Assembly: GCA_024372625.1 (NCBI GenBank)
Contig: CP099607.1
Coordinates: 310,001-374,000, forward strand
Length of the DNA stretch: 64,000 bases
Direction of reading: 5' to 3'
From: Comamonadaceae bacterium OTU4NAUVB1
Lineage (GTDB): Bacteria > Pseudomonadota > Gammaproteobacteria > Burkholderiales > Burkholderiaceae_C
In this document: positions 1 through 64,000 of the stretch, in pieces
Layout of the letters: each line of letters begins with the position of its first letter
Numbering within the stretch: position 1 is the first letter of the stretch
Notes under the pieces: model-generated
What the model was told of the DNA's origin: nothing
The model's database searches: none
The model's input: the letters and a program-made list of their open reading frames with translations, nothing else
Position numbers and translations under genes: made by a program

Positions 1-39
1 GAAACGTCGGCTGGATCGACCTACCGAAGACGGAACGAC

Positions 40-1104
40 ATGCCATTCACATCCCATCGCCCGAGCAGCGCGTTCGTCGCCCTCTGCCTCGTGGCCGCCA
101 GCGCTTCCCTCCTGGCCCAGCCCGCCCCGCTCGCGCCACGGGACGTGCCCGCGAAGACGATTCCCGTGCCGGACACCGTGAGTCCGGCCATGCGGCAGAT
201 CATCGCGCAGCCCCTGCGCGCGGGCTGGAACACGCCACCGACGACGGCGGAGGGCTGGAAGCAACTGGCGGAGAGCACGCGGGTGAACGCCCTGCCCAAC
301 GTCCAGGCCATGCGCGAGCGGCTGAAGGTGCGTGTCGAGCCCGGCACGATGGCCGGCGTGAAGGTCTACACGGTCACGCCGGAGCGGATCCTGCCGCAGA
401 ACCGCGATCGCGTTCTGGTGCAGATCCACGGCGGCTGCTACGTGCTGAACCCGGCGGAGGCGGCGCTGCCGGAGGCGATGCTGATCGCCGCCATCGGCGG
501 CTACCGCGTCATCGCGGTCGACTACCGCATGCCGCCCGAGGCCTATTTTCCGGCCGCGCTCGACGATTCGATGGCCGTGTACAGGGCGGTGATCGCCAGG
601 ACCGATCCCAGGCGCGTGGGCCTCATCGGCACGTCGGCAGGCGGCGCACTGGTGCTCGAAATGGGCCTGCGCGCGAAACAGATGGGCATCGCCCTGCCGG
701 GCGCGATCGCCTCCGGCACGCCCATGTCGGACAGCACCAAGACGGGCGACACCTTCCAGACCAATGCCATGCTCGACAACGTGCTGGTGTCGACCGAAGG
801 CTTCTGCGACGCGGCCGCCGCCTTCTACGCCAACGGCCACGACCTGAAGGACCCGCTGATCTCGCCGATCTACGGCGACATGAGCGGCTTCCCGCCGACG
901 ATCCTCACTTCCGGAACGCGCGACCTGCTGCTGAGCAACACGGTGCGCGTGCACCGCAAGTTGCGCAACCTCGGCATCGATTCGTTCCTGCAGGTCTACG
1001 AAGGCCAATCGCACGCGCAGTACGGACGCGACGACCGCATTCCCGAGGTCCGCGAAGCGTTCAGCGAGATCGGGACGTTCATGAATGCGCATTTGAAGCA
1101 GTGA
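40..1104 (+). CDS. Secreted alpha/beta hydrolase, HSL-type esterase
   Basis: A 354-residue protein that starts with a cleavable-looking signal peptide (hydrophobic stretch about 10-26, ending Ala-Gln), so it probably acts in the periplasm or outside the cell. It has the layout of hormone-sensitive-lipase-type esterases: an oxyanion-hole motif HGGC at 130-133 (most relatives have HGGG), the nucleophile elbow GTSAGG with Ser199, and likely catalytic Asp295 (TRD) and His325 (SHAQYG). The family hydrolyses carboxylic esters; the substrate cannot be told from sequence. The gene stands alone, convergent with the DUF3750 gene 80 bp downstream. The Cys in the oxyanion motif is an unusual variant. Confidence 0.85.
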   Translation: MPFTSHRPSSAFVALCLVAASASLLAQPAPLAPRDVPAKTIPVPDTVSPAMRQIIAQPLRAGWNTPPTTAEGWKQLAESTRVNALPNVQAMRERLKVRVEPGTMAGVKVYTVTPERILPQNRDRVLVQIHGGCYVLNPAEAALPEAMLIAAIGGYRVIAVDYRMPPEAYFPAALDDSMAVYRAVIARTDPRRVGLIGTSAGGALVLEMGLRAKQMGIALPGAIASGTPMSDSTKTGDTFQTNAMLDNVLVSTEGFCDAAAAFYANGHDLKDPLISPIYGDMSGFPPTILTSGTRDLLLSNTVRVHRKLRNLGIDSFLQVYEGQSHAQYGRDDRIPEVREAFSEIGTFMNAHLKQ

Positions 1105-1183
1105 TGCGTGCTCGCCGGCCCGAGGGGCGATGGCGGGCCGCCCGATGCCGCGAGGCGCTTGGTCAAGACGACGCCGGACGACC

Positions 1184-1975
1184 TCACGGCAGCCGGCCGA
1201 ATCCCGGCCATCGCAGGGCCCGGTCGTCGACGTCGAGGCCGAAACCGAGTCCCAGCAGGTTGAATTCCACACCCTCGTCGCGCGCCACCGTCACGCCGGC
1301 CAGCCCCAACGCCGACAGCTGCCAACCGGTGCCGCTGGGCGCGTGGTCGACGAAGGTGGTCGCGCCCAGGTAGTCCTTGCCGATCGCCGTGGGCGGCAGG
1401 TCCAGCCGCAGCGCGGGCACCTGCCGCGCGACCCAGGCCACGAAGGTGTTGCTGTTCGGGCCGGGCCAGAGGCGGTAGGACTCGCGCCAGGGATAGGCCG
1501 CCACGGCCGCCTCGATCTGCCCGATCATGGCTTCCGCCCGCGCCCCCCGGTGGTCGGCCAGCAGCTGCGGATAGGCGCCGTACCAGAGCATGTCGGGGGC
1601 TTCCACGTCGCTGGTGACCATGGCGTCGCCGCCGCGGCGGGCCCGCCAGCCGACGATGTGATAGGTGGTGTAGCGCGGGGCGCCGGCGCGCTTGACGGCG
1701 ATCCAGGGATGGATGCCGAAGGCCCCGCGCCAGCGCACGATCCGCGCGCCGTAGACCTGCACCACCGCGCCGCGCTCGAGCCCCGGATCGGGTGCCTGTC
1801 CGGTGCGCTCCTGACGCGTCAGGTGCCAGGGCGTGCTCAGGTCCAGGTCGCCGAAGATCAGCACGCCGGCCGGGCCCAGCAGCAGCAGCGCGACCAGGCC
1901 CAGGAACCGGATCGACCAGCGCGCCCGGCGCGACGCGCGCTGGCGAACCGGAGGCGGTGACGGTGCGTCGGCCAT
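1184..1975 (-). CDS. DUF3750 family membrane-anchored protein
   Basis: A 263-residue protein with a basic N-terminus and one hydrophobic segment at about 25-43, so probably anchored in the inner membrane with a periplasmic body. The body matches my memory of the DUF3750 family: a conserved Trp/Tyr-rich core with HPWIAVK, TTYHIVGW and WPGPNSNTFVAW, the last containing a Gly-Pro-Asn-Ser-Asn motif. The biochemical function of the family is not known to me. Its ATG lies 42 bp downstream of the argE-like stop on the same strand, so the two may be co-transcribed. Confidence 0.75.
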   Translation of the reverse strand: MADAPSPPPVRQRASRRARWSIRFLGLVALLLLGPAGVLIFGDLDLSTPWHLTRQERTGQAPDPGLERGAVVQVYGARIVRWRGAFGIHPWIAVKRAGAPRYTTYHIVGWRARRGGDAMVTSDVEAPDMLWYGAYPQLLADHRGARAEAMIGQIEAAVAAYPWRESYRLWPGPNSNTFVAWVARQVPALRLDLPPTAIGKDYLGATTFVDHAPSGTGWQLSALGLAGVTVARDEGVEFNLLGLGFGLDVDDRALRWPGFGRLP

Positions 1976-2017
1976 CGCGTCAGTGGGGCCCCGGCAAGGG
2001 CTTTGCGCCGGTCGTCC

Positions 2018-3175
2018 TCATTTGCCCAGCGAGCCGCCCAGCTTGCGCAGGAACCCCTCGCAGGCCTCCAGCTGATCCAGCGCCACGAACTCGTCGGGCT
2101 TGTGCGCGTGCTCGATGTGCCCCGGCCCGCAGATGACCGTTGGAATGCCCGCCTGCTGGAACAGGCCGCCCTCGGTGCCGTAGGCCACCTTGCGCGTCTC
2201 GCGGTCGTCGGTCAGCGCGCGCACCAGCTGGGTGATGGCCTCCTGCTCGGCCGTCTCCATGCCGGGCGCGGCGGCGGTGTTGGTGATGTCGATGTCGGCC
2301 TCGGCGTATTCCCTGCGCATCCGGGGCAGCAGGTCGTCGCGCACGTACTGCTCCACCTGGGCGCGGATGGCGTCGACCGACATCCCCGGCAGGTTGCGGA
2401 ACTCGTACTGGAACTCGCACAGCTCGGGAATCGTGTTGACCGCGATGCCGCCCTGGATCTGGTTGGTCGTGAGCGTGGTGAAGGGCACGTCGAAGCACTC
2501 GTCGTACGGACCGTGGGCGCGGTAGTGGTCGGCGATGTCGCGGATGCGGCAGATCAGGCGGGCCGCGTACTCGATGGCGTTGCAGCCCTGCGGCGTGAGC
2601 GACGAGTGCGCCGCCTTGCCGTGGACCCGGCAGCGGAACAGGTTGATGCCCTTGTGGGCCACCACCACCCGCATGCCGGTGGGCTCGCCGACCACGCAGC
2701 CCTCGGCGCGCAGGCCGCGCTGCTTGAGTTCGGCCAGCATCACCGGCGCGCCCACGCAACCGACCTCCTCGTCGTAGGAGAACGCCAGATGGATCGGCTT
2801 CGCGCGGGGCATGGCCAGGAACTCCGGCACCAGGGCGAGCGAGGTGGCGATGAAACCCTTCATGTCGGCCGAGCCGCGCGCATACAGCCTGCCCTCGCGC
2901 TCGTCGATGCGAAACGGGTCGCTCGCCCAGTCCTGGCCGTCGACCGGCACCACGTCGGTGTGTCCGGACAGCACGATCCCGCCGTCGGTGCGCCCGTCGG
3001 CCGACGGCAGCGTGGCGAACAGGTTGGCCTTGCGGCCGTCGGGCGACGCGATCACGTCGGCGCGCACGCCGTGGCCGGCCAGGCCCTCGCGCACGGACTC
3101 GATCAGGTCCAGGTTGGAATTGCGGCTGGTGGTGTCGAAGGCGACCAGGCGTTCGAGCCATTGACGGGTGTTCAT
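2018..3175 (-). CDS. argE: Acetylornithine deacetylase, M20 family
   Basis: A 385-residue zinc/cobalt-dependent M20A peptidase-family enzyme that would release ornithine from N-acetylornithine in arginine synthesis, or hydrolyse a related N-acyl amino acid. Visible metal-site motifs are SGHTDVVPV (His and following Asp), GSADMKGF (bridging Asp), DEEVGCVGA (catalytic Glu then metal Glu) and, near the C-terminus, GPGHIEHAHKPDE with the last metal His. I chose the internal ATG at 3175 because the protein then begins MNTRQWLERLVAFDT, as family members do; upstream codons in frame look non-coding. It diverges from the MHS transporter, with 146 bp between starts. Confidence 0.85.
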   Translation of the reverse strand: MNTRQWLERLVAFDTTSRNSNLDLIESVREGLAGHGVRADVIASPDGRKANLFATLPSADGRTDGGIVLSGHTDVVPVDGQDWASDPFRIDEREGRLYARGSADMKGFIATSLALVPEFLAMPRAKPIHLAFSYDEEVGCVGAPVMLAELKQRGLRAEGCVVGEPTGMRVVVAHKGINLFRCRVHGKAAHSSLTPQGCNAIEYAARLICRIRDIADHYRAHGPYDECFDVPFTTLTTNQIQGGIAVNTIPELCEFQYEFRNLPGMSVDAIRAQVEQYVRDDLLPRMRREYAEADIDITNTAAAPGMETAEQEAITQLVRALTDDRETRKVAYGTEGGLFQQAGIPTVICGPGHIEHAHKPDEFVALDQLEACEGFLRKLGGSLGK

Positions 3176-3321
3176 GGTTGGCGCGCTCAAAGCGAAGGAG
3201 TCTAGGCCGCCCCCGATGCCGCAGCGCGACGCTTCGGCATTCGTCCGCGCGCATGATCGGCGGCCTCGTTCTTGCACGCGTCCCGCCCTCGACCGTGTCT
3301 TCCCCAACTTCGACGAATCCC

Positions 3322-4626
3322 ATGCAAACCAACGCCGTCTCCAAGAAGAAGAGCATCCTCGCCGCCGTCATCGGCAACGCGCTGGAGTGGTACGACTTCC
3401 TCGCCTTCGCCTTCATGACGCCCATCGTGGCGAAACTGTTCTTTCCCAACAACCCGGCCGACCCCGACAACAACATCAACCAGATCCTGCTGACCACCGC
3501 CGTCTTCGGCGTGGGCTTCTTCATGCGGCCGGTGGGCGGGATCGTGCTGGGCCTCTACGGCGACCGCAAGGGTCGCAAGGCCGCGATGGTGATGGTCACC
3601 GGGCTGATGGCGGTGGCGATCGCGCTGATCACCTTCGCGCCCACCTACGCGGCGGTCGGCATCGCCGCGCCGCTGTTCATCGTGCTGGCGCGGCTGCTGC
3701 AGGGGTTCGCCGCGGGCGGCGAGTTCGGCACCTCCACCGCGCTGCTCATCGAGATGGCGCCGCCGGGCCGGCGCGGCTTCTACGGCTCTTGGCAGATGAC
3801 CGGCCAGATGATCGCCCTGCTGCTGGGTGCCGCGGCCGGCACGCTGATCACGGAGGTCTTCACGCAGGCGCAGATCATGGCCTGGGCCTGGCGCCTGCCG
3901 TTCGCCTTCGGCCTGCTGATCGTGCCGGTGGCGATCTACATCCGCCGCAACGTCGAGGAGCCCGAGGCCTTCGTCCGGATGAAGGCCGCGCAGGCCGCCG
4001 GCACGGTGCGCCAGGCCACGCTCGGGGAGATGCTGAAGAACCACCTGCGCGAGACGCTGGTCGGCATGGGCCTGGTGGTGACGCTCACGGTGTCGATCTA
4101 CATCACCTTCACCTACCTCACCACGTTCTCCACCGTCACGCTCAAGCTGCCGCTGCGCGACACCTTCCTGGTGCAGATGACCAGCGCCGCCTTCATGATC
4201 GTGCTGATGCCGCTGTGGGGCGCGCTGTCCGACCGGGTCGGCCGCCGCCCGCTGATGATCGGCTCGCTCATCGGCTACCTGCTCGTGCTCTACCCGGCGT
4301 ATTCGTGGCTCACCTCCGAACCGTCGATCATGCGGCTGCTGGTGGCGCAGCTGTCGATCTGCGTGTTCGTCTCGGTCTACTTCGGCGTCTTCAGCACCGT
4401 GATCGCCGAACTCTTCCCGGCCAACGTGCGCTCGCTGGGCATGTCCCTGGCCTACAACATCGCCGTGATGATCTTCGGCGGCTTCGCGCAGTTCATCGTG
4501 ACCTGGCTGATCCGCGCGACCGGCTCGCCGATGGCGCCGGCCTACTACGTGATGTTCGGCGTGGTGGTCGGTCTGGTGGCGGCCTGCTTCATCCGCGACC
4601 GCACGCACGACGTCTCGGTGCAGTGA
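3322..4626 (+). CDS. MFS transporter, metabolite:H+ symporter (MHS) family
   Basis: A 434-residue inner-membrane proton symporter of the MHS branch of the major facilitator superfamily, with about 12 hydrophobic segments. The family signature is clear: GNALEWYDFLAF in the first helix and the loop motif GDRKGRKAAM between helices 2 and 3, with GALSDRVGRRP at the equivalent place in the second half. MHS members import organic acids such as citrate, 2-oxoglutarate, shikimate or proline/betaine; the substrate here is not predictable. The ATG at 3322 was chosen because it places the signature about 20 residues in, as usual. A GC-rich hairpin follows the stop. Confidence 0.85.
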   Translation: MQTNAVSKKKSILAAVIGNALEWYDFLAFAFMTPIVAKLFFPNNPADPDNNINQILLTTAVFGVGFFMRPVGGIVLGLYGDRKGRKAAMVMVTGLMAVAIALITFAPTYAAVGIAAPLFIVLARLLQGFAAGGEFGTSTALLIEMAPPGRRGFYGSWQMTGQMIALLLGAAAGTLITEVFTQAQIMAWAWRLPFAFGLLIVPVAIYIRRNVEEPEAFVRMKAAQAAGTVRQATLGEMLKNHLRETLVGMGLVVTLTVSIYITFTYLTTFSTVTLKLPLRDTFLVQMTSAAFMIVLMPLWGALSDRVGRRPLMIGSLIGYLLVLYPAYSWLTSEPSIMRLLVAQLSICVFVSVYFGVFSTVIAELFPANVRSLGMSLAYNIAVMIFGGFAQFIVTWLIRATGSPMAPAYYVMFGVVVGLVAACFIRDRTHDVSVQ

Positions 4627-4631
4627 CGATC

Positions 4632-4666
4632 CCGGCGGGCGGCGGCGCCCCGCCATCGCCCGCCGG
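4632..4666 (+). terminator. Likely Rho-independent-type hairpin after the MHS transporter
   Basis: A perfect 9-bp inverted repeat, CCGGCGGGC at 4632-4640 and GCCCGCCGG at 4658-4666, begins 6 bp after the transporter stop codon. There is no U-tract, so termination efficiency is uncertain. Confidence 0.45.
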
Positions 4667-4763
4667 ACCCGCCGGGCCCGCCGATAGCCTGCAGCTATGA
4701 CAACTTTTGCATTACTAGGTTAAATTCGTCACGAAACCGAACAACCTGGTCGAAGGGCGCATC

Positions 4764-5573
4764 GTGGAAAAGAAGCTGGTCACCGTCGTCGTGCCGACGC
4801 ACCTGCCCGAACCCACGGCCCTGGGCAAGATCTCGCTGTCGCAGACCCTCGAAGTCCTCAAGCGGCACGTCATCACGTTCGTCGTGCCGGTCGGGCTGGA
4901 CACGCGCTGGTACGAGGCCTTCTGCCGCGGCAAGGCCGAAATCCGCTTCGAGCGCTTCGAGTGGCAGGGCCACCGGGAATTCAGCCGGATGATGCTCAGT
5001 TCGCGGTTCTACGAGCGCTTCCTGGCCTACGAGTACATGCTGATCTGCCACCTCGACGCCTTCGTCTTCCGCGACGACCTCGAGGCCTGGTGCGCGCGCG
5101 GCCACGACTACATCGGCGCGGTGATCTACGACAAGGGCTGGGACGACGGGCTGCCGGTGTCGCCGCGCAAGAAGCTGGTCAACGGCCTGCTGCGCCGGGT
5201 CGCCGGCGTCCAGCGGACCGAATACTTCGCCAACGGCGGCTTCGCCCTGAAGCGCATCGCCAGCTTCCACCAGCTGACCCGGCGCTTCCACCGCTACGTC
5301 CAGTTCTACCGGACGCTGGCCCGCGTGCGCGGTCGCGGCTTCCTGGAGGACATCTTCGTCATCCGCCACCTGCCGCGCCTGTCGCGCAGCTTCAAGCTGG
5401 CGCCACGCGCGGAGGCGGTGCGCTTCGGCGCCGAGTACGTGGACTACGACGAATCGAAGCTGCCCTTCGCCGCCCGCGCGCAGGAGAGCATGCCCTTCGG
5501 CATCCACGGCTGGATCCAGTTCCAGCAGGACTACTGGAAGCCGGTGATCCGGCGCTTCGGTCACCTGATCTGA
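4764..5573 (+). CDS. DUF5672 glycosyltransferase-like protein
   Basis: A 269-residue soluble protein. It resembles the DUF5672 group, thought to be glycosyltransferase-like: an N-terminal VTVVVPTHLPEPT segment, an acidic CHLDAFVFRDDL motif in the place of a nucleotide-sugar DxD element (about residues 93-104), and FANGGFALKR, a pattern common in family members. No membrane segment or signal peptide is seen. The start is a GTG, supported by an AAGGG ribosome-binding site 6 nt upstream. The preceding 130 bp hold an AT-rich patch (about 4695-4735) that could be its promoter. Sugar donor and acceptor are unknown. Confidence 0.7.
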   Translation: MEKKLVTVVVPTHLPEPTALGKISLSQTLEVLKRHVITFVVPVGLDTRWYEAFCRGKAEIRFERFEWQGHREFSRMMLSSRFYERFLAYEYMLICHLDAFVFRDDLEAWCARGHDYIGAVIYDKGWDDGLPVSPRKKLVNGLLRRVAGVQRTEYFANGGFALKRIASFHQLTRRFHRYVQFYRTLARVRGRGFLEDIFVIRHLPRLSRSFKLAPRAEAVRFGAEYVDYDESKLPFAARAQESMPFGIHGWIQFQQDYWKPVIRRFGHLI

Positions 5574-5630
5574 CGGCGCGGCCGTGGCTACGATGGAACG
5601 TCCCTTCCATCCCGAGCACGAGCCCTTCCC

Positions 5631-6566
5631 ATGACGATCTCCACGACGACCGAGGCGCCCACCGGCGACGCGGTCCTGTTCCCCGGTTTCTCCCGCCACC
5701 TCGTCGAGGTCGAGGCGGACGTCCGCATCGCGGCGGTGGTCGGCGGCAACGGACCGCCCCTGCTGCTGCTGCACGGCCATCCGCAGACCCACGCCATCTG
5801 GCACAAGGTGGCGCCCGCGCTGGCCCGGCGCTTCACGCTGGTGGCCGCCGACTTGCGCGGCTACGGCGATTCCTCCAAGCCGGCCGGCGCCGGGGATCAC
5901 GCCAACTACGCGAAGCGGGCCCTGGCCGTCGACCAGGTCGCGCTGATGCGGCACCTGGGCTTCGCGCGCTTCGACGTGCTCGCGCACGATCGCGGCGCGC
6001 GCGTCGCGCACCGGCTGGCGCTCGACCACGTGGCCGCCGTGCGGCGCCTGGTGCTGCTGGACATCGCGCCCACGCTGGCGATGTACGAGCAGACCACCGA
6101 CGCCTTCGCGCGCGCCTACTGGCACTGGTTCTTCCTGATCCAGCCGTCGCCGCTGCCCGAGCGACTGATCGAGGCCGACCCGGCGGCCTACCTGCGCGAC
6201 GTGATGGGCCGGCGCAGCGCCGGACTGGCGCCCTTCGACCCGCGTGCGCTGGCCGAGTACGCGCGCTGCCTGGCCCTGCCGGGCGCGGCGCACGGCGTCT
6301 GCGAGGACTACCGCGCCGCCGCCGGCATCGACCTGGACCACGACCGGGCCGACCGCGACGCCGGCCGGCGCCTGACGGTGCCGCTGCTGGCCCTGTGGGG
6401 CGAACAGGGCGTGGTGCACCGATGCTTCCGCCCGCTCGACGAATGGCGCCGGGTGGCCGAATCGGTCGAGGGCGAGGCGCTGCCCTGCGGCCACTACATC
6501 GCCGAGGAGGCGCCCGACGTCCTGCTCGCGCGCGTCATGCCCTTCCTGGACCGCCCGCTCGACTGA
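5631..6566 (+). CDS. Alpha/beta hydrolase, haloacetate (fluoroacetate) dehalogenase type
   Basis: A 311-residue cytoplasmic hydrolase. The nucleophile is Asp120 in DRGAR, not Ser. Measured from it, every residue known in fluoroacetate dehalogenase of Burkholderia FA1 (Asp104, Arg105, Arg108, Asp128, His149, Trp150, Tyr212, His271) has a counterpart: Asp120, Arg121, Arg124, Asp144, His165, Trp166, about Tyr227 (CEDYRA) and His288. The oxyanion motif HGHPQT is also present. The family removes halide from haloacetates, giving glycolate. Close relatives without proven dehalogenase activity exist, so the substrate is inferred. The gene stands alone, 57 bp after the DUF5672 gene. Confidence 0.8.
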   Translation: MTISTTTEAPTGDAVLFPGFSRHLVEVEADVRIAAVVGGNGPPLLLLHGHPQTHAIWHKVAPALARRFTLVAADLRGYGDSSKPAGAGDHANYAKRALAVDQVALMRHLGFARFDVLAHDRGARVAHRLALDHVAAVRRLVLLDIAPTLAMYEQTTDAFARAYWHWFFLIQPSPLPERLIEADPAAYLRDVMGRRSAGLAPFDPRALAEYARCLALPGAAHGVCEDYRAAAGIDLDHDRADRDAGRRLTVPLLALWGEQGVVHRCFRPLDEWRRVAESVEGEALPCGHYIAEEAPDVLLARVMPFLDRPLD

Positions 6567-6694
6567 CGCCGGGCGACCCGGGCGCACCGCCGATCTGACG
6601 GCGCCGTCCGGCAGCGGGCGCGCCGCGCCGGTGCGCACAATGAAACGGCATTCCCGCCCATCAACCGGTGCGCCCGCGCCCCAGGAGAACCGCC

Positions 6695-6904
6695 ATGTCC
6701 AACCACGTCTACAAGCTGCTCGAACTCACCGGGTCCTCGCCCACCGGCATCGAGGACGCGGTCCAGACCGCGCTGGCCAAGGCCAGCGAATCGGTGCGCA
6801 ACATCCACTGGTTCGAGGTGGTCGAGACGCGCGGACACGTCGAGGACGGCAAGGTCGCGCACTGGCAGGTCACGATCAAGGCCGGCTTCACGCTGGAGGA
6901 CTGA
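6695..6904 (+). CDS. Dodecin family flavin-binding protein
   Basis: A 69-residue protein with the dodecin pattern: short beta strand [12 protein letters not shown], helix with [17 protein letters not shown], then [13 protein letters not shown] and a final strand [12 protein letters not shown]. Dodecins form small hollow dodecamers that store riboflavin or FMN between stacked tryptophans; Trp in the HWFEV motif matches that ligand-stacking position. The ATG at 6695 was chosen because AGGAG (6683-6687) precedes it at good spacing. It is monocistronic and followed by a hairpin shared with the convergent recombinase gene. Confidence 0.9.
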
Positions 6905-6905
6905 G

Positions 6906-6922
6906 GCCGGGCGCCGCCCGGC
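6906..6922. terminator. Hairpin between convergent dodecin and recombinase genes
   Basis: GCCGGGC (6906-6912), a 3-nt loop and GCCCGGC (6916-6922) fill the 21-bp gap between two convergent stop codons, so it may act in both directions. No U-tract is visible. Confidence 0.45.
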
Positions 6923-6925
6923 GCG

Positions 6926-8836
6926 TCAACCCGGCTCGCGCGGTTTCCAGAACCCCCGCATCGCCGCCAGCCGGGAATCGCGCTCGGTGGTCAGGTACAT
7001 CGACGTGGTTCCCACCGAGGCATGGCCCAGGTTGTTCTGCACCACCTGGATCGGCACCGGCGTCTGGCCCTCGCGCCCCTGCAGCGCGTGCGAGCCGTGC
7101 GAATGGCGCAGCCAGTGCGTGCTGGCGCGGCGCAGCTGCTGCGCGTCGGCGCCGTCGAGCCCGTCGGCGGCGCGGGTCACGAAGACCTTGATCGCCTGGT
7201 AGAGCCCCGACGCCGACCATGGCTGCGGCGCCTCCAGCGCCGGATCGAAGCGCGCCAGCACCTGGATGGCCTGATTGCTCACGGCGTCGACCTGCCGGTC
7301 GAACCCATGCCGCGCGAGTTCGTCGCACAGTTCGTCGACCAGTTCCGCCGGCACCGGCACCTGCCGGCTGCGCCCGCCCTTGCCGATCACCGACAGCAGC
7401 CAGTCGCGCGCCAGCGCGCCGTCGGCGGCGCGGTACTCGACCTGCTCCAGGTCGCCGCAGGTCACGCGGGTGATCTCCGCCAGCCGCAGCCCGGTGGCGT
7501 AGAGCCAGCGCATGGCGCGGCGCAGGCGGCGCCCGACCTCGGTGTCGGCGTGGTCCTGCAGCAGCGCGTCGAGGTGGTCCCACTGCGCGAAGCTCAGCGT
7601 GCGGTTGGAACCCAGCGGACGCTGCGGGTTGGGCGGCAGCGCGACGGCCGCGAACGGGTTGCCCATCACGTAGCTCTGGCTCATCAGGAAGGCGTAGAGG
7701 CTGCGCAGGATGGTGATGGCCTGGCGCAGCGCGGTGGCCGTGAGCGGGCCCTCGAGGGGCCGCCACATCGACGACCAGCGCTGGCGGTGGCGCGGCCCGC
7801 ACCAGGCCGCGGGCGGCGCGGCCAGGAAGGCGCGGTACGCCGTCGCGTCCTCCACCGACAGCGACGACATCGCCTTGCCGCGCTCCAGGATCGCCCACAG
7901 CAGCAGGCGCTCGGCCTCCTTGCGGTAGGAGCGCTGGGTCGACGACAGGCCATCGCCCTCGACGTCGCCGGCGCGCTTGGACGCCAGCCAGGCGCCGATG
8001 GCCTCGTGGTCGTTGCCAGCCATCAGCAGGCACTTGTCGTGCGGCGCGCGGTATTTGCCCTGGCTGCCGTCGAGCGCGGCGGGCAGCACGAACTTCTCGT
8101 ACGGGACGATCGAGGTCGCCGCCGGCACCACCGCCGCCAGCGCCGCCGGGCTGAGCTGGCTGCGCCGCTGGCCGACGTGCGAACCCACGCGCAGGCCCAG
8201 CACCTCCTCGTTGGCGTGCAGCCAGTCGAGGATGCGCGCGGCCTTGAGCTCGCCCACGCCCGGCACCTGCACCCACCAGCGTGCGCCGATGCCGTTGATG
8301 CGCTCGACCAGCGCGAACAGCGTGGGCACGCCGGCGCGCTCCAGCCGACCGGCCAGGGACGGGTTCAGCCAGGCGCCGACGCCGTCGCCCGGGCGCGGGT
8401 CCTGGGCGACCAGGGCCTGCAGCCAGCGCAGGGCTTCCAGCTGCCGCTCGATGACGCGCGCGCGCCGCGACGGCGCCGAACCGCCCGGCGCCACATGGGC
8501 GGCCTGGTACGCCGCGATCTGCTCGGCCTCTGGAAAATCCTCCAGGCCCCGCGCGGCGGCGAATTCCTCGAGGCTCGGCAGCGCGGTCGTGGCGCCGAAG
8601 CGGTCCGCGTCGAGCAGGATCAGGCGCGCCGTCCCGGGCTTCTGCTCGCGGCGCGCGGCGGCGGCGAACTCGTCGCGGATCCAGGCGATCGTGCGGCGCA
8701 CGTTGCGCAGGTCGGTGTGCTCGCCTTCCAGGCGCAGGTAGCGGTTCCAGCTCGCGCGCTCGTCGAGTCCCTGCGCGAGCGCGCGCATGAAGGCGAAGTG
8801 GGCGTTGTGGAGCTTGCGCGGGGGACGTTTCTTCAT
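6926..8836 (-). CDS. Large tyrosine-type site-specific recombinase (DUF3701-type N-terminus)
   Basis: A 636-residue protein. The C-terminal half is a phage-integrase-type catalytic domain with all active residues visible: Arg in ATGLRLAEI, Lys in [14 protein letters not shown] (His-x-x-Arg), LGHAS and the nucleophile Tyr in TSMYLTT. The N-terminal half has a helix-hairpin-helix-like stretch, [20 protein letters not shown], of the kind I associate with DUF3701 integrases. It is about twice the length of XerC/D. The ATG at 8836 gives a basic N-terminus (MKKRPPRK). It sits between dodecin and metE with no attachment repeats or cargo genes seen, so it looks like a resident chromosomal gene. Confidence 0.85.
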
Positions 8837-8955
8837 GGGCTCGGGCGGTCGATGCGGTCGGCGGACCCGGGCGGACCCGGGCCGACGTCCATTCTCGCGC
8901 GCCCGCGCCGCGCGCGTGGCCGCGGCCCGCCGGGCGCCCGGCGCCGGCAGGGCGA

Positions 8956-11322
8956 TCAGCCCACGGACGGGCCGTCCGGCGCCCGGACCACCGGTGCGGC
9001 GCCGGCGAGTTCCTCGCGCAGCAGCCGCGCCGCGGCCACCATGCGCCCGAGCGCCGCCTCGGTCTCGGGCCAGCCGCGCGTCTTCAGGCCGCAATCGGGA
9101 TTGACCCACAGCCGCTCGATTGGCACCACGGCGGCGGCCTTGCGCATCAGGCGCACCATGGCCTCGATCGTGGGCACGCGCGGCGAATGGATGTCGTAGA
9201 CGCCCGGGCCGATCTCGTTGGGATAGGCGAAGTCGCCGAAGCCGCGCAGCAGCGCCATGTCCGAACGGCTGGTCTCGATGGTGATGACGTCGGCGTCCAT
9301 GGCGGCGATCTCCGGCAGGATGTCGTTGAACTCCGAGTAGCACATGTGCGTATGGATCTGCGTCGCGTCGCCCACGCCCGAGGCGCTGATGCGGAAGGCG
9401 CGCGTCGCGCCCGCCAGGTGGTCGCGCCAGCCGGCGCGGCGCAGCGGCAGGCCCTCGCGCAGCGCCGGCTCGTCGATCTGCACGATGCCGATCCCCGCCG
9501 CCTCGAGGTCGACGACCTCGTCGCGGATCGCCCAGGCGATCTGCTCGGTGGTGACGGCGCGCGGCTGGTCGTCGCGCACGAAGGACCACTGCAGGATCGT
9601 CACCGGCCCGGTCAGCATGCCTTTCACGGGCAATGGCGTGAGGCTCTGGGCGTAGGCGGCCCACGCCACCGTCATGGCCGCCGGGCGCGCCACGTCGCCG
9701 AAGATCACCGGCGGCTTGACGCAACGCGAGCCATACGACTGCACCCATCCGTGGCGCGTGAAGGCGAAGCCGTCGAGCCGCTCGCCGAAGTACTCGACCA
9801 TGTCGTTGCGCTCCGCCTCGCCGTGCACCAGCACGTCCAGGCCGAGGGCTTCCTGGCGGCGCACGACGCGCTCGATCTCGGCGCGCATCGCGCAGCGGTA
9901 GGCGTCGGCGTCGAGTTCGCCGCGCCGGTGGGCGGCGCGCGCGGCGCGGATGGCGAAGGTCTGAGGGAACGAGCCGATGGTGGTGGTGGGCAGCGGCGGC
10001 AGCGCGAAGCGCGCGCGTTGCAGCGTCCGCCGCCGCGCGAAGGCGGCGCCGCGCCGGTCGTCTCCCGCCACCCGGCGCGCCAGGCGCAGGGCGACATCGG
10101 CGCGGTGCACGCGCGGGCTCGCGCGCCGCGCCACGACGGCCGCGCGGGCGGCCGCCAGCGCGTCGGCCACCGTGTCGCCGGCGCCGTCGAGCACGGCACG
10201 CAACACGCGCAGCTCGTCGAGCTTCTCCTGCGCGAAGGCCAGCCACGAGCGCACGTCGGCGTCCAGCGTGGTCTCCGCCGCCAGGCCGAAGGGCACGTGC
10301 AGCAGCGAGCACGACGGCGCCAGCCACAGTTCGCCCCGGTGCTTCGCCACCACCGGCGCCAGGCGCGCCAGGGCGGCGTCGGGGTCGGTGCGCCAGACGT
10401 TGCGGCCGTCGACGATGCCCACCGAAAGCACCTTGTAGCCCGACAGCCAGTCCGCCACGCCGACCAGATCCTCGGGCGCGCGCACCGCGTCCACGTGCAG
10501 GCCGGCCACGGGCAGCTGGCAGGCCAGGCGGATGTTGTCGGCCAGCGGCGAGAAATACGTGGCCAGCAGCAGCTTCGGCGCGCTGCGGGCGAGCTGCCAG
10601 TAGCTGCGCTCGAACGCGTTGCGCCAGGCATCGGGCAGGTCCAGGCCGAGGATCGGCTCGTCGATCTGCACCCATTCCACGCCCATCGACTTCAGGCGCG
10701 CGAGCACCTGCTCGTACACCGGCAGCAGCGCGTCGAGGAGCGAGAAGCGATCGAAGCCCGGCGCCTTCTCCTTGCCCAGCCACAGGAAGGTGAGCGGCCC
10801 GGTCAGCACCGCCTTGACGGGATGGCCGAGCGCCTGCGCCTGCGCGACCTCGTCGAACAGCCGCGTCGAGGCGAGGCCGAAACGCGTGTGCGCCGTGAAC
10901 TCCGGCACCAGGTAGTGGTAGTTGGTGTCGAACCACTTGGTCATCTCCAGCGCCGGCGTGCCGGCGCCGCCGTGCGCGCAGCCTTCGTGGCCCGGCGCGA
11001 ACGCCGGGGCCTCGCCGGTCACGCCGCGCGCCATCGTGAAACAGCGCGCGAGCGCCGGCTCGGCCGCGAAGTCGAAGCGCGCCGGCTCGCAGCCCAGCAG
11101 CTGGATGTGGTCGACCACGTGGTCATAGAAGGCGAAATCGCCCACCGTCACGCAGTCCAGGCCGGCATCGCGCTGGACGCGCCAATGGGCCGCGCGCAAG
11201 CTGGCGCCGACGGCCTCGAGTCCGGCGGCGTCGAGTTCGCCGCGCCAGTGCGCCTCGAGGGCGAACTTCAGTTCGCGGTGGGCGCCCATGCGCGGGAAAC
11301 CGAGGGTGTGGATGCGTGTCAT
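8956..11322 (-). CDS. metE: Cobalamin-independent methionine synthase
   Basis: A 788-residue cytoplasmic enzyme that transfers the methyl group of 5-methyltetrahydropteroyl-triglutamate to homocysteine, the last step of methionine synthesis. It has the usual two-barrel length and begins [19 protein letters not shown]. The zinc site is intact: His659 and Cys661 in HTHMCYSEF and Cys744 in [11 protein letters not shown], with the same 83-residue spacing as E. coli Cys643/Cys726. The ATG at 11322 was preferred to an in-frame codon 8 residues upstream. It diverges from metR across 70 bp that hold a MetR box. No cobalamin riboswitch fits in that gap. Confidence 0.97.
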
Positions 11323-11380
11323 GCGGCGATCATCCCGTCGCCTCATCTATTATTCAAACGAAACCTTTTGCCGCTCAACC

Positions 11381-11393
11381 TGAATATTTTTCA
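11381..11393. promoter_or_regulatory. MetR operator between metE and metR
   Basis: The 13-mer TGAATATTTTTCA matches the classical MetR consensus TGAA-N5-TTCA exactly, with T at the central A/T position. Its last base is the A of the metR start codon, so MetR bound here would activate metE on one side and block its own translation-start region on the other. Confidence 0.75.
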
Positions 11394-12319
11394 TGGACTC
11401 GTCGATCATCGAAGTGCGCCACCTGCGCACCCTCGCCGCCTTGCGCGACACCGGCAGCCTGGTGCGCGCGGCGCAGCTGCTGCACCTCACGCAATCCGCG
11501 CTGTCGCACCAGATCAAGCTGCTGGAGGACCACTTCGCCACGGCGCTGTTCGAGCGCAAGTCCGTGCCGCCGCGCTTCAGCGTCGCGGGATCGCGGCTGC
11601 TCGCGCTCGCCGACGCCGTCCTGCCGCTGGTGGGCGAGGCCGGGCGCGACCTCGCGCGCCTGTCGGCCATGCGTGCCGGCCAGCTGCGCATCGTGGTCGA
11701 GTGCCACACCTGCTTCGACTGGCTGATGCCGGCGATGGACGCCTTCCGCCAGCGCTGGCCGGAGATCGAACTGGACATCGTCTCGGGCTTCCACCCCGAC
11801 CCGATCGCGCTGGTGCTGCAGGACCGCGCCGAGGTCGCCATCGTCTCGGAACGGGATGCGGCCGAGCCGGTCGACCACCATGCCCTGTTCCGGTTCGAGA
11901 TCGTGGCGCTGCTTGCCAACGACCATCCGCTGGCGGCGCGGTCGCACCTGGAGGCCCGCGACTTCGCCGACCAGACGCTCATCACCTATCCCGTGCCCGA
12001 CGACATGCTAGACATCGTGCGGCAGGTGCTGCAGCCCGCCAACGTGGCGCCCGCGCACCGGCGCACGACCGAGCTGACGGTCGGCATGCTGCAGCTGGTG
12101 GCGAGCGGGCGCGGCATCGCCACGCTGCCGCTGTGGGCGGTGCAGGGCTACCTGCAGCGCGGCTACGTGACGGCGCGGCCGGTCGGCGGCGCGGGCCTCG
12201 CGGGCGAGCTGCACATGGCCTGTTCGGCGGCGACGTCGGCGCAGCCCTGGCTGCGCGACTTCGTGCAGATCACGCGCGAGACCTGCATCCGGGGGCTGCC
12301 GGGCATCGACCTGCTGTGA
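11393..12319 (+). CDS. metR: LysR-family regulator of methionine synthesis
   Basis: A 308-residue LysR regulator with an N-terminal winged helix-turn-helix (about 8-66, RAAQLLHLTQSALSHQIKLLE) and a substrate-binding-like effector domain. In this family homocysteine is the co-inducer. The sequence SGRGIATLPLWAV and the VECHTCFDWLMP segment are typical of MetR. Divergent placement from metE and the perfect MetR box at its start codon support the call. It should activate metE when homocysteine accumulates and repress itself. There is no recognisable ribosome-binding site other than the AT-rich box, so autoregulation may include translation. Confidence 0.93.
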   Translation: MDSSIIEVRHLRTLAALRDTGSLVRAAQLLHLTQSALSHQIKLLEDHFATALFERKSVPPRFSVAGSRLLALADAVLPLVGEAGRDLARLSAMRAGQLRIVVECHTCFDWLMPAMDAFRQRWPEIELDIVSGFHPDPIALVLQDRAEVAIVSERDAAEPVDHHALFRFEIVALLANDHPLAARSHLEARDFADQTLITYPVPDDMLDIVRQVLQPANVAPAHRRTTELTVGMLQLVASGRGIATLPLWAVQGYLQRGYVTARPVGGAGLAGELHMACSAATSAQPWLRDFVQITRETCIRGLPGIDLL

Positions 12320-12352
12320 CCCGGCCCCGGCCGGCTGATGGGAACGCGGCGC

Positions 12353-12685
12353 TCAACCGCCGGACGTCCCGGGCTCCACGGTCACGCTCGAGTCGCAGCC
12401 CCGTCCGGCCGCGACGAAGCGCATGGCCAGCCGCGCCAGCAGCGGCGCCGCGCCACGCAGCGCATGCGGCAGCCAGTCCGCCGGCGCGCTGATCAGCCCG
12501 CAGCGGTAGCGCCCATCGACCGGCGACCACGCGAGCGCCGCGCAGGCGCCATGGCGGCGCCGGCTCGCCAGCACGCCCACCGGGCACGGCTCGCTCGCGC
12601 AGCACACGCCGCAGCCGTTGCACGGCCGGCCCTCCGCAGGCTTCGGGGGCGCGTCGGGATGGATGAGGATGACCTGGGACGACAT
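12353..12685 (-). CDS. Small cysteine-cluster protein, YkgJ-like
   Basis: A 110-residue protein with a Cys-rich cluster near residues 23-34 (CNGCGVCCASEPCP) plus later Cys in GACAAL, YRCGL and GCDSS. The CxxCxxCC pattern is that of the YkgJ-type cysteine cluster family, thought to bind zinc or iron; the partner metal and role are unknown. No signal peptide or membrane helix is seen. The ATG at 12685 begins MSSQVILIHPDAPP; longer in-frame upstream sequence looks non-coding. It is convergent with metR (33 bp) and divergent from the bestrophin gene. Confidence 0.65.
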   Translation of the reverse strand: MSSQVILIHPDAPPKPAEGRPCNGCGVCCASEPCPVGVLASRRRHGACAALAWSPVDGRYRCGLISAPADWLPHALRGAAPLLARLAMRFVAAGRGCDSSVTVEPGTSGG

Positions 12686-12828
12686 GCGGCGATCATGGCG
12701 CGTCCGGCGCGTCGGCGAACCCGGAACAACACCGTGCGAAGGCCCCAGTTCCACACCTGGGCCACGCCCGTGCGCCACGCGCCACGCCATGCATAGACTC
12801 GCCGGACCCCACGCCGACCGCTCCACCC

Positions 12829-13746
12829 ATGATCGTCCGACCCCGTCCCCACTGGCTGCGCATGCTGTTCGTCTGGCGCGGCTCGATCCTGCGCGACATC
12901 GCGCCCCAGCTGCTGGGCATGACCGCGTTCGCCGTCGTCGTGACCGCGCTGCACGGCCGCCTGTTCGAGTGGAAGATCCCGCTGAACTTCGTGCCGTTCT
13001 CGCTGATCGGGCTGACGCTGGCGATCTTCCTGGGCTTTCGCAACAACACCAGCTACGCACGCTACTGGGAGGCGCGCGTGCTGTGGGGCGGCGTGCTCAA
13101 CGACACGCGCACGCTGGTGCGCCAGGCGCTCACGCTGACGGATTCGCCGGACGATGCCGCCGTGCTCGCCGCGCGCCTGACCGCGTTCGTCCATGCCTTG
13201 CGCCACCAGTTGCGCCGCACCGATCCGTCCGCCGACTTCGCGCGCCTGCTGACGCCGGCGGAGTGCGCCCGGCTGAAGCCGGCGCGATGGAAGCCGGCCG
13301 TGCTGCTGCTCATGGCGGGCGAGTGGCTGGGCGGGCAGTGCCGCGCGGGCCGGCTCGCGCCGCCGCTGGTGCAGGCCATGGAACTGCCGCTGGGCCGGCT
13401 GACCGACGCCCTGGGCGGCTGCGAACGCATCGCCGGCACGCCCATCCCGTTCACCTACGCGGTCATCATCCACCGCACGATCTACCTCTACTGCGTGCTG
13501 CTGCCCTTCGGGCTGGTCGATGCCATCGGCGTGACGACGCCGGTGATCGTGGCCTTCATCGCCTACACCTTCTTCGCGCTGGAGGCGCTGGGCGCGGAGA
13601 TCGAGGAGCCGTTCGGGCTGCAGCCCAACGACCTCGCGCTCGATGCCATGTCGGCCATGATCGAAGGCACGCTGCGGGAGATGACGGGGCTGCCGCCGCT
13701 GCCCGTCGCACCGGGCACCGCGGCCGACGCGTTCATCCAGACCTGA
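12829..13746 (+). CDS. Bestrophin-family ion channel
   Basis: A 305-residue inner-membrane protein of the bestrophin/UPF0187 family. Characteristic stretches are FLGFRNNTSYARYWEAR after the second hydrophobic segment, IPFTYAVIIHRTIYLYC, and the acidic AEIEEPFGLQPNDLALD near the C-terminus. Bacterial bestrophins form pentameric ion channels; a Klebsiella homologue is cation-selective. Hydrophobic segments are at about 24-42, 53-68, 208-226 and 233-248. The gene is monocistronic with 82 bp to the cysteine-cluster gene boundary upstream and 130 bp to the next gene. Ion selectivity cannot be assigned. Confidence 0.88.
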   Translation: MIVRPRPHWLRMLFVWRGSILRDIAPQLLGMTAFAVVVTALHGRLFEWKIPLNFVPFSLIGLTLAIFLGFRNNTSYARYWEARVLWGGVLNDTRTLVRQALTLTDSPDDAAVLAARLTAFVHALRHQLRRTDPSADFARLLTPAECARLKPARWKPAVLLLMAGEWLGGQCRAGRLAPPLVQAMELPLGRLTDALGGCERIAGTPIPFTYAVIIHRTIYLYCVLLPFGLVDAIGVTTPVIVAFIAYTFFALEALGAEIEEPFGLQPNDLALDAMSAMIEGTLREMTGLPPLPVAPGTAADAFIQT

Positions 13747-13879
13747 GCCGGGGCCGGGTCCACGGGACGGCGGGCGGGTCCGTCGGCGCGCCTCGCCGCC
13801 CCGGCACCGTTTCCCGCCGACGCCGGCTGCCTCCCGGGGACCACGCGCCCGCCCGCGCGGCCGGCGGACCATCGTCCGC

Positions 13880-14866
13880 ATGGACTTTTCGAACTGGTTC
13901 CCCGATTCCCTGAACTTCATCGACGTCCTGCTCGCGGTGATCGTCCTCCTGGGCATCGCCTCCGGACGCCGCGACGGCTTCGTGTCGGGCCTGCTCTCGC
14001 TGGCGACCCTGGCGGCGGGCCTGGTGCTGGCGCTGGCGTTCCATGCGCCGCTGGCCGGCTGGCTGGCCGGACGGGCGTTCGTCCACGACCCGTGGGCCGC
14101 GCCCGCGGCCTTCGGCATCGTGCTGCTGGCGGCGTCGCTCGTGCTCGGCGCCCTGGCCCGGGCGGTGATGCGGCACTTGCCCTACCGCATCCACACCCAC
14201 GCGGTGAACCGGTGGCTGGGCGTGCTGCCCGGCGCCGTGACCGGTGCGATCCACGCGGCGGTGGTCGCGGTCGTGCTCCAGGCCTGGCCGCTGTCCGAGC
14301 GCATCGACGCGGAGGTGCGCGCCAGCACGCTCGCCGAGCGGCTCGCCCAGCCGGCCGAAATGCTCGAAGCCCGACTCCGTCCGATCTTCGAGCCGGCCGT
14401 GCAGCGCACGATGCGCGGCCTGACGGTCGCGCCGGGTTCGCAGGAATCGGTGAAGCTGCCGTTCTCGGTGGCCACCGCCCGGCCGCGTCCCGACCTCGAG
14501 GCGGCGATGCTGGTGCTGGTGAACGCGGAACGCGCGAAGGCGGGGTTGCCGGCGCTGCAGGCCGATCCGCAGGCCCTGGAGACGGCGCGGGCGCATTCGC
14601 AGGACATGTTCGCCCGGGGCTATTTCTCGCACGCCACGCCCGAAGGTGCGAGCCCTTTCGACCGGATGCGCGCGAACGGCCTGCGCTTCCGGACGGCGGG
14701 CGAGAACCTCGCCCTCGCGCCGACCCTGCCGATGGCCCATCAGGGGCTCATGGATTCGCCGGGGCACCGGGCGAACATCCTTCAGCCGGCTTTCGGGCGC
14801 CTCGCGATCGGCGTCCTGGACGGTGGACGACGCGGGCTGATGGTCACGCAGACCTTCCGCAACTGA
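13880..14866 (+). CDS. CvpA membrane domain fused to a CAP/SCP domain
   Basis: A 328-residue two-domain protein. Residues about 1-165 are a CvpA-like membrane region with four hydrophobic segments and the typical ASGRRDGFVSG turn after the first helix and WLGVLPGAVTGAIHA in the last. Residues about 200-328 form a CAP domain of bacterial YkwD type: LVNAERAKAGLPAL, ARAHSQDMFARGYFSHATPEG with the conserved His and Glu, AGENLA, and DSPGHRANIL. The CAP domain should face the periplasm. CvpA proteins are linked to envelope integrity and to toxin import; the role of this fusion is unknown to me. Its ATG has little upstream ribosome-binding signal. Confidence 0.88.
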   Translation: MDFSNWFPDSLNFIDVLLAVIVLLGIASGRRDGFVSGLLSLATLAAGLVLALAFHAPLAGWLAGRAFVHDPWAAPAAFGIVLLAASLVLGALARAVMRHLPYRIHTHAVNRWLGVLPGAVTGAIHAAVVAVVLQAWPLSERIDAEVRASTLAERLAQPAEMLEARLRPIFEPAVQRTMRGLTVAPGSQESVKLPFSVATARPRPDLEAAMLVLVNAERAKAGLPALQADPQALETARAHSQDMFARGYFSHATPEGASPFDRMRANGLRFRTAGENLALAPTLPMAHQGLMDSPGHRANILQPAFGRLAIGVLDGGRRGLMVTQTFRN

Positions 14867-14978
14867 TGACGCTGGCCGGGGCGCGTCATCATCGGACCCG
14901 GTTCATCCTGGGCTGTCCGCCGACATGGCGCTGCGCGAGGCTGCGCGAGATTCACCTTTTCATTCGAAAGGCGCTTCA

Positions 14979-15212
14979 ATGACGGTCCAGTACGTGGTGT
15001 CGATTTCCGGTCAATTGCTCTATTTCGACGCGGCGCGCCAATCGGCGCCGGCGTTCCCGCACGATGCGGAAGATCCGGACGCCAAGCCGGCGCTCAAATT
15101 GATTCCGCCGGAAGAAAAGCCCGCCGCGCAGCCCGAATGGGACGAGGCACTTTCGGAATTCACGGCGGAGCAGCGACAATCCGCGGAAATCAGCGAAGTG
15201 CTCGACCATTGA
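14979..15212 (+). CDS. Small hypothetical protein
   Basis: A 77-residue acidic protein, not recognised. It starts with a possible short beta hairpin (MTVQYVVSISGQLLYFD), then a Pro/Glu-rich, probably disordered middle and a helical acidic end (EWDEALSEFTAEQRQSAEISEVLDH). GAAAGG (14966-14971) 8 nt before the ATG could be its ribosome-binding site. Codon use is less GC-biased than its neighbours. It has no membrane segment or signal peptide. It lies 112 bp after the CvpA-CAP gene and could be read from that promoter or its own. Confidence 0.5.
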   Translation: MTVQYVVSISGQLLYFDAARQSAPAFPHDAEDPDAKPALKLIPPEEKPAAQPEWDEALSEFTAEQRQSAEISEVLDH

Positions 15213-15239
15213 ACCGGGCGGGTCCGCACGGTCGACCGC

Positions 15240-15425
15240 TCAACGCATCGGCAGGGGCTGGCGGGATTCGAGCGGTTGCCACGTGCTGGCTTCACGCACC
15301 AGGCGGCGCGAATGCTTCAGGCGCTGCGCGATGGCGCAGTCCAGCGGCGAAGGCTTGAGCAGCGAACGACCCCATGCGAGGCAACTGCGAAGCGAACGGC
15401 GGGTCAAATTCGGGTACTGATACAT
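15240..15425 (-). CDS. Possible small basic protein
   Basis: A 61-residue basic reading frame beginning MYQYPNLTRRSLRSCL, not recognised. A GGAA sits 5 nt before the ATG, and the upstream 60 bp are AT-rich with inverted repeats, as in a promoter. Another overlapping frame (15292-15507) on the same strand is open but less protein-like. No domain can be named. Reality of the gene rests only on the start context and composition, so confidence is low. Confidence 0.35.
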   Translation of the reverse strand: MYQYPNLTRRSLRSCLAWGRSLLKPSPLDCAIAQRLKHSRRLVREASTWQPLESRQPLPMR

Positions 15426-15444
15426 AACGTTCCAAAACGTGAAG

Positions 15445-15466
15445 TTTGAAACAATTTAGTTTCAAA
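15445..15466. repeat. Perfect AT-rich inverted repeat
   Basis: TTTGAAAC (15445-15452), a 6-nt spacer and GTTTCAAA (15459-15466). It lies between the histidine-kinase stop (15523) and the start of the small minus-strand frame at 15425, so it could be an operator for the latter or a weak stem at the end of the kinase transcript. Confidence 0.5.
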
Positions 15467-15522
15467 TCTTTCAGAATGATGTCAGCCGAGACCGCGTCTT
15501 CGGCCAACGGGTCGATGGATGG

Positions 15523-17538
15523 TTAGGACGCGTCCATCACGGCTTCCACGGTGCGGCTGAGCATCTGGATGTCGAACGGCTTGCGCAGCACGATCGCCCC
15601 GGACACCCCGTCGAGCGCGAGGGTGTCGGAATAGCCGCTCACGAACACGATCGGCAGTCCGGGATGGCGCGCCTGCGCGATGCGCGCGACCTCGGCCCCG
15701 TTGAGCCCGGGCATCAGGAAGTCGATCACGGCGAGCGACGGCACGAAATCCTCGATGCGCTGCAGGCCGGACTCGCCGTCGGCGGCTTCGCTCACGAGGT
15801 AGCCCGCGTCGCGCAGTCCCTGGACGATCACGTCGCGCACACCGTCGTCGTCGTCGATCACCACGATGCGCCGCTGCGCGCAGACCGGTCGCGCCACCGA
15901 CGTGCCGTGGGAATCGGCGGCCGCCTCGGTCACGGGCGCGGTCGACGGAAACCGCATGTCGATGGTCGTGCCGACGCCCACCTCGCTCTGGATCGTGAAT
16001 TCGCCACCGCACTGGACGACGAAGCCGTAGACCTGGGCCAGGCCCAGGCCGGTGCCCTTGCCTTTTTCCTTGGTGGTGAAGAACGGCTCGGCGGCGCGCG
16101 CCAGGACGTCCGGGGTCATGCCGCGACCGCCATCGGACACGCGCACGCGCACGCAGGACTCGCCGTTCGAGGTCATCTGCGAGCGCTCGCAACGGATGCC
16201 GATCACGCCTCCGTCGGGCATGGCGTCCTTCGAATTCAGCGCCAGGTTGAGCAGCGAGAGTTCGAGCTGGTCGGCGTCGCACAGGGCCCAGGCGTCGGGC
16301 GCGTCGAGCTGAAGGCGCAGGGTGACGGCCGGGCCGAGCGAGCTGCCGATGAGTTCGCGGGCGCCCGCCAGCACCGGCCCCATGGCGGTCGGCCGGATGG
16401 ACAGCTTCTGGCTGCGCGAGAAGGCCAGCAGCTGCTGGGTCACCTTGGCGCCCTTGGCCACCGCGTTGGACAGGTTGAGCGTGTACTTGGCCAGCGGATC
16501 TTCCGGCGGCATCTTGCGCTTGAGCAGCTGCACGTTGCCGCTGATGGTCATCAGCAGGTTGTTGAAGTCGTGCGCGATGCCGCCGGTGAGGTGACCGACG
16601 GCCTCCATGCGCTGCGCCCGGTACATCGCGGCCTCGGCGCGGGCGCGCTCGGTGCTCTCGGCCTGGAGCTGGCGCGACTGGTCGAGCAATTGCTGCTGGG
16701 CGAGGTGCATCACCGCCGCCAGGGCTTCGGTGCTCGACTTGCGCTCGTCGTCCAATGCGATCTGGCCCCGGCCGTCCTTGAGCACCAGCAGGGCCATCGG
16801 GATGACCGTGACGATCACGAACAGCGCCATGGCCGCGTCGACGTCCAGCCGGTCGAGGTGGACGGCCCGCACCAGCACCCAGCCCACGACCGGCGGCACG
16901 AGCATGAAGCCCAGCTGTCGCCGCGCCGCGCCGCCGGCCGCATAGGACGACGCCACCACCGCCGACCAGCCCAGTTCGGGGCGCAGCACCAGCGACGCGA
17001 TCGACAGCACGAAGATCGCCACGGCCGTCTGCACCGCCATGTGGCTGAACCCCTTCAGCGCGGAGAACTCCTGGACGCCATAGGCATGGCCGAGCAGCGC
17101 CATGGCCGAGAGCACCACGCCCACGCCCGCGCTCAGGTCGGCGACGACCGAGCGGCCGCTGAACAGCACCGACACCGCGATGCCGAGCATGGCGAGCGCG
17201 GTCGCGCTCGACATGCCCGCCGTGGGCACGGAGAGGTGGGAGACGTGCGCCGCGATCATTGCGCCCAGCCGGTCCCGGTCGTACAGGACGTGGCTCGCCA
17301 GCACCAGCACCGCCAGCACCCCCACCAGGGCCGCCAGCGTCACCCCCGACGGACGGCGGCCGGTGCCGCTGGCCAGCAGCGACGTGGCGAGCAGGACGAT
17401 GCCCAGGGTGGCGATGGCCGAGATCGCCGGATCGCCCGGCCGGAGGGCGACCAGCACCGGCACGTCGAACACATGGCCGGCGAATGCCAGCACGCCGATG
17501 ACCAATGCAATGCCTGAAAAGGCATGAACGAATTTCAT
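15523..17538 (-). CDS. Membrane-bound hybrid histidine kinase with C-terminal receiver
   Basis: A 671-residue sensor. Residues about 1-265 hold roughly eight hydrophobic segments with no large periplasmic loop, then a short linker, a dimerisation/phosphoacceptor helix with His in GGIAHDFNNLL, and an ATPase domain with LNSKDAMPDGG (N box), DGGRGM and KGTGLGLAQVYGF (G boxes). The C-terminal receiver has IDDDDG, the phosphoacceptor Asp in VIDFLMPG and Lys in LRKPF. The ATG at 17538 was chosen over an in-frame TTG at 17586. No DNA-binding response regulator is adjacent, so the output partner is elsewhere. The signal sensed is unknown. Confidence 0.88.
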   Translation of the reverse strand: MKFVHAFSGIALVIGVLAFAGHVFDVPVLVALRPGDPAISAIATLGIVLLATSLLASGTGRRPSGVTLAALVGVLAVLVLASHVLYDRDRLGAMIAAHVSHLSVPTAGMSSATALAMLGIAVSVLFSGRSVVADLSAGVGVVLSAMALLGHAYGVQEFSALKGFSHMAVQTAVAIFVLSIASLVLRPELGWSAVVASSYAAGGAARRQLGFMLVPPVVGWVLVRAVHLDRLDVDAAMALFVIVTVIPMALLVLKDGRGQIALDDERKSSTEALAAVMHLAQQQLLDQSRQLQAESTERARAEAAMYRAQRMEAVGHLTGGIAHDFNNLLMTISGNVQLLKRKMPPEDPLAKYTLNLSNAVAKGAKVTQQLLAFSRSQKLSIRPTAMGPVLAGARELIGSSLGPAVTLRLQLDAPDAWALCDADQLELSLLNLALNSKDAMPDGGVIGIRCERSQMTSNGESCVRVRVSDGGRGMTPDVLARAAEPFFTTKEKGKGTGLGLAQVYGFVVQCGGEFTIQSEVGVGTTIDMRFPSTAPVTEAAADSHGTSVARPVCAQRRIVVIDDDDGVRDVIVQGLRDAGYLVSEAADGESGLQRIEDFVPSLAVIDFLMPGLNGAEVARIAQARHPGLPIVFVSGYSDTLALDGVSGAIVLRKPFDIQMLSRTVEAVMDAS

Positions 17539-17824
17539 AGACGCAAACAAACGGCTTTGTAAATTAAAACTAAAGATCAAACTCAATTGCCAATCGCCGC
17601 ACCCATCGTGCCGAGGCGACCCCGATGGAGGTCATCCTATCGTCTGAAATGATCGATTTCCGCAATTTCGATTGAACCAATGGTCTCAATTCAAAGCGTG
17701 ATTTCTTTAGCTAATACTTAATAGTTCCTTAACGATGACGGGTCTTGTCGCACGCCCGACACCCGCCGTGATGCCGCCGCCGGGGCGCTCGATGGCGACG
17801 GCCGGCGCGGGAGCGGACGGGGTC

Positions 17825-18475
17825 TCAGTCGTTCCAGCCGAACACGAACCGCGCGCGGAAGCGGGTCGACGCGACGAGCCGCGCGTTGGGCTCGTCGGTC
17901 GAGGCCACCCAGTCGAGCGCCTGCTGGCGGCTGCGGCCGAACTGCTCGTGGCGCCGCGCGAGCCGGTCCGCGCGCAGGGTGTCGTCGACGTCGACATACC
18001 AGACGTCGTCGAGCAGGGGCGCGACGCCCTCCCAGCCGCCGCCGTCGAGCAGCAGGTAATTGCCCTCGGTGATCACCAGCCGCGTCTGCGGCAGCACGGC
18101 GATCGCGCCGGCCACGGGTTCCTCGATCTCGCGCCGGAACTCGGGCGCGTAGACGATGCCCGGCGGCGACGCGTCGCGCAGTCGCGCCAGCAGCGCGACA
18201 TAGCCGGCGCTGTCGAAGGTGTCGGGAGCGCCCTTGCGGCCCGCGCGGCCCAGGCGCTGGAGTTCGACGTTCGCCAGGTGGAAGCCGTCCATCGGCACGA
18301 CCTGCGCGACCCCGGGAAAGGCCTGCTGCAGGGCCAGGGCCAGGGTCGACTTGCCGGCGCCCGGCGCGCCCACCAGGCCCAGCAGCTTGCGCCGCCCGTC
18401 CCGCAGGAGGTCGCGCACGCGCGCGAGGTGGGCCGGCGCGAGAGTCGGCGCGAGGGAAGGTCGGGGCGTGGTCAT
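17825..18475 (-). CDS. P-loop nucleoside/pantothenate-kinase-like protein
   Basis: A 216-residue cytoplasmic kinase. It has a Walker A loop GAPGAGKSTLAL at about 37-48, MDGFHLANVELQ (the substrate-binding DGFH motif of the uridine kinase/PanK/phosphoribulokinase group), ITEGNYLLLDGGGW (Walker B-like) and a lid with DDTLRADRLARRH. Family members annotated as nucleoside/nucleotide kinase or fructose-transport kinase FrcK share this pattern; the substrate is not decidable. The ATG at 18475 places the P-loop at the usual distance. The gene is alone, with AT-rich sequence downstream and a long empty stretch upstream. Confidence 0.8.
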   Translation of the reverse strand: MTTPRPSLAPTLAPAHLARVRDLLRDGRRKLLGLVGAPGAGKSTLALALQQAFPGVAQVVPMDGFHLANVELQRLGRAGRKGAPDTFDSAGYVALLARLRDASPPGIVYAPEFRREIEEPVAGAIAVLPQTRLVITEGNYLLLDGGGWEGVAPLLDDVWYVDVDDTLRADRLARRHEQFGRSRQQALDWVASTDEPNARLVASTRFRARFVFGWND

Positions 18476-18998
18476 GAGGCGGGTTCTCGGTCGGGGGATC
18501 GGGCCGATTCTCGATCCTCGTTCCCCGGACGGACCTGACCAAGCGCCGCCACTCGACATCACCACCCCCCGGCTCCGGCCCGTACAGGGGCGAAGGGTTC
18601 CCGGACGACGTTCGCCGATCACGGCCGCCACCCGCAGCGCGCCGGATGTCGCCTGCGGCGTCGCCGGCCCCGGGATCTCCACGGCCGCGTCGATCGGGCC
18701 GCCGCGCAGGGCCGTGAACACCGCCCGAGCGCCGTCGAAGGCCCGGGCCGAAGCGAGCGAGCCGATGGCGGCAGAGCCGCCGCCGGCGCTCTGGCTGTCG
18801 CGCCGCCTTGCGATGGCGACGGGCGGACCGCCGATCCCTCGCCCCCACGGGGCCTTGGCAGCGCCGGGAGCGGCCGCGCGGGATCGTTGAGAAAATGTGA
18901 AGTTCGGTAAAGATGGCGCCGCCCGTGGCGTCGTCCGGACCCGTCGCGACAATGCCGTCCGACACTTCGGCCTCTTTCCTCCCCATCCGCTCACCGCG
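18476..18998. other. 523-bp stretch without a convincing gene, upstream of the efflux operon
   Basis: Frames are open on both strands because of high GC, but none shows a recognisable protein. Near the right end TTGAGA (18887-18892) and TAAAGA (18908-18913) with a 15-bp spacer could be a weak promoter for the efflux operon. No regulator gene of the TetR or MarR type is present here, unlike many RND loci. Confidence 0.4.
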
Positions 18999-20255
18999 AT
19001 GCCCATGCCCCACTCCGTCCGCTCCGCATTGCTGCGACCGTTCTCCCGGGGCGCCCGGTGCGGGATCGCCGCCTGCCTGATCGCCGGGCTCGCCGCGACG
19101 GGATGCTCCCGTGGCGACAGCGGCAAGACCGCCGCCGCGCCGGCCCCCCGGGAGGTCGGCGTGGTCACCCTGAAGCCGGAACGCCTGTCGTTCAACACCG
19201 AACTCTCCGGCCGCACGGTGGCGCCGGTCATCGCCGAGATCCGGCCGCAGGTGGGCGGCATCGTGCAGAAGCGGCTGTTCAGCGAAGGCTCGCTGGTCAA
19301 GGCCGGCCAGGCGCTCTACCAGCTCGACCCGGCGCCGTTCCAGGCCAGCTACGCCAGCGCGCAGGCCAACGTGCGCAAGGCCGAGTCCACGGCCGCGACG
19401 GCGCGCACGGTGGCCCAGCGCAACGCCGAACTGGTGAAGATCGACGCCATCAGCCAGCAGGTCAACGAGTCGACCCTGGCGGCGGCGCAGCAGGCCGCGG
19501 CGGACGTGGCCGTGGCGCGGGCGGCCGAGCAGACCGCGCGCATCAACCTGGGCTACACGCGGATCAACTCGCCCATCACCGGCTGGGTCGAACTCTCCAC
19601 CGTGACGCCCGGCGCGCTGGTCACGGCCAACCAGACGACCGCGCTGACCACCGTGCAGCAGCTCGACCCGGTGTACGTGCACGTCACGCAATCCAGCGCC
19701 GAGCTGCTGCGCCTGAAGCGCGACCTCGCCGAGGGCCGGCTGCAGCGCGGCGACGCCGACGACGCGCCGATCCGCCTGCTGCTGGAGGACGGCACCACCT
19801 ACCCGCACCCCGGCCGGCTGACCTTCGCCGGCGTCACCGTGGACGCCAACACCGGCAGCGTGACGCTGCGCGCGGTGGTGCCCAACCCCGATCGCCTGCT
19901 GATGCCCGGCATGTACGTGCGCGCCGTGCTGCAGGAGGGCGTGAACGAGGCCGCGCTGCTGGTGCCGCAGCAGGCCGTGACGCGCGCGCCCGACGGCAGC
20001 GCCTCCACGCTGGTGGTCGGCGCGGACGACAAGGTGGCGCGCCGGCCGATCAAGGTCGGCCGCGCGGTGGGCAACCGCTGGCAGCTGCTCGACGGCCTGG
20101 CGGCGGGCGACCGCGTGCTGGTCGAGGGCTCGCAGCGTGCCCGCGTCGGCGACACCGTGCGGGCCACCGAGGTCGCCGCCAATCCGGGCGCGGCGAAACC
20201 GGCCGCGCCGGCCGCCTCGGCCGCCCAGGCGCCCGGCCCGGTGGCCATGCGCTGA
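18999..20255 (+). CDS. RND efflux periplasmic adaptor lipoprotein (AcrA/MexA type)
   Basis: A 418-residue membrane-fusion protein that links the inner-membrane pump to the outer-membrane channel. The N-terminus is a lipoprotein signal ending LAATGC, with Cys as the lipidated residue. Then come a lipoyl/barrel-sandwich segment (RPQVGGIVQKRLFSEGSLVKAGQALYQLD), a coiled-coil hairpin rich in Ala, Gln and Glu, and INSPITGWV and DANTGSVTLRAVVPNPDRLLMPGMYVRA of the beta-barrel. The ATG at 18999 was chosen because it gives a normal lipoprotein signal. First gene of a three-gene operon, 12 bp before the pump gene. Its C-terminus is an Ala/Pro-rich tail. Confidence 0.93.
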   Translation: MPMPHSVRSALLRPFSRGARCGIAACLIAGLAATGCSRGDSGKTAAAPAPREVGVVTLKPERLSFNTELSGRTVAPVIAEIRPQVGGIVQKRLFSEGSLVKAGQALYQLDPAPFQASYASAQANVRKAESTAATARTVAQRNAELVKIDAISQQVNESTLAAAQQAAADVAVARAAEQTARINLGYTRINSPITGWVELSTVTPGALVTANQTTALTTVQQLDPVYVHVTQSSAELLRLKRDLAEGRLQRGDADDAPIRLLLEDGTTYPHPGRLTFAGVTVDANTGSVTLRAVVPNPDRLLMPGMYVRAVLQEGVNEAALLVPQQAVTRAPDGSASTLVVGADDKVARRPIKVGRAVGNRWQLLDGLAAGDRVLVEGSQRARVGDTVRATEVAANPGAAKPAAPAASAAQAPGPVAMR

Positions 20256-20267
20256 GGACCCGGCGCC

Positions 20268-23200
20268 ATGGCACGCTTCTTCATCGACCGACCCATCTTC
20301 GCCTGGGTCCTGTCCATCATCGTGATGCTCGCCGGGCTGATGTCGATCCGCTCGCTGCCGCTGGAGCAGTACCCCGACATCGCCCCGCCGCGCGTCTCCA
20401 TCAACGCCACCTACACCGGCGCCTCGGCCAAGACGGTGGAGGACTCGGTCACGCAGGTGATCGAGCAGCAGATGACCGGGCTGGACAACCTGCTCTACCT
20501 GCAGGGCACCAGCAACGCCTCGGGCATCTCGCGCACGCAGCTCACCTTCAACGCCGGCACCGACATCGACGTGGCGCAGATGCAGGTGCAGAACAAGCTC
20601 CAGCAGGCGATGTCGCGGCTGCCGCAGGCGGTGCAGAGCCGCGGGGTCACGGTCACCAAGGGTGGCAACGACTTCCTGATGATCGTCTCGCTCTACTCGG
20701 GCGACGGCAGCGCCGACGCGGTCGACGTCGGCGACTACATCACCAGCAACCTGGTCGACGTCGTCAGCCGCATCGACGGCGTGGGCGAGGTGCAGACGCT
20801 GGGCACCGGCTACGCCATGCGCATCTGGCTGGACCCCGACCGGCTGCGCAAGTACGCGCTGATGCCCTCGGACGTGAACACGGCGCTGCTCGCGCAGAAC
20901 GCCCAGGTCTCCGCCGGCCAGCTCGGCGCCCTGCCCGCCGTGCAGCAGCAGCAGCTCAACGCGACCATCACCGCGCGCAGCAAGCTGCGCACCGTCGACC
21001 AGTTCAAGGCCGTGGTGCTGCGCGCCACGGCCGACGGCGCGGTGGTGCGGCTGCAGGACGTGGCGCGCGTCGAGCTCGGCGCCGAGAACCTGACGGTGCG
21101 CTCGCTGCTCAACGGCCGCCCCGGCGCCGGCATGGGCGTGGTGCTGGCCGACGGCGCCAACGCGGTGCGGGTGGCCGAGGCGGTCAACGCCAAGATCGCC
21201 GAGCTCAAGCCGCTGTTCCCCAACCAGATGGAGAGCTTCGTCAGCTACGACACCACGCCCTTCGTGAGCGCGTCGATCGACGAGGTGATCAAGGCGCTGC
21301 TGGAGGCGATGCTGCTGGTGGTGGTGGTGATGTACGTGTTCCTGCAGAACTTCCGCGCCACGCTGATCCCGGCCATCGCGGTGCCGGTGGTGCTGCTGGG
21401 CACGTTCGGCGTGCTGTCGGTGTTCGGCTACTCCATCAACACGCTCACCATGTTCGGCATGGTGCTGGCCATCGGCCTGCTCGTGGACGACGCCATCGTG
21501 GTGGTGGAGAACGTCGAGCGCGTGATGAGCGAGGAAGGCCTCTCGCCCAAGGAGGCGACCCGCAAGTCGATGGACGAGATCACGCCCGCGCTGGTGGGCA
21601 TCGCGCTGGTGCTGTCGGCGGTGTTCATCCCGATGGCGTTCTTCGGCGGCTCGACCGGCGTCATCTACCGCCAGTTCTCCATCACCATCGTCTCGGCCAT
21701 GGTGCTGTCGGTGCTGGTCGCGCTGACGCTCACCCCGGCGCTGTGCGCGACGCTGCTCAAGCCGGTCGGGAAGGGCGCGCACGCGCCCCACGGCGCGCCG
21801 CGCAAGGGCCCGCTGGGCTGGGTCGACCGCTTCTTCGCGGGCTTCAACCGCCGCTTCGACCGCACGGCCGACCGCTACCAGGGCTTCGTGGGCGCCATCG
21901 TGCGGCGCGGCAAGCGCAGCCTGCTGGTCTACCTGGCGATCTGCGCGGCGATGGCGGTGATGTTCCTGCGCCTGCCGACCTCGTTCCTGCCCGACGAGGA
22001 CCAGGGCTTCGTGCAGGTGCAGATCACGCTGCCGCCGGGCTCGTCGAACGCGCGGCTGCAGCCGATCCTCAGCCAGGTGCAGACCTACTTCGCCAGCCAG
22101 CCCGACGTCGTGAGCGTGAACCTGCTGACCGGCCAGAACGGCGACCAGAGCTCGGCGCGCGCCTTCGTGCTGCTCAAGCCGTGGGCCGAGCGCAAGGGCG
22201 CCGAGCATTCCGCCGCGGCCATCGCGCGGCGCGGCAGCAGGGACCTCGCGACGGTCCGCGACGCGCGCATCTTCGTCGTGCTGCCGCCGGCCGTGCGCGG
22301 GCTGGGCGCCAACGCGGGCTTCAACTTCTTCCTCAAGGACCAGAACGGCCTGGGCCACGAGGCCCTGGTGAAGGCACGCGACCAGGCGCTGCAGCTGCTC
22401 GGCCAGCGCCCGGAGATGGTCAACGTGCGCAGCAACAACCTCGAGGACACGCCGGAGTTCGCGGTCGACATCGACGACGCGCGCGCCGGCGCGCTCAGCC
22501 TCTCGACCAGCGCCATCGACAGCACGCTGTCCTCCGCCATGGGCGGCACCTACGTCAACGACTTCCTCAACAACGGCCGCGTCAAGCGCGTCTACATGCA
22601 GGGCGACACGGCGTTCCGCATGCTGCCGGCGGACATCGGGCGCTGGAGCGTGCGCAACACGCTCGGCCAGATGGTGCCCTTCGGCGCCTTCTCGGCCTCG
22701 CGCTGGAGCTACGGCTCGCCCCAGCTGGTGCGCTACAACGGCGCGCCGAGCTACGAGTTCGTCGGCGACGCCGCCGCCGGCATCAGCTCCGGCGCGGCCA
22801 TGGCGGCGGTCGAGGAGACCATGAAGCAGATGCCCCAGGGCATCGGCTACGAGTTCACCGGCGCCTCGTTCCAGGAACGCCTGTCGGGCGCGCAGGCGCC
22901 GATGCTCTACGCGATCTCGATCCTGTTCGTGTTCCTGTGCCTGGCCGCGCTCTACGAGAGCTGGTCGGTGCCGTTCTCGGTCATCCTGGTCGTGCCGCTG
23001 GGCATCGTCGGCGCGCTGCTGTTCACGGGCCTGCGCGGGCTGACCAACGACGTCTACTTCCAGGTCGGGCTGCTGACCACCGTGGGCCTGTCCTCGAAGA
23101 ACGCGATCCTGATCGTCGAGTTCGCCAAGCAGCTCCAGGAGCAGGGCAAGAGCGTGCTGGACGCCACGCTCGAGGCGGTGCGCCTGCGCCTGCGACCCAT

Positions 23201-23453
23201 CCTGATGACCTCGCTGGCGTTCGGCTTCGGCGTGCTGCCGCTGGCCATCGGCACCGGCGCGGGCGCCGGCGGTCGCCAGTCGATCGGCACGGCGGTGCTC
23301 GGGGGCATGGTGGTGGGCACGGCGCTGGGCATCTTCTTCGTGCCGCTGTTCTTCGTGCTGATCCGGGGCTTCATCGAGCGCCGCCAGGCCGGGCGGCGCG
23401 CCGGGGGCGACGGCGAGGCGATGATCCCCGCCGCCGCGACGGGAGGCCGCTGA
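20268..23453 (+). CDS. RND multidrug efflux pump, HAE1 family (AcrB/MexB type)
   Basis: A 1061-residue proton-driven drug exporter of the inner membrane, normal length for the family. It starts MARFFIDRPIFAWVLSIIVMLAG. The proton-relay residues are in place: Asp407 and Asp408 in GLLVDDAIVVVENV and Lys944 in SSKNAILIVEFAK, matching AcrB numbering almost exactly. Helix motifs such as GTFGVLSVFGYSINTLTMF also fit. The large periplasmic loops between helices 1-2 and 7-8 define the drug-binding and docking domains. The stop overlaps the ATG of the channel gene (TGATG). Substrate range cannot be read from sequence. Confidence 0.96.
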   Translation: MARFFIDRPIFAWVLSIIVMLAGLMSIRSLPLEQYPDIAPPRVSINATYTGASAKTVEDSVTQVIEQQMTGLDNLLYLQGTSNASGISRTQLTFNAGTDIDVAQMQVQNKLQQAMSRLPQAVQSRGVTVTKGGNDFLMIVSLYSGDGSADAVDVGDYITSNLVDVVSRIDGVGEVQTLGTGYAMRIWLDPDRLRKYALMPSDVNTALLAQNAQVSAGQLGALPAVQQQQLNATITARSKLRTVDQFKAVVLRATADGAVVRLQDVARVELGAENLTVRSLLNGRPGAGMGVVLADGANAVRVAEAVNAKIAELKPLFPNQMESFVSYDTTPFVSASIDEVIKALLEAMLLVVVVMYVFLQNFRATLIPAIAVPVVLLGTFGVLSVFGYSINTLTMFGMVLAIGLLVDDAIVVVENVERVMSEEGLSPKEATRKSMDEITPALVGIALVLSAVFIPMAFFGGSTGVIYRQFSITIVSAMVLSVLVALTLTPALCATLLKPVGKGAHAPHGAPRKGPLGWVDRFFAGFNRRFDRTADRYQGFVGAIVRRGKRSLLVYLAICAAMAVMFLRLPTSFLPDEDQGFVQVQITLPPGSSNARLQPILSQVQTYFASQPDVVSVNLLTGQNGDQSSARAFVLLKPWAERKGAEHSAAAIARRGSRDLATVRDARIFVVLPPAVRGLGANAGFNFFLKDQNGLGHEALVKARDQALQLLGQRPEMVNVRSNNLEDTPEFAVDIDDARAGALSLSTSAIDSTLSSAMGGTYVNDFLNNGRVKRVYMQGDTAFRMLPADIGRWSVRNTLGQMVPFGAFSASRWSYGSPQLVRYNGAPSYEFVGDAAAGISSGAAMAAVEETMKQMPQGIGYEFTGASFQERLSGAQAPMLYAISILFVFLCLAALYESWSVPFSVILVVPLGIVGALLFTGLRGLTNDVYFQVGLLTTVGLSSKNAILIVEFAKQLQEQGKSVLDATLEAVRLRLRPILMTSLAFGFGVLPLAIGTGAGAGGRQSIGTAVLGGMVVGTALGIFFVPLFFVLIRGFIERRQAGRRAGGDGEAMIPAAATGGR

Positions 23454-24973
23454 TGCGTCGCCCGTTCGTCTTTCCGCGCCCGGCCCTGGGCCTGCCGGCC
23501 CTGCTGCTCGCGGGCTGCGTCAACCTGGCCCCGCCCCACGCGACGCCCGCCGCTCCCGTGCCGCCGGCCTGGGCGTCCGCGCCGGCGGCCACGGCGGCCG
23601 CCACGGCCGAGCGCGCGCGCGCCGCCGTGGACGAGCCCGGCGCGGCGCCGCACGACCTGGGCTGGCGCGACGTCCTCGTCGACGAGCGCCTGCGCGGCAC
23701 GGTCGCGCTGGCGCTGGCGAACAACCGCGACCTGCGCGTCGCGGCGCTCAACATCGAGCGCGCGCGCGCGCAGTACGACATCGTCCAGGCGGCGGTCTAC
23801 CCGACGCTCAGCGGCGGCGCCTCCGGCAGCCGCTCGCGCACGCCGGGCAGCGTGTCGGCCAACGGAGCGACGCGCTTCGCGACCCAGTACAGCGCCACCG
23901 TCGGCCTGGCCAGCTACGAGATCGACCTCTTCGGCCGCGTGCGCAACCTGGGCGAGGCCGCGCTCGAGGGCTTCTTCGCCACCGAGGACGCGGCGCGCAC
24001 CACGCGCATCAGCCTGGTGGCCGACGTCGCCGGCGCCTGGCTGACGCTGGCGACCGACCAGCAGCGCCTGCGGCTCGCGCGCGACACGCTGGCGAGCCGG
24101 CAGAAGTCCTTCGACCTGATCGAGCGCGGCTACCAGCTCGGCGCGCAGTCGGGTCTGGCGCTGGCGCAGGCGCGCAGCACCGTCGACACCGCGCGCGCCG
24201 ATGCCGCCGCCTTCGACAGCCAGGTCGAGCAGGACCGCAACGCGCTGGCGCTGCTGGTGGGCGCCACGCCGCCGGCCGAACTGCTGCCCGCGACGCCCGA
24301 CGGGCCGCTGGCGGCGACCCCGGCGGCCCGCCTGCTGGCGCCGCCGGAGGGGCTGGCCTCCGACATCCTGCAGCAGCGCCCCGACGTGCAGGCCGCCGAG
24401 CACGCGCTGCGCGCGAGCGACGCCAACATCGGCGCCGCTCGCGCGGCCTTCTACCCGCGCATCGCGCTGATCGGCTCGGGCGGCACGGCCAGCAGCAGCC
24501 TGTCGGGCCTGTTCAAGGACGGCAGCGCCATCTGGAGCTTCACCCCGTCGATCAGCGTGCCGATCTTCGACGGCGGCATCAACCGCGCGAACCTGCGCGT
24601 GGCGGAGGTGCAGCAGCGCATCCAGCTCGCCACCTACGAGAAGACCCTGCAGACCGCCTTCCGCGAAGTGGCCGATGCCCTGGCGGCGCGGCGCACGCTC
24701 GACGAGCGCCTGGCCGCGCAGCGCTCGCTGCTGGCGGCGACGACGCGCGCCTTCGAACTGTCCGACGCGCTGTTCCGCGCCGGCGGCGGCGATTTCTTCG
24801 TCGTGCTCGACGCCCAGCGGTCGCTCTACACCGCGCAGCAGTCGCTGCTGGCGCTGCAGCTGGTGGAGCAGGCCAACCGGCTGACGCTCTACCGCGTGCT
24901 GGGCGGCGGCTGGGTCGACGAGACCCGGACCGCGGCGCCGGGCGTCGTGACCTCAGGCACCCCCGGCGGCTGA
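23453..24973 (+). CDS. Outer-membrane efflux lipoprotein, OprM/NodT family
   Basis: A 506-residue TolC-like channel protein. The signal peptide ends LLLAGC, a good lipobox. Two outer-membrane efflux repeats follow: the first includes ALANNRDLRVAALNIERARAQYDIVQAAVYPTL and ASYEIDLFGRVRN, the second RPDVQAAEHALRASDANIGAARAAFYPRI and PSISVPIFDGG. These are the hallmarks of the OprM/NodT group. The start codon overlaps the pump stop by one base, so the three genes form a translationally coupled operon giving a complete tripartite pump. Its last 21 bp overlap the convergent methyltransferase gene. Confidence 0.94.
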   Translation: MRRPFVFPRPALGLPALLLAGCVNLAPPHATPAAPVPPAWASAPAATAAATAERARAAVDEPGAAPHDLGWRDVLVDERLRGTVALALANNRDLRVAALNIERARAQYDIVQAAVYPTLSGGASGSRSRTPGSVSANGATRFATQYSATVGLASYEIDLFGRVRNLGEAALEGFFATEDAARTTRISLVADVAGAWLTLATDQQRLRLARDTLASRQKSFDLIERGYQLGAQSGLALAQARSTVDTARADAAAFDSQVEQDRNALALLVGATPPAELLPATPDGPLAATPAARLLAPPEGLASDILQQRPDVQAAEHALRASDANIGAARAAFYPRIALIGSGGTASSSLSGLFKDGSAIWSFTPSISVPIFDGGINRANLRVAEVQQRIQLATYEKTLQTAFREVADALAARRTLDERLAAQRSLLAATTRAFELSDALFRAGGGDFFVVLDAQRSLYTAQQSLLALQLVEQANRLTLYRVLGGGWVDETRTAAPGVVTSGTPGG

Positions 24974-26227
24974 ACCGGACGCGGCGTCGGCGGCCGGCGC
25001 CGACCCGGCCACCGTCAGCAGCATGAACAGCCCCTCGACGGGCCGGCCCTGGTCGCGACGCACCGCCCCGCGCTCGACGTGCCGGACGTCCAGGCCGTGC
25101 CGCCGCGCCAGCTCGCGCAGGTACGCCTCCGAGTGCGCGTAGCGCAGGCTCGCCTGCAGCGCGAACGACACCGTCCCGCGCGCCGCCAGTTCGACCGAGA
25201 AGGCGAAGACGCCGGCCTCGGCGAGCACCCGCGAGACGGCCTCGAAGGCGGCCGACAGGTCGCCCACGTAGATGAAGACGTCGGCCGCCGTGACCAGGTC
25301 GAGACTCGACGGCGGCGCGGCCCGCAGGAACTCGACGACGTCCTGGCGCGCCAGCGCGTCGTAGGCGCCGCCCGCCTCGGCCTGCGCCAGCATCCGGCCC
25401 GACAGGTCGACGCCGCTCAGGTGTCCGACCACCGGCCGCAGCAGCGCGCCGCACAGTCCCGTGCCGCAGCCCAGGTCGAGCGCGCGCGCGAAGGTGCGTC
25501 CGGGGGCCACGGCGCTCAGCGCCCGCGCCAGCACGCGGTGCGCGCGGTAATCGAGCACGTCGACGACGTGGCCGGCGAAGCCCTCGGCGTAGTCGTCGAA
25601 CAGGGTCTCCACGTACAGCGCCGGCGCCGCCGGGGGCGCTGCGCCGACGCCGACGGCGGCCAGGTAGTAGCCGTGGAGTTCGTCGTCGGCCCCGTGCGCG
25701 CGGGCCTGGCGGAAGGCGTGCGCGGCGTCGGCCGCACGGCCCTGCTCCCGCAGCAGCGTGCCCAGGTTGGTCCACGCGGGCGCGAAGGCCGGATCGGCGA
25801 CCACGGCCCGCTCGTAGGACGGCAGGGCCTGCGCGTCGCGCCCCAGTCCCTGCAGCACCTGGCCGTGGCGGAACCATGGATGGGCCGACCCCGGTGCCAG
25901 CGCGGCGGCACGCTCGAAGGCCCGGAGCGCCGCGTCGGTCCGCTGGCGCATCGCCTCGGCATTGGCGCGATGGAACCAGGCCTCGGCGTTGTCGGGTTCG
26001 GCCGACAGCACCTGCGACGCCGCGTCCTGCGCCGCGTCGGCCCGGCCGAGCGCGAGCCGCGCCGCCGCGAGGTTGAGCAACGTCGAGACCCGGCCCGGCA
26101 CCAGCCGCAGGCTGGCCTCGAACTGCGCCTCGGCCTCGGCCGGACGTTGCGCCGCCAGGTGGGCCAACCCGTCCATGAAGCACTGGCGGGCCGCGTCGAG
26201 CGTGGTGGAGGAGACGGAGGGGTGCAT
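24953..26227 (-). CDS. TPR-repeat SAM-dependent methyltransferase
   Basis: A 424-residue protein with two parts. Residues about 10-180 are four to five tetratricopeptide repeats (for example AEAWFHRANAEAMRQRTDAALRAFERA). The second half is a class I methyltransferase with the SAM motif LDLGCGTGLCG near 250, DLSGRMLAQA and DLVTAADVFIYVGDL. Such TPR-methyltransferases often modify small molecules or proteins; the target is unknown. The DDYAEGFAGHVVDVLDYRA stretch before motif I is typical of this group. ATG at 26227 was chosen as the first with protein-like sequence. The 3' end overlaps the efflux channel gene tail to tail by 21 bp. Confidence 0.82.
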   Translation of the reverse strand: MHPSVSSTTLDAARQCFMDGLAHLAAQRPAEAEAQFEASLRLVPGRVSTLLNLAAARLALGRADAAQDAASQVLSAEPDNAEAWFHRANAEAMRQRTDAALRAFERAAALAPGSAHPWFRHGQVLQGLGRDAQALPSYERAVVADPAFAPAWTNLGTLLREQGRAADAAHAFRQARAHGADDELHGYYLAAVGVGAAPPAAPALYVETLFDDYAEGFAGHVVDVLDYRAHRVLARALSAVAPGRTFARALDLGCGTGLCGALLRPVVGHLSGVDLSGRMLAQAEAGGAYDALARQDVVEFLRAAPPSSLDLVTAADVFIYVGDLSAAFEAVSRVLAEAGVFAFSVELAARGTVSFALQASLRYAHSEAYLRELARRHGLDVRHVERGAVRRDQGRPVEGLFMLLTVAGSAPAADAASGSAAGGA

Positions 26228-26572
26228 GGAGGGGACGTCGTCGTGAAAGGGAAACCGGTGCCGGTCACCGGGCCAGACGCGGCCGGCGGTGGCCTGGAAC
26301 AGGTTATCGCATGGTCGGGACGGTGGGCCGTGGCGGGGCACGGCAGGTCACGGCATGTCACGGCGGCCCGTGGCAGGGCGTCCGGCCGCGCCGGCCACGG
26401 CGCCTCCAAAGCGTAGTAATACTTTTTATTTAGGAGACGATTTAAAGTTAAACCTTAGTACTCAGTTAGAGAATTTCCGGTCCGGATGCAATTCGAAAGT
26501 CCCTTTTGTCGAATCCAATTTGTGAAATGCTGCACAGACATGAATTCGAGATCGCTGCATCATTGCGGCACC
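26228..26572. other. 345-bp gap with an AT-rich promoter-like island
   Basis: The left half is GC-rich upstream sequence of the methyltransferase gene. From about 26410 to 26530 the composition becomes clearly AT-rich (for example around TAATACTTTTTATTTAGG), which stands out in this genome and probably holds the promoter of the small membrane-protein gene to its right. No other gene is seen. Confidence 0.4.
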
Positions 26573-26782
26573 ATGAAATTTCTTATCCTTCTCGCAAGCA
26601 TCGCAATGACCTGGGGCCTGGTGGCGACTTTCGGATGGATCTCCATCGTCGTCTGCTTCGGTCTCGCCCTCGGCAGCCTGGTGTTGTCCTGCGGCGCCGC
26701 CGAAGACGACGCGCCGGTCCCCGCCCGCCTTCGCCAGGACGGTTTCTTCGACGCCAGCTCCACCCCCCAGGGCAGCCTCTGA
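26573..26782 (+). CDS. Small membrane protein, unknown function
   Basis: A 69-residue protein with two hydrophobic segments (MKFLILLASIAMTWGLVATFGW and ISIVVCFGLALGSLVLSC) followed by an acidic, soluble tail (AAEDDAPVPARLRQDGFFDASS). It is not recognised. The first segment could be a signal peptide and the second could end in a lipobox-like VLSC, so it may be a small lipoprotein or a double-spanning peptide. An alternative ATG at 26540 would add 11 residues. A strong hairpin begins 5 bp after the stop codon, which supports a real transcription unit. Confidence 0.55.
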   Translation: MKFLILLASIAMTWGLVATFGWISIVVCFGLALGSLVLSCGAAEDDAPVPARLRQDGFFDASSTPQGSL

Positions 26783-26787
26783 GGTCG

Positions 26788-26823
26788 CGGCCCGGGTGCG
26801 CCGCCGTCGGCGCGCCCGGGCCG
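26788..26823 (+). terminator. Long GC-rich terminator hairpin
   Basis: CGGCCCGGG (26788-26796) pairs with CCCGGGCCG (26815-26823), and inside it GCGCCG (26798-26803) pairs with CGGCGC (26808-26813) around a 4-nt loop, giving about 15 bp of stem. AAATA follows. It is the strongest intrinsic-terminator-like structure noticed in the window. Confidence 0.65.
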
Positions 26824-27295
26824 AAATACGCCGATTGGAATTGGCGTCGCAGAAGAATTGAGAATCGATTTCCCGGCTCCGGGTTTCCACCCATCAATTG
26901 CCTTTTTCTTTATTGCGCGGCGACACGCAATTGCAATTGAAACGATTCGCGACAATTACGCGAGTCATTCGGGTTTACCAGCCCCCCCCATTTTTCCTTT
27001 TTCATTTGAAGCGCACCGCGCGCCGTCGGCGCCGTCATGGCAGTCGCACTCGGCCTGGCATCGGCCCAGCATCGGCCCGCCATCGCCGTGCATTGGCGAA
27101 TCCTGACAATCGCTTACACCTGAATGCGCCGGCGCTGCATCCGGCGCGGTCCAGGCGTCGTACAGGCATCACGCGCTGTTCGATCCCGAACACGCGGTCG
27201 TGGAACGGGACGCAGGCCTGAAGGCCGGCGCCACCCGCTCCTTGTTCGACAGGATCGCCACCGCTCGCGCCAGCCGCGACACAAAGGAATTTCCG
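26824..27295. other. 472-bp gap, AT-rich, before the ferritin-like gene
   Basis: From about 26830 to 27010 the sequence is much richer in A and T than average, with pyrimidine runs near 26985-27006, then returns to high GC. Short open frames exist but none looks like a protein. It likely carries the promoter and a long leader of the ferritin-like gene; no riboswitch was recognised. Confidence 0.35.
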
Positions 27296-28270
27296 ATGTC
27301 CACCGAATCCAAGCTGATCGATGTTCTGCAGACCCGCGCCAGGAAACTGGAAGACCGGCGTCAATTCTTCCGCAAGACCAGCGCCGTCGGCGCCGGGGTC
27401 GTGGGCGGAATGATCCTCTCGGCCTGCGGCGGCGGTGGCGACGACGCCATTGCACAGCCCGCGCCCGGACCCACCGACGTGGAGATCCTGAATTTCGCGC
27501 TGAACCTCGAATACCTCGAATCGCAGTTCTATCAGTACGCCGTCTTCGGCACCGGCCTGTCGGCCAGCCTGCTCACGGGCACCGGCACGCAGGGCAGCGT
27601 GATCGGCGGCCGGGCCGTGGCCTTCCGCGACCCGGTCGTGGCGCAGTACGCCAAGGAGATCGCCGAGGACGAGATCGCGCACGTCGCGTTCCTGCGTGCC
27701 GCGCTCGGCAGCGCGGCCGTGGCCCAGCCGCAGATCGACATCGGCGGCACGGACCCCAACGGCGCGTTCTCGGTGGCGGCCCGCGCGGCCGGTCTCGTCG
27801 GCCCGGGCGTCGCCTTCGACCCCTACGCGAGCGACGAGAACTTCCTGCTGGGCGCCTTCGTGTTCGAGGACGTGGGCGTGACGGCGTACAAGGGCGCCGC
27901 GCCGCTGATCACCAACAAGACCTACCTGGAGGCCGCCGCCGGCATCCTGGCGGCCGAGGCCTATCACGCCGGCCTGGTGCGCACGGTCCTGTACTCGAAG
28001 GGTCTGGCAACGCCGGCCCTCCGCACCTCGGCCGACGCCATCTCCAACGCGCGCGACACGCTCGACGGCTCGACCGATGTCGACCAGGGCATCACCGGCA
28101 CCAACGGCGCGTCCAACATCGTGCCGCTGGACAAGGACGGCATCGCCTACAGCCGCACGCCCGGCGACGTGCTGAACATCGTCTACCTCAACCCGGGCGC
28201 GGTGTCGCGGGGCGGCTTCTTCCCGGCGGGCGTGAACGGCGCGCTGGTGATGAGCAGCGCCTTCGCCTGA
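27296..28270 (+). CDS. Exported ferritin-like (DUF4439-type) protein
   Basis: A 324-residue protein of the ferritin-like superfamily related to plant desiccation proteins (PCC13-62/Rds1 group). The N-terminus carries both a twin-arginine-like signal (RRQFFRKTSAVGAG) and a lipobox (MILSAC) before a Gly-rich linker, so it is probably a Tat-exported lipoprotein. Candidate di-metal or structural residues lie in helices with EYLESQFYQYA, EDEIAHVAFLRAAL (ExxH), FEDVGVTAYKGAA and AEAYHAGLVR (ExxH). AAAGGA lies 8 nt before the ATG at 27296. Metal content and enzymatic role are unknown; stress or desiccation protection is inferred only from relatives. Confidence 0.85.
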   Translation: MSTESKLIDVLQTRARKLEDRRQFFRKTSAVGAGVVGGMILSACGGGGDDAIAQPAPGPTDVEILNFALNLEYLESQFYQYAVFGTGLSASLLTGTGTQGSVIGGRAVAFRDPVVAQYAKEIAEDEIAHVAFLRAALGSAAVAQPQIDIGGTDPNGAFSVAARAAGLVGPGVAFDPYASDENFLLGAFVFEDVGVTAYKGAAPLITNKTYLEAAAGILAAEAYHAGLVRTVLYSKGLATPALRTSADAISNARDTLDGSTDVDQGITGTNGASNIVPLDKDGIAYSRTPGDVLNIVYLNPGAVSRGGFFPAGVNGALVMSSAFA

Positions 28271-28304
28271 TCGGCCACCGCCCGTCGCGGGCAATAAGTC
28301 ACAT

Positions 28305-28335
28305 TGGCCAGCCGATCGCGCGATCGGACCGGCCA
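28305..28335. repeat. Extended palindrome after the ferritin-like gene
   Basis: The 16-mer at 28312-28327 (CCGATCGCGCGATCGG) is a perfect palindrome, flanked by TGGCC (28305-28309) and GGCCA (28331-28335), which extend the stem with small bulges. It starts 35 bp after the stop codon and may be the transcription terminator. Confidence 0.5.
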
Positions 28336-28449
28336 TGGTGGCTGAAGTAACTAAATAGTTCCTATCTCGTTGAGGCGTTCGCGCGCAGGATGCCATCGCA
28401 AACGCACCCGTCCGGGTCGCGTCGTCCGATTTCCAACGAGAGTTTCACC

Positions 28450-28821
28450 ATGCCGTCCCTGGAACAGCAGGTCTGTGGCTTCGAGGGTGCCCACCATCCC
28501 GGCCACCCCGTCGTCATCGCCGTGCTCATCATGACCAAGTACCCGAGCCTGTCGGCCGCCCGCGAACGCGAGGAAGGCGCCGACTGCGCGGTGGTGCTCG
28601 CCGACGGCGACATTCCGGGCGCCGGCGAGCAGGTCGGCGCGGCGCTCGACATCTTGGCCACGCTGCCCCGGGAAGGTCCGGACGCGGCCTTCGCACGGGC
28701 CACGCGGCAATGGCACACGCGCACCGCGCGCCGCTTCAGGGACCGGCAACTGCCGGGCCAGACGCAGGCGGAGCGCTTCAAGGCGCGGTTCTTCGAGCTG
28801 GCCGCCCGCTGGCCGATCTGA
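28450..28821 (+). CDS. Hypothetical protein
   Basis: A 123-residue soluble protein, not recognised. The N-terminal half has a hydrophobic strand HPVVIAVLIMTKYPSL and the second half is basic with several Arg-rich helical turns (ATRQWHTRTARRFRDRQ, AERFKARFFELAARW). The ATG at 28450 is in the context of a weak purine-rich stretch (GAGAG). The preceding 180 bp contain an AT-rich patch (28340-28365) that could be its promoter. A perfect hairpin follows the stop codon. No link to the adjacent ferritin-like gene beyond orientation is visible. Confidence 0.6.
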   Translation: MPSLEQQVCGFEGAHHPGHPVVIAVLIMTKYPSLSAAREREEGADCAVVLADGDIPGAGEQVGAALDILATLPREGPDAAFARATRQWHTRTARRFRDRQLPGQTQAERFKARFFELAARWPI

Positions 28822-28822
28822 G

Positions 28823-28844
28823 GCCGGGCCGGCCACGGCCCGGC
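28823..28844. terminator. Bidirectional hairpin between convergent genes
   Basis: GCCGGGCC (28823-28830), a 6-nt loop and GGCCCGGC (28837-28844) occupy the 45-bp space between two convergent stop codons. Confidence 0.55.
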
Positions 28845-28866
28845 ACCGCCGGTGGCGTCGCCCGCC

Positions 28867-30120
28867 TCAGCCGAGCCGCACGGGCTGACCGGAAGCCGCC
28901 GACCGGTAGATGGCCTCCATGATCACGTGGTCGCGCACGCCCTCCTCGCCGGGCGTCCGTGGCGCCTGCCCGGTGCGCAGGCACTGGGCGAAGTGATCGA
29001 TCTCGGCGGTGAACTGGTTCTTACGCGGCAGGATCACTTCCTCGATGGCCTTCGCGTCGCCCTGACGCTGGCCGACGAGCAGGCGCTGGCCCTGGTAGTC
29101 GTAGGCGTTGGGCATGTCGAGCGTGGCCTTCTCCATCTGCAGCCGCTGCCACTTGTCCTCGCGCGCGCCGTAGCTCGCGAGGCATTGCGCCACCAGGCCG
29201 GAGGGAAAGCGCAACATGAAGTTGACGGTCTCCTCGACATCGGCGTAGCGCGGGTCGCCCGGAGGGCTGTAGGTGTGGGCGAAGACCTCCACCGGTTCCT
29301 GCCCGGTGATGAAACGCGCGGTGTTCAGGCAGTAGAGCCCGATGTCGGGCAGTGCGCCGCCGCCGGCCTGCGCGCGTTTGTGGCGCCACTGCAGCGTCGC
29401 GTCCGCCGCGACGGTCTGCACGTTGCCGGCGGTGAAGGCGACGATGCGTCCGAACGTCGCGTCCTTGACGAATTCACGCACCCGCAGGTGGTGCGGCTGG
29501 TACTGGATGCGGTAGGCCACCATGAGCCGGACCCCGGCCCTGGCGCAGGCCGCGACCATCGCGCGCGCATCGGCGGCGCTGGTGGCCAGCGGCTTCTCGC
29601 ACAGCACGTGCTTGCCCGCGGCCGCCGCGCGCTCCACGTACTCGCGGTGCATGGCATTGGGCAGGACGACGTAGACCGCCTGCACCTCGGGGTTGTCGCG
29701 CACCTTGTCGAAATCCGCATAGCTGTAGCACGACCCCGGCGCGATGCCGTACTGGCGCGCCACGGCGGCCATCTTCTCGGGCGAGCCCGACACCAGGGCC
29801 GTCACCCGCGCCTGTCCGCTCTCGGCGAAAGCGGGCATCAGTTCTTCCAGCGACAAGCGCCCGAGCCCGACGATGGCGAAGCCGATGCGCTGCGCGGGCG
29901 GCAGCGGCGCCGGCGGCGGTGAACCGGGGCTGTCGGCCTCCCCGCGCCAGGGCGGGAACACGACCTTGCCGTCCTGGACGCGCCCGGTGTCGACGGGCGT
30001 CGGCCCGGGCAGGCCCTGCGCCGCGACGGCACCGGCCGAAAGCACCAGTCCGGTGGTCGTGGAAGCACCCAGCTTGAGCATGGCGCGCCGCTGGAGGGCG
30101 GAATTCATGGAAGACGGCAT
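28867..30120 (-). CDS. Exported Gfo/Idh/MocA-family oxidoreductase (glucose-fructose oxidoreductase-like)
   Basis: A 417-residue NAD(P)-dependent oxidoreductase. A twin-arginine signal (RRAMLKLGAS, then an Ala-rich h-region ending AVAAQ) sends it to the periplasm folded. A Pro-rich linker leads to the Rossmann domain with FAIVGLGRLSLEELMPAF, then VLPNAMHREY and the family motif CEKPLATS (Lys catalytic). Tyr in LPDIGLYCLN fits the catalytic Asp/Tyr helix region. The layout is that of Zymomonas glucose-fructose oxidoreductase, which binds NADP tightly and makes sorbitol and gluconolactone. Substrate here is unproven. It is followed downstream by no same-strand gene and preceded by two small same-strand genes. 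Confidence 0.82.
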   Translation of the reverse strand: MPSSMNSALQRRAMLKLGASTTTGLVLSAGAVAAQGLPGPTPVDTGRVQDGKVVFPPWRGEADSPGSPPPAPLPPAQRIGFAIVGLGRLSLEELMPAFAESGQARVTALVSGSPEKMAAVARQYGIAPGSCYSYADFDKVRDNPEVQAVYVVLPNAMHREYVERAAAAGKHVLCEKPLATSAADARAMVAACARAGVRLMVAYRIQYQPHHLRVREFVKDATFGRIVAFTAGNVQTVAADATLQWRHKRAQAGGGALPDIGLYCLNTARFITGQEPVEVFAHTYSPPGDPRYADVEETVNFMLRFPSGLVAQCLASYGAREDKWQRLQMEKATLDMPNAYDYQGQRLLVGQRQGDAKAIEEVILPRKNQFTAEIDHFAQCLRTGQAPRTPGEEGVRDHVIMEAIYRSAASGQPVRLG

Positions 30121-30134
30121 GGCGGGGACGGACG

Positions 30135-30434
30135 TCAGTCCTTGGGCGAATTGAGGGGCGTGTGTTCGTCCGGCGAGCGATCGCGGGGCTCGGTGTTGGG
30201 CGCCGAACTCAGGTCCTCGTGGAGTTCGAAGGCTGCCGAATCGTCGTGCTCCGTGGATTCGACGTCGGCGCGCTTCGCGTTCATGCGTTCGTCCGGCGCC
30301 GGACCGCCGACGTTGTCGCCGGCCGCGGTGCGCTTGGTACTCAGCTTCTCGCCCGCGCCCATGTTGTCGACGCCGCCGCTGGTGCTGGGGCGGGTGCCCT
30401 CGCCGCTGGTCGTGACCTGGTTGTAATTGCTCAT
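30135..30434 (-). CDS. Small hydrophilic, probably disordered protein
   Basis: A 99-residue protein without hydrophobic core: rich in Ser, Thr, Asp, Glu, Gly and Pro. It begins MSNYNQVTTSGEGTRPST and ends in an acidic, Pro-rich tail (EHTPLNSPKD). It is not recognised. GGAGG lies 9 nt before the ATG. It ends 14 bp before the start of the exported oxidoreductase gene on the same strand, suggesting co-transcription. Composition is that of stress-related disordered proteins, but this is only an impression. Confidence 0.6.
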   Translation of the reverse strand: MSNYNQVTTSGEGTRPSTSGGVDNMGAGEKLSTKRTAAGDNVGGPAPDERMNAKRADVESTEHDDSAAFELHEDLSSAPNTEPRDRSPDEHTPLNSPKD

Positions 30435-30546
30435 GTGGATGGCCTCCGTGTGATGGAAGCGCTCAAGCTAAGACGGTGCGGCCCCGCACGCCTGTAGGAA
30501 AGCGGGCCGAGACGGGCGGCTCCATCGCGACCCCCGGCGCGCGCGC

Positions 30547-30879
30547 TCAGGTCGGCGCGTCGTGCTTGATGGCCTCGGCGCGCTTGTAGTTCGACAGCGG
30601 TGCCGGATCGTCCTCGGACGCCGCCGCTTCGCGCTCGGCCCGGACCTGGTCCTGCGCCTCGTCCTGGCGGTCCATCGAGGCGATGGCGCGGTCGATGTCG
30701 CCCTCCAGCGCCGCCAGGCGGGCCTCGTAGTCGGGGCTCGCGGGATCGGGCAACGCGAAACGCTGGCGCTCGGTCTCGTCGCCCCGCGACGCGAAGACGC
30801 TGCGGTGCTGCTCGCGGTCGGACGACAGGGCGCGCAGGGCGCCGGCGGCGGGGGAGGTGCTGCTGAAGGACGTGGTCAT
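30547..30879 (-). CDS. Small charged helical protein
   Basis: A 110-residue protein, not recognised. After a Ser/Ala-rich N-terminus it is highly charged with a likely long helix (YEARLAALEGDIDRAIASMDRQDEAQDQVRAEREAAA), possibly coiled coil, and a short C-terminal segment SNYKRAEAIKHDAPT. CAGGAG precedes the ATG at 9 nt, a good ribosome-binding site. It lies 112 bp upstream of the disordered-protein gene on the same strand; both may belong to one stress-type group with the exported oxidoreductase, which is speculation from arrangement. Confidence 0.6.
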   Translation of the reverse strand: MTTSFSSTSPAAGALRALSSDREQHRSVFASRGDETERQRFALPDPASPDYEARLAALEGDIDRAIASMDRQDEAQDQVRAEREAAASEDDPAPLSNYKRAEAIKHDAPT

Positions 30880-31189
30880 TGGAAAGACTCCTGAGGTTGG
30901 ACGGTGGTTTCGCCGGCCGGCGGCAAGCCGGTGCGCGACGCGGCCCGGCGGCCGGCTGCACTTGTTCCTGGAGTTCTTCGCGTGCGGTGTGACGGCCGCG
31001 CCGTCGTCCGTCGGAGCGGACCATCGGCGCGGTCGGTGCAATTTGCCACAGCCGCAGGCGCCGGCGACCGGACGGGCGAAAGTTGCGGCCATGTCCTGCA
31101 TGCCGATGCGGCGCCCGACGCGCCGGGCCTCCGCGCTGGTCCGACACGGACCCCGCTCGGGCGCCAGCCGGAGGTTCCGCCCCGCGCCG
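30880..31189. other. 310-bp gap without a convincing gene
   Basis: It holds the ribosome-binding site and presumably the promoter of the charged-protein gene at its left end and the 3' flank of the LysR gene at its right end. Open frames here are GC-driven and show no recognisable protein. No hairpin or riboswitch was identified. Confidence 0.35.
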
Positions 31190-32110
31190 TTAGCGTGGCG
31201 CCGGGCGCGCCAGTCCGGCGGCGAGCGCGTCGACGAAGGCGCGCACGCGCGCCGACAGCTGGTGGCGCTGCGGGTAGACGGCATAGATGTCGGCTTCGGG
31301 CGAGCGGTGGTTTTCCAGCACCGCCACCAGCCGGCCGCTGCGCAGGTGGCGTTCGATGTCCCACTCGGCGCGCATCAGGATGCCGTGGCCGTCGAGGGCC
31401 CAGGCCACGGCGATCTCGCCGTCGTTGGTGGTCAGGCTGCCGCGCGTCTTGACCGCCTCGGTGCGCGCCTTGCTCCCGGTGCCGGTGGTCAGGCGCCACA
31501 GGCCGTAGGCCTCGTCGCCCTGCCGGATGCCGATGCAGTTGTGGCGGACGAGGTCGTTGGGCACCCGGGGCGTGCCGTGCCGCGCCAGGTAGGCCGGCGC
31601 GGCGCACAGCAGGCGCCGGTTGCCGGCCACCCGGCGGGCGACCACGCGGCCGTCGGGCGGCTCGCCGAAGCGCACGCAGACGTCGTAGGCGTCGTCGGTC
31701 GGCGCCGGTGGATTCACCGACAGCTGCAGCTGCACGTCCACCTCCGGATGCAGCCGCGCGAAGCGCGAGATGATCGGCGCGACGTGCGTGCGCCCGAAAC
31801 CCAGCGTCGCGTTGACGCGCAGCAGCCCCTGCGGCGCGCGGCGCGACTGGCCCAGCAGTTCGTTGAGGTCGTCGATCTCCGCCAGGATGCGCCGGGCGTG
31901 CGCCACGAACACCTCGCCCTCGGGCGTGAGGCCCATGCGGCGGGTGCTGCGCGTGACCAGCGACACGCCCGCGCGGGCCTCCATCTGCGAGAGCCGCTTG
32001 CTCACCGCCGCCGTCGAGATGCCGAGCTCGCGCCCCGCCGCGCTCAGGCTGCCGCAGGCCGCCAGGGTCGAGAAGAAGCCGAGTTCGCCCGGCTGGATGC
32101 CCGTGGTCAT
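31190..32110 (-). CDS. LysR-family regulator, DmlR-like
   Basis: A 306-residue LysR regulator: winged helix-turn-helix at about 10-68 (LSAAGRELGISTAAVSKRLSQMEAR) and a C-terminal effector domain with DVCVRFGEPPDGRVVARRV, the pattern of the CrgA/DmlR branch. It diverges from the tartrate/D-malate dehydrogenase gene across 140 bp, an arrangement like dmlR-dmlA in E. coli, where the regulator activates the dehydrogenase with the hydroxyacid as inducer. The shared region has a loose dyad around 32131-32155 that could be its operator. The effector is inferred. Confidence 0.82.
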   Translation of the reverse strand: MTTGIQPGELGFFSTLAACGSLSAAGRELGISTAAVSKRLSQMEARAGVSLVTRSTRRMGLTPEGEVFVAHARRILAEIDDLNELLGQSRRAPQGLLRVNATLGFGRTHVAPIISRFARLHPEVDVQLQLSVNPPAPTDDAYDVCVRFGEPPDGRVVARRVAGNRRLLCAAPAYLARHGTPRVPNDLVRHNCIGIRQGDEAYGLWRLTTGTGSKARTEAVKTRGSLTTNDGEIAVAWALDGHGILMRAEWDIERHLRSGRLVAVLENHRSPEADIYAVYPQRHQLSARVRAFVDALAAGLARPAPR

Positions 32111-32250
32111 GCGAGGTCCGATCGTCGGTCGATTGTTGAACGTGGGTTAACGATGGATTGAATCCGGAGGCGATTCTGCAGGCCTTCGCGTTCCTACAGT
32201 CACATCCGTTCCACCCCCATCCACCACCGGACCCGAAAGAGAGACAAGCC

Positions 32251-33348
32251 ATGAAGACCTACAGGATCGCGACCATCCCCGGCGACGGCATCGGCAAGGA
32301 GGTCGTGCCCGCCGGACGCGAGGTGCTCGAGGCGCTGGCCGCCGGCAGCAGCACGTTCGAGTTCGACTTCGAGGACTTCGCCTGGGGCGGCGACTGGTTC
32401 CGCGCCCACGGCGAGATGATGCCCGCCGACGGCCTGGACGCCCTGCGCGACAAGGACGCCATCCTCTTCGGCTCGGCCGGCGACCCCCACATCCCCGACC
32501 ACGTCACCCTCTGGGGCCTGCGCCTGAAGATCTGCCAGGGCTTCGACCAGTACGCCAACGTGCGTCCCACGCGCATCCTGCCGGGCATCGACGGCCCGCT
32601 CAAGCGCTGCGGCCCCGACGACCTGAACTGGGTCATCGTGCGAGAGAACTCGGAAGGCGAGTACTCCGGCGTGGGCGGCCGCGTCCACCAGGGCCACCCG
32701 ATCGAGGCCGCCTGCGACGTCTCCATGATGACCCGCGTCGGTGTCGAGCGCATCCTCCGCTACGCCTTCGAGCTGGCACAGTCGCGGCCCCGCAAGCTGC
32801 TGACCGTCGTCACCAAGAGCAACGCCCAGCGCCACGCGATGGTGATGTGGGACCAGATCGCCGGCGAGGTCGCCAGGGACTTCCCCGACGTCGCCTGGGA
32901 CAAGGAGCTGGTCGACGCGGCCACCGCGCGCATGGTCAACAAGCCCGCCACGCTCGACACCATCGTCGCGACCAACCTGCACGCGGACATCCTCTCGGAC
33001 CTGGCCGCCGCGCTGGCCGGCAGCCTGGGCATCGCGCCCACGGGCAACATCGATCCGCAGCGCCGCTACCCGAGCATGTTCGAGCCGATCCACGGCTCGG
33101 CCTTCGACATCATGGGCAAGGGCCTGGCCAACCCGGTGGGCACCTTCTGGTCGGTGGTGATGCTGCTGGAGCACCTGGGCGAGACCGAGGCCGCAAGGCA
33201 GGTCATGGCCGCCATCGAGCGCGTGACGGCCGACCCCGCGCTGCACACCGGCGACCTCGGCGGCACCGCCACCACCGCGCAGGTCACCCGCGCCGTGTGC
33301 GCCCGGCTCGCCGACGACGGCCGCACCGGGCAGCGCCAGGCCGCCTGA
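32251..33348 (+). CDS. Tartrate/D-malate dehydrogenase (decarboxylating)
   Basis: A 365-residue enzyme of the isopropylmalate/isocitrate dehydrogenase family, subtype tartrate dehydrogenase (TtuC/DmlA). It starts TYRIATIPGDGIGKEV. Substrate and Mg2+ motifs are visible: LWGLRLKICQGFDQYANVRPTR (Arg residues binding the acid), VRENSEGEYSGVGGR, VTKSNAQRH (catalytic Lys), VATNLHADILSDLAAALAGSLGIAP (metal Asp) and EPIHGSAFDIMGKG. It oxidises tartrate or D-malate with NAD+. The ATG at 32251 was chosen for family fit, though the leader is purine-rich (GAAAGAGAGA). Probably co-transcribed with the Bug gene 88 bp downstream. Confidence 0.88.
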   Translation: MKTYRIATIPGDGIGKEVVPAGREVLEALAAGSSTFEFDFEDFAWGGDWFRAHGEMMPADGLDALRDKDAILFGSAGDPHIPDHVTLWGLRLKICQGFDQYANVRPTRILPGIDGPLKRCGPDDLNWVIVRENSEGEYSGVGGRVHQGHPIEAACDVSMMTRVGVERILRYAFELAQSRPRKLLTVVTKSNAQRHAMVMWDQIAGEVARDFPDVAWDKELVDAATARMVNKPATLDTIVATNLHADILSDLAAALAGSLGIAPTGNIDPQRRYPSMFEPIHGSAFDIMGKGLANPVGTFWSVVMLLEHLGETEAARQVMAAIERVTADPALHTGDLGGTATTAQVTRAVCARLADDGRTGQRQAA

Positions 33349-33436
33349 TCGACGCGGTCCGCCGCACCCACGCGCCCATCGAGGCGGCCCCGCGTGCCGC
33401 CGGGCGCTCCCGCACCGTCCCTTCCGGAGACACACC

Positions 33437-34414
33437 ATGAAGACATCGACCCCGCGCCTGCGCCGGGCGCTGAGCGCGCTCGCCCTGACGTTCGCCACCA
33501 CGCTGGCCGCCGCCCAGGCGTTTCCCTCCAAGCCCATCACGCTGGTCGTGCCGTTCCCGCCGGGCGGTAGTTCCGACGTGCTGGCCCGCTCGCTCGGCAC
33601 CGCCCTGTCGCAGCGCCTGGGCCAGCCGGTGATCGTGGAGAGCCGGCCCGGCGCCGGCGCCACGCTCGGCGCCGACTTCGTCGCCAAGGCCCGGCCCGAC
33701 GGCCACACCCTGCTCATGGGCGCGGTGCATCACACCATCGCCACCAGCGTGTACAGGAAGCTGCCCTACGACTTCGAGACGAGCTTCGCGCCAATCACCA
33801 CCGTGGCGCTGGTGCCCAACGTGCTGGTGGTCAACGCGAAGTCGCCGGCCACCGACGTGCAGGGCCTGATCGCACTGGCCAAGGCGTCGCCGGGCCGGCT
33901 GTCCTACGGCTCCAACGGCAACGGCACGGTGCAGCACCTGATCGGCACGCGGTTCGCGCAGCAGGCCGGCGTCGCGCTGCTGCACGTGCCCTACAAGGGC
34001 AGCGCGCCGCTGACCACCGACCTGCTCGGCGGTCAGGTCGACATGTCCTTCGACACCCTCACGCCGCTGGTGCCCCACCTCGCGGGCGGCAAGCTGCGCG
34101 CCCTGGCCGTCACCACCGCCAAACGCTCCGGCGCCCTGCCCGACGTGCCGACGCTGGCCGAGTCCGGGCTGGCCGGCTTCGACCAGGGCACGTGGTTCGG
34201 CATCCTCGCCCCGGCGGCGACGCCCCGCGACATCGTCGGGAAGCTCAACGCCGAGATGGTCGCGGTCATCCAGTCGCCGGATTTCAGGAAGCGCATGGAG
34301 GAGATCGGCGCCGAGCCGGTGGCCGACACGCCGGCGCTGATGGCCGAGCGCATCCGGGACGACACCGCCCGCTACGCCAGGCTGGTCAAGGAGGCGAAGG
34401 TCGCGATCGACTGA
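33437..34414 (+). CDS. Bug/TctC-family periplasmic binding protein (next to tartrate dehydrogenase)
   Basis: A 325-residue secreted solute-binding protein with a clear signal peptide (about 1-27, ending AAAQA). Bug-family features are the first binding-loop strand PITLVVPFPPGGSSDVLAR, PGAGATLGADFVAKARPDGHTLL, YGSNGNGTVQHL, VPYKGSAPLTTDLLGGQVDMSFDT and a Lys/Asp-ended C-terminus. Bug proteins bind small carboxylates, usually for TctAB-type transporters or for signalling; no tctA or tctB gene is in this window. The position after a tartrate/D-malate dehydrogenase suggests tartrate or malate as ligand. GGAGA precedes the ATG. Confidence 0.88.
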   Translation: MKTSTPRLRRALSALALTFATTLAAAQAFPSKPITLVVPFPPGGSSDVLARSLGTALSQRLGQPVIVESRPGAGATLGADFVAKARPDGHTLLMGAVHHTIATSVYRKLPYDFETSFAPITTVALVPNVLVVNAKSPATDVQGLIALAKASPGRLSYGSNGNGTVQHLIGTRFAQQAGVALLHVPYKGSAPLTTDLLGGQVDMSFDTLTPLVPHLAGGKLRALAVTTAKRSGALPDVPTLAESGLAGFDQGTWFGILAPAATPRDIVGKLNAEMVAVIQSPDFRKRMEEIGAEPVADTPALMAERIRDDTARYARLVKEAKVAID

Positions 34415-34431
34415 GCGGGCGCGGGGCCCGC
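34415..34431. terminator. Hairpin between convergent genes
   Basis: GCGGGC (34415-34420), a 5-nt loop and GCCCGC (34426-34431), directly after the Bug stop codon and before a C-rich run; on the other strand it faces the end of the long minus-strand gene run. Confidence 0.45.
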
Positions 34432-34444
34432 CCGCCCCCCTCCG

Positions 34445-35371
34445 TCACGCCGGGCCCGCGAGCGCCTCGAGGAGGTTGCGCGCCGCGCCCACGGCCATGC
34501 CGCGCAGGCCGCCGTCGGTGGTGCCGCCCACGTGCGGCGTCAGCACGACGTTGGGCATCGCCAGCCAGGGCGAGTCCGCCGCCAGCGGCTCGTCGGCGAA
34601 GCAGTCGAGGCCGAGTTGAAGTTCGTCCGCGCGCAGGCGCCGGTGCATGTCGGCCTCGTCGAACAGGCCGGCGCGCGCGGTGTTGACGACGATGGCGCCC
34701 CGGCGCAGCAGGCCCAGGCGCCGCGCGTCCAGCAGGCCCCGGGTGGCGTCGTCCAGCGGGCAGTGCAGCGAGACGATGTCGCTGGCGGCCAGCAGGTCGT
34801 CCAGTCCGGTGGCGATCGCGCCCTCGGGCAATTCGGACGCCGGCACGAAGGGATCGGCCACCAGCACCCGCATGCCGATCGCCCGCGCGAAGCGCGCCAC
34901 GCGCGCGCCGATCGCGCCGCAGCCCACCACGCCCAGCGTCGCCCCGGCGAGTTCCAGGCCCAGGTAGCCCGGCTTGTCCCAGTGGCCGTCGTGCATGCGC
35001 CGGTCCAGCCAGGCGATGCGGCGGGCGCAGGCCAGCATCAGGCCCAGCGCGTGCTCGGCGACGGCCTGGCTGTTGGAGCCGAGCGCCGCCCGCACCGCGA
35101 TGCCCAGCGCGCGCGCGGCCACCTGATCGATCGCGTCCAGCCCGACGCCGTGGCGCGAGACCACCCGCAGCCGGGGCGAGGCCGCGAGCACGCGGCGGTC
35201 GATGCGCCCGTAGCGCGCCAGGATGGCGACGGGCCGCTCGCGCTCGCACAGCGCCACCAGCGCGTCCTGGGTGAATTTGGCGCCGGTGTAGACCAGGCGG
35301 TGCGCGCGCAGGAGTTCGACGGCGTCGGGATGCAGCCGGGCTTCGGTGACGAGGATGGTGTCGGAGGTCAT
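34445..35371 (-). CDS. D-isomer-specific 2-hydroxyacid dehydrogenase (module B)
   Basis: A 308-residue NAD-dependent dehydrogenase. It has the Rossmann motif VVGCGAIGARVARF at about 149-162, DPFVPASE (the Asp that favours NADH), the catalytic Arg in VNTARAG, Glu in FADEPLAAD and His in LTPHVGGTT. It would interconvert a 2-hydroxy and a 2-oxo acid. The start ATG overlaps the stop of the SMP-30 gene by 4 bp (ATGA), so they are translationally coupled. It is the last gene of the eleven-gene minus-strand run and is a collinear paralogue of the dehydrogenase at 39383-40321. Substrate unknown. Confidence 0.88.
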   Translation of the reverse strand: MTSDTILVTEARLHPDAVELLRAHRLVYTGAKFTQDALVALCERERPVAILARYGRIDRRVLAASPRLRVVSRHGVGLDAIDQVAARALGIAVRAALGSNSQAVAEHALGLMLACARRIAWLDRRMHDGHWDKPGYLGLELAGATLGVVGCGAIGARVARFARAIGMRVLVADPFVPASELPEGAIATGLDDLLAASDIVSLHCPLDDATRGLLDARRLGLLRRGAIVVNTARAGLFDEADMHRRLRADELQLGLDCFADEPLAADSPWLAMPNVVLTPHVGGTTDGGLRGMAVGAARNLLEALAGPA

Positions 35372-36309
35372 GGCGAGGTCGGGGCGGTGCGCGCGGCGGC
35401 GCGGTCCAGCGGCAGGCCGGCGACACCGGGCTCGGCGCGCAGCACCGTGCCGTGGGTGGAATCGGTGACGTGGAGGACCTCGCGTCCGGCGCCGCCGAAG
35501 GCCAGGTTGGTGAGGGAGGCGCCGGGCGCGCCGCGCAGCACCAGTTCGGGCTCGGCGCGCGCGTTCAGCACCCAGACGCAGCCCAGTCCGGGGTTGGCCA
35601 CCAGCAGGCGGCCGTCGCGGTCGACCGCCAGACCGTCCGGCCCGCTCGGACCGTGCGAGGTGAAGAACTGGCTCACCTTGGCGACGCTGCCGTCGGCCAG
35701 CAGCGGCACGCGCCAGACGCAGTTGCCGCGCGTCACCGCCAGATACAGCACCTTCTGGTCCGGCGACAGCGCCACGCCGTTGGGACTGGGCACGTTGGCC
35801 AGCAGCAGGTCGAGCTGGCCGGAGGGACGCAGGCGGTAGAGGCGGCCGGTCGGGTCGTGCAGTCCGGTCTGGCCCTGGTCGGTGAAGTAGAGGTTGCCCG
35901 CGGCGTCGAAGACCAGGTCGTTGACGCCCTTGAAGCGCTCGCTGTTGCGGCGCTCCAGGAACGGCTCGACGCGGCCGCTGGCGATGTCCAGCCGCATCAG
36001 CCCGTGGCGGTAGTCGGTGATCAGCAGCGTGGCGTCGTCGAGCAGCTTCATGCCGTTGGGCTCGCCGTCGTACTCGGCCACCTGCGACCAGTCGCCGGCG
36101 GCATCGATGCGGAAGACGCGGCCGAAGGGGATGTCGCTCACGTAGAGGTTGCCGTGGTCGTCGGCCACCGGTCCTTCGAGGAACGAATCGGTGGGGTGGC
36201 CGCCCCGGTTGGCGCGGCTCCAGTCGCTGTGCTGGCGCTGGCGGAAGCGGTCCGGCAGGCGGGCGAAGGGTTGCAGATCGACCACGCGCGGGGGGTTCGT
36301 CAGGAACAT
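35368..36309 (-). CDS. SMP-30/gluconolactonase-family lactonase
   Basis: A 313-residue beta-propeller protein. Family signatures are FLEGPVADDHGNLYVSDIP (metal Glu), YDGEPNGMKLL (metal Asn), RFKGVNDLVFDAAGNLYFTDQG, PNGVALSPDQKVLYLAVT and SGPDGLAVDRDGRLLVANPG (Asp). Such enzymes use Ca2+ or Zn2+ to open sugar lactones or related esters. No signal peptide is seen. It lies between the second amidohydrolase (21 bp) and the dehydrogenase (4-bp overlap), so two lactonase-type enzymes and a hydroxyacid dehydrogenase appear in sequence, consistent with lactone opening followed by oxidation. Confidence 0.87.
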   Translation of the reverse strand: MFLTNPPRVVDLQPFARLPDRFRQRQHSDWSRANRGGHPTDSFLEGPVADDHGNLYVSDIPFGRVFRIDAAGDWSQVAEYDGEPNGMKLLDDATLLITDYRHGLMRLDIASGRVEPFLERRNSERFKGVNDLVFDAAGNLYFTDQGQTGLHDPTGRLYRLRPSGQLDLLLANVPSPNGVALSPDQKVLYLAVTRGNCVWRVPLLADGSVAKVSQFFTSHGPSGPDGLAVDRDGRLLVANPGLGCVWVLNARAEPELVLRGAPGASLTNLAFGGAGREVLHVTDSTHGTVLRAEPGVAGLPLDRAAARTAPTSP

Positions 36310-36330
36310 GGGAACGGTCGCCCGGAGGCG

Positions 36331-37245
36331 TCAGGATGAGGTGGGAAGCATGTCGAAACCGTAGAGCACGGCGGGGTTGTCGACCAGGATCGCGTCCATC
36401 CGCCGATCGTCGCCGCACCAGTCGCGCAGCAGGTCGACCAGGTCGGCGTCGTCGACGCTGCCGGCCGGCTCGGTGGTGTGCGGCCAGTCGCTGCCCCAGA
36501 CCAGGCGCTGCGGCGCCGCGCGCAGCAGGGCGCGGCCGAGCGGGGCCCGGTCGCCGTAGGCGGGCGCGCCCTCGGCCGAGCCCATGTAGGCGCCCGAGAG
36601 CTTGACCCAGGTGCGGCCGGCGTCCAGCAGCCGGCGCAGCGTGGCGAAGGCCTCGCCGTCGATGCCCGGCCGGGGGTCGATGCGCCCCAGGTGGTCGACC
36701 ACCAGCGGCAGCGGCAGGCGTGCCAGCACGGGTTCGAGCGCGACCAGCTGCGCCGCCGACGCGAACACCTGGAGGTGCCAGCCCAGCGGCGCCGCCTTGG
36801 CCGCCAGGGTCCGCAGCATCGCCGGCGTGGTGGTGCCCCAGGACTGCGGCGAGACGAAGTTGACCCGCAGGCCGCGCACGCCCCGCCCCGCCAGCCGCGT
36901 CAGCTCGGCCGCGTCCACGTCGTGCGCGACCACCGCGACGCCGCGCGCCCGCGGGCCCAGGGCGGCCAGGGCGTCGAGCGTGCAGCGGTTGTCGGTGCCG
37001 TAGGTCGAGGGCGTCACCACCACCGCCCGGCCGGTGCCCAGGCGCCGCTGCAGCAGGCGGTAGGCGGCCACGTCGGCCAGCGGCGGCGTGCGCGGCCAGT
37101 GCGCGGACGGCGCGAAGCGCGGGTCGAAGACGTGCATGTGGCAGTCGCAGGCGTCCGCCGGCAACGCGCGCGACGGCCGCCGGACGCCGGCGGAGTGCGG
37201 GACGGGCGCGGCATCGGGCGCGGGATGGGTCGCGGCGTGGGTCAT
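36331..37245 (-). CDS. TIM-barrel amidohydrolase, LigI/PDC-hydrolase-like (module B)
   Basis: A 304-residue metal-dependent hydrolase of the amidohydrolase superfamily. Visible active-site elements are DCHMHVFD (the HxH of strand 1), TPSTYGTDNR, VRGLRVNFVSP, LVVDHLGRID (the His of a later strand) and WGSDWPHT (the Asp of strand 8). These match the group around 2-pyrone-4,6-dicarboxylate hydrolase, 4-sulfomuconolactone hydrolase and D-galactarolactone isomerase, so a lactone of a dicarboxylic or sugar acid is the likely substrate. The ATG at 37245 was chosen over an upstream GTG at 37275. Paralogue of the protein at 42084-42992. Confidence 0.85.
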   Translation of the reverse strand: MTHAATHPAPDAAPVPHSAGVRRPSRALPADACDCHMHVFDPRFAPSAHWPRTPPLADVAAYRLLQRRLGTGRAVVVTPSTYGTDNRCTLDALAALGPRARGVAVVAHDVDAAELTRLAGRGVRGLRVNFVSPQSWGTTTPAMLRTLAAKAAPLGWHLQVFASAAQLVALEPVLARLPLPLVVDHLGRIDPRPGIDGEAFATLRRLLDAGRTWVKLSGAYMGSAEGAPAYGDRAPLGRALLRAAPQRLVWGSDWPHTTEPAGSVDDADLVDLLRDWCGDDRRMDAILVDNPAVLYGFDMLPTSS

Positions 37246-37297
37246 GGCGTCGGTCGTGGTGTCGGTCCTGGGCACGGCGGGATCGCGGCCGCCGCGC

Positions 37298-38254
37298 TCA
37301 GTCGACCTTGATGTCGCCCTTGCGGACCACGTCCGACCACTTGGCGGCCTCCTTCTGCAGGAACGCTGCGAACTCGGCCGGCGTGCTGCCCACGGGCTGC
37401 GCGCCCATCTCGCCCAGGCGCGTTCTGAGTTCGTCGTCGCGCAGCGATTCGACCACCGCCTGGTGCAGACGCCGCACCACCGGCTCGGGGGTGCCGGCCG
37501 GCAGCAGCAGGCCGTTCCACTCGTAGGCCTCGTAGCCGGGCAGCACGGTCTCCGCGACGGTGGGCACCTCCGCCAGCAGGGGCGAGCGCTTGGGCGAGGA
37601 GATCGCCAACGCGCGCAGCTTGCCCGAGGCCACCAGCGGGTTGCTCGCCGCCAGGGTGCCGAACATGAAGTCGACCTGTCCGCCCATCACGTCGGAGATC
37701 GCCGGACCGCCGCTCTTGTAGGGCACGTGCAGCAGGTCCAGCCCCAGGCCCTGGCGGTAGAGCTCGGCGGCCAGGCGCTGCACCGTGCCGCTGCCGCCGG
37801 AGGCGAAGGTGAGCTTGCCGGGTTGGGCCTTGGCGCGCGCGATCAGGTCCTGCTGGTCGCGGATCGGCGAGTCCTTGCGCACGATCAGCACGTTGGGCGA
37901 GAGCGAGACCAGCGCCAGCGGCTGGAAGCTCTTGTCGTTGAACGGCAGCCTGGCGTAGAGCGCCGGGTTGATGGAGAACGGCGTGGCGTCGTAGAGCACG
38001 GTGTAGCCGTCGGCCGGGGCGCGCGCCACGAAGGCCTCGCCGATGGTGCCGCTGGCCCCGGGCTTGTTGTCGACGATCACGCTGGTGCCCAGCCGGGCGC
38101 CCATGCGCACCGCCAGCTGGCGGGCGATGGCGTCGGCCGCGCCGCCGGGGGCGTAGGGCACGACCAGGGTGACGGTGCGTTCGGGGAACGCCGCCTGGGC
38201 GGCGCCGGCGGCCACGGCGCAGGCCAGCAGCAGGGTCTTGAGGAGCTTTTTCAT
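37298..38254 (-). CDS. Bug/TctC-family periplasmic binding protein
   Basis: A 318-residue secreted binding protein: signal peptide MKKLLKTLLLACAVAAGAAQA, then VTLVVPYAPGGAADAIAR, DNKPGASGTIGEAFVARAPADGYT, FASGGSGTVQRLA, VPYKSGGPAISDVMGGQVDFMFGT and a C-terminal KGDIKVD. The ATG at 38254 was chosen because it gives a textbook signal peptide. Bug proteins bind small carboxylates such as dicarboxylates, amino acids or aromatic acids in the periplasm. It sits between another Bug gene (53 bp) and the second amidohydrolase. No transport partner is encoded here. Confidence 0.88.
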   Translation of the reverse strand: MKKLLKTLLLACAVAAGAAQAAFPERTVTLVVPYAPGGAADAIARQLAVRMGARLGTSVIVDNKPGASGTIGEAFVARAPADGYTVLYDATPFSINPALYARLPFNDKSFQPLALVSLSPNVLIVRKDSPIRDQQDLIARAKAQPGKLTFASGGSGTVQRLAAELYRQGLGLDLLHVPYKSGGPAISDVMGGQVDFMFGTLAASNPLVASGKLRALAISSPKRSPLLAEVPTVAETVLPGYEAYEWNGLLLPAGTPEPVVRRLHQAVVESLRDDELRTRLGEMGAQPVGSTPAEFAAFLQKEAAKWSDVVRKGDIKVD

Positions 38255-38307
38255 GGGGTGTCCCGGAACAGGTTGGAAGGCGGATGGGTTCGGGGTGGCG
38301 GCGGCGT

Positions 38308-39288
38308 TCACTCGACCTTGAGGTCGAGTTCCCGCGCGGTGCGCGTGGCGCCCTTGACCTCGGTGTCGAGCTGGCGGGCGAAGGCGTCACCGCACGTGCC
38401 GCTCGCCTGCATGCCCAGGCCGCGCAGCTTCTCGGCGGTCGCCGGGGCGGCGGCGAAGTCCTTCGCCACGCGTGTCAGACGCTCGACCACGTCGGCCGGC
38501 GTGCCCGCCGGCGCCAGCAGGCCGTACCAGGCATCGGCCGAATAGCCCTTGACGCCCGACTCCTCGAAGGTCGGCACCTGTGGCAGCAGGGCCGAGCGCC
38601 GCGGCGCGGCCACCGCCAGCGCGCGCAGCTTGCCGGTCTGCACCTGCGGCAGCACCGAGCCCAGCGTGGCGAAGGAGGCGTCGACCTGACCGCCCATCAG
38701 GTCGGTCACCGCCTGGGCGGCGCCCTTGTAGGGGATGTGGTTCATCCGCGTGCCGGTCAGCCGGGTGAACTGCTCGCTGGCGAAGTGGCCGCTGCTCCCG
38801 CTGCCGGGCGTCGCGTAGGTGCGCTCCCCGGGACGCGCGCGCACGTCGCGCAGGAACTCGTCCAGGGTCTTCGCCGGCATCGACGGCCCGACCACCAGCA
38901 CCGTCGGGCTGATCGCCAGCGTGCAGATCGGCGCGAAGGAACGCAGCGCGTCGAACTTGACGCGCGCGGCGTAGAGCGCCGGGATCATGGTGTGGTTGGT
39001 GGCGCCCAGCAGCAGCGTGCGGCCGTCGGCCGGCGCCGCGGCCACCGCCTCGGCCGCCAGGATGGTGTTGGCGCCGGGCTTGTTGTCGACGATCACCGGC
39101 TGCCCGAGCGCGCGTCCGGCGAAGTCCGCGAAGGCGCGCGCCACCACGTCGGTGGGTCCGCCGGCGGAGAAGCCCACCACCAGGCGGATGGGCTGGGTCG
39201 ACGCCGCCGGCTGGGCGGACGCGAGGGTGGCGATCACGGCCGTGCCGGCGGCGATCAGCGCGGGTCGGATCCGATGGCGGATATGCAT
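38308..39288 (-). CDS. Bug/TctC-family periplasmic binding protein
   Basis: A 326-residue secreted binding protein with a signal peptide (about 1-25, ending ASAQ). Bug motifs: IRLVVGFSAGGPTDVVAR, DNKPGANTILAAEAVAAAPADGRT, YATPGSGSSGHFA, IPYKGAAQAVTDLMGGQVDASFAT and TRTARELDLKVE at the C-terminus. It differs from its three operon paralogues by an extra Cys near the C-terminus (SGTCGDAF) and shares only family-level motifs, so it probably binds a different or modified ligand. It follows the dehydrogenase gene by about 94 bp and precedes the next Bug gene by 53 bp. Confidence 0.88.
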   Translation of the reverse strand: MHIRHRIRPALIAAGTAVIATLASAQPAASTQPIRLVVGFSAGGPTDVVARAFADFAGRALGQPVIVDNKPGANTILAAEAVAAAPADGRTLLLGATNHTMIPALYAARVKFDALRSFAPICTLAISPTVLVVGPSMPAKTLDEFLRDVRARPGERTYATPGSGSSGHFASEQFTRLTGTRMNHIPYKGAAQAVTDLMGGQVDASFATLGSVLPQVQTGKLRALAVAAPRRSALLPQVPTFEESGVKGYSADAWYGLLAPAGTPADVVERLTRVAKDFAAAPATAEKLRGLGMQASGTCGDAFARQLDTEVKGATRTARELDLKVE

Positions 39289-39382
39289 GGCTTGTCTCCT
39301 GGGAAAGGCGGAAGGCCGCCCGTGCCGCTCTGCGGCAGGCTCGGGGCGGACCGGAGGCGTGGAAGCGTGGCGGCGCGGGGTG

Positions 39383-40321
39383 TCAGGCGGCGGCGCTGGA
39401 CGTCGCGCCCTGGAGCACCGAGCGCACGTTGCGCGCGGCGGCGACGCCCATGTTCACGTAGGCGTCGCCCGTCACGCCGCCGATGTGCGGGCTCAGGACG
39501 AAGCCCGGCTGGCCCTTGAAGACGTTGTCCGCCGCCAGCGGCTCGACCGCGAAGCTGTCGAGCCCGGCGCTCATCACCTGGCCCGAACGCACCGCCGCGA
39601 GCAGCGCGTCCTCGTCGATCAGGCCGCCGCGCGCGGTGTTCACCACGATCACGCCGCGCCTGCATTTCGCCAGCGTGCCGGCGTCGAGCAGCCGGCGGTT
39701 CTCCTCGGTCAGCGGGCAGTGCAGCGAGATCGCGTCGGCCTCGCGCCAGATGGTCTCCAGGTCGACGCCGTGCACGTACTCCGGCAGGTCCTTCGCGAAC
39801 GGATCGAAGCCGATCACGCGCATGCCCAGGGCATCGGCCATGCGCGCGAACTTCAGGCCGATGGCGCCCAGGCCCACCAGGCCGACCGTGCGGCCGCCGA
39901 GCTCGACGCTCTTGTGGGTGGCCTTGTCCCAGTGGCCGGCGTGCATGCGCGCGTCCAGCGCCACCACCGACTTGGCGCAGGCCAGCAGCAGCGCCAGCGC
40001 CTGTTCGGCGACGGCTGCGGCGTTGGCGCCCACGGCGGCGAGCACCGCGATGCCGCGTTCCCTGGCGGCGACCTTGTCGATGGTGTCGGTGCCGCTGCCG
40101 TGCTTGGCGATCACCCTGAGCGACGGCGCCGCGTCCATGGCGGCGGCGCCGACGCCGCTGTAGCGCACGATGATCGCGACCGGGTCGTGCCGGCGGCACA
40201 GGTCGACGATGTCGTCCGTGCTCGGCGTCCTGCCGGCATAGACCATCTCGAAGCCTTCGAGCAGGGCCAGGGCCTGCGGCGCGAGGTCGGCGCCGGTGAC
40301 CAGGACGGTGCCGCCGCTCAC
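39383..40321 (-). CDS. D-isomer-specific 2-hydroxyacid dehydrogenase (module A)
   Basis: A 312-residue NAD-dependent dehydrogenase with GLVGLGAIGLKFARM (Rossmann), GFDPFAKDLPE, and catalytic Arg in VNTARGG, Glu in FAVEPLAAD and His in LSPHIGGVT. The GTG at 40321 was taken as start: it overlaps the TGA of the upstream RraA-type gene (GTGA) and gives SGGTVLVTGADL, aligned with the start of the paralogue at 34445-35371. Translational coupling to an RraA-type aldolase gene suggests that the two act on successive intermediates, for example oxidation of a hydroxyacid to the oxoacid that is then cleaved. Substrate unknown. Confidence 0.87.
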   Translation of the reverse strand: MSGGTVLVTGADLAPQALALLEGFEMVYAGRTPSTDDIVDLCRRHDPVAIIVRYSGVGAAAMDAAPSLRVIAKHGSGTDTIDKVAARERGIAVLAAVGANAAAVAEQALALLLACAKSVVALDARMHAGHWDKATHKSVELGGRTVGLVGLGAIGLKFARMADALGMRVIGFDPFAKDLPEYVHGVDLETIWREADAISLHCPLTEENRRLLDAGTLAKCRRGVIVVNTARGGLIDEDALLAAVRSGQVMSAGLDSFAVEPLAADNVFKGQPGFVLSPHIGGVTGDAYVNMGVAAARNVRSVLQGATSSAAA

Positions 40322-41010
40322 AGCGTCTCCCCTTCCTTGAGCACGCCGGCCGAGCGCAGGGCGGCGCCGAGCCACTTGGCGGCGGTGTCGCCTTCCTTGA
40401 TGGCGGCGATGCGCGCGGCCTCGTCCTTGACCTTCTTCTCGGCCAGGGGCAGCAGCGCGGCGAGCTTCTCGCGCTCGACCACCACCACGCCGTCGCCGTC
40501 GGCGATGACGAAATCGCCCGGGTGCACCGTCACGCCGCCGACCGTCACCGGATGGCCGATGCGCCCGCCGACGTTCTTGGTCGGGCCGTTGGGGTTGGTG
40601 CCCACGGAGAAGACCGGGTAGTCCATCTCGTCGATCTCCAGGCTGTCGCGGCAGGCGCCGTCCATCACCACGCCGGCGATGCCGAGCTTCTGGCAGGCCG
40701 TCATCATGATGGTGCCCATCAGCGCGGAGGTCTGGTCGCCCTTGCCGTCGATGACCAGCACGTCGCCCGGCTTGGCCAGCGCGATGGCCGCGTGGATCAT
40801 CAGGTTGTCGCCCGGGCGCACCTCGACCGTGAAGGCGGTGCCGGCGAGCTTCATGCGCGGACGCAGCGCCTGGATGCGCCCGTGCATCGCGCCGCGCCGG
40901 CCGGCGACGTCGGCCAGGATGGCGGGTTGCAGCTGCGCGGCCTGCGCCACGAGGGCGGCGGGCACGCGTTCGAAGTCACGGACGATGTCGGGGAGTTGGG
41001 AGGCGGACAT
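40318..41010 (-). CDS. RraA-family protein (HMG/oxaloacetate aldolase type)
   Basis: A 230-residue protein of the RraA/4-hydroxy-4-methyl-2-oxoglutarate aldolase family. The glycine-rich region PGDVLVIDGKGDQTSALMG and GIAGVVMDGACRD (Arg-Asp pair binding Mg2+ and pyruvate enolate) match the class II pyruvate aldolases of this fold, rather than the RNase E inhibitor alone. Also visible are YPVFSVGTNPNGPTKNVGG and PGDFVIADGDGVVVV. ATG at 41010 follows a purine-rich leader. In this catabolic operon an aldolase or oxaloacetate-decarboxylase role is more likely than RNase regulation. Coupled by 4-bp overlap to the dehydrogenase gene. Confidence 0.87.
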   Translation of the reverse strand: MSASQLPDIVRDFERVPAALVAQAAQLQPAILADVAGRRGAMHGRIQALRPRMKLAGTAFTVEVRPGDNLMIHAAIALAKPGDVLVIDGKGDQTSALMGTIMMTACQKLGIAGVVMDGACRDSLEIDEMDYPVFSVGTNPNGPTKNVGGRIGHPVTVGGVTVHPGDFVIADGDGVVVVEREKLAALLPLAEKKVKDEAARIAAIKEGDTAAKWLGAALRSAGVLKEGETL

Positions 41011-41091
41011 GGGATGGCTTTCGGTCGATGAGGGAAGGAAGAAGAGAAGGAAAGAACGGAGGTCGGGTGGTGGCGCAGGCACGTGGCGCGC

Positions 41092-42087
41092 TCAGTCCGC
41101 CTTGATGTCGGCGTCCTTGATGACGCGGGCCCACTTGGCCAGGTCGGACTTCTGGGTGTCGGCGAGCTGCGCGGGCGTGCCACCGACCAGCGAGACGCCC
41201 AGCTTGTCGGCCATGGCGACCACTTCGGCGTCCTTCAGGATGCGCACGATGTCGGTGTTCAGACGCTGCACCACGGCGGCGGGCGTGCCGGCCGGCGCAT
41301 AGGCCGCCTGCCATTGCTCGACGACGAAGTCCTTGAAGCCGGCCTCCCCCATCGTGGGCGTGGCGGCCATGGACTTCAGGCGGGATGCCGACGTCACGGC
41401 CAGCGCGCGCAGCCGGCCGCTCTGGATGTGCGGCAACGCCGCCGCCACGGGAGCGAACATGAAGGTGGCGTGGCCGGCGAGCACGTCCTGGATGGCCGGG
41501 GTGTCGCCCTTGTAGGGCACGTGGGTCATGCGGGTGCCGGTCTGCAGGCGCAGCAGTTCGCCCTGCATCTGCAGGATGGTGCCGCTGCCGCCGGAAGCGA
41601 ACGAGATCGCACCGGGCTCGGCCTTGGCGGCGCCCACCAGATCGGCGACGGTCTTGAAAGGCTGCGCGTTGCCGACGATCAGCACGTGGGGGATGGTGCC
41701 GATCAGGACGATCGGCTCGAACGCCTTGACCGGGTCGTAGGGCATCTTCGCCAGCAGGCTCGGCACGATGGCCTGGGGCCCGATCGAGGTGCCCAGCAAG
41801 GTATGGCCGTCCGGCGCGGCCTTGGCGACGAACGCCGAGCCGATGACGCCGGTGGCGCCGGCCTTGTTGTCGACGATCACCGTGGCGCCCAGCGACGTGC
41901 CCAGGCGCAACGCGATCGCGCGGCCGAGGATGTCGGTGGTGCCACCCGGCGGATAGGGAACGACCCAGGTGATGGGCCGGTCGCCCGGCCAGGCGCCCTG
42001 CGCGGCGGCGGGCACGCCGGTCAGTCCGGTCGTGGCGAACAGCGAGAGGGCCAGGAGGCCGGCGATGCGGCGGCGCGACGTGTTCAT
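41092..42087 (-). CDS. Bug/TctC-family periplasmic binding protein
   Basis: A 331-residue secreted binding protein; signal peptide about 1-30 (basic MNTSRRR, hydrophobic run, AAAQ). Bug motifs: ITWVVPYPPGGTTDILGR, DNKAGATGVIGSAFVAKAAPDGHT, FASGGSGTILQM, VPYKGDTPAIQDVLAGHATFMF and C-terminal KDADIKAD. The ATG overlaps the stop of the upstream amidohydrolase by 4 bp (ATGA), so a periplasmic receptor is translationally coupled to a cytoplasmic enzyme, which suggests they handle the same compound. Confidence 0.9.
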   Translation of the reverse strand: MNTSRRRIAGLLALSLFATTGLTGVPAAAQGAWPGDRPITWVVPYPPGGTTDILGRAIALRLGTSLGATVIVDNKAGATGVIGSAFVAKAAPDGHTLLGTSIGPQAIVPSLLAKMPYDPVKAFEPIVLIGTIPHVLIVGNAQPFKTVADLVGAAKAEPGAISFASGGSGTILQMQGELLRLQTGTRMTHVPYKGDTPAIQDVLAGHATFMFAPVAAALPHIQSGRLRALAVTSASRLKSMAATPTMGEAGFKDFVVEQWQAAYAPAGTPAAVVQRLNTDIVRILKDAEVVAMADKLGVSLVGGTPAQLADTQKSDLAKWARVIKDADIKAD

Positions 42088-42992
42088 GCGCGTTCCTCGA
42101 GAGAAGTGGATTCGAAGCCGTAGAGCACGGCGGGGTTGTCGACCAGCACGCGCCGCAGTCCGGCCGCGTCGGCCGTCCATTCGGCCAGCAGCGCCATCAG
42201 CCGGGCGTCGTCGGGCAGGACCTGGTGGCCCGCGGTGGCCGAGGCGTGCGGCCAGTCGCTGCCCCAGACGGTGCGTTCGGGCGCCGCAGCGAGGTAGTCG
42301 CGCGCCAGCGAGCCCACGTCGCCGTAGTCGGGGGGTCCCGCCTCGCTCACGATGTAGGCGCCCGAGAGCTTGACCCAGGCGCGGCCCGCGTCGAGCAGCC
42401 GCAGGACCAGCCGGTGCGCCGGATGCCGGTACGCCAGCGAAGGCGCGATGCGACCGAAATGGTCGAACACCACGTCCACCGGCAGGAGCGACAGGCGTGG
42501 CGCCAGGTCGGCCAGCACGTCCGGCGGCGCCAGCAACTGCAGGTGCCAACCCAGCGGGGCGATGCGCGCGGCCAGGGTGTCGAGCTGCGCGACCGACCCT
42601 GTCGTTCCCAGCGAGAGGTTCAAGCGGACGCCGCGCACGCCTCCGGCATGCAGCGCCTGGAGTTCGGCGTCGTCGATGTCTGGGCCGATCACGGCGACGC
42701 CGCGTGCAGCGCCGCCGAAGTCCGCCAGCGCCGCGCGCATCGGCCGGTTGTCGGTGCCGTAGGTCGAGGGCGTCACGAAGACGACGCGTCCGGTCCCGGT
42801 ACGCCGCTGCAGCCGGCGGTAATCGGCCACGGTCGCGTCGGGCGGCGTCAGGCGCGCCCCGGGCACGGCGGGAAAGCGCGCGTCGTAGACATGCACGTGG
42901 CAGTCGCAGGCCAGGCCCGGCACGTCCACCCGGGCGCGGCCCTGCCCCGCCGAGAACGGCGCCGTGGCCGTTTCGTCGTCTGTCGTCGTCAT
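42084..42992 (-). CDS. TIM-barrel amidohydrolase, LigI/PDC-hydrolase-like (module A)
   Basis: A 302-residue metal-dependent hydrolase. Active-site elements in order: DCHVHVYDARF (HxH), TPSTYGTDNRPM, VRGVRLNLSLG, VVFDHFGRIAP (His) and WGSDWPHASA (Asp), ending VDNPAVLYGF as in its paralogue at 36331-37245. The group includes lactone hydrolases of protocatechuate and sugar-acid pathways. It is coupled to the following Bug gene by a 4-bp overlap. Compared with the paralogue the loop after the HxH strand and the region around 220-230 differ most, so the two enzymes may have related but distinct substrates. Confidence 0.86.
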   Translation of the reverse strand: MTTTDDETATAPFSAGQGRARVDVPGLACDCHVHVYDARFPAVPGARLTPPDATVADYRRLQRRTGTGRVVFVTPSTYGTDNRPMRAALADFGGAARGVAVIGPDIDDAELQALHAGGVRGVRLNLSLGTTGSVAQLDTLAARIAPLGWHLQLLAPPDVLADLAPRLSLLPVDVVFDHFGRIAPSLAYRHPAHRLVLRLLDAGRAWVKLSGAYIVSEAGPPDYGDVGSLARDYLAAAPERTVWGSDWPHASATAGHQVLPDDARLMALLAEWTADAAGLRRVLVDNPAVLYGFESTSLEERA

Positions 42993-43041
42993 CGCGCGTT
43001 TCCGGGCGTCGGGTGTCGGGATGTCGGAGTGACGGCCGCGC

Positions 43042-44052
43042 TCAGTCGACCTTCGCGCCCGATTCCTTCACGACCTTGCCCCAGCGCACGATGTCGTCGC
43101 GGATCAGGGTGGCGAAGCGCTCGGGCGTGCCGCCCAGGGACTCGGCGCCCTGGCTGGCCAGCTTCTTCTTCACCTCGGGGTCCTGCACGGCCTGGTTGAA
43201 GGCGGCGTTCAGCTTGGACACCACGTCCGGGGGCAAGCCGTCCGGGCCGGCGATGCCGAACCAGGTCACCGCCTCGAAACCCTTGTAGCCCGACTCGGCC
43301 ACCGTCGGCACGGCCGGCAGGTCGGTCGTGCGCTGGGCCGAGGTGACGGCGATCGGGCGCATCTTGCCGCTGCGGATGTAGCCGATGAGCGTGGGCACCG
43401 AGGACATGTACATCTGGATCTGGCCGCCGATGAGGTCGGTCGAACCCTGCGCGGCGCCCTTGTAGGGCACGTGCGTGAACTTCACGCCGGCGGTCTTCTG
43501 CAGCAGCTCGGTGGCCAGGTGGGCGACGGTGCCGCTGCCCGAGCTGGCGTAGTTCAGCGTCTCGGGCTTGGCCTTGGCGGCGGCGATGACGTCGGCCAGC
43601 GTCTTGTAGGGCGAGTCGGCCGCGACCACCAGCACCAGCGGGGCGGTGGCCACCAGCGTCACCGGCGACAGGTCCTTCTGCGGGTCGTAGGGCAGCTTGG
43701 GGTAGAGCGTCGGGTTGATCGCCAGGTTGCTGGTCTGTCCCAGCACCAGCGTGTAGCCGTCGGCCGCCGCCTTGGCCGCCGCGTCGACGCCCAGGTTGCC
43801 GCCGGAGCCCGGCTTGTTGTCGATGACGATCGACCAGCCGTTGCTGGTGGCGACCTTGTTGGCCACCTCGCGGGCGATCAGGTCGGTGCCGCCGCCGGCG
43901 GGGAACGGCACGACCAGCCGGATCGGCCGCGAGGGGTAGTTCGCCTGCGCCAGGGCCGGCGCGGTGCCCAGGAGCGACCCGGTGGCGATCAGGCCGAGGG
44001 CGGCCAGGGCGAAGCGACGCGAAGCGCCGCCGGTGGTGCGGAAGGATGTCAT
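43042..44052 (-). CDS. Bug/TctC-family periplasmic binding protein
   Basis: A 336-residue secreted binding protein; the signal peptide starts MTSFRTTGGASRRFALAALG (a Tat-like RR may be coincidental) and ends around AQA. Bug motifs: IRLVVPFPAGGGTDLIAR, DNKPGSGGNLGVDAAAKAAADGYT, YASSGSGTVAHLA, VPYKGAAQGSTDLIGGQIQMYM and C-terminal KESGAKVD. ATG at 44052 was chosen for the signal peptide. It is the first structural gene after the LysR gene, with 113 bp between them that include an AT-rich stretch (44135-44160), probably the main promoter of the gene run. Confidence 0.88.
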   Translation of the reverse strand: MTSFRTTGGASRRFALAALGLIATGSLLGTAPALAQANYPSRPIRLVVPFPAGGGTDLIAREVANKVATSNGWSIVIDNKPGSGGNLGVDAAAKAAADGYTLVLGQTSNLAINPTLYPKLPYDPQKDLSPVTLVATAPLVLVVAADSPYKTLADVIAAAKAKPETLNYASSGSGTVAHLATELLQKTAGVKFTHVPYKGAAQGSTDLIGGQIQMYMSSVPTLIGYIRSGKMRPIAVTSAQRTTDLPAVPTVAESGYKGFEAVTWFGIAGPDGLPPDVVSKLNAAFNQAVQDPEVKKKLASQGAESLGGTPERFATLIRDDIVRWGKVVKESGAKVD

Positions 44053-44165
44053 CTCACTTGTCTCCAGTTCGTGGCGCCCGTCCACGGAGGGGACGATGCG
44101 TTCGGTGAATGGCAAGTATTCACAGGACCACACCCCGGGTCCAATCGATTATTTTTCGCAATCCA

Positions 44166-45083
44166 TCAATCCGGCTTGGGGTTTCCGACGGCCTGCGACG
44201 CCGCGTGGCGCGCCAGCAGTTCGATCAGGCGCCGCGCCGCCGGTGGCACGTAGCCGTTGTCGCGGTGGGTGACCACCATGCGCCGCCGCATGGCGATGCC
44301 CTCGATGGGCACCTCGCGCAGCACGGCGCCGGACCGCCCGGCCTGCAGGTGCAGGCGCGAGATGAAGCTGAGCAGCCCGGTCTCCCCGATCAGCTCCGGC
44401 AGCATGATCAGCATCGAGCTCTCCACCTGCACCACCGGGCGCGGCAGGTGCTGGCGGTCGAAGGTCTGGTCGAGCCAGTCGCGCGTCGGCGCGCCGGCGG
44501 GCTGCAGCACCCAGCGGTACGTCGCCAGGTCCGCCAGCGTCGGCGCGGGCCGTCCGAACACCTCGTGCGTCTCGGCCGCCGCCACGACGATCAGGTCCTC
44601 GGCCAGGTAGTGCGAGACGAAGCCGGCTTCGGGCGTGCCCTCGGTGCCCACCATCAGGTCGATCTCGCCGGCGCGCAACAGGGGCTTCAGGACATCGACC
44701 AGCGCGACGGTGGTGCGCAGCGTCACGCCGGGCGCCTCGCCGATCAGGTCGCGCGCGGCCGGCGGCAGCAGGAACTGCGCGGCCGTCGGCACGATGCCCA
44801 CCTTGAGCAGCCCCGACAGCCCGCGACCGATGTCGCCGATCTCGCGCCGAGCGCTCTCGATGTCGAAGCGCGTGCGCTGCGCCCACTTGAGCAGGGCGTG
44901 GCCGGCGGCCGTCAGGCGGATGCCGCGCCCGCTCTTCTCGAACAGCGCGGCGCCGCAGGCGGCCTCCAGCCGGTGCACGCAGCTCGTCAGGGCCGGCTGG
45001 GTGCGATGCAGCCGCTCCGAGGCACGGCCCAGGTGCTCCAGCTCGGCGATCACTTCGAAATACTGGAGGTCGCGCAGGTCCAA
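44166..45083 (-). CDS. LysR-family regulator heading the Bug/lactonase gene run
   Basis: A 305-residue LysR regulator with N-terminal helix-turn-helix (LGRASERLHRTQPALTSCVHRLEAACG) and an effector domain with the usual DLMVGTEGTPEAGF and RHAASQ-type end. Only a TTG start fits: it gives the standard LysR opening MDLRDLQYFEVIAEL, and GAGG lies 9 nt upstream; no ATG exists near. It is read in the same direction as, and just upstream of, ten catabolic and receptor genes, so it is the likely regulator of the run. The inducer is probably the acid handled by these genes, which is unknown. Confidence 0.8.
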   Translation of the reverse strand: MDLRDLQYFEVIAELEHLGRASERLHRTQPALTSCVHRLEAACGAALFEKSGRGIRLTAAGHALLKWAQRTRFDIESARREIGDIGRGLSGLLKVGIVPTAAQFLLPPAARDLIGEAPGVTLRTTVALVDVLKPLLRAGEIDLMVGTEGTPEAGFVSHYLAEDLIVVAAAETHEVFGRPAPTLADLATYRWVLQPAGAPTRDWLDQTFDRQHLPRPVVQVESSMLIMLPELIGETGLLSFISRLHLQAGRSGAVLREVPIEGIAMRRRMVVTHRDNGYVPPAARRLIELLARHAASQAVGNPKPD

Positions 45084-45218
45084 GGTTCAGGTCCTCGTGG
45101 TCGGGCGAACCGCCCGGTGGCGCATTTTTCCAGACGGCGCGCGGCGGCACTCCTGCACGCTTCCCCCGCCGCGTTGCCGAGCGGCCCGCGGAGCGTGAAA
45201 TGCTGCCTTGAACGGGCG

Positions 45219-45794
45219 ATGCGCCATGCGGAGAATTTCCTTTTTCACCTCGAACGCCATGACCTCCTACCCCGCACCGACGCCGCCGGCCGCCTCCCAT
45301 CCGGGGCACCGCCTCCTCCCGCGGGCGCCGGGCGGGCGCGGCATCGGGAGCTGACGGTGGCCCAGACGTCCAACTTCAACGCCGGCTGGCTGGCCCAGGA
45401 AAGCCCCGTCGCGGCCGCGCCGAACGCGGCGGCCGTGCCCGGGCGCGCGGCCGTCCCCACGCTGGCCGACCCCGGCGCCGCCGTCCAGGCCGAGCAGGCC
45501 GTCGTGAGCGAACTGCTGCAGATCGCGCGCACGGTCCTGACGCTGGAGATCACCTTCGAGGCCGGCGCGCCGGGCGCGGACGCGTCGCCGGCACCGGCGC
45601 CCACAGGCACGGGCACGGGCACGGGCCGCTTCGACATGCCGGTGGTGCTGCGCGACGGCCAGGTCTACGGCACGCTGCGCTGCGTGAGCGACGACCGGCG
45701 CACGCCCGTGGGCAGCCGCCCGGCCGACGCGCTGCGCTGCGTGGCGGTGCTGGTCGGACGGGAACTCGACCGGCACCGGCGCCGCGCCGCCTGA
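45219..45794 (+). CDS. Degenerate GAF-like domain protein
   Basis: A 191-residue protein. The C-terminal half resembles the two ends of a GAF sensor domain: VVSELLQIARTVLTLEITFEAG (start) and FDMPVVLRDGQVYGTLRCVSDD (end), then a helix to the C-terminus. Between them, where a GAF domain normally has about 60 residues of ligand pocket, there is only a short Ala/Pro/Gly-Thr linker encoded in part by a hexamer repeat. It probably cannot bind a ligand as usual GAF domains do. The N-terminal 60 residues are Pro/Arg-rich and unrecognised. ATG at 45219 is tentative; a start further in is possible. Convergent with the dehydratase gene. Confidence 0.55.
   Translation: MRHAENFLFHLERHDLLPRTDAAGRLPSGAPPPPAGAGRARHRELTVAQTSNFNAGWLAQESPVAAAPNAAAVPGRAAVPTLADPGAAVQAEQAVVSELLQIARTVLTLEITFEAGAPGADASPAPAPTGTGTGTGRFDMPVVLRDGQVYGTLRCVSDDRRTPVGSRPADALRCVAVLVGRELDRHRRRAA
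45607..45627 (+). repeat. Hexamer tandem repeat, 3.5 copies of GGCACG
   Basis: Three and a half perfect copies in frame inside the GAF-like gene, encoding alternating Gly-Thr. A slippage-prone tract located where the GAF core seems to have been lost. Confidence 0.8.
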
Positions 45795-45853
45795 AGGCCG
45801 CGCGGACCCTGTCTTCGCCGGGCGGGACCGCCGGGCGCTTCGACCACCGCGCC

Positions 45854-46801
45854 TCAGCGAGCCCAGCGCAGCACCAGCGGATCGAGCCGCCGGGCCGCGT
45901 CCAGCAGGCCGGCGCGGACCTCGGGGCGCAGCGCGGGCCAGGGCGCGCGGGGCAGCTCGCAGTCGATCACGCCGCCCTCCTTCATCAGCGCCTTGGCGGC
46001 CAGGAAGCCGGCCTGCCGGTTCTCGTAATTGATCAGCGGCAGCCAGCGCGTGTACTGCGCCACGGCTTCCTCGCGGTCCCCGCCCGCGTAGGCGTCCATG
46101 ATCCGGCGGATGCCGTCGGGAAAACCGCCACCGGTCATGGCGCCGGTCGCGCCCGCGTCCAGGTCGGCCAGCAGCGTGATGGCTTCCTCGCCGTCCCACG
46201 GCCCCTCGATGGCCTCGCCGCCCGCCTCGATCAGCTCGCGCAGCTTGGAGGCGGCGCCCGCCGTCTCGATCTTGAAGTAGCGCACCTGCTCGATCTCGCG
46301 CGCCATGCGGGCGAGGAAGGCCGCCGACAGCGGCGTGCCCGCGGCCGGCGCGTCCTGCACCATGACCGGGATGCCGATGGCGTCGGAGACGCCGGCGTAG
46401 AACTCGAAGACCTTGGCCTCGCTCACCCGGAAGGTGGCGCCGTGGTAGGGCGGCATCACCATCACCATGGCCGCGCCCAGGTCCTGCGCGCGGCGGCTGC
46501 GCTCGGCGCACACCCGGGTGCTGAAGTGCGTGGTGGTGACGATCACCGGCACGCGGCCGGCGACGTGCTCGAGGGCCACGCGGGTCAGCACCTCGCGGTC
46601 CTCGTCCGACAGCAGGAACTGCTCGGAGAAGTTCGCCAGGATGCACAGGCCGGTCGAGCCGGCGTCGATCATGAAGTCCAGGCAGCGCCTCTGGCTCGCC
46701 AGGTCGAGCCCGCCGGCTTCGTCGAAGGTGGTCGGCACGACCGGGAACACGCCCTTGAAGCGGGGCTGGCTGCGCGAGGGCGACGGGCTGAAGGACGGCA
46801 T
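45854..46801 (-). CDS. DapA-family 2-keto-3-deoxy-sugar-acid dehydratase/aldolase (L-KDA dehydratase-like)
   Basis: A 315-residue class I (Schiff-base) lyase of the dihydrodipicolinate synthase family. The active Lys is in RYFKIETAG and the Tyr in MVMPPYHGA; FPVVPTTFDEAGGLD and GSTGLCILANFSEQ form the substrate pocket start. Next to an IlvD-type sugar-acid dehydratase and a sugar importer, the likely role is L-2-keto-3-deoxyarabonate dehydratase, giving 2-ketoglutarate semialdehyde; an aldolase acting on a keto-deoxy acid is the alternative. It lies 63 bp after the dehydratase gene in the same direction and ends the sugar operon. Confidence 0.82.
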   Translation of the reverse strand: MPSFSPSPSRSQPRFKGVFPVVPTTFDEAGGLDLASQRRCLDFMIDAGSTGLCILANFSEQFLLSDEDREVLTRVALEHVAGRVPVIVTTTHFSTRVCAERSRRAQDLGAAMVMVMPPYHGATFRVSEAKVFEFYAGVSDAIGIPVMVQDAPAAGTPLSAAFLARMAREIEQVRYFKIETAGAASKLRELIEAGGEAIEGPWDGEEAITLLADLDAGATGAMTGGGFPDGIRRIMDAYAGGDREEAVAQYTRWLPLINYENRQAGFLAAKALMKEGGVIDCELPRAPWPALRPEVRAGLLDAARRLDPLVLRWAR

Positions 46802-46864
46802 GGAGGGCTTCTTTCTCTCTTTCGGGAATTCGGAATCGATTCGATGTGGTGCGGTGCGGTGCGC

Positions 46865-48604
46865 TCAGTGCGAGTGGCGCGGCACCTCGTTGCCCCGGCA
46901 GCCGACCAGGAAGTCGAGGTCGCAGCCCTCGTCGGCCTGCAGCACGTGCTCGACGTAGAGCCGCCGGTAGCCGCCGTCGGCGGGGCCGGGTTCGGGCGCG
47001 ATGGCGGCCAGGCGCTCGGCCAGTTCCGCCTCGGAGACGTCCAGGTGCAGGCGCCCGCCCGCGCAGTCCAGCTCGATCCAGTCGCCGTCGCGCACCGCCG
47101 CCAGCGGCCCGCCGGCCGCCGCCTCGGGCGCCACGTGCAGCACCACCGTGCCGTAGGCCGTGCCGCTCATGCGGGCGTCGGAGATGCGCACCATGTCCTT
47201 GACGCCGGCGCGCAGCAGCTTGGGCGGCAGGCCCATGTTGCCGACCTCGGCCATGCCGGGGTAGCCGCGCGGCCCGCAGTTCTTCAGCACCATCACCGAG
47301 TCGGCGTCGATGTCGAGCGACTCGTCGACGATGCGCGCCTTGTAGTGCTCCAGGTTCTCGAACACCACCGCGCGGCCGCGGTGCTGCAGCAGCGCCGGGG
47401 TGGCGGCCGAGGGCTTGAGCACCGCGCCGCGCGGCGCCAGGTTGCCGCGCAGCACGCAGATGCCGCCGTCGGCGAGCAGCGGCCTGTCCAGCGGCCGGAT
47501 GACCTCGTCGTTGGTCTGCGGCGCGTCCTTGACGTTCTCCCACAGGCTGCGGCCGTTGACCGTGAGCGCGTCCGGGTGCGGCAGCAGGCCGGCCTCGCCC
47601 ATGCGCCGCAGCACCGCCGGCAGGCCGCCGGCGTAGTAGAACTCCTCCATCAGGAAGCGGCCCGAGGGCATCAGGTCGACCAGCGTGGGCATGCCGCGTC
47701 CGATGCGGGTCCAGTCCTCCAGTTCCAGGGGCACGCCCATGCGCCCGGCGATCGCCTTGAGGTGGATGACGGCGTTGGTCGAGCCGCCGATGGCGGCATT
47801 GGCGCGGATGGCGTTCTCAAAGGCCTCGCGCGTCAGGATTCTCGACAGCGTCAGGCCCTCGCGCGCCATCTCGACGATGCGGCTGCCCGACAGGTGCGCC
47901 AGCACGTAGCGCCGCGCGTCGACCGCCGGGATGGCCGCGTTGTGCGGCAGCGAGGTGCCCAGCGCCTCGGCCATGCAGGCCATGGTCGAGGCCGTGCCCA
48001 TCGTGTTGCAGGTGCCGGCCGAGCGCGACATGCCGCCCTCGGCCGAGAGGAACTGGTGCAGGTCGATCTCGCCGGCCTTGAGCGACTCGTGCAGCTGCCA
48101 CACCGCCGTGCCCGAGCCGATGTCGCGCCCGTTCAGCTTGCCGTTGAGCATCGGCCCGCCGGTGACGACGATGGCCGGCACGTCGCAGCTCGCCGCGCCC
48201 ATCAGCAATGCGGGCGTGGTCTTGTCGCACCCCGTCAGCAGCACCACGGCGTCGATCGGGTTGCCGCGAATGGCCTCCTCGACGTCCATGCTCGCCAGGT
48301 TGCGCGTGAGCATGGCGGTGGGCCTCAGGTTCGACTCGCCGCTGGAGAACACCGGGAACTCGACCGGGAAGCCGCCGGCCTCGTAGACGCCGCGCTTGAC
48401 GTGCTCGGCGATCTTGCGGAAGTGGGCGTTGCAGGGCGTGAGTTCCGACCAGGTGTTGCAGATGCCGATCACCGGCCGGCCGTCGAACTCATGGTCGGGA
48501 ATGCCCTGGTTCTTCATCCAGCTGCGGTACATGAAGCCGTTCTTGTCGGCGGTGCCGAACCACTCGGTGGAGCGGAGTTTCTTGGGGGTGGGACGCTCGG
48601 ACAT
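46865..48604 (-). CDS. IlvD/Edd-family sugar-acid dehydratase (L-arabinonate dehydratase-like)
   Basis: A 579-residue [2Fe-2S] dehydratase. The three cluster Cys are visible: Cys58 (SELTPCNAH), Cys126 (TGCDKTT) and Cys199 (AGTCNTMGT), spaced as in Rhizobium L-arabinonate dehydratase. Mg2+ ligands lie in SSGESNLRP and next to Cys126 (Asp127). The catalytic Ser is in DARMSGTAYGT, and the C-terminus ends CRGNEVPRHSH, a pattern of the pentonate branch rather than of IlvD proper. It removes water from an aldonate to give the 2-keto-3-deoxy acid. ATG at 48604. Part of the minus-strand sugar operon after the importer genes. Confidence 0.88.
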   Translation of the reverse strand: MSERPTPKKLRSTEWFGTADKNGFMYRSWMKNQGIPDHEFDGRPVIGICNTWSELTPCNAHFRKIAEHVKRGVYEAGGFPVEFPVFSSGESNLRPTAMLTRNLASMDVEEAIRGNPIDAVVLLTGCDKTTPALLMGAASCDVPAIVVTGGPMLNGKLNGRDIGSGTAVWQLHESLKAGEIDLHQFLSAEGGMSRSAGTCNTMGTASTMACMAEALGTSLPHNAAIPAVDARRYVLAHLSGSRIVEMAREGLTLSRILTREAFENAIRANAAIGGSTNAVIHLKAIAGRMGVPLELEDWTRIGRGMPTLVDLMPSGRFLMEEFYYAGGLPAVLRRMGEAGLLPHPDALTVNGRSLWENVKDAPQTNDEVIRPLDRPLLADGGICVLRGNLAPRGAVLKPSAATPALLQHRGRAVVFENLEHYKARIVDESLDIDADSVMVLKNCGPRGYPGMAEVGNMGLPPKLLRAGVKDMVRISDARMSGTAYGTVVLHVAPEAAAGGPLAAVRDGDWIELDCAGGRLHLDVSEAELAERLAAIAPEPGPADGGYRRLYVEHVLQADEGCDLDFLVGCRGNEVPRHSH

Positions 48605-48684
48605 GGACGGACGGGGCCTGGTTGGAGGGACGCGGGATCGCGGTCGGCAAGGAAAGGGACGGACCGGGCCGGCCGGGCGGCCCG

Positions 48685-49722
48685 TCAGGGCGCCCGCCGC
48701 CCGGCGGTGAAGAAGCGCTGCAGCAGGCAGAACACGAACAGGAGCGCGCCCACGACGATGCGCGTCCACCAGGAACTCAGCGTGCCGTCGAAGGCGATCA
48801 GCGTCTGGATGATGCCCAGCATCAGCACGCCGAACAGCGTGCCCGCCACGTAACCGACGCCGCCGCTGAGCAGCGTGCCGCCGATCACCACCGCCGCGAT
48901 GGCGTCGAGCTCCAGGCCGACCGCGTGCAGCCCGTAGCCCGAGAGCATGTAGAACGTGAACAGCACGCCCGCCAGCGCCGAGCACAGCCCCGACAGCGCG
49001 TACACGCCGATCAGCGTGCGGCGCACCGGCAGGCCCATCAGCCGCGCCGAGGCCTCGCTGCCGCCGATGGCGTAGACCGCGCGGCCGAACGGCGTGCCGT
49101 GCGCCACGAACACCGCCACGGCCAGCACGGCCAGGGCGATCACCGCCCCCAGCGAGAGTGAGGCGCCGCCGCCCAGCGGCACGCGCAACTGCGCCAGGCC
49201 GGCGTAGGCCTCGCTGGTGATGCTGACCGAGTCGATGCTGATGAGATAGCACAGCCCACGCGCGAGGAACATGCCCGCGAGCGTGACGATGAAGGGCTGC
49301 AGGCGGAAGCGCTCGATGAGGAAACCCATCGCGCCGCCGAAGACCGTGCCCATCGCCAGCACCAGCGGGATGGTGGCCAGCGGACTCCAGCCGTGGTGCT
49401 CGACCAGCGAGGCCGACACCATCGTCGTCAGCGCCACGACCGAGCCGACCGACAGGTCGATGCCGCCGGCGAGGATGACGAAGGTCATGCCCACCGCCAC
49501 CACCACCAGGAAGGCGTTGTCGATCAGCAGGTTGAGGAACACCTGGGCCGAGAAGAAGCCGTCGTAGCGCAGCGATCCCAGCAGCGCCATGGCCGCGAAG
49601 AGCGACACCGTCGCGGCCAGCGGCAGGTACTTCGGGTCGAGGCGCCGCGCCGGCGCGACGGCGCGGCCGTGCGCGGCCGGACGCGCCCGCGGCGCGACGG
49701 GGCGGTCGGCGAGCGCGGTCAT
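48685..49722 (-). CDS. Sugar ABC transporter permease, YjfF-like
   Basis: A 345-residue inner-membrane permease of the ribose/galactofuranose (CUT2) type. After a basic N-terminus it has about 8-10 hydrophobic segments. Family motifs: VILAGGIDLSVGSVVALTTM (the CUT2 signature), LQPFIVTLAGMFLARG, and LELDAIAAVVIGGTLLSGGVGYVAGTLFGVL near the coupling helix. The ATG overlaps the stop of the other permease gene by 4 bp. With the paired permease it would form the membrane channel for an aldose such as L-arabinose or galactose. Confidence 0.9.
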   Translation of the reverse strand: MTALADRPVAPRARPAAHGRAVAPARRLDPKYLPLAATVSLFAAMALLGSLRYDGFFSAQVFLNLLIDNAFLVVVAVGMTFVILAGGIDLSVGSVVALTTMVSASLVEHHGWSPLATIPLVLAMGTVFGGAMGFLIERFRLQPFIVTLAGMFLARGLCYLISIDSVSITSEAYAGLAQLRVPLGGGASLSLGAVIALAVLAVAVFVAHGTPFGRAVYAIGGSEASARLMGLPVRRTLIGVYALSGLCSALAGVLFTFYMLSGYGLHAVGLELDAIAAVVIGGTLLSGGVGYVAGTLFGVLMLGIIQTLIAFDGTLSSWWTRIVVGALLFVFCLLQRFFTAGRRAP

Positions 49723-50759
49723 CGCGCCGCCCCCGATGGCGCCCGTACCGCCAGCACGCGCAGCGCGTCGCGGAACTCGGCCGACTGCAGCAGCATCACC
49801 GCGAAGACCACCACCGCCTTGACCACCAGGTTGATCTCCGGCGGCACGCCCAGCGAGTAGATGGCGTAGGTCAGCGTCTGGATGATGAGCGCGCCGATCA
49901 TGCTGCCCACCAGGCTGAAGCGCCCGCCGGTCAGCAGCGTGCCGCCCAGCGTCACGGCCAGGATGGCGTCGAGCTCGAGCAGCGCGCCGGCGTTGTTGCC
50001 GTCGGCGCTCTTGACGTTGGAGCTGATCAGCAGGCCGGCCAGCCCCGCGCACAGCCCGCACACCGCGTAGGCGCCGACGACCAGGCGCCGGGCGTTCACG
50101 CCGGCCACGCGCGCCGCCGTCGGGTTGATGCCCACGGCCTGCAGGAACAGCCCGAGCGCGCTGCGCGTGGCCGCGAGGTGCAGCGCGCAGAAGACGCCCG
50201 CCACGACGAAGATCGAGAACGGCAGGCCCAGCAGGTGGCCCCCGCCGATGAAGAAGAACGGCGGGTGGTAGATGGTGAGGATCTGGCCGTCCGTGACGAG
50301 CTGCGCGACGCCCCGGCCGGCCACCATCAGGATGAGCGTGGCGATGATGGGCTGCATGCCCGCGCCGGCCACCAGCGCGCCGTTCCACAGCCCGCACAGC
50401 AGCGCGACGCCCAGCGCCGCGCCCATGGCCAGCGGCAGGCCGAAGCGGCTCGTGCCGTCGGCCGCGCCGCCGATCATCCAGGCCGCCACGGCCGCCGAGA
50501 TCGCCACCACCGCGCCCACCGAGATGTCGATGCCGCGCGTGGCGATCACCAGCGTCATGCCCAGCGACACCAGCATCAGCGGCGCGGCGCGGTTGAGGAT
50601 GTCGATCAGGCTGCCGTAGAGATGGCCGTCGCGCCATTCGAGGCGCAGGAAACTCGGATTGAAGGCCGCGTTGACGGCCAGCAGCAGCGCCAGCGTGACC
50701 AGGGGCCAGGCCAGGGAATGGCGCAGCGCACGCAGCAGGGGGGAGGAGGCGTCGGACAT
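49719..50759 (-). CDS. Sugar ABC transporter permease, YtfT-like
   Basis: A 346-residue CUT2-type permease, partner of the YjfF-like protein. Motifs: VIATRGIDISVGAVVAISAAV, MQPIIATLILMVAGRG, FFFIGGGHLLGLPFS and LELDAILAVTLGGTLLTGGRFSLVGSMIGALI. About 9 hydrophobic segments. The presence of two non-identical permeases, rather than one, is the mark of the YtfQRT-YjfF galactofuranose-type importers. Starts 34 bp after the ATPase gene stop and overlaps the next permease by 4 bp, so the set is translationally linked. Confidence 0.9.
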   Translation of the reverse strand: MSDASSPLLRALRHSLAWPLVTLALLLAVNAAFNPSFLRLEWRDGHLYGSLIDILNRAAPLMLVSLGMTLVIATRGIDISVGAVVAISAAVAAWMIGGAADGTSRFGLPLAMGAALGVALLCGLWNGALVAGAGMQPIIATLILMVAGRGVAQLVTDGQILTIYHPPFFFIGGGHLLGLPFSIFVVAGVFCALHLAATRSALGLFLQAVGINPTAARVAGVNARRLVVGAYAVCGLCAGLAGLLISSNVKSADGNNAGALLELDAILAVTLGGTLLTGGRFSLVGSMIGALIIQTLTYAIYSLGVPPEINLVVKAVVVFAVMLLQSAEFRDALRVLAVRAPSGAAR

Positions 50760-50793
50760 CGGGGATGGCGGGGGAGGAATGAGGGCCCGGCGG

Positions 50794-52395
50794 TCAGGCC
50801 GGCTGGGCCGCGATGAGTTCGTAGACCGCGTCCTCGGTGCAGCCGCCGGGCAGCTCCCCGACCTTCACGCGGTCACGCAGCACCACGATGCGGTGCGCCA
50901 CGCGCACCACCTCGGCGATCTCCGAGGAGATGAAGAGCACCGCCATGCCGCCCTGGGCCAGCTTCAGGATCTGTTCCATGATGTCCTGCTTGGCGGCGAC
51001 GTCGATGCCCCGCGTGGGCTCGTCCAGGATCAGCAGGCGCGGCCCGGTGGCCAGCCAGCGCGCGATCACCGCCTTCTGCTGGTTGCCGCCCGACAGCAGG
51101 CCGATCGGCGTCTCGATGCTCGCGGTGCGGATGCCCAGCAGCGCGACGAAGTGCTCGGCCAGCCTGGCCTGCTCGGCGAGCGGCAGGAAGCGGCCGGCGC
51201 CCATGCGCGCCTGCAGGGCCAGCGCGATGTTCTCGCGCACCGACAGCTCCGCGACGATGCCATCGGTCTTGCGCTCCTCCGGACACAGCGCGAGCCCGGC
51301 GGCGATGGCGTCGGCCGGGCTGGCGAAGCGCACCTCGCGCCCGTCGATGCGCAGCACCCCGGCGTCGGGCGCCTCCAGCCCGAAAAGCAGGCGCGCGAGT
51401 TCCGTGCGGCCGGCGCCCAGCAGCCCGGCCAGGCCGACCACCTCCCCGGCGCGCAGCCTGAGGTCGATCGGCTGGAGCTGGCCGGCCTGCGCCAGGCCGC
51501 GCGCCTCCAGCAGCGCGGCGCCGTCGTCGTCGGCCACCTCCGGCGGCGCCCGCCGCGCCTGCTGCGCGGCGAGTTCGCGCCCGAGCATGGCGGCGATCAG
51601 CGCCGGCGCGGGCAGCTCGGCCACCGGCCATTCGCCGACCCAGCCGCCGTTGCGCAGCACCGTGATGCGGTCGGACACCGCGTAGACCTGGGCCATGAAG
51701 TGCGTGACGAAGACGATCGCCAGGCCCTCGCCGCGCAGCCGGCGCAGCACGGCGAAGAGCTTCCGCACCTCGTCGTCGTCCAGGCTGGAGGTCGGCTCGT
51801 CGAGGATCAGCACCTTCGAGCGCAGGCCCAGCGCGCGCGCGATGGCCACCATCTGCTGCACCGCCACGGGGTAGCTCGACAGCAGCCGGGTGACGTCGAT
51901 GTCCAGGCCGATGCGCGCGAGCAGCGCGCGCGCCTGGTCCTCGACCCGCGTCCAGTCGATGCGCCGGGCCTGCGCCCAGCCCCGGCGCGGGTAGCGCCCG
52001 GCGAAGACGTTCTCGGCGACCGAGAGGTTCGGGCACAGGTTCACCTCCTGGTAGACCGTGCTGATGCCCAGGCGCTGCGCGTCCACCGGCGTGGCGGGCC
52101 GGATCACCCGGCCGTCGAGCCGCACCTCGCCCGCGCTGGCGGGGAAGACGCCCGTGAGCACCTTGATGAGGGTCGACTTGCCCGCCCCGTTCTGCCCCAT
52201 CAGCGCGTGGATCTCGCCGGGGTACAGGCGCAGGCGCACGTCGCGCAGCACGTCGATGGCGCCGAAGCGCTTGCCGATGCCGGCCAGCTCCAGCACCGGC
52301 GTGGCCGGCGCGGCCCGCGCGGCGGGTTCCGACGTGTCGATCGAGACGAAACCGTCCGCCGTCGCGGACGCCTCGGTCGTGGGAGGGAGGTTCAT
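50794..52395 (-). CDS. Sugar ABC transporter ATP-binding protein, YtfR-like
   Basis: A 533-residue duplicated ATPase energising the importer. The first domain has Walker A GQNGAGKSTLIKVL, a signature-region variant SSYPVAVQQMVAIARAL in place of LSGGQ, and Walker B VLILDEPTSSLDDD; the second has GLLGAGRTELAR and LSGGNQQKAVIARWL with LILDEPTRGIDVAAK. This one-degenerate, one-canonical arrangement is usual for sugar CUT2 ATPases. The ATG at 52395 was used; an in-frame ATG at 52470 would add 25 residues. Neither has a clear ribosome-binding site. The N-terminal 38 residues are an unusual Ala/Pro-rich extension. Confidence 0.9.
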   Translation of the reverse strand: MNLPPTTEASATADGFVSIDTSEPAARAAPATPVLELAGIGKRFGAIDVLRDVRLRLYPGEIHALMGQNGAGKSTLIKVLTGVFPASAGEVRLDGRVIRPATPVDAQRLGISTVYQEVNLCPNLSVAENVFAGRYPRRGWAQARRIDWTRVEDQARALLARIGLDIDVTRLLSSYPVAVQQMVAIARALGLRSKVLILDEPTSSLDDDEVRKLFAVLRRLRGEGLAIVFVTHFMAQVYAVSDRITVLRNGGWVGEWPVAELPAPALIAAMLGRELAAQQARRAPPEVADDDGAALLEARGLAQAGQLQPIDLRLRAGEVVGLAGLLGAGRTELARLLFGLEAPDAGVLRIDGREVRFASPADAIAAGLALCPEERKTDGIVAELSVRENIALALQARMGAGRFLPLAEQARLAEHFVALLGIRTASIETPIGLLSGGNQQKAVIARWLATGPRLLILDEPTRGIDVAAKQDIMEQILKLAQGGMAVLFISSEIAEVVRVAHRIVVLRDRVKVGELPGGCTEDAVYELIAAQPA

Positions 52396-52519
52396 CGCCG
52401 TCGGCCCGGGGGTCCGGACGTCGCCGTGGCGGCGATCGTCCCGGGAAAGGTGCGTGGTGGGGGAAGCCATCGTTCGGGGGCGTCGCGGTGGTCGCGGGGG
52501 CCGGCGCGAGGCCCGGGAC

Positions 52520-53488
52520 TCAGTACTTCCGCTTCGGGAACTCGGCCGCCGCCGTCTCCATCGGGAAGATGCCTTCCTCGGTCAGGATGCGCTTGGGCAC
52601 CGGCTTGCCCGCCAGGATGTCCTTGACGGCGGTCATCAGCTGCGGGCCGAGCAGCGGGCTGCATTCGACCGACACGTTGAGCTTGCCGGCCATCATGGCC
52701 TGGAAGGCGCCCTTGACGCCGTCGATCGAGACGATGGTGATGTCCTGCGCCGGCTTGAGCCCGGCCTCCTCGATGGCCTGGATGGCGCCGATGGCCATGT
52801 CGTCGTTGTGCGCGTAGAGGACGTTGATGTTCTTCCCCTCGGCCTTCAGGAAGGCTTCCATCACCTCCTTGCCCTTGGCGCGCGTGAAATCCCCGGTCTG
52901 CGATCGCACGATCTTGAATTTCGGATCGGCCTTGACGATCTCCTCGAAGCCCTTCTTGCGGTCGATGGCCGGCGCCGAGCCCACCGTGCCCTGCAGTTCG
53001 ACGATGCGTACCTCGCCGGTCTTGCCCTTCATGCGCTCGACCAGCCAGCGCCCGGCCTTGCGGCCCTCCTCGACGAAGTCCGAGCCCATGAACGTGACGT
53101 AGAGCGAGGTGTCCTTGGCGTTGACGGCGCGGTCGGTCAGCACCACCGGGATCTTCGCCGCCTGGGCCTCGCGCAGCACGTTGTCCCAGCCCGACTCCAC
53201 GACCGGCGAGAAGGCGATCACGTCGACCTTCTGCGCGATGAAGGCGCGCAGCGCCTTGATCTGGTTCTCCTGCTTCTGCTGGGCGTCGGAGAACTTCAGC
53301 TCGATGCCCGCGTCCTTCGCCGCCGACTTGATCGACTCCGTGTTGGCGGTGCGCCATTCGCTCTCCGCGCCGACCTGGCTGAAGCCGAGCACGATCTTCT
53401 TCTGCGCGAAGGCGAAGCCCGGCAGGAGGGCCGACGCGCCCAGCGTCGTGGCGGCCGCGGCGATGAGGTGTCTGCGATGGGTGTCCAT
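52520..53488 (-). CDS. Periplasmic sugar-binding protein, YtfQ-like
   Basis: A 322-residue secreted binding protein of the ribose/galactofuranose type. Signal peptide about 1-29 (MDTHRRHLIAAAATTLGASALLPGFAFAQ). Then KKIVLGFSQVGAESEWRTANTESIK, VDVIAFSPVVESGWDNVL, LTDRAVNAKDTSLYVTFMGSDFVEEGRKAGRWLV and YAHNDDMAIGAIQAIEEAG, with the charged and aromatic residues of the YtfQ pocket. AGGAG sits 8 nt before the ATG at 53488. First gene of the sugar operon, divergent from the LysR gene with a shared operator region. Confidence 0.92.
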   Translation of the reverse strand: MDTHRRHLIAAAATTLGASALLPGFAFAQKKIVLGFSQVGAESEWRTANTESIKSAAKDAGIELKFSDAQQKQENQIKALRAFIAQKVDVIAFSPVVESGWDNVLREAQAAKIPVVLTDRAVNAKDTSLYVTFMGSDFVEEGRKAGRWLVERMKGKTGEVRIVELQGTVGSAPAIDRKKGFEEIVKADPKFKIVRSQTGDFTRAKGKEVMEAFLKAEGKNINVLYAHNDDMAIGAIQAIEEAGLKPAQDITIVSIDGVKGAFQAMMAGKLNVSVECSPLLGPQLMTAVKDILAGKPVPKRILTEEGIFPMETAAAEFPKRKY

Positions 53489-53568
53489 GGGTCGGTCTCC
53501 TGTGGCCGCGTCGGCGGCGCTGTTGTTGTCGGCGGAACTCGGTGGGCAGTGTAAGAATGGAATTGGCA

Positions 53569-53592
53569 TTGATCAAATATCTTTTTGATCAA
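53569..53592. promoter_or_regulatory. Twin palindromic boxes in the importer/regulator promoter
   Basis: The self-complementary 8-mer TTGATCAA occurs twice, at 53569-53576 and 53585-53592, with 16 bp between centres, in an AT-rich 25-bp island between the binding-protein and LysR genes. A likely operator of the adjacent LysR regulator. Confidence 0.5.
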
Positions 53593-53626
53593 AACAGATA
53601 TCGATCCACGCATCCACGCAAACCCC

Positions 53627-54595
53627 ATGTCCGCACCAACCGACAACATTCACTGGTTCCTCCGGGCGCGCCTGAAGACGCGCCAGCTGCTGCTGCTCTC
53701 GGCCCTGGCCGACGAGGGCAACATCCACGGCGCCGCCCGGGTGCTGCACATGACGCAGCCCGCCGCCTCCAAGCTGCTCAAGGACCTCGAGGACGCGCTG
53801 GAGGTGCCGCTGTTCGAGCGCCTGCCGCGCGGCATGCGCCCGACCTGGTACGGCGAGACCATGATCCGCCACGCGCGCGAGGCGCTCGCCAGCCTGAACA
53901 TGGCGCACGAGGAACTGACCGCGCTCAAGTCCGGGCGCTTCGGCCAGGTGGGGGTGGGGGCCATCACCTCGCCGGCGCTGGCCCTGCTGCCGCCGGCCGT
54001 CGCCCTGGTCAAGCGCGAGCAGCCGAGCCTGCGCGTGGTGCTGGAGATCGAGACCAGCCCGGTGCTGATCGAGCGGCTGCGCCAGGGACGCCTGGACATC
54101 CTGGTCGCGCGCTTCCTGGGCGAGGAGGACAAGGCCAACCTGCGCTACGAGCCGCTCACGGGCGAGCCGGTGTGCGCGGTGGCGCGCCCGGGCCATCCGC
54201 TCGCCGGCCAGAGCGGGCTGGCGCTGCGCGACGTCGTCGGCGCGAGCTGGATCGTGCCGCCGGCGGGCAGCGTGCTGCGCCACCGCTTCGACCTGATGTT
54301 CCAGGAGGCGGCCCTCACGCCGCCGTTCAACGTCGTGGAGTCCGCCGCGCTGCTGTTCATCACGCGCATGCTCCAGCAGAGCGACATGCTGTGCGTGATG
54401 GCCGCCGAGGTCGCGCGCTACTACGCCTCGCACGGCATCCTGGAGATCCTGCCGCTCGCCATGCCCTGCCACATGGACGACTTCGGCTTCATCACCCGCA
54501 CCGACCGGGTGCTGTCGCCCGGCGCGGCGCTGCTGCTGCAGGCGCTCCGGACGGCCAGCCTGCCGGTCTACGGCCGGCGGCCCGAGCCGGCCTGA
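53627..54595 (+). CDS. LysR-family regulator, GbpR-like
   Basis: A 322-residue LysR regulator with helix-turn-helix NIHGAARVLHMTQPAASKLLKDLEDAL and effector-domain motifs GAITSPALALLPPAV, GRLDILVARFLGEED and GASWIVPPAGSVLRHRFDLMF. It resembles the GbpR/galactose-binding-protein-regulator branch, which controls sugar importers and oxidative sugar pathways in alpha- and betaproteobacteria. The ATG at 53627 was chosen; a TTG at 53585 in frame lies inside the proposed operator. Divergent from the importer operon, which it likely controls in response to the sugar or a pathway intermediate. Confidence 0.85.
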   Translation: MSAPTDNIHWFLRARLKTRQLLLLSALADEGNIHGAARVLHMTQPAASKLLKDLEDALEVPLFERLPRGMRPTWYGETMIRHAREALASLNMAHEELTALKSGRFGQVGVGAITSPALALLPPAVALVKREQPSLRVVLEIETSPVLIERLRQGRLDILVARFLGEEDKANLRYEPLTGEPVCAVARPGHPLAGQSGLALRDVVGASWIVPPAGSVLRHRFDLMFQEAALTPPFNVVESAALLFITRMLQQSDMLCVMAAEVARYYASHGILEILPLAMPCHMDDFGFITRTDRVLSPGAALLLQALRTASLPVYGRRPEPA

Positions 54596-54616
54596 ATCCC
54601 GGCCGGCGCCCGGCGC

Positions 54617-55435
54617 CTAGACCCAGCCGGCGTCGACCGTGAACTCCTGCGCCGTGCACATCGCCGCGTCGTCGGAGGCCAGGAACAGCACCATGCGCGC
54701 GATGTCGTGCGGCTGCAGCTTGTCGGGCAGGCACTGGTTGCGCTGCAGTTCGCGCTCGCCCTCCTCGTCGAGCCACAACGCGATCTGGCGCTCGGTCATG
54801 ACCCAGCCGGGCGAGACCGTGTTGATGCGGATGCGGTCGCGTCCCAGCGTGCGCGCCAGCCCGCGCGTGAGGCCGTTGACCGACGACTTGGCGATGGCGT
54901 AGCACGGGTAGCCCGCGCCCTTGCCCTGCCAGCCGGTCGAGCCCAGGTTGATCACCGACCCCGCGCCCCGCCGGCGCATGCCCGCCACCACCGCCTGGAT
55001 GGCGAAGAAGGCCGGCCGCTCGTTGATGGCCATGCGGTCGTCGTAGTAGCCGGGCGTGACCGATTCGAGCGTGTGGCGGTCGTCGCTCGCCACGTTGTTG
55101 ACCAGCACGGCGAAGTCGCCGAGCGCCTCGGCCGCCTCCGCGATCGCGGCCTGCAGCGCCGCGACGTCGCGCACGTCGCACGCGCGCCACCACGGCGCGG
55201 GGTCGCCGGCGGCCTCGACGGCGGCGGCGAGCGCGCGGCTGGGCGCCTCGGCGATGTCGACGAAGGCGACCCGCGCGCCCTGCGCGGCGAACGCCCGCAC
55301 GATCGCCGCGCCGATGCCGCTGCCCCCGCCGGTGACGAAGACCGCGCGGCCGCGCAGGCTCGGATGGGTGGCGGAAGGGGAAGGCGCGTCGCCCGCGCCG
55401 GCGCCGGTGGCTCCGGGCGTTGTCTCTTCGTTCAT
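54617..55435 (-). CDS. SDR-family aldose 1-dehydrogenase (putative)
   Basis: A 272-residue short-chain dehydrogenase. It has the NAD(P)-binding TGGGSGIG at about 35-42, Asp in FVDIAE (NAD preference), NNVAS, catalytic Ser in NLGSTGW and the YAIAK Tyr-Lys pair, then PGWVMTERQ. Next to an SMP-30 lactonase, an aldose epimerase and a sugar-acid dehydratase, the likely job is oxidation of an aldose (L-arabinose, D-galactose or L-fucose) to its lactone. The Ala/Gly-rich first 25 residues are an N-terminal extension. Divergent from the lactonase gene, convergent with the GbpR-like gene. Confidence 0.82.
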   Translation of the reverse strand: MNEETTPGATGAGAGDAPSPSATHPSLRGRAVFVTGGGSGIGAAIVRAFAAQGARVAFVDIAEAPSRALAAAVEAAGDPAPWWRACDVRDVAALQAAIAEAAEALGDFAVLVNNVASDDRHTLESVTPGYYDDRMAINERPAFFAIQAVVAGMRRRGAGSVINLGSTGWQGKGAGYPCYAIAKSSVNGLTRGLARTLGRDRIRINTVSPGWVMTERQIALWLDEEGERELQRNQCLPDKLQPHDIARMVLFLASDDAAMCTAQEFTVDAGWV

Positions 55436-55446
55436 TGCAAACCTTG

Positions 55447-55486
55447 TATTGATATATATTGAAAACGCTTCTTTTCATTATCAATA
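55447..55486. promoter_or_regulatory. Nested inverted repeats in the dehydrogenase/lactonase divergent promoter
   Basis: Outer arms TATTGATA (55447-55454) and TATCAATA (55479-55486) enclose a second perfect repeat TGAAAA (55460-55465), 6-nt spacer, TTTTCA (55472-55477). The region is AT-rich in a GC-rich genome and lies between two divergent sugar-pathway genes, so it is a likely operator. Confidence 0.5.
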
Positions 55487-55546
55487 TGCCTTGATACGAT
55501 CCGACGCGTCAAGCGACTCCTCCGGCGCCCCCCGCCGACACGCCCC

Positions 55547-56509
55547 GTGAACACAGACCGCGCCGCGCCGCCCGCTCCCCTCCCCCTCGGCCCGCCGCGC
55601 TGCGTGTGGGACGCCGGCGCCCTGCTCGGTGAAGGCGCCCTGTGGTCGCCCCGGCTGCAGGCGCTGTGGTGGGTCGACATCCTCGGCCGGCGGCTGCATC
55701 GCCTGCGGCCGGCCGACGGGGACCGCGCCAGCTGGACCTTCGACGAGGAGATCTCGGCGGTGGCCGAGTTCGCCGACGACGCGGCGGGGGCGGGGCGGGA
55801 CGGCCGCGCGGCCGCGCCGGGCCTGCTGCTGGTCACGCTGCGGCGCGGCTTCGCCACCTTCGACCCGGCGACCGGCGAGACGCGCTACCGCCACCGGCCG
55901 GACGAGCCCGCCACCAACCGCTTCAACGACGGCAGGTGCGACGCGCGCGGCCGCTTCTGGGGCGGCACCATGGACTTCGACTGCGTGGCGCCCGCCGGCG
56001 CGCTCTACCGCCACGACCCCGACGGCGCCACCACCCGCCACGACGCCGGCTTCGCCGTCACCAACGGCCCGACGTGGTCGGCCGACGGCGCCACGATGTA
56101 CTTCAACGACACGGTGCGCGGCACCGTGCTGGCCTACGACTTCGACGCCGTCGCCGGCACCCTGTCGAACCGCCGGCCCTGGCTGCGCCTGCCGCGCGGC
56201 GACGGCCTGCCCGACGGCATGACGACCGACGCGGCCGGCCGCGTGTGGATCGCGCGCTGGGGCGCCGGCTGCGTGAGCTGCCACGACCCGGTCAGCGCCT
56301 CCGAGCTGGGCCGCATCGCGCTGCCGGCACGCCAGATCACCAGTTGCGCCTTCGGCGGCCCCGACCTGCGCACGCTCTACGTCACCAGCGCCGCCACCGG
56401 GCTGGACGCCGCCGACCGCGCGGCGCAACCGCTCGCGGGCGGCCTCTTCGCCATCGAGCTCGACGGCCCCGGCCGGCCGGCCCACCGCTTCGGACCCCAC
56501 GCCCCATGA
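55547..56509 (+). CDS. SMP-30-family sugar lactonase (L-arabinolactonase-like)
   Basis: A 320-residue beta-propeller lactonase. Family residues are in LLGEGALWSPRLQALWWVDILG (metal Glu), PATNRFNDGRCDARGRFWGGTMDF (metal Asn; the RFNDG/RFWAGTM pattern typical of sugar lactonases), VTNGPTWSADGATMYFNDT (Asn) and LPDGMTTDAAGRVWIARWG (metal Asp). It opens an aldonolactone to the aldonate. The start is GTG at 55547; no nearby ATG preserves the family N-terminus. A Gly/Arg/Ala insertion (AGAGRDGRAAAPG) interrupts one propeller loop. Stop overlaps the epimerase ATG by 4 bp. Confidence 0.88.
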   Translation: MNTDRAAPPAPLPLGPPRCVWDAGALLGEGALWSPRLQALWWVDILGRRLHRLRPADGDRASWTFDEEISAVAEFADDAAGAGRDGRAAAPGLLLVTLRRGFATFDPATGETRYRHRPDEPATNRFNDGRCDARGRFWGGTMDFDCVAPAGALYRHDPDGATTRHDAGFAVTNGPTWSADGATMYFNDTVRGTVLAYDFDAVAGTLSNRRPWLRLPRGDGLPDGMTTDAAGRVWIARWGAGCVSCHDPVSASELGRIALPARQITSCAFGGPDLRTLYVTSAATGLDAADRAAQPLAGGLFAIELDGPGRPAHRFGPHAP

Positions 56510-57435
56510 CCTCCCCGACGACCCATCCTGTCACCTGGCTGCGGCACGCCGGCCAGCGGCTCGGCCTCGTGCCCACGCTCGGCGGCGGGGTCGCCGCCTG
56601 GGTCCGCGAGGCGGCCGACGGCGGCGCGCCGCTGGACCTCTGGCGGCCCTGGGACGGCGTCACGCCCGACCGCTACCGGCTGGCCTCGTTCGCGATGGTG
56701 CCGTGGTCCAACCGCATCGGCGGCGGCGGCTTCGCGCACGACGGCGCGTTCCATCCCATGCGCCCGAACCGCGCGGGCGAGCCCTACCCGATCCACGGCG
56801 ACGGCTGGCTGCAGCCGTGGACGCTCGCGCAGCCGGACGACGACACGATGGTCATGGCGCTGGCCTCGCGCCGCTTCGACGGCAACCCCCACGACTACGA
56901 CGCGGTGCAGACCTTCCGCCTGGTCGAGGGCGGGCTCGACCAGCGCGTGGAAGTCACCCACCGGGGCGCCGACCCGCTGCCCTACGGCCTGGGCCTGCAC
57001 CCCTGGTTCCCGCGCACCGCGGCCACGCGCGTGCGGGCGCCGGTGCGCGGCGTCTGGCGATGCGGCGCCGACCCGATGCCGACCGGGCACACGCGCGAGC
57101 TGCCCGAGGGCTGGACGCTGGACGCCGGCATGTCGGCCTGGGGCGGGCTGATCGACAACGGCTTCACCGGCTGGGACGGCCACGCGCACGTCGACTGGCC
57201 CGAGCACCGGCTGCGGCTGCGCGTCGCGCAGCGCGCGCCGGCCCTCGGCGGCGGCGCCGTCGCCACCGAAGGTTTCTGCCTGGTCTACCGGCCACCGGAG
57301 GGACCGGCCTTCTGCTTCGAACCGATCACCCATCCCATCGACGCCTTCCACCTGCCGGGACGGCCCGGCCTGCGCGTGCTGGCCACGGGCGAGTCGATGC
57401 GGCTGGACGTCGCCTGGCGCTTCGAGGCGCTCTAG
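56506..57435 (+). CDS. Aldose 1-epimerase family protein
   Basis: A 309-residue mutarotase-type protein. Visible family elements: VPWSNRIGGGGFAHDG, PYPIHGDGWLQPW (catalytic His), YGLGLHPWFPR (second His), and FCLVYRPPEGPAFCFEPITHPIDAF with the catalytic Glu near FEPIT. It interconverts the alpha and beta anomers of an aldose so the dehydrogenase gets its preferred form. Coupled to the lactonase by ATGA overlap, so it belongs to the same sugar pathway. A hairpin overlapping the stop codon ends the unit. Confidence 0.88.
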   Translation: MTSPTTHPVTWLRHAGQRLGLVPTLGGGVAAWVREAADGGAPLDLWRPWDGVTPDRYRLASFAMVPWSNRIGGGGFAHDGAFHPMRPNRAGEPYPIHGDGWLQPWTLAQPDDDTMVMALASRRFDGNPHDYDAVQTFRLVEGGLDQRVEVTHRGADPLPYGLGLHPWFPRTAATRVRAPVRGVWRCGADPMPTGHTRELPEGWTLDAGMSAWGGLIDNGFTGWDGHAHVDWPEHRLRLRVAQRAPALGGGAVATEGFCLVYRPPEGPAFCFEPITHPIDAFHLPGRPGLRVLATGESMRLDVAWRFEAL

Positions 57436-57459
57436 GCGGGCCGCGCCGGGCCGCCCGCC
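57435..57459. terminator. Hairpin between convergent epimerase and hypothetical genes
   Basis: GGCGGGC (57435-57441, starting at the last base of the epimerase stop) and GCCCGCC (57453-57459) with an 11-nt loop fill the gap between two convergent stops. Confidence 0.5.
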
Positions 57460-57460
57460 C

Positions 57461-57700
57461 TCAGTCCTCCAGGTCGAAGCGCATCTGCAGCTGCCGCACG
57501 ATGCGCGCGATGTCGGTGCGGTAGCGCCCGGGGTCGCTCACGACGCGCACGGTCCAGTTCGGGCCGCCCTCCTCGGCCTCGATGCCCACGACGCCGCCCG
57601 CGTGCACGTCGGTGGACCGGCCCCGCAGTTCGGGGATGGCCTCGATGCGTTCGATCAGCAGGGCCTGTAGTTCGGCGGCGGTGCGGGTGGGTCGGTTCAT
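57461..57700 (-). CDS. Small conserved-looking hypothetical protein
   Basis: A 79-residue soluble protein: an N-terminal helix (TAAELQALLIERIEAIPELRG), a beta-hairpin-like middle (HAGGVVGIEAEEGGPNWTVRVV) and a C-terminal helix (YRTDIARIVRQLQMRFDLED). I recall similar short proteins in Burkholderiales but cannot name a family or function. No membrane segment. It is convergent with the epimerase and lies 25 bp downstream-strand of kdpE, so it could be the last gene of the kdp transcript. Confidence 0.6.
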   Translation of the reverse strand: MNRPTRTAAELQALLIERIEAIPELRGRSTDVHAGGVVGIEAEEGGPNWTVRVVSDPGRYRTDIARIVRQLQMRFDLED

Positions 57701-57725
57701 GGACGCGGGGGTGGTGCGGGGACGC

Positions 57726-58426
<701 letters not shown>

Positions 58427-58430
<4 letters not shown>

Positions 58431-61279
58431 GGGGCCGCTCCAGGGGGCCGGGCCGTCACCGCCGCCCCGGACGGCTCGGCCGTCTCGGCCGGCTCCGGGA
58501 CGCCGGGCGGCGCGCGGCGCGGCAGGACGAGGGTGAATTCCGCGCCGCCGTGCGCGCCGTCGGCCGCCGCGATCGTGCCGCCGTGCGCCTGGACGATCGC
58601 CTTGCAGATGGCCAGGCCGAGGCCGACGCCCGGCGTGGCCGATTCGGCCTGGCCGCGCGTGAACTTGTCGAACAGGGCGTGCGCGCGGCCGCGCATCGAC
58701 GGCGGCAGTCCGGGGCCGTGGTCGCGCACCGCGACCACCAGGGCGGCGTCGGTGGCGTGCGCCGCGATCACGATCGGCGGCGCGCCGTACTTCGCGGCGT
58801 TCTCCAGCAGGTTGACCAGCACGCGCTCCATCAGCACGGCGTCGAACTCCACCAGCGGCAGGTCGGGCGCGAGGTCGGTCGCCACCACGCGCTCGCCGAG
58901 CGCGGGACGCGCCACGCGGATCGCCGCGCCGACCACCTCCTCCACCGACTGCCATTCGCGCCGGAGCGCCACGGCGGCGCCGCCGCCGGCCTCCAGGCGC
59001 GCCATGTCCAGCAGGTTGCCCACCAGCGCATGCAGGGCGCGCGCCTGCGCCACGATGGCGCGCGCCGTCTCCGCGCGCGCGCGGTCGGCCGGCGACCCGG
59101 CCGTCTCCGTTTCCGGTGCCTGCAGCGAGTCGGCCAGCCCGACGAGCGCGGTCAGCGGCGTGCGCACGTCGTGCGAGATCGCCGCGAGCAGCGTGTTGCG
59201 CAGCGACTCCGATTCCATCTCCACCACCGCCCGCTGCGCCACCTCGACGTAGTGGACGCGTTCCAGCGCGATGGCGATCTGGCGCGCGAGCGTCTCCAGC
59301 TGCCGCGCCTGCTCCGGGATGCGCAGCCAGCGCGGCCGCGCCGGGCGCAGCGCCAGCACGCCGCGCACCCGCATCGGCGCGGCGAGCGGCACGCAGTGCC
59401 ACGGCTGCGCGGCGAGCGTGGCGGTGCCCAGGCCGGCGCTGCGGCCCTGGGCGAAGGCCCATTCGGCCACGCCCATGTCGAAGCCCTCGGGCAGCGGCTC
59501 GGGTGGCACGAGGCGATCGGCCGCGTCGGCCACCAGCACCCGCGCCGCGCCGCCGAAGTGGCGCTGCACGGCCGCCGCGCCCAGCGCCGCCACCTGCGCG
59601 TGTTCCAGCGCGCCGGACAGTTCGCGCGTCAGCTCGAACAGCGACTGCGCGCGCCGCTCGCGGCTCGCCGACACGCGCGCGGTGAAGCGCAAGCCGGCGG
59701 TGAGCTGGCCCACCAGCAGCCCGACGGCGAGCATGACGGCGAAGGTCACGAGGTACTGCACGTCGCTGATGGCGAAGGACCAGCGCGGCGTGACGAAGAA
59801 GAAGTCGAAGGCGGCCACGTCGAGCAGCGCCGCCAGCGCCGCCGGCCCGCGCCCGAAGCGCATCGCGATGCCGACCACGCCCAGCAGGAACAGCATGACG
59901 ATGTTGACCTCCTCCAGCACGCCCGACAGCGGCGTGGCGACCAGCGTCACGGCGACGGCGGCGACCACCGCCCAGACGTGGCCGTGCCTGCGCCCGGACG
60001 CGCCGTCGGCGGCGTCGGCGCCGTCCGTGTCCCCTCCGGGCGCGTCGGGCGCGTCCTCCGGCGCGCCCGTGCGGCGGCCGGCGAGCCGGCGCGCGTCCGG
60101 CGCCGTGGCGGCCTCCACGATGTCGAGCGACGGCGCGCGGCGCGCCAGCGCGCGGGCGAGCGACGCCCGGGGCCAGGCGCGGCGCCAGCCGGTCGCCGCG
60201 CCGGGCCGTCCGATCACCAGCGTGGCGCAGTTCAGGCGCCGGGCCTCGGCGGCCAGGGCGCGGGCCACGTCGGCCCCGGTCAGCACCGCCGTCGCCGCGC
60301 CCAGCTCGCCCGCGAGTTCGAGCACCGCCAGGATGCGGTCGCGCCGCCACGCCGGCAGGCGCTGCAGGGCGGGCGTCTCCACGTAGGCCGCGTGCCAGCG
60401 CACGTTGAGCCGCGCGGCCAGGCGGGCGGCCGCGCGCACGGTCTGCGCCGCGTCCTCGCGCGGGCCGACGCACGCCAGGATCGCGCCGGAGGTGTCCCAG
60501 GCCTGCAGGCCGCCCTCGCCGGCCCCGTCCCCGGACGCGCTGCCGGACTGCGCCACGCGCCAGCCGCGCATGTCGTCCTCCACGTGCTCGGCGGTACGCC
60601 GCAGGGCGATCTCGCGCAGCGCGATCAGGTTGCCCTTGCGGAAGAAGTTGCGCGCCGCCCGCTCGGCCTGCGCCGGCAGGTAGACCTTGCCGGCCGCCAG
60701 CCTCGCAGTGAGCTCGTCGGGCGTGACGTCGACCAGCACCACCTCGTCGGCCTCGTCGAGCACGCGGTCGGGCACCGTCTCCTGGACGCGCACGCCGGTG
60801 ATGGCGCCGATGGTGCCGTTCAGGCCCTCCAGGTGCTGCACGTTGAGCGCCGACCATACCTCGATGCCGGCGTCGAGCAGCTCGCGCACGTCCTGCCAGC
60901 GCTTGGCATGGCGCGAGCCCGGCGCATTCGAATGCGCCAGCTCGTCGACCAGCAGCACCTCGGGCCGGCGCGCCAGCGCGGCGTCGAGGTCGAACTCGCC
61001 CAGCGCGTGGCCGCGCCGCGCGACCTCCCGCAGCGGCAGCCGCGCCAGGCCCTCGAGCAGGGCGGCGGTCTCGGCGCGGCCGTGCGTCTCGACCACCCCG
61101 ATCAGCACGTCGCGGCCGGCGGCGTGCTCGCGGCGGGCGGCGACGAGCATCGCCCAGGTCTTGCCGACACCGGCGTTGGCGCCGAAGTAGATGCGCAGGC
61201 GGCCCCGCGCGGCGCGCGCCGTCTCGCCGCGCCACTGGGCGAGCAGCGCGTCGGGGTCGGGGCGGAGGGGTTCGGGCAT
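58427..61279 (-). CDS. kdpD: Sensor histidine kinase of the Kdp potassium system
   Basis: A 950-residue kinase with the full KdpD layout. The N-terminal KdpD domain has Walker A GANAGVGKTWAML and DELAHSNAPGSRHAKRWQDV. A universal-stress-protein-like domain follows (about 255-375), then a linker rich in Ala/Gly/Asp, four membrane helices (about 425-525), a GAF-like domain, the phosphoacceptor His in AAISHDVRTPLTAL and the ATPase motifs LLENAAKYG, DHGPGLP and GVGLGLAICKA. It senses low K+ or osmotic stress and phosphorylates KdpE. The linker before the first helix (ASGRRHGHVW preceded by an acidic Ala/Asp stretch) is longer than in E. coli. Confidence 0.96.
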
Positions 61280-61294
61280 GGGACGGACGGACGG

Positions 61295-61447
61295 TCAGGG
61301 CGCGCGCGGGCGGCGCGCGCCGGCCGAGCGTACCGCGCCGTGCCGATGCCGGCGCACCGTGCGCCGCAGCACGAACCACGCGAAGCCCAACGGCAGGCAG
61401 AAGGTCGCGCACGCGCAGAGCACGCGGAGCAGGTCGAGGCGGTCCAT
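61295..61447 (-). CDS. Possible 50-residue membrane peptide between kdpC and kdpD
   Basis: An ATG-started frame of 50 residues with one hydrophobic segment (LLRVLCACATFCLPLGFAWFVLRRT, shown here only as positions about 6-30) and a basic, Arg-rich tail. It fills the otherwise empty 180 bp between kdpC and kdpD and lies 12 bp after the kdpC stop. It is not KdpF, which is encoded ahead of kdpA. No ribosome-binding site is obvious, so it may be chance. Confidence 0.35.
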   Translation of the reverse strand: MDRLDLLRVLCACATFCLPLGFAWFVLRRTVRRHRHGAVRSAGARRPRAP

Positions 61448-61459
61448 GCGCCCGGTCCC

Positions 61460-62032
61460 TCAGCGCAGGGCGTCGAGCGCCAGGTTCAGCGCCAGCACGT
61501 TGACGCGGGGCTCGCCCAGCACGCCGGCCCAGCGCGGCTCGGTCCCGCGCTCGACCAGCGCCGCGACCCGCTCCACCGGCAGGCCCCGCGCACGGGCGAC
61601 GCGGGCGATCTGGTAGCGCGCGGCGGCCGGGCTGATGTCCGGGTCCAGCCCGCTCGCCGAGGTCGTCACCAGGTCCACCGGCACCGGCGCCGTGTTGCCC
61701 GGATCGGCCGCACGCAGCGCCGCGACGCGGCCTCGCACGGCCTCCACCAGCGCCGGGTTGAGCGGCCCCAGGTTGGCGCCGCCGGACGCGTTCGCGTCGT
61801 AGGGCGCCGGCGCCGTCGCCGAGGGCCGGCCCCAGAAGTGCCGGGGCTCGGTGAACGACTGGCCGATCAGGCGCGAGCCGACGACGCGGCCGTCGCGCTC
61901 GATCAGGCTGCCGGCGGCCTGGGCGGGGAAGGCGGCGCGCGCGACACCCGCGACGGCCAGCGGATAGAGCAGGCCGGTGAGCGCGCTGAACAGCGCGAGC
62001 AGCACGAGCGCGGGACGGAGGATGGAGGTCAT
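61460..62032 (-). CDS. kdpC: Potassium-transporting ATPase subunit C
   Basis: A 190-residue subunit with one N-terminal membrane helix (about 6-28, with [13 protein letters not shown]) and a periplasmic domain. Conserved pieces are [55 protein letters not shown] and the C-terminal [14 protein letters not shown]. KdpC stabilises the KdpFABC complex and aids ATP use. Starts 37 bp after the kdpB stop, same strand. Confidence 0.95.
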
Positions 62033-62069
62033 GGCGTGGAGGTTCCGGTGGGAGGGGCGGGTCGCGGGC

Positions 62070-64000
62070 CTAGGCCAGGCCGAGCGCGACCAGCAGGAGG
62101 TCGATGAGCTTGATGCCGGCGAAGGGCACCACCAGGCCGCCCAGGCCGTAGATGGCGAGGTTGCGGCGCAGCAGCGCGGCCGCGCCCACCGGCCGGTAGC
62201 GCACGCCCTTCAGCGCCAGCGGGATCAGGAAGACGATCACCAGCGCGTTGAAGATCACCGCGCTCAGGATGGCCGACGACGGGCTGCCCAGGCGCATCAC
62301 GTCGAGCGCGCCGAGCTGCGGGTAGGTGCCCACGAAGATCGCCGGGATGATGGCGAAGTACTTGGCCACGTCGTTGGCGATGGAGAAGGTGGTGAGCGAG
62401 CCGCGCGTCATCAGCAGCGCCTTGCCGGTCTCCACCACCTCCAGCAGCTTGGTCGGGTTGGAGTCGAGGTCGACCATGTTGCCGGCCTCCTTGGCGGCCT
62501 GCGTGCCGCTGCCCATGGCCACCGCCACGTCGGCCTGGGCCAGCGCGGGGGCGTCGTTGGTGCCGTCGCCGGTCATGGCGACCAGGCGGCCCTCGGCCTG
62601 GTAGCGGCGGATCAGCGCGAGCTTGTCCTCGGGCGTGGCCTCGGCCAGGAAGTCGTCGACGCCGGCCTCCGCCGCGATGGCGGCGGCGGTGAGCGGGTTG
62701 TCGCCGGTGATCATGATGGTGCGGATGCCCATCGCGCGCAGTTCGGCGAAGCGCTCGCGGATGCCGGCCTTGACGATGTCCTTGAGCTCGACGACGCCCA
62801 GCGCGCGCGCGCCCTCGGCCACGGCCAGCGGCGTGCCGCCACGCCGCGCGACGTCCTCGGCGGCGCGCAGGACCTCGGGGGCCATCGTGCCGCCGAGCGC
62901 CTCGACGTGCCGGCGCACCGCCGCCACCGCGCCCTTGCGCAACGCCCCCGTGCCGCCGTCGCCCGCCGGCGCGCCGGGCGCGCCGGACGCGGCCGGCAGG
63001 TCGGCGCCGCTCATGCGCGTGTGGGCCGTGAAGGCCACCGGGCGCGCGCCCTCGACCGCGGCGTCCGACACGCCCTGGCGCCGCGCCAGCTCGACGATGC
63101 TGCGGCCCTCGGGCGTCTCGTCGGCCAGCGAGGCCAGCAACGCCACGCGCGCCAGCCGCGCGGGCTCGACGCCCGGGGCCGGCAGGAAGGCGTCGGCCTG
63201 GCGGTGGCCGTGCGTGATGGTGCCGGTCTTGTCCAGCAGCAGCACGTCGACGTCGCCCGCCGCCTCGACCGCGCGGCCCGAGGTCGCGATCACGTTGGCC
63301 TGCATCATCCGGCTCATGCCGGCCACGCCCACGGCCGCCAGCAGCCCGCCGATGGTCGTGGGGATCAGGCAGACCAGCAGCGCGACCAGCGCGGTCAGCG
63401 ACACCACCGTGCCCGCGCCCATCGCGCCGACGGCGAAGACCGAGAACGGCAGCAGCGTGACGGTGACCATCAGGAACACCAGCGTCAGCGCCACCAGCAG
63501 AACGGTCAGCGCGACCTCGTTGGGCGTGCGCTGGCGCCGGGCGGTCTCGACCATGCCGATCATGCGGTCGAGGAACGATTCGCCCGGGTTCACGCCCACG
63601 CGCACCACCAGCCAGTCCGACAGCACGCGGGTGCCGCCGGTGACGGCGCTGAAGTCGCCGCCCGACTCGCGCACCACCGGCGCCGACTCGCCCGTGATGG
63701 CGCTCTCGTCGACCGCGGCCACGCCCTCGATCACCTCGCCGTCGAGCGGGATCACGTCGCCGGCCTCGACCCACACGACGTCGTCGCGGCGCAGTTCGCT
63801 CGCGCGCACCGGCAGGAAGCCGCCGTCGCGGCGCGGCGTCTTCAGCTTGCGCGCCCAGGTGTCCTGGCGCAGGCCGCGCAGCGACGCCGCCTGCGCCTTG
63901 CCGCGCCCCTCGGCCAGCGCCTCGGCGAAATTGGCGAACAGCACCGTGAACCACAGCCACACCGCGGTGGCGCCGGCGAAGGACGGCGGCATGCCGCCGT
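62070..64000 (-). CDS. kdpB: Potassium-transporting P-type ATPase subunit B (5' end outside window)
   Basis: The catalytic subunit of the KdpFABC pump, reading beyond the right edge; about 643 residues are present, and by comparison with E. coli KdpB roughly the first 45 are missing. All P-type ATPase motifs are seen: [13 protein letters not shown] (actuator TGES), [12 protein letters not shown] (phosphorylated Asp), [17 protein letters not shown] and RKGAVAAV of the nucleotide domain, [33 protein letters not shown] and [17 protein letters not shown] of helix 5. An insertion of about a dozen Ala/Gly/Pro residues sits in the nucleotide-binding domain after RMSGADLP. Confidence 0.96.

Follow-up and report, generated by a model that had tools for sequence, protein, structure and literature searches.

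The gene set of the protocatechuate 4,5-cleavage (PDC) pathway, namely LigI, the tautomerase LigU, the hydratase LigJ, and LigK, brings together a COG3618-type amidohydrolase and an RraA-fold 4-hydroxy-2-oxo acid aldolase. The L-ascorbate pathway of Ralstonia eutropha H16 reportedly uses lactonases of the gluconolactonase and amidohydrolase families together with a benzilic-acid rearrangement enzyme and a PdxA-family decarboxylase, and is said to contain neither RraA nor a 2-hydroxyacid dehydrogenase. Published reports on characterised enzymes of the RraA family state that the N71A and K147A substitutions cut kcat more than 1000-fold, both residues being proposed to bind the substrate carboxylate (PMC5065237), and describe FlDet as a 2-keto-3-deoxy-D-glucarate dehydratase/decarboxylase (PMC8563752). 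With regard to uptake, published work on Bordetella, Cupriavidus, and Rhodoplanes describes orphan Bug receptors, members of an expanded family encoded without a local TctAB (PMC5812351, PMC11452294, PMC5994714); in Rhodoplanes, TTT receptor genes have been reported in linkage with genes of TRAP and ABC transporters (PMC5994714). According to a review, evidence that receptors share membrane components is so far lacking, and orphan Bugs have been proposed to act in sensing (PMC5812351, PMC5994714).

The window analysed here, a stretch of 64,000 nucleotides from Comamonadaceae bacterium OTU4NAUVB1, carries on its minus strand (34445-45083) a LysR gene and, in the same direction, ten further genes, all eleven of which were confirmed. 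ORF positions and Pfam bore out the families listed in an earlier note on this DNA (TctC four times, Amidohydro_2 and 2-Hacid_dh twice each, SGL, RraA-like, and LysR, all well above cut-off), and its three 4-bp overlaps, at 42084-42087, 40318-40321, and 35368-35371, are all real. The run opens with the LysR-type regulator gene lysR1 (44166-45083; TTG start; HTH_1 and LysR_substrate domains), adjoined by the TctC/Bug receptor gene bugD (43042-44052 from its ATG start, 279.9 bits; the ORF extends to 44133 from a GTG start). The Amidohydro_2 (COG3618-type) hydrolase gene amhB (42084-42992, 154.9 bits) overlaps the Bug gene bugC (41092-42087, 217.7 bits), and the two form a first cassette. There follow rraA (40318-41010, 163.2 bits), encoding an RraA-fold protein of the class II pyruvate aldolase/oxaloacetate decarboxylase type, and, overlapping it, the D-2-hydroxyacid dehydrogenase gene hadhB (39383-40321, 175.5 and 69.8 bits). 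Next come the optional Bug gene bugB (38308-39288, 235 bits) and a second cassette made up of bugA (37298-38254 from its ATG start, 232.4 bits; the ORF extends to 38311 from a GTG start) and a second Amidohydro_2 hydrolase gene, amhA (36331-37275, 173.2 bits). The run ends with smp30 (35368-36309, 141.3 bits), encoding a lactonase of the SMP-30/gluconolactonase type that is a semi-constant member of the core described below, and a second D-2-hydroxyacid dehydrogenase gene, hadhA (34445-35371, 180.7 bits), which overlaps it. With the chosen starts, the largest intergenic gap is the 113 bp between lysR1 and bugD. Scanning the window for Rfam families and tRNAs gave zero matches.

Comparison with 80 named loci separates what is constant in this run from what is not. 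RraA and HadhB genes are adjacent in 73 of them, hereafter core loci, and a start codon giving the 4-bp rraA-hadhB overlap is possible in 70 of these. SMP-30 lies downstream of hadhB in 56/73; the other 17 have no smp30 within 8 kb downstream, the full 10 kb being covered for 11, and in Pantoea agglomerans (L117) the RraA-dehydrogenase pair stands without SMP-30 in the stretch examined, so the core need not have the lactonase beside it. Across 61 genomes of the genus, counting that of the window, all 39 hadhB copies (at least 60% identity) adjoin rraA and 24 of 27 smp30 copies (at least 65%) have hadhB no more than 7 kb away, while 12 of 51 rraA copies (at least 60%) occur without hadhB. The earlier note had proposed searching genomes for the same gene order, and all eleven genes do recur in identical order in another species of the genus (L108); because of this match and the 39 hadhB copies beside rraA, we conclude that the run is more than a product of chance. 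Beyond RraA and the dehydrogenase, and in most cases SMP-30, nothing in the run is constant. The predicted RraA-based route occurs across Comamonadaceae, Alcaligenaceae, and Burkholderiaceae, and Pantoea has it with a different transporter; one copy is carried by a plasmid typed as conjugative. The residues R231, E260, and H279 of HadhB, presumably the Arg-Glu-His triad of D-2-hydroxyacid dehydrogenases, are conserved in at least 97% of 72 sequences, and Pfam places an NAD-binding domain in the protein; a homologue search returned generic names only among the best 120 of 5823. In SMP-30, E45, N130, N177, and D225, presumably the Glu/Asn/Asn/Asp metal site, are conserved in at least 97% of 49 sequences. 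HadhA is 49% identical to HadhB and is found at this position only in the window and in L108 (73%); it is the best match at no position of the 80 loci, and a copy in L107 (65%) adjoins another RraA and a Bug.

Around this core, the amidohydrolase genes are optional and come as cassettes, each paired with a Bug gene. Of the amhB copies in core loci (at least 57% identity), 24 of 25 have bugC as the next gene, and amhA (at least 60%) is preceded by bugA in 23 of 25, while 3 of 26 bugA copies (at least 60%) have no neighbouring amhA; a PF04199 'cyclase' followed by a Bug, a pair absent from the window, recurs in 15 of 17 cases. Cassettes are also placed elsewhere in L043, L044, and L111, and bugB is present or absent among relatives. 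AmhA and AmhB are 54% identical; the closest solved structures for AmhB are 4MUP and LigI (4D8L), the latter also matching AmhA (E = 6.7e-39); among solved structures, BugD is closest in sequence to a terephthalate-binding protein and to Bug27. LigI residues H31, H33, H180, and D248, the catalytic histidines and aspartate, are aligned in both hydrolases, and 24 of 25 AmhB sequences retain the aspartate (N in L078). The positions of R130 and R217 of LigI, presumably its PDC-binding arginines, hold other residues in AmhB (G129, I214) and in AmhA. The label 'LigI-like' given earlier thus stands for family and catalytic residues and fails for these arginines, and a lactonase role for AmhA and AmhB is predicted from family. 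Furthermore, neither LigU nor LigJ is among the eleven Pfam-typed genes of the run, RraA falls below the LigK-type cut-offs, and a 2-hydroxyacid dehydrogenase and SMP-30 stand where the PDC pathway has tautomerase and hydratase; with the presumed PDC-binding arginines not kept and LigU and LigJ missing from the run, we discard the PDC pathway. The R. eutropha ascorbate pathway reportedly has the two lactonase families in common with the run but differs in its core enzymes.

RraA belongs to the same sequence family as the 3NOJ enzyme and in alignment keeps its R40, N71, H75, R123, D124, and K147, which are at least 97% conserved in 82 sequences. Its R121-D122, N69, and K145 are equivalent to R123-D124, N71, and K147 of the LigK type, so that the residues of the HMG/CHA aldolase site are present, while its scores lie below both LigK-type HMG/CHA aldolase NCBIfam cut-offs (152.6 versus 179 and 129.9 versus 304.5 bits). 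It differs from the 3NOJ enzyme in having a proline in place of T145 and in its genomic partner, a 2-hydroxyacid dehydrogenase or an aminotransferase. A role as RNase E regulator is rejected by NCBIfam scores (92.1 versus 136 bits; TIGR02998, 47.8 versus 241.25) together with the conserved aldolase residues. FlDet provides an example of RraA-family involvement in sugar-acid breakdown, with a 2-oxo dicarboxylate as substrate, but is set apart by organism group, partners, and reported chemistry; its dehydratase/decarboxylase activity shows that the family is capable of reactions other than aldol cleavage (PMC8563752). In six of the seven loci without hadhB, the same RraA is part of an aminotransferase-Bug-RraA unit. 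The RraA tree nests the aminotransferase-linked proteins inside the dehydrogenase group and prefers two switches between dehydrogenase and aminotransferase, although its well-supported branches force only one. Since an aminotransferase takes the place of the dehydrogenase next to this RraA in these six loci, the most likely substrate of RraA is a 2-oxo acid produced by oxidation; the replacement lends independent support to the order 'oxidise then cleave' proposed earlier and makes it unlikely that HadhB is a purely downstream reductase.

The genome has 98 Bug-family matches versus 2 TctA, both on contig C3, whereas the window is on C5. The earlier remark that tctA and tctB are lacking therefore holds in the form that the contig of the window has no TctA and the eleven genes, by Pfam, no TctB. 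Two of the 73 core loci (L066, L075) have no Bug and carry an MFS gene; L034 has a complete TctC-TctB-TctA ahead of rraA-hadhB; in L087, Bug genes are accompanied by two TctA genes and a TRAP receptor; and RraA, dehydrogenase, SMP-30, and MFS genes occur together on plasmids of Pantoea dispersa, Paraburkholderia, and Caballeronia. Since relatives replace or join the Bug with MFS, TRAP, or TctCBA, the orphan Bugs of the run most likely serve uptake. The cluster shares with the orphan Bugs known from Bordetella, Cupriavidus, and Rhodoplanes the absence of a local TctAB and the expanded family; it differs in that particular kinds of Bug go with particular kinds of hydrolase around a single core in different genera, and in that relatives pair the same core with complete transporters.

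Regulators are also exchanged: lysR1 orthologues (>60% identity) occur in 9/73 core loci and a divergent IclR gene in 59/73. In an alignment of the window with seven relatives, a footprint on the minus strand, ATTGATGGATTGCGAAAAATAATCGATTGGACC (44138-44170), is conserved between lysR1 and bugD and overlaps the lysR1 stop codon; it is the probable operator region of LysR1. In L034, L066, and L075, a similar block lies between a divergent lysR1 and the first cluster gene and ends in GTCCA...TGGAC. An inverted-repeat scan of the lysR1-bugD gap found a single short imperfect pair, away from the footprint. A pattern scan of the run returned zero promoter-like sites; its three terminator-like sites all lie on the plus strand, and their number is no higher than in shuffled sequence (mean of 2.6).

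Altogether, we consider it on balance probable that the run is a modular peripheral catabolic cluster in which Bug-hydrolase entry cassettes feed an oxidise-and-cleave core, a reading built on families, active-site residues, gene order, cassette linkage, and transporter and regulator swaps, from which we infer reaction direction, substrate class, and a shared TctBA. In this model, several extracellular lactone- or ester-like carboxylates would each be caught by their own Bug receptor and imported, most likely via a common TctBA whose genes lie in another part of the genome. Cognate opening in the cytoplasm would involve AmhB for the BugC ligand, AmhA for the BugA ligand, and SMP-30 for the core, and would lead to one 2-hydroxy acid or to closely related ones. 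HadhB would oxidise such an acid to a 2-oxo acid with NAD(P)+, and RraA would convert the latter to pyruvate and a second product by metal-dependent retro-aldol cleavage or beta-decarboxylation. HadhA, a species-level addition, may act on a related acid or reduce a product, and LysR1 would control the run from the site between lysR1 and bugD. The evidence does not discriminate among candidate substrates such as saccharinic acid, pantolactone, and 2-hydroxy-butyrolactone. Of the scheme in the earlier note, the outline of uptake, opening, oxidation, and cleavage within one conserved catabolic cluster is most likely, with its dicarboxylic or sugar-acid lactone as a possible substrate, but not a fixed eleven-step pathway: the 80 loci show that cassettes come and go, which speaks against a single linear route. 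Its statement of knowing no characterised pathway with this gene set agrees with open-access PMC literature, where none was found among the matches listed.

Other readings of the same genes deserve consideration. RraA might be an oxaloacetate-type decarboxylase rather than an aldolase. A malate- or tartrate-like acid, freed from an ester or lactone, would then be oxidised by HadhB to a beta-oxo acid, from which RraA would form pyruvate or hydroxypyruvate by decarboxylation, the latter perhaps reduced by HadhA. The name of the closest solved RraA homologue, aldolase/oxaloacetate decarboxylase, fits this chemistry, as does the aminotransferase standing in for HadhB, which is closest to aspartate aminotransferase A (6F77) with oxaloacetate as its plain product, and the run has as a neighbour a tartrate dehydrogenase gene accompanied by a Bug of its own. 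Malate and tartrate themselves, however, need no lactonases, and the kept N71 and K147 matter, in the characterised enzyme, for cleavage of 4-hydroxy-2-oxo acids (PMC5065237). Moreover, ttuC, the tartrate dehydrogenase gene in question, is found in 0/80 loci, and we regard this alternative as unlikely. For the same absence we exclude the plus-strand ttuC/bugE from the pathway; the upstream sugar-acid operon (dhdps, ilvD, and ABC permeases) is likewise left out, with dhdps and ilvD in 0/80 loci.

It is improbable that the Bugs are extracytoplasmic sensors that report substrates to a regulator while unrelated transporters perform uptake. The excess of Bug over TctA genes would suit such a function, which is discussed for orphan Bugs in parts of the literature (PMC5812351, PMC5994714), yet an MFS gene replaces the Bug in L066 and L075, the Bug of L034 comes with its own TctBA, and Pfam finds no two-component sensor among the eleven genes. 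That the run loosely gathers small, independent catabolic units for unrelated substrates, which lie together by accident, we hold to be highly improbable: the cassettes are indeed optional and sometimes apart or in another orientation (L043, L044, L111), but the same ones recur at the same positions in many genera, the order in L108 is that of the whole run, and the overlap of the core pair is possible almost throughout the core loci.

Returning to the modular cluster, its relatives bear on the puzzle of bacteria that have about a hundred or more Bug receptors versus few membrane partners. The natural replacements, of Bug for MFS and of Bug with TRAP or TctCBA, together with the Bug-hydrolase pairs, make ligand, hydrolase, and transporter testable together, and the cluster points to an RraA-based catabolic route with no assigned description so far. 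We tentatively put forward, as a possibility, that Bug-hydrolase pairs are plug-ins that each add a compound to the fixed oxidise-and-cleave core, and that one permissive TctBA serves all Bugs. In this genome, the TctBA in question would probably be the one with the TctA at C3:2569251-2570516, which is 61% identical to the TctA within the L034 module. If this is true, the hydrolase next to each Bug would reveal its ligand, and plug-in pairs would be a general reason for the expansion of Bugs in Burkholderiales.

Altogether, the eleven co-directional minus-strand genes at 34445-45083, in the order lysR1, bugD, amhB, bugC, rraA, hadhB, bugB, bugA, amhA, smp30 and hadhA, form a modular cluster, in which a map of 80 loci in relatives resolves a constant core and optional cassettes. 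The families proposed in the earlier note hold, as all eleven genes clear their Pfam cut-offs by a wide margin, and the 4-bp overlaps that it named are genuine; a fourth (bugB/bugA) exists only with a GTG start for bugA, and an ATG at 38254 looks by eye like the start of a signal peptide. The same gene order was sought in other genomes and is found in L108, another species of the genus, which has all eleven genes in order at 56-84% identity to the window. The 80 loci are the best 80 of at least 563 confirmed in an RraA scan of named genomes (mainly Comamonadaceae, Alcaligenaceae and Burkholderiaceae, plus Marinobacterium); they were picked by RraA similarity, so the counts cover close relatives only, and several lie close to contig ends. 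Gene labels in these loci come from tblastn and give, for each place, whichever protein of the window scored highest; at 28-50% identity, a Bug label says no more than "a Bug". Among these best 80, the dehydrogenase gene hadhB immediately follows rraA in 73 (the core loci). A 4-bp rraA/hadhB overlap is possible from a start codon in 70 of the 73, counting the start nearest the rraA stop, so that single cases may be chance. SMP-30 lies within 8 kb downstream in 56; the remaining 17 comprise 11 loci with a full 10 kb of downstream sequence and 6 with less. The second dehydrogenase, hadhA, is the best match at no place in the 80 loci; it is found in L108, and L107 has an orthologue (65%) beside another RraA (38%) and a Bug. 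A further search, covering 61 genomes of the genus and among them that of the window, gave hadhB copies (at least 60% identity, 37 genomes) adjoining rraA in 39/39 cases, smp30 copies (at least 65%) within 7 kb of hadhB in 24/27 and amhB copies (at least 60%) within 4 kb of rraA in 14/15, while rraA copies (at least 60%) stand without hadhB in 12/51. Two of the three remaining smp30 copies are on contigs other than that of hadhB (G084, G071) and one is in G022, where no hadhB match was found; none of the 11 weaker smp30 matches in these genomes lies near hadhB.

Each cassette pairs a hydrolase with a Bug receptor. The first, mostly between bugD and rraA, is amhB (at least 57%) followed by bugC in 24/25 cases; in the second, directly before smp30, a bugA orthologue precedes amhA (at least 60%) in 23/25, the other two amhA copies being preceded by a weaker Bug match, and only 3 of 26 bugA copies lack an adjoining amhA. 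A third, absent from the window, joins a PF04199 "cyclase" hydrolase to a Bug (15/17), and a fourth joins a Bug to a remoter amhB relative (40-57% identity) and is placed after bugB in 6/8. Displaced cassettes occur after smp30 (L043), on the opposite strand (L044) and about 8 kb from rraA-hadhB (L111). The regulator also varies: a divergent IclR match accompanies 59 of the 73 core loci, confirmed by Pfam in six, and a lysR1 orthologue accompanies 9, with 5 undecided. Between lysR1 and bugD, an alignment of the window with seven relatives shows a conserved block around ATCGATT...AATCGATTGGAC; L034, L066 and L075, where lysR1 is divergent, have a similar block between it and the first gene. PMC8222616 lists COG3618 and COG3181 among the gene families often linked to IclR regulators and aromatic metabolism, and its main text makes no mention of COG0684 (RraA).

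At least one Bug is present in 71 of the 73 core loci and TctA in only two. The genome (4.66 Mb, five contigs, the window lying on C5), which its relatives suggest is from the Comamonadaceae close to Variovorax/Pseudorhodoferax, has 98 TctC/Bug matches, all but one above the family cut-off and one of them a fragment; one Bug gene, C2:26161-26958, carries an in-frame TAG. The lack of tctA noted earlier is borne out: just two TctA genes occur in the genome, each of them on contig C3, and the Bugs of the run are thus locally orphan. The two Bug-less core loci, L066 and L075, have an MFS gene within the same run, that of L066 resembling HpaX/galactonate transporters at scores under those models' cut-offs. 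L034 has a complete TctC-TctB-TctA set immediately before rraA-hadhB, and L087 (Marinobacterium profundum) combines a pair of Bug genes with two TctA genes, each adjoining a TctB-like gene, and with a DctP-type TRAP receptor gene that DctQ- and DctM-like genes follow (TctB, DctQ and DctM named from sequence appearance); a DctM-like match also occurs somewhere in L067. Remoter dehydrogenase relatives on plasmids gave 76 records, 51 of them Pantoea, with 8 places inspected. RraA-dehydrogenase-SMP-30-MFS order is seen in Paraburkholderia (L119), Caballeronia (L120) and Pantoea dispersa (L121), RraA-dehydrogenase without adjoining SMP-30 or transporter in Pantoea agglomerans (L117), and Bug versions in Variovorax SRS16 (L114), Diaphorobacter (L115) and Comamonas antarctica (L116). 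In Enterobacter (L118) the dehydrogenase is downstream of a gene annotated as diguanylate cyclase, the same place as in Pantoea, whose "diguanylate cyclase" genes (L121:7294-7986, L117:7300-7992) are RraA-like only by Pfam. The L116 plasmid (175,731 bp, typed conjugative) carries a LysR-Bug-RraA-dehydrogenase-cyclase-Bug-Bug version with IS3-family transposases on both sides, and on that of Diaphorobacter sp. HDW4B (L115) a minimal IclR/Bug-RraA-dehydrogenase unit is convergent with a 2-methylcitrate cycle operon. Such replacement of a Bug by other transporters in relatives, or combination with them, speaks for a transport role of the orphan Bugs. The TctA at C3:2569251-2570516, with 61% identity to that of L034 (45% for the genome's other TctA), is the best candidate partner.

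An enzyme swap bears on the chemistry. In six of the seven hadhB-less loci (L036, L046, L048, L051, L063 and L085; the exception is L062), a compact aminotransferase-Bug-RraA unit stands beside a divergent gene that is LysR-like by eye, and the third gene of the unit encodes the same RraA, at 71-81% identity to that of the window. The L085 aminotransferase is closest to aspartate aminotransferase A (6F77), and the unit is likely a complete breakdown route for a hydroxy-amino-acid (or aspartate-like) compound. In the RraA tree the six nest in the dehydrogenase group, with two switches preferred and one forced. A 2-oxo acid results whether a dehydrogenase oxidises a 2-hydroxy acid or an aminotransferase converts a 2-amino acid. 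Because the alternative partners share this product, the simplest reading is that RraA would cleave the 2-oxo acid that either supplies, and the proposal that oxidation precedes cleavage gains support from the aminotransferase in place of hadhB. The HadhB triad, the SMP-30 metal-site residues and the catalytic histidines and aspartate of the amidohydrolases are all kept, apart from N at the amhB aspartate position in 1 of 25 sequences. Certain arginines of the 2-pyrone-4,6-dicarboxylate hydrolase LigI, presumably binding that substrate, are not kept in AmhA or AmhB, making 2-pyrone-4,6-dicarboxylate an unlikely substrate.

As to the cleavage itself, RraA R38, N69, H73, R121, D122 and K145 align with R40, N71, H75, R123, D124 and K147 of the HMG/CHA aldolase structure 3NOJ, and each is kept in at least 97% of 82 sequences (those with stops or below 80% length left out), whereas T145 of 3NOJ is replaced by proline. 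PMC5065237 reports that N71A and K147A each lower kcat more than 1000-fold in the characterised aldolase. The lactonases and the kept N71 and K147 equivalents thus favour retro-aldol cleavage of a 4-hydroxy-2-oxo acid as the probable reaction over decarboxylation of an oxaloacetate-like acid, the less favoured reading. A Variovorax locus has an acetolactate synthase gene (L066:12271-13938, above the NCBIfam cut-off) after rraA-hadhB-MFS-amidohydrolase, consistent with pyruvate as a product.

The run is flanked by genes of other kinds. At 31190-34414, a divergent LysR gene, a tartrate dehydrogenase gene (ttuC, its product scoring over the TIGR02089 cut-off) and a Bug gene that goes with it (bugE) make up a small tartrate/malate-type unit apart from the run; none of the best 80 of at least 563 loci showed ttuC. 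Upstream of lysR1, at 45854-50759, lie a DHDPS-family gene, an IlvD/Edd-family dehydratase (over the PRK06131 cut-off, under that for L-arabinonate dehydratase) and two BPD_transp_2 permeases, perhaps a pentonate pathway; no link between these genes and the run was seen in the 80 loci.

Single parts of the cluster are already known, and no description of this gene combination was found in the open-access literature among the matches listed. In Rhodoplanes, TTT receptor genes are reported in association with TRAP or ABC transporter genes (PMC5994714), and orphan Bugs are tied to an enzyme in single cases, as for Bug69 with nadC (PMC11452294). Unlike that single case, Bug-hydrolase pairs here recur on one core, and it is these recurrent cassettes, together with the swaps of transporter and of feeder enzyme, that appear to be new.
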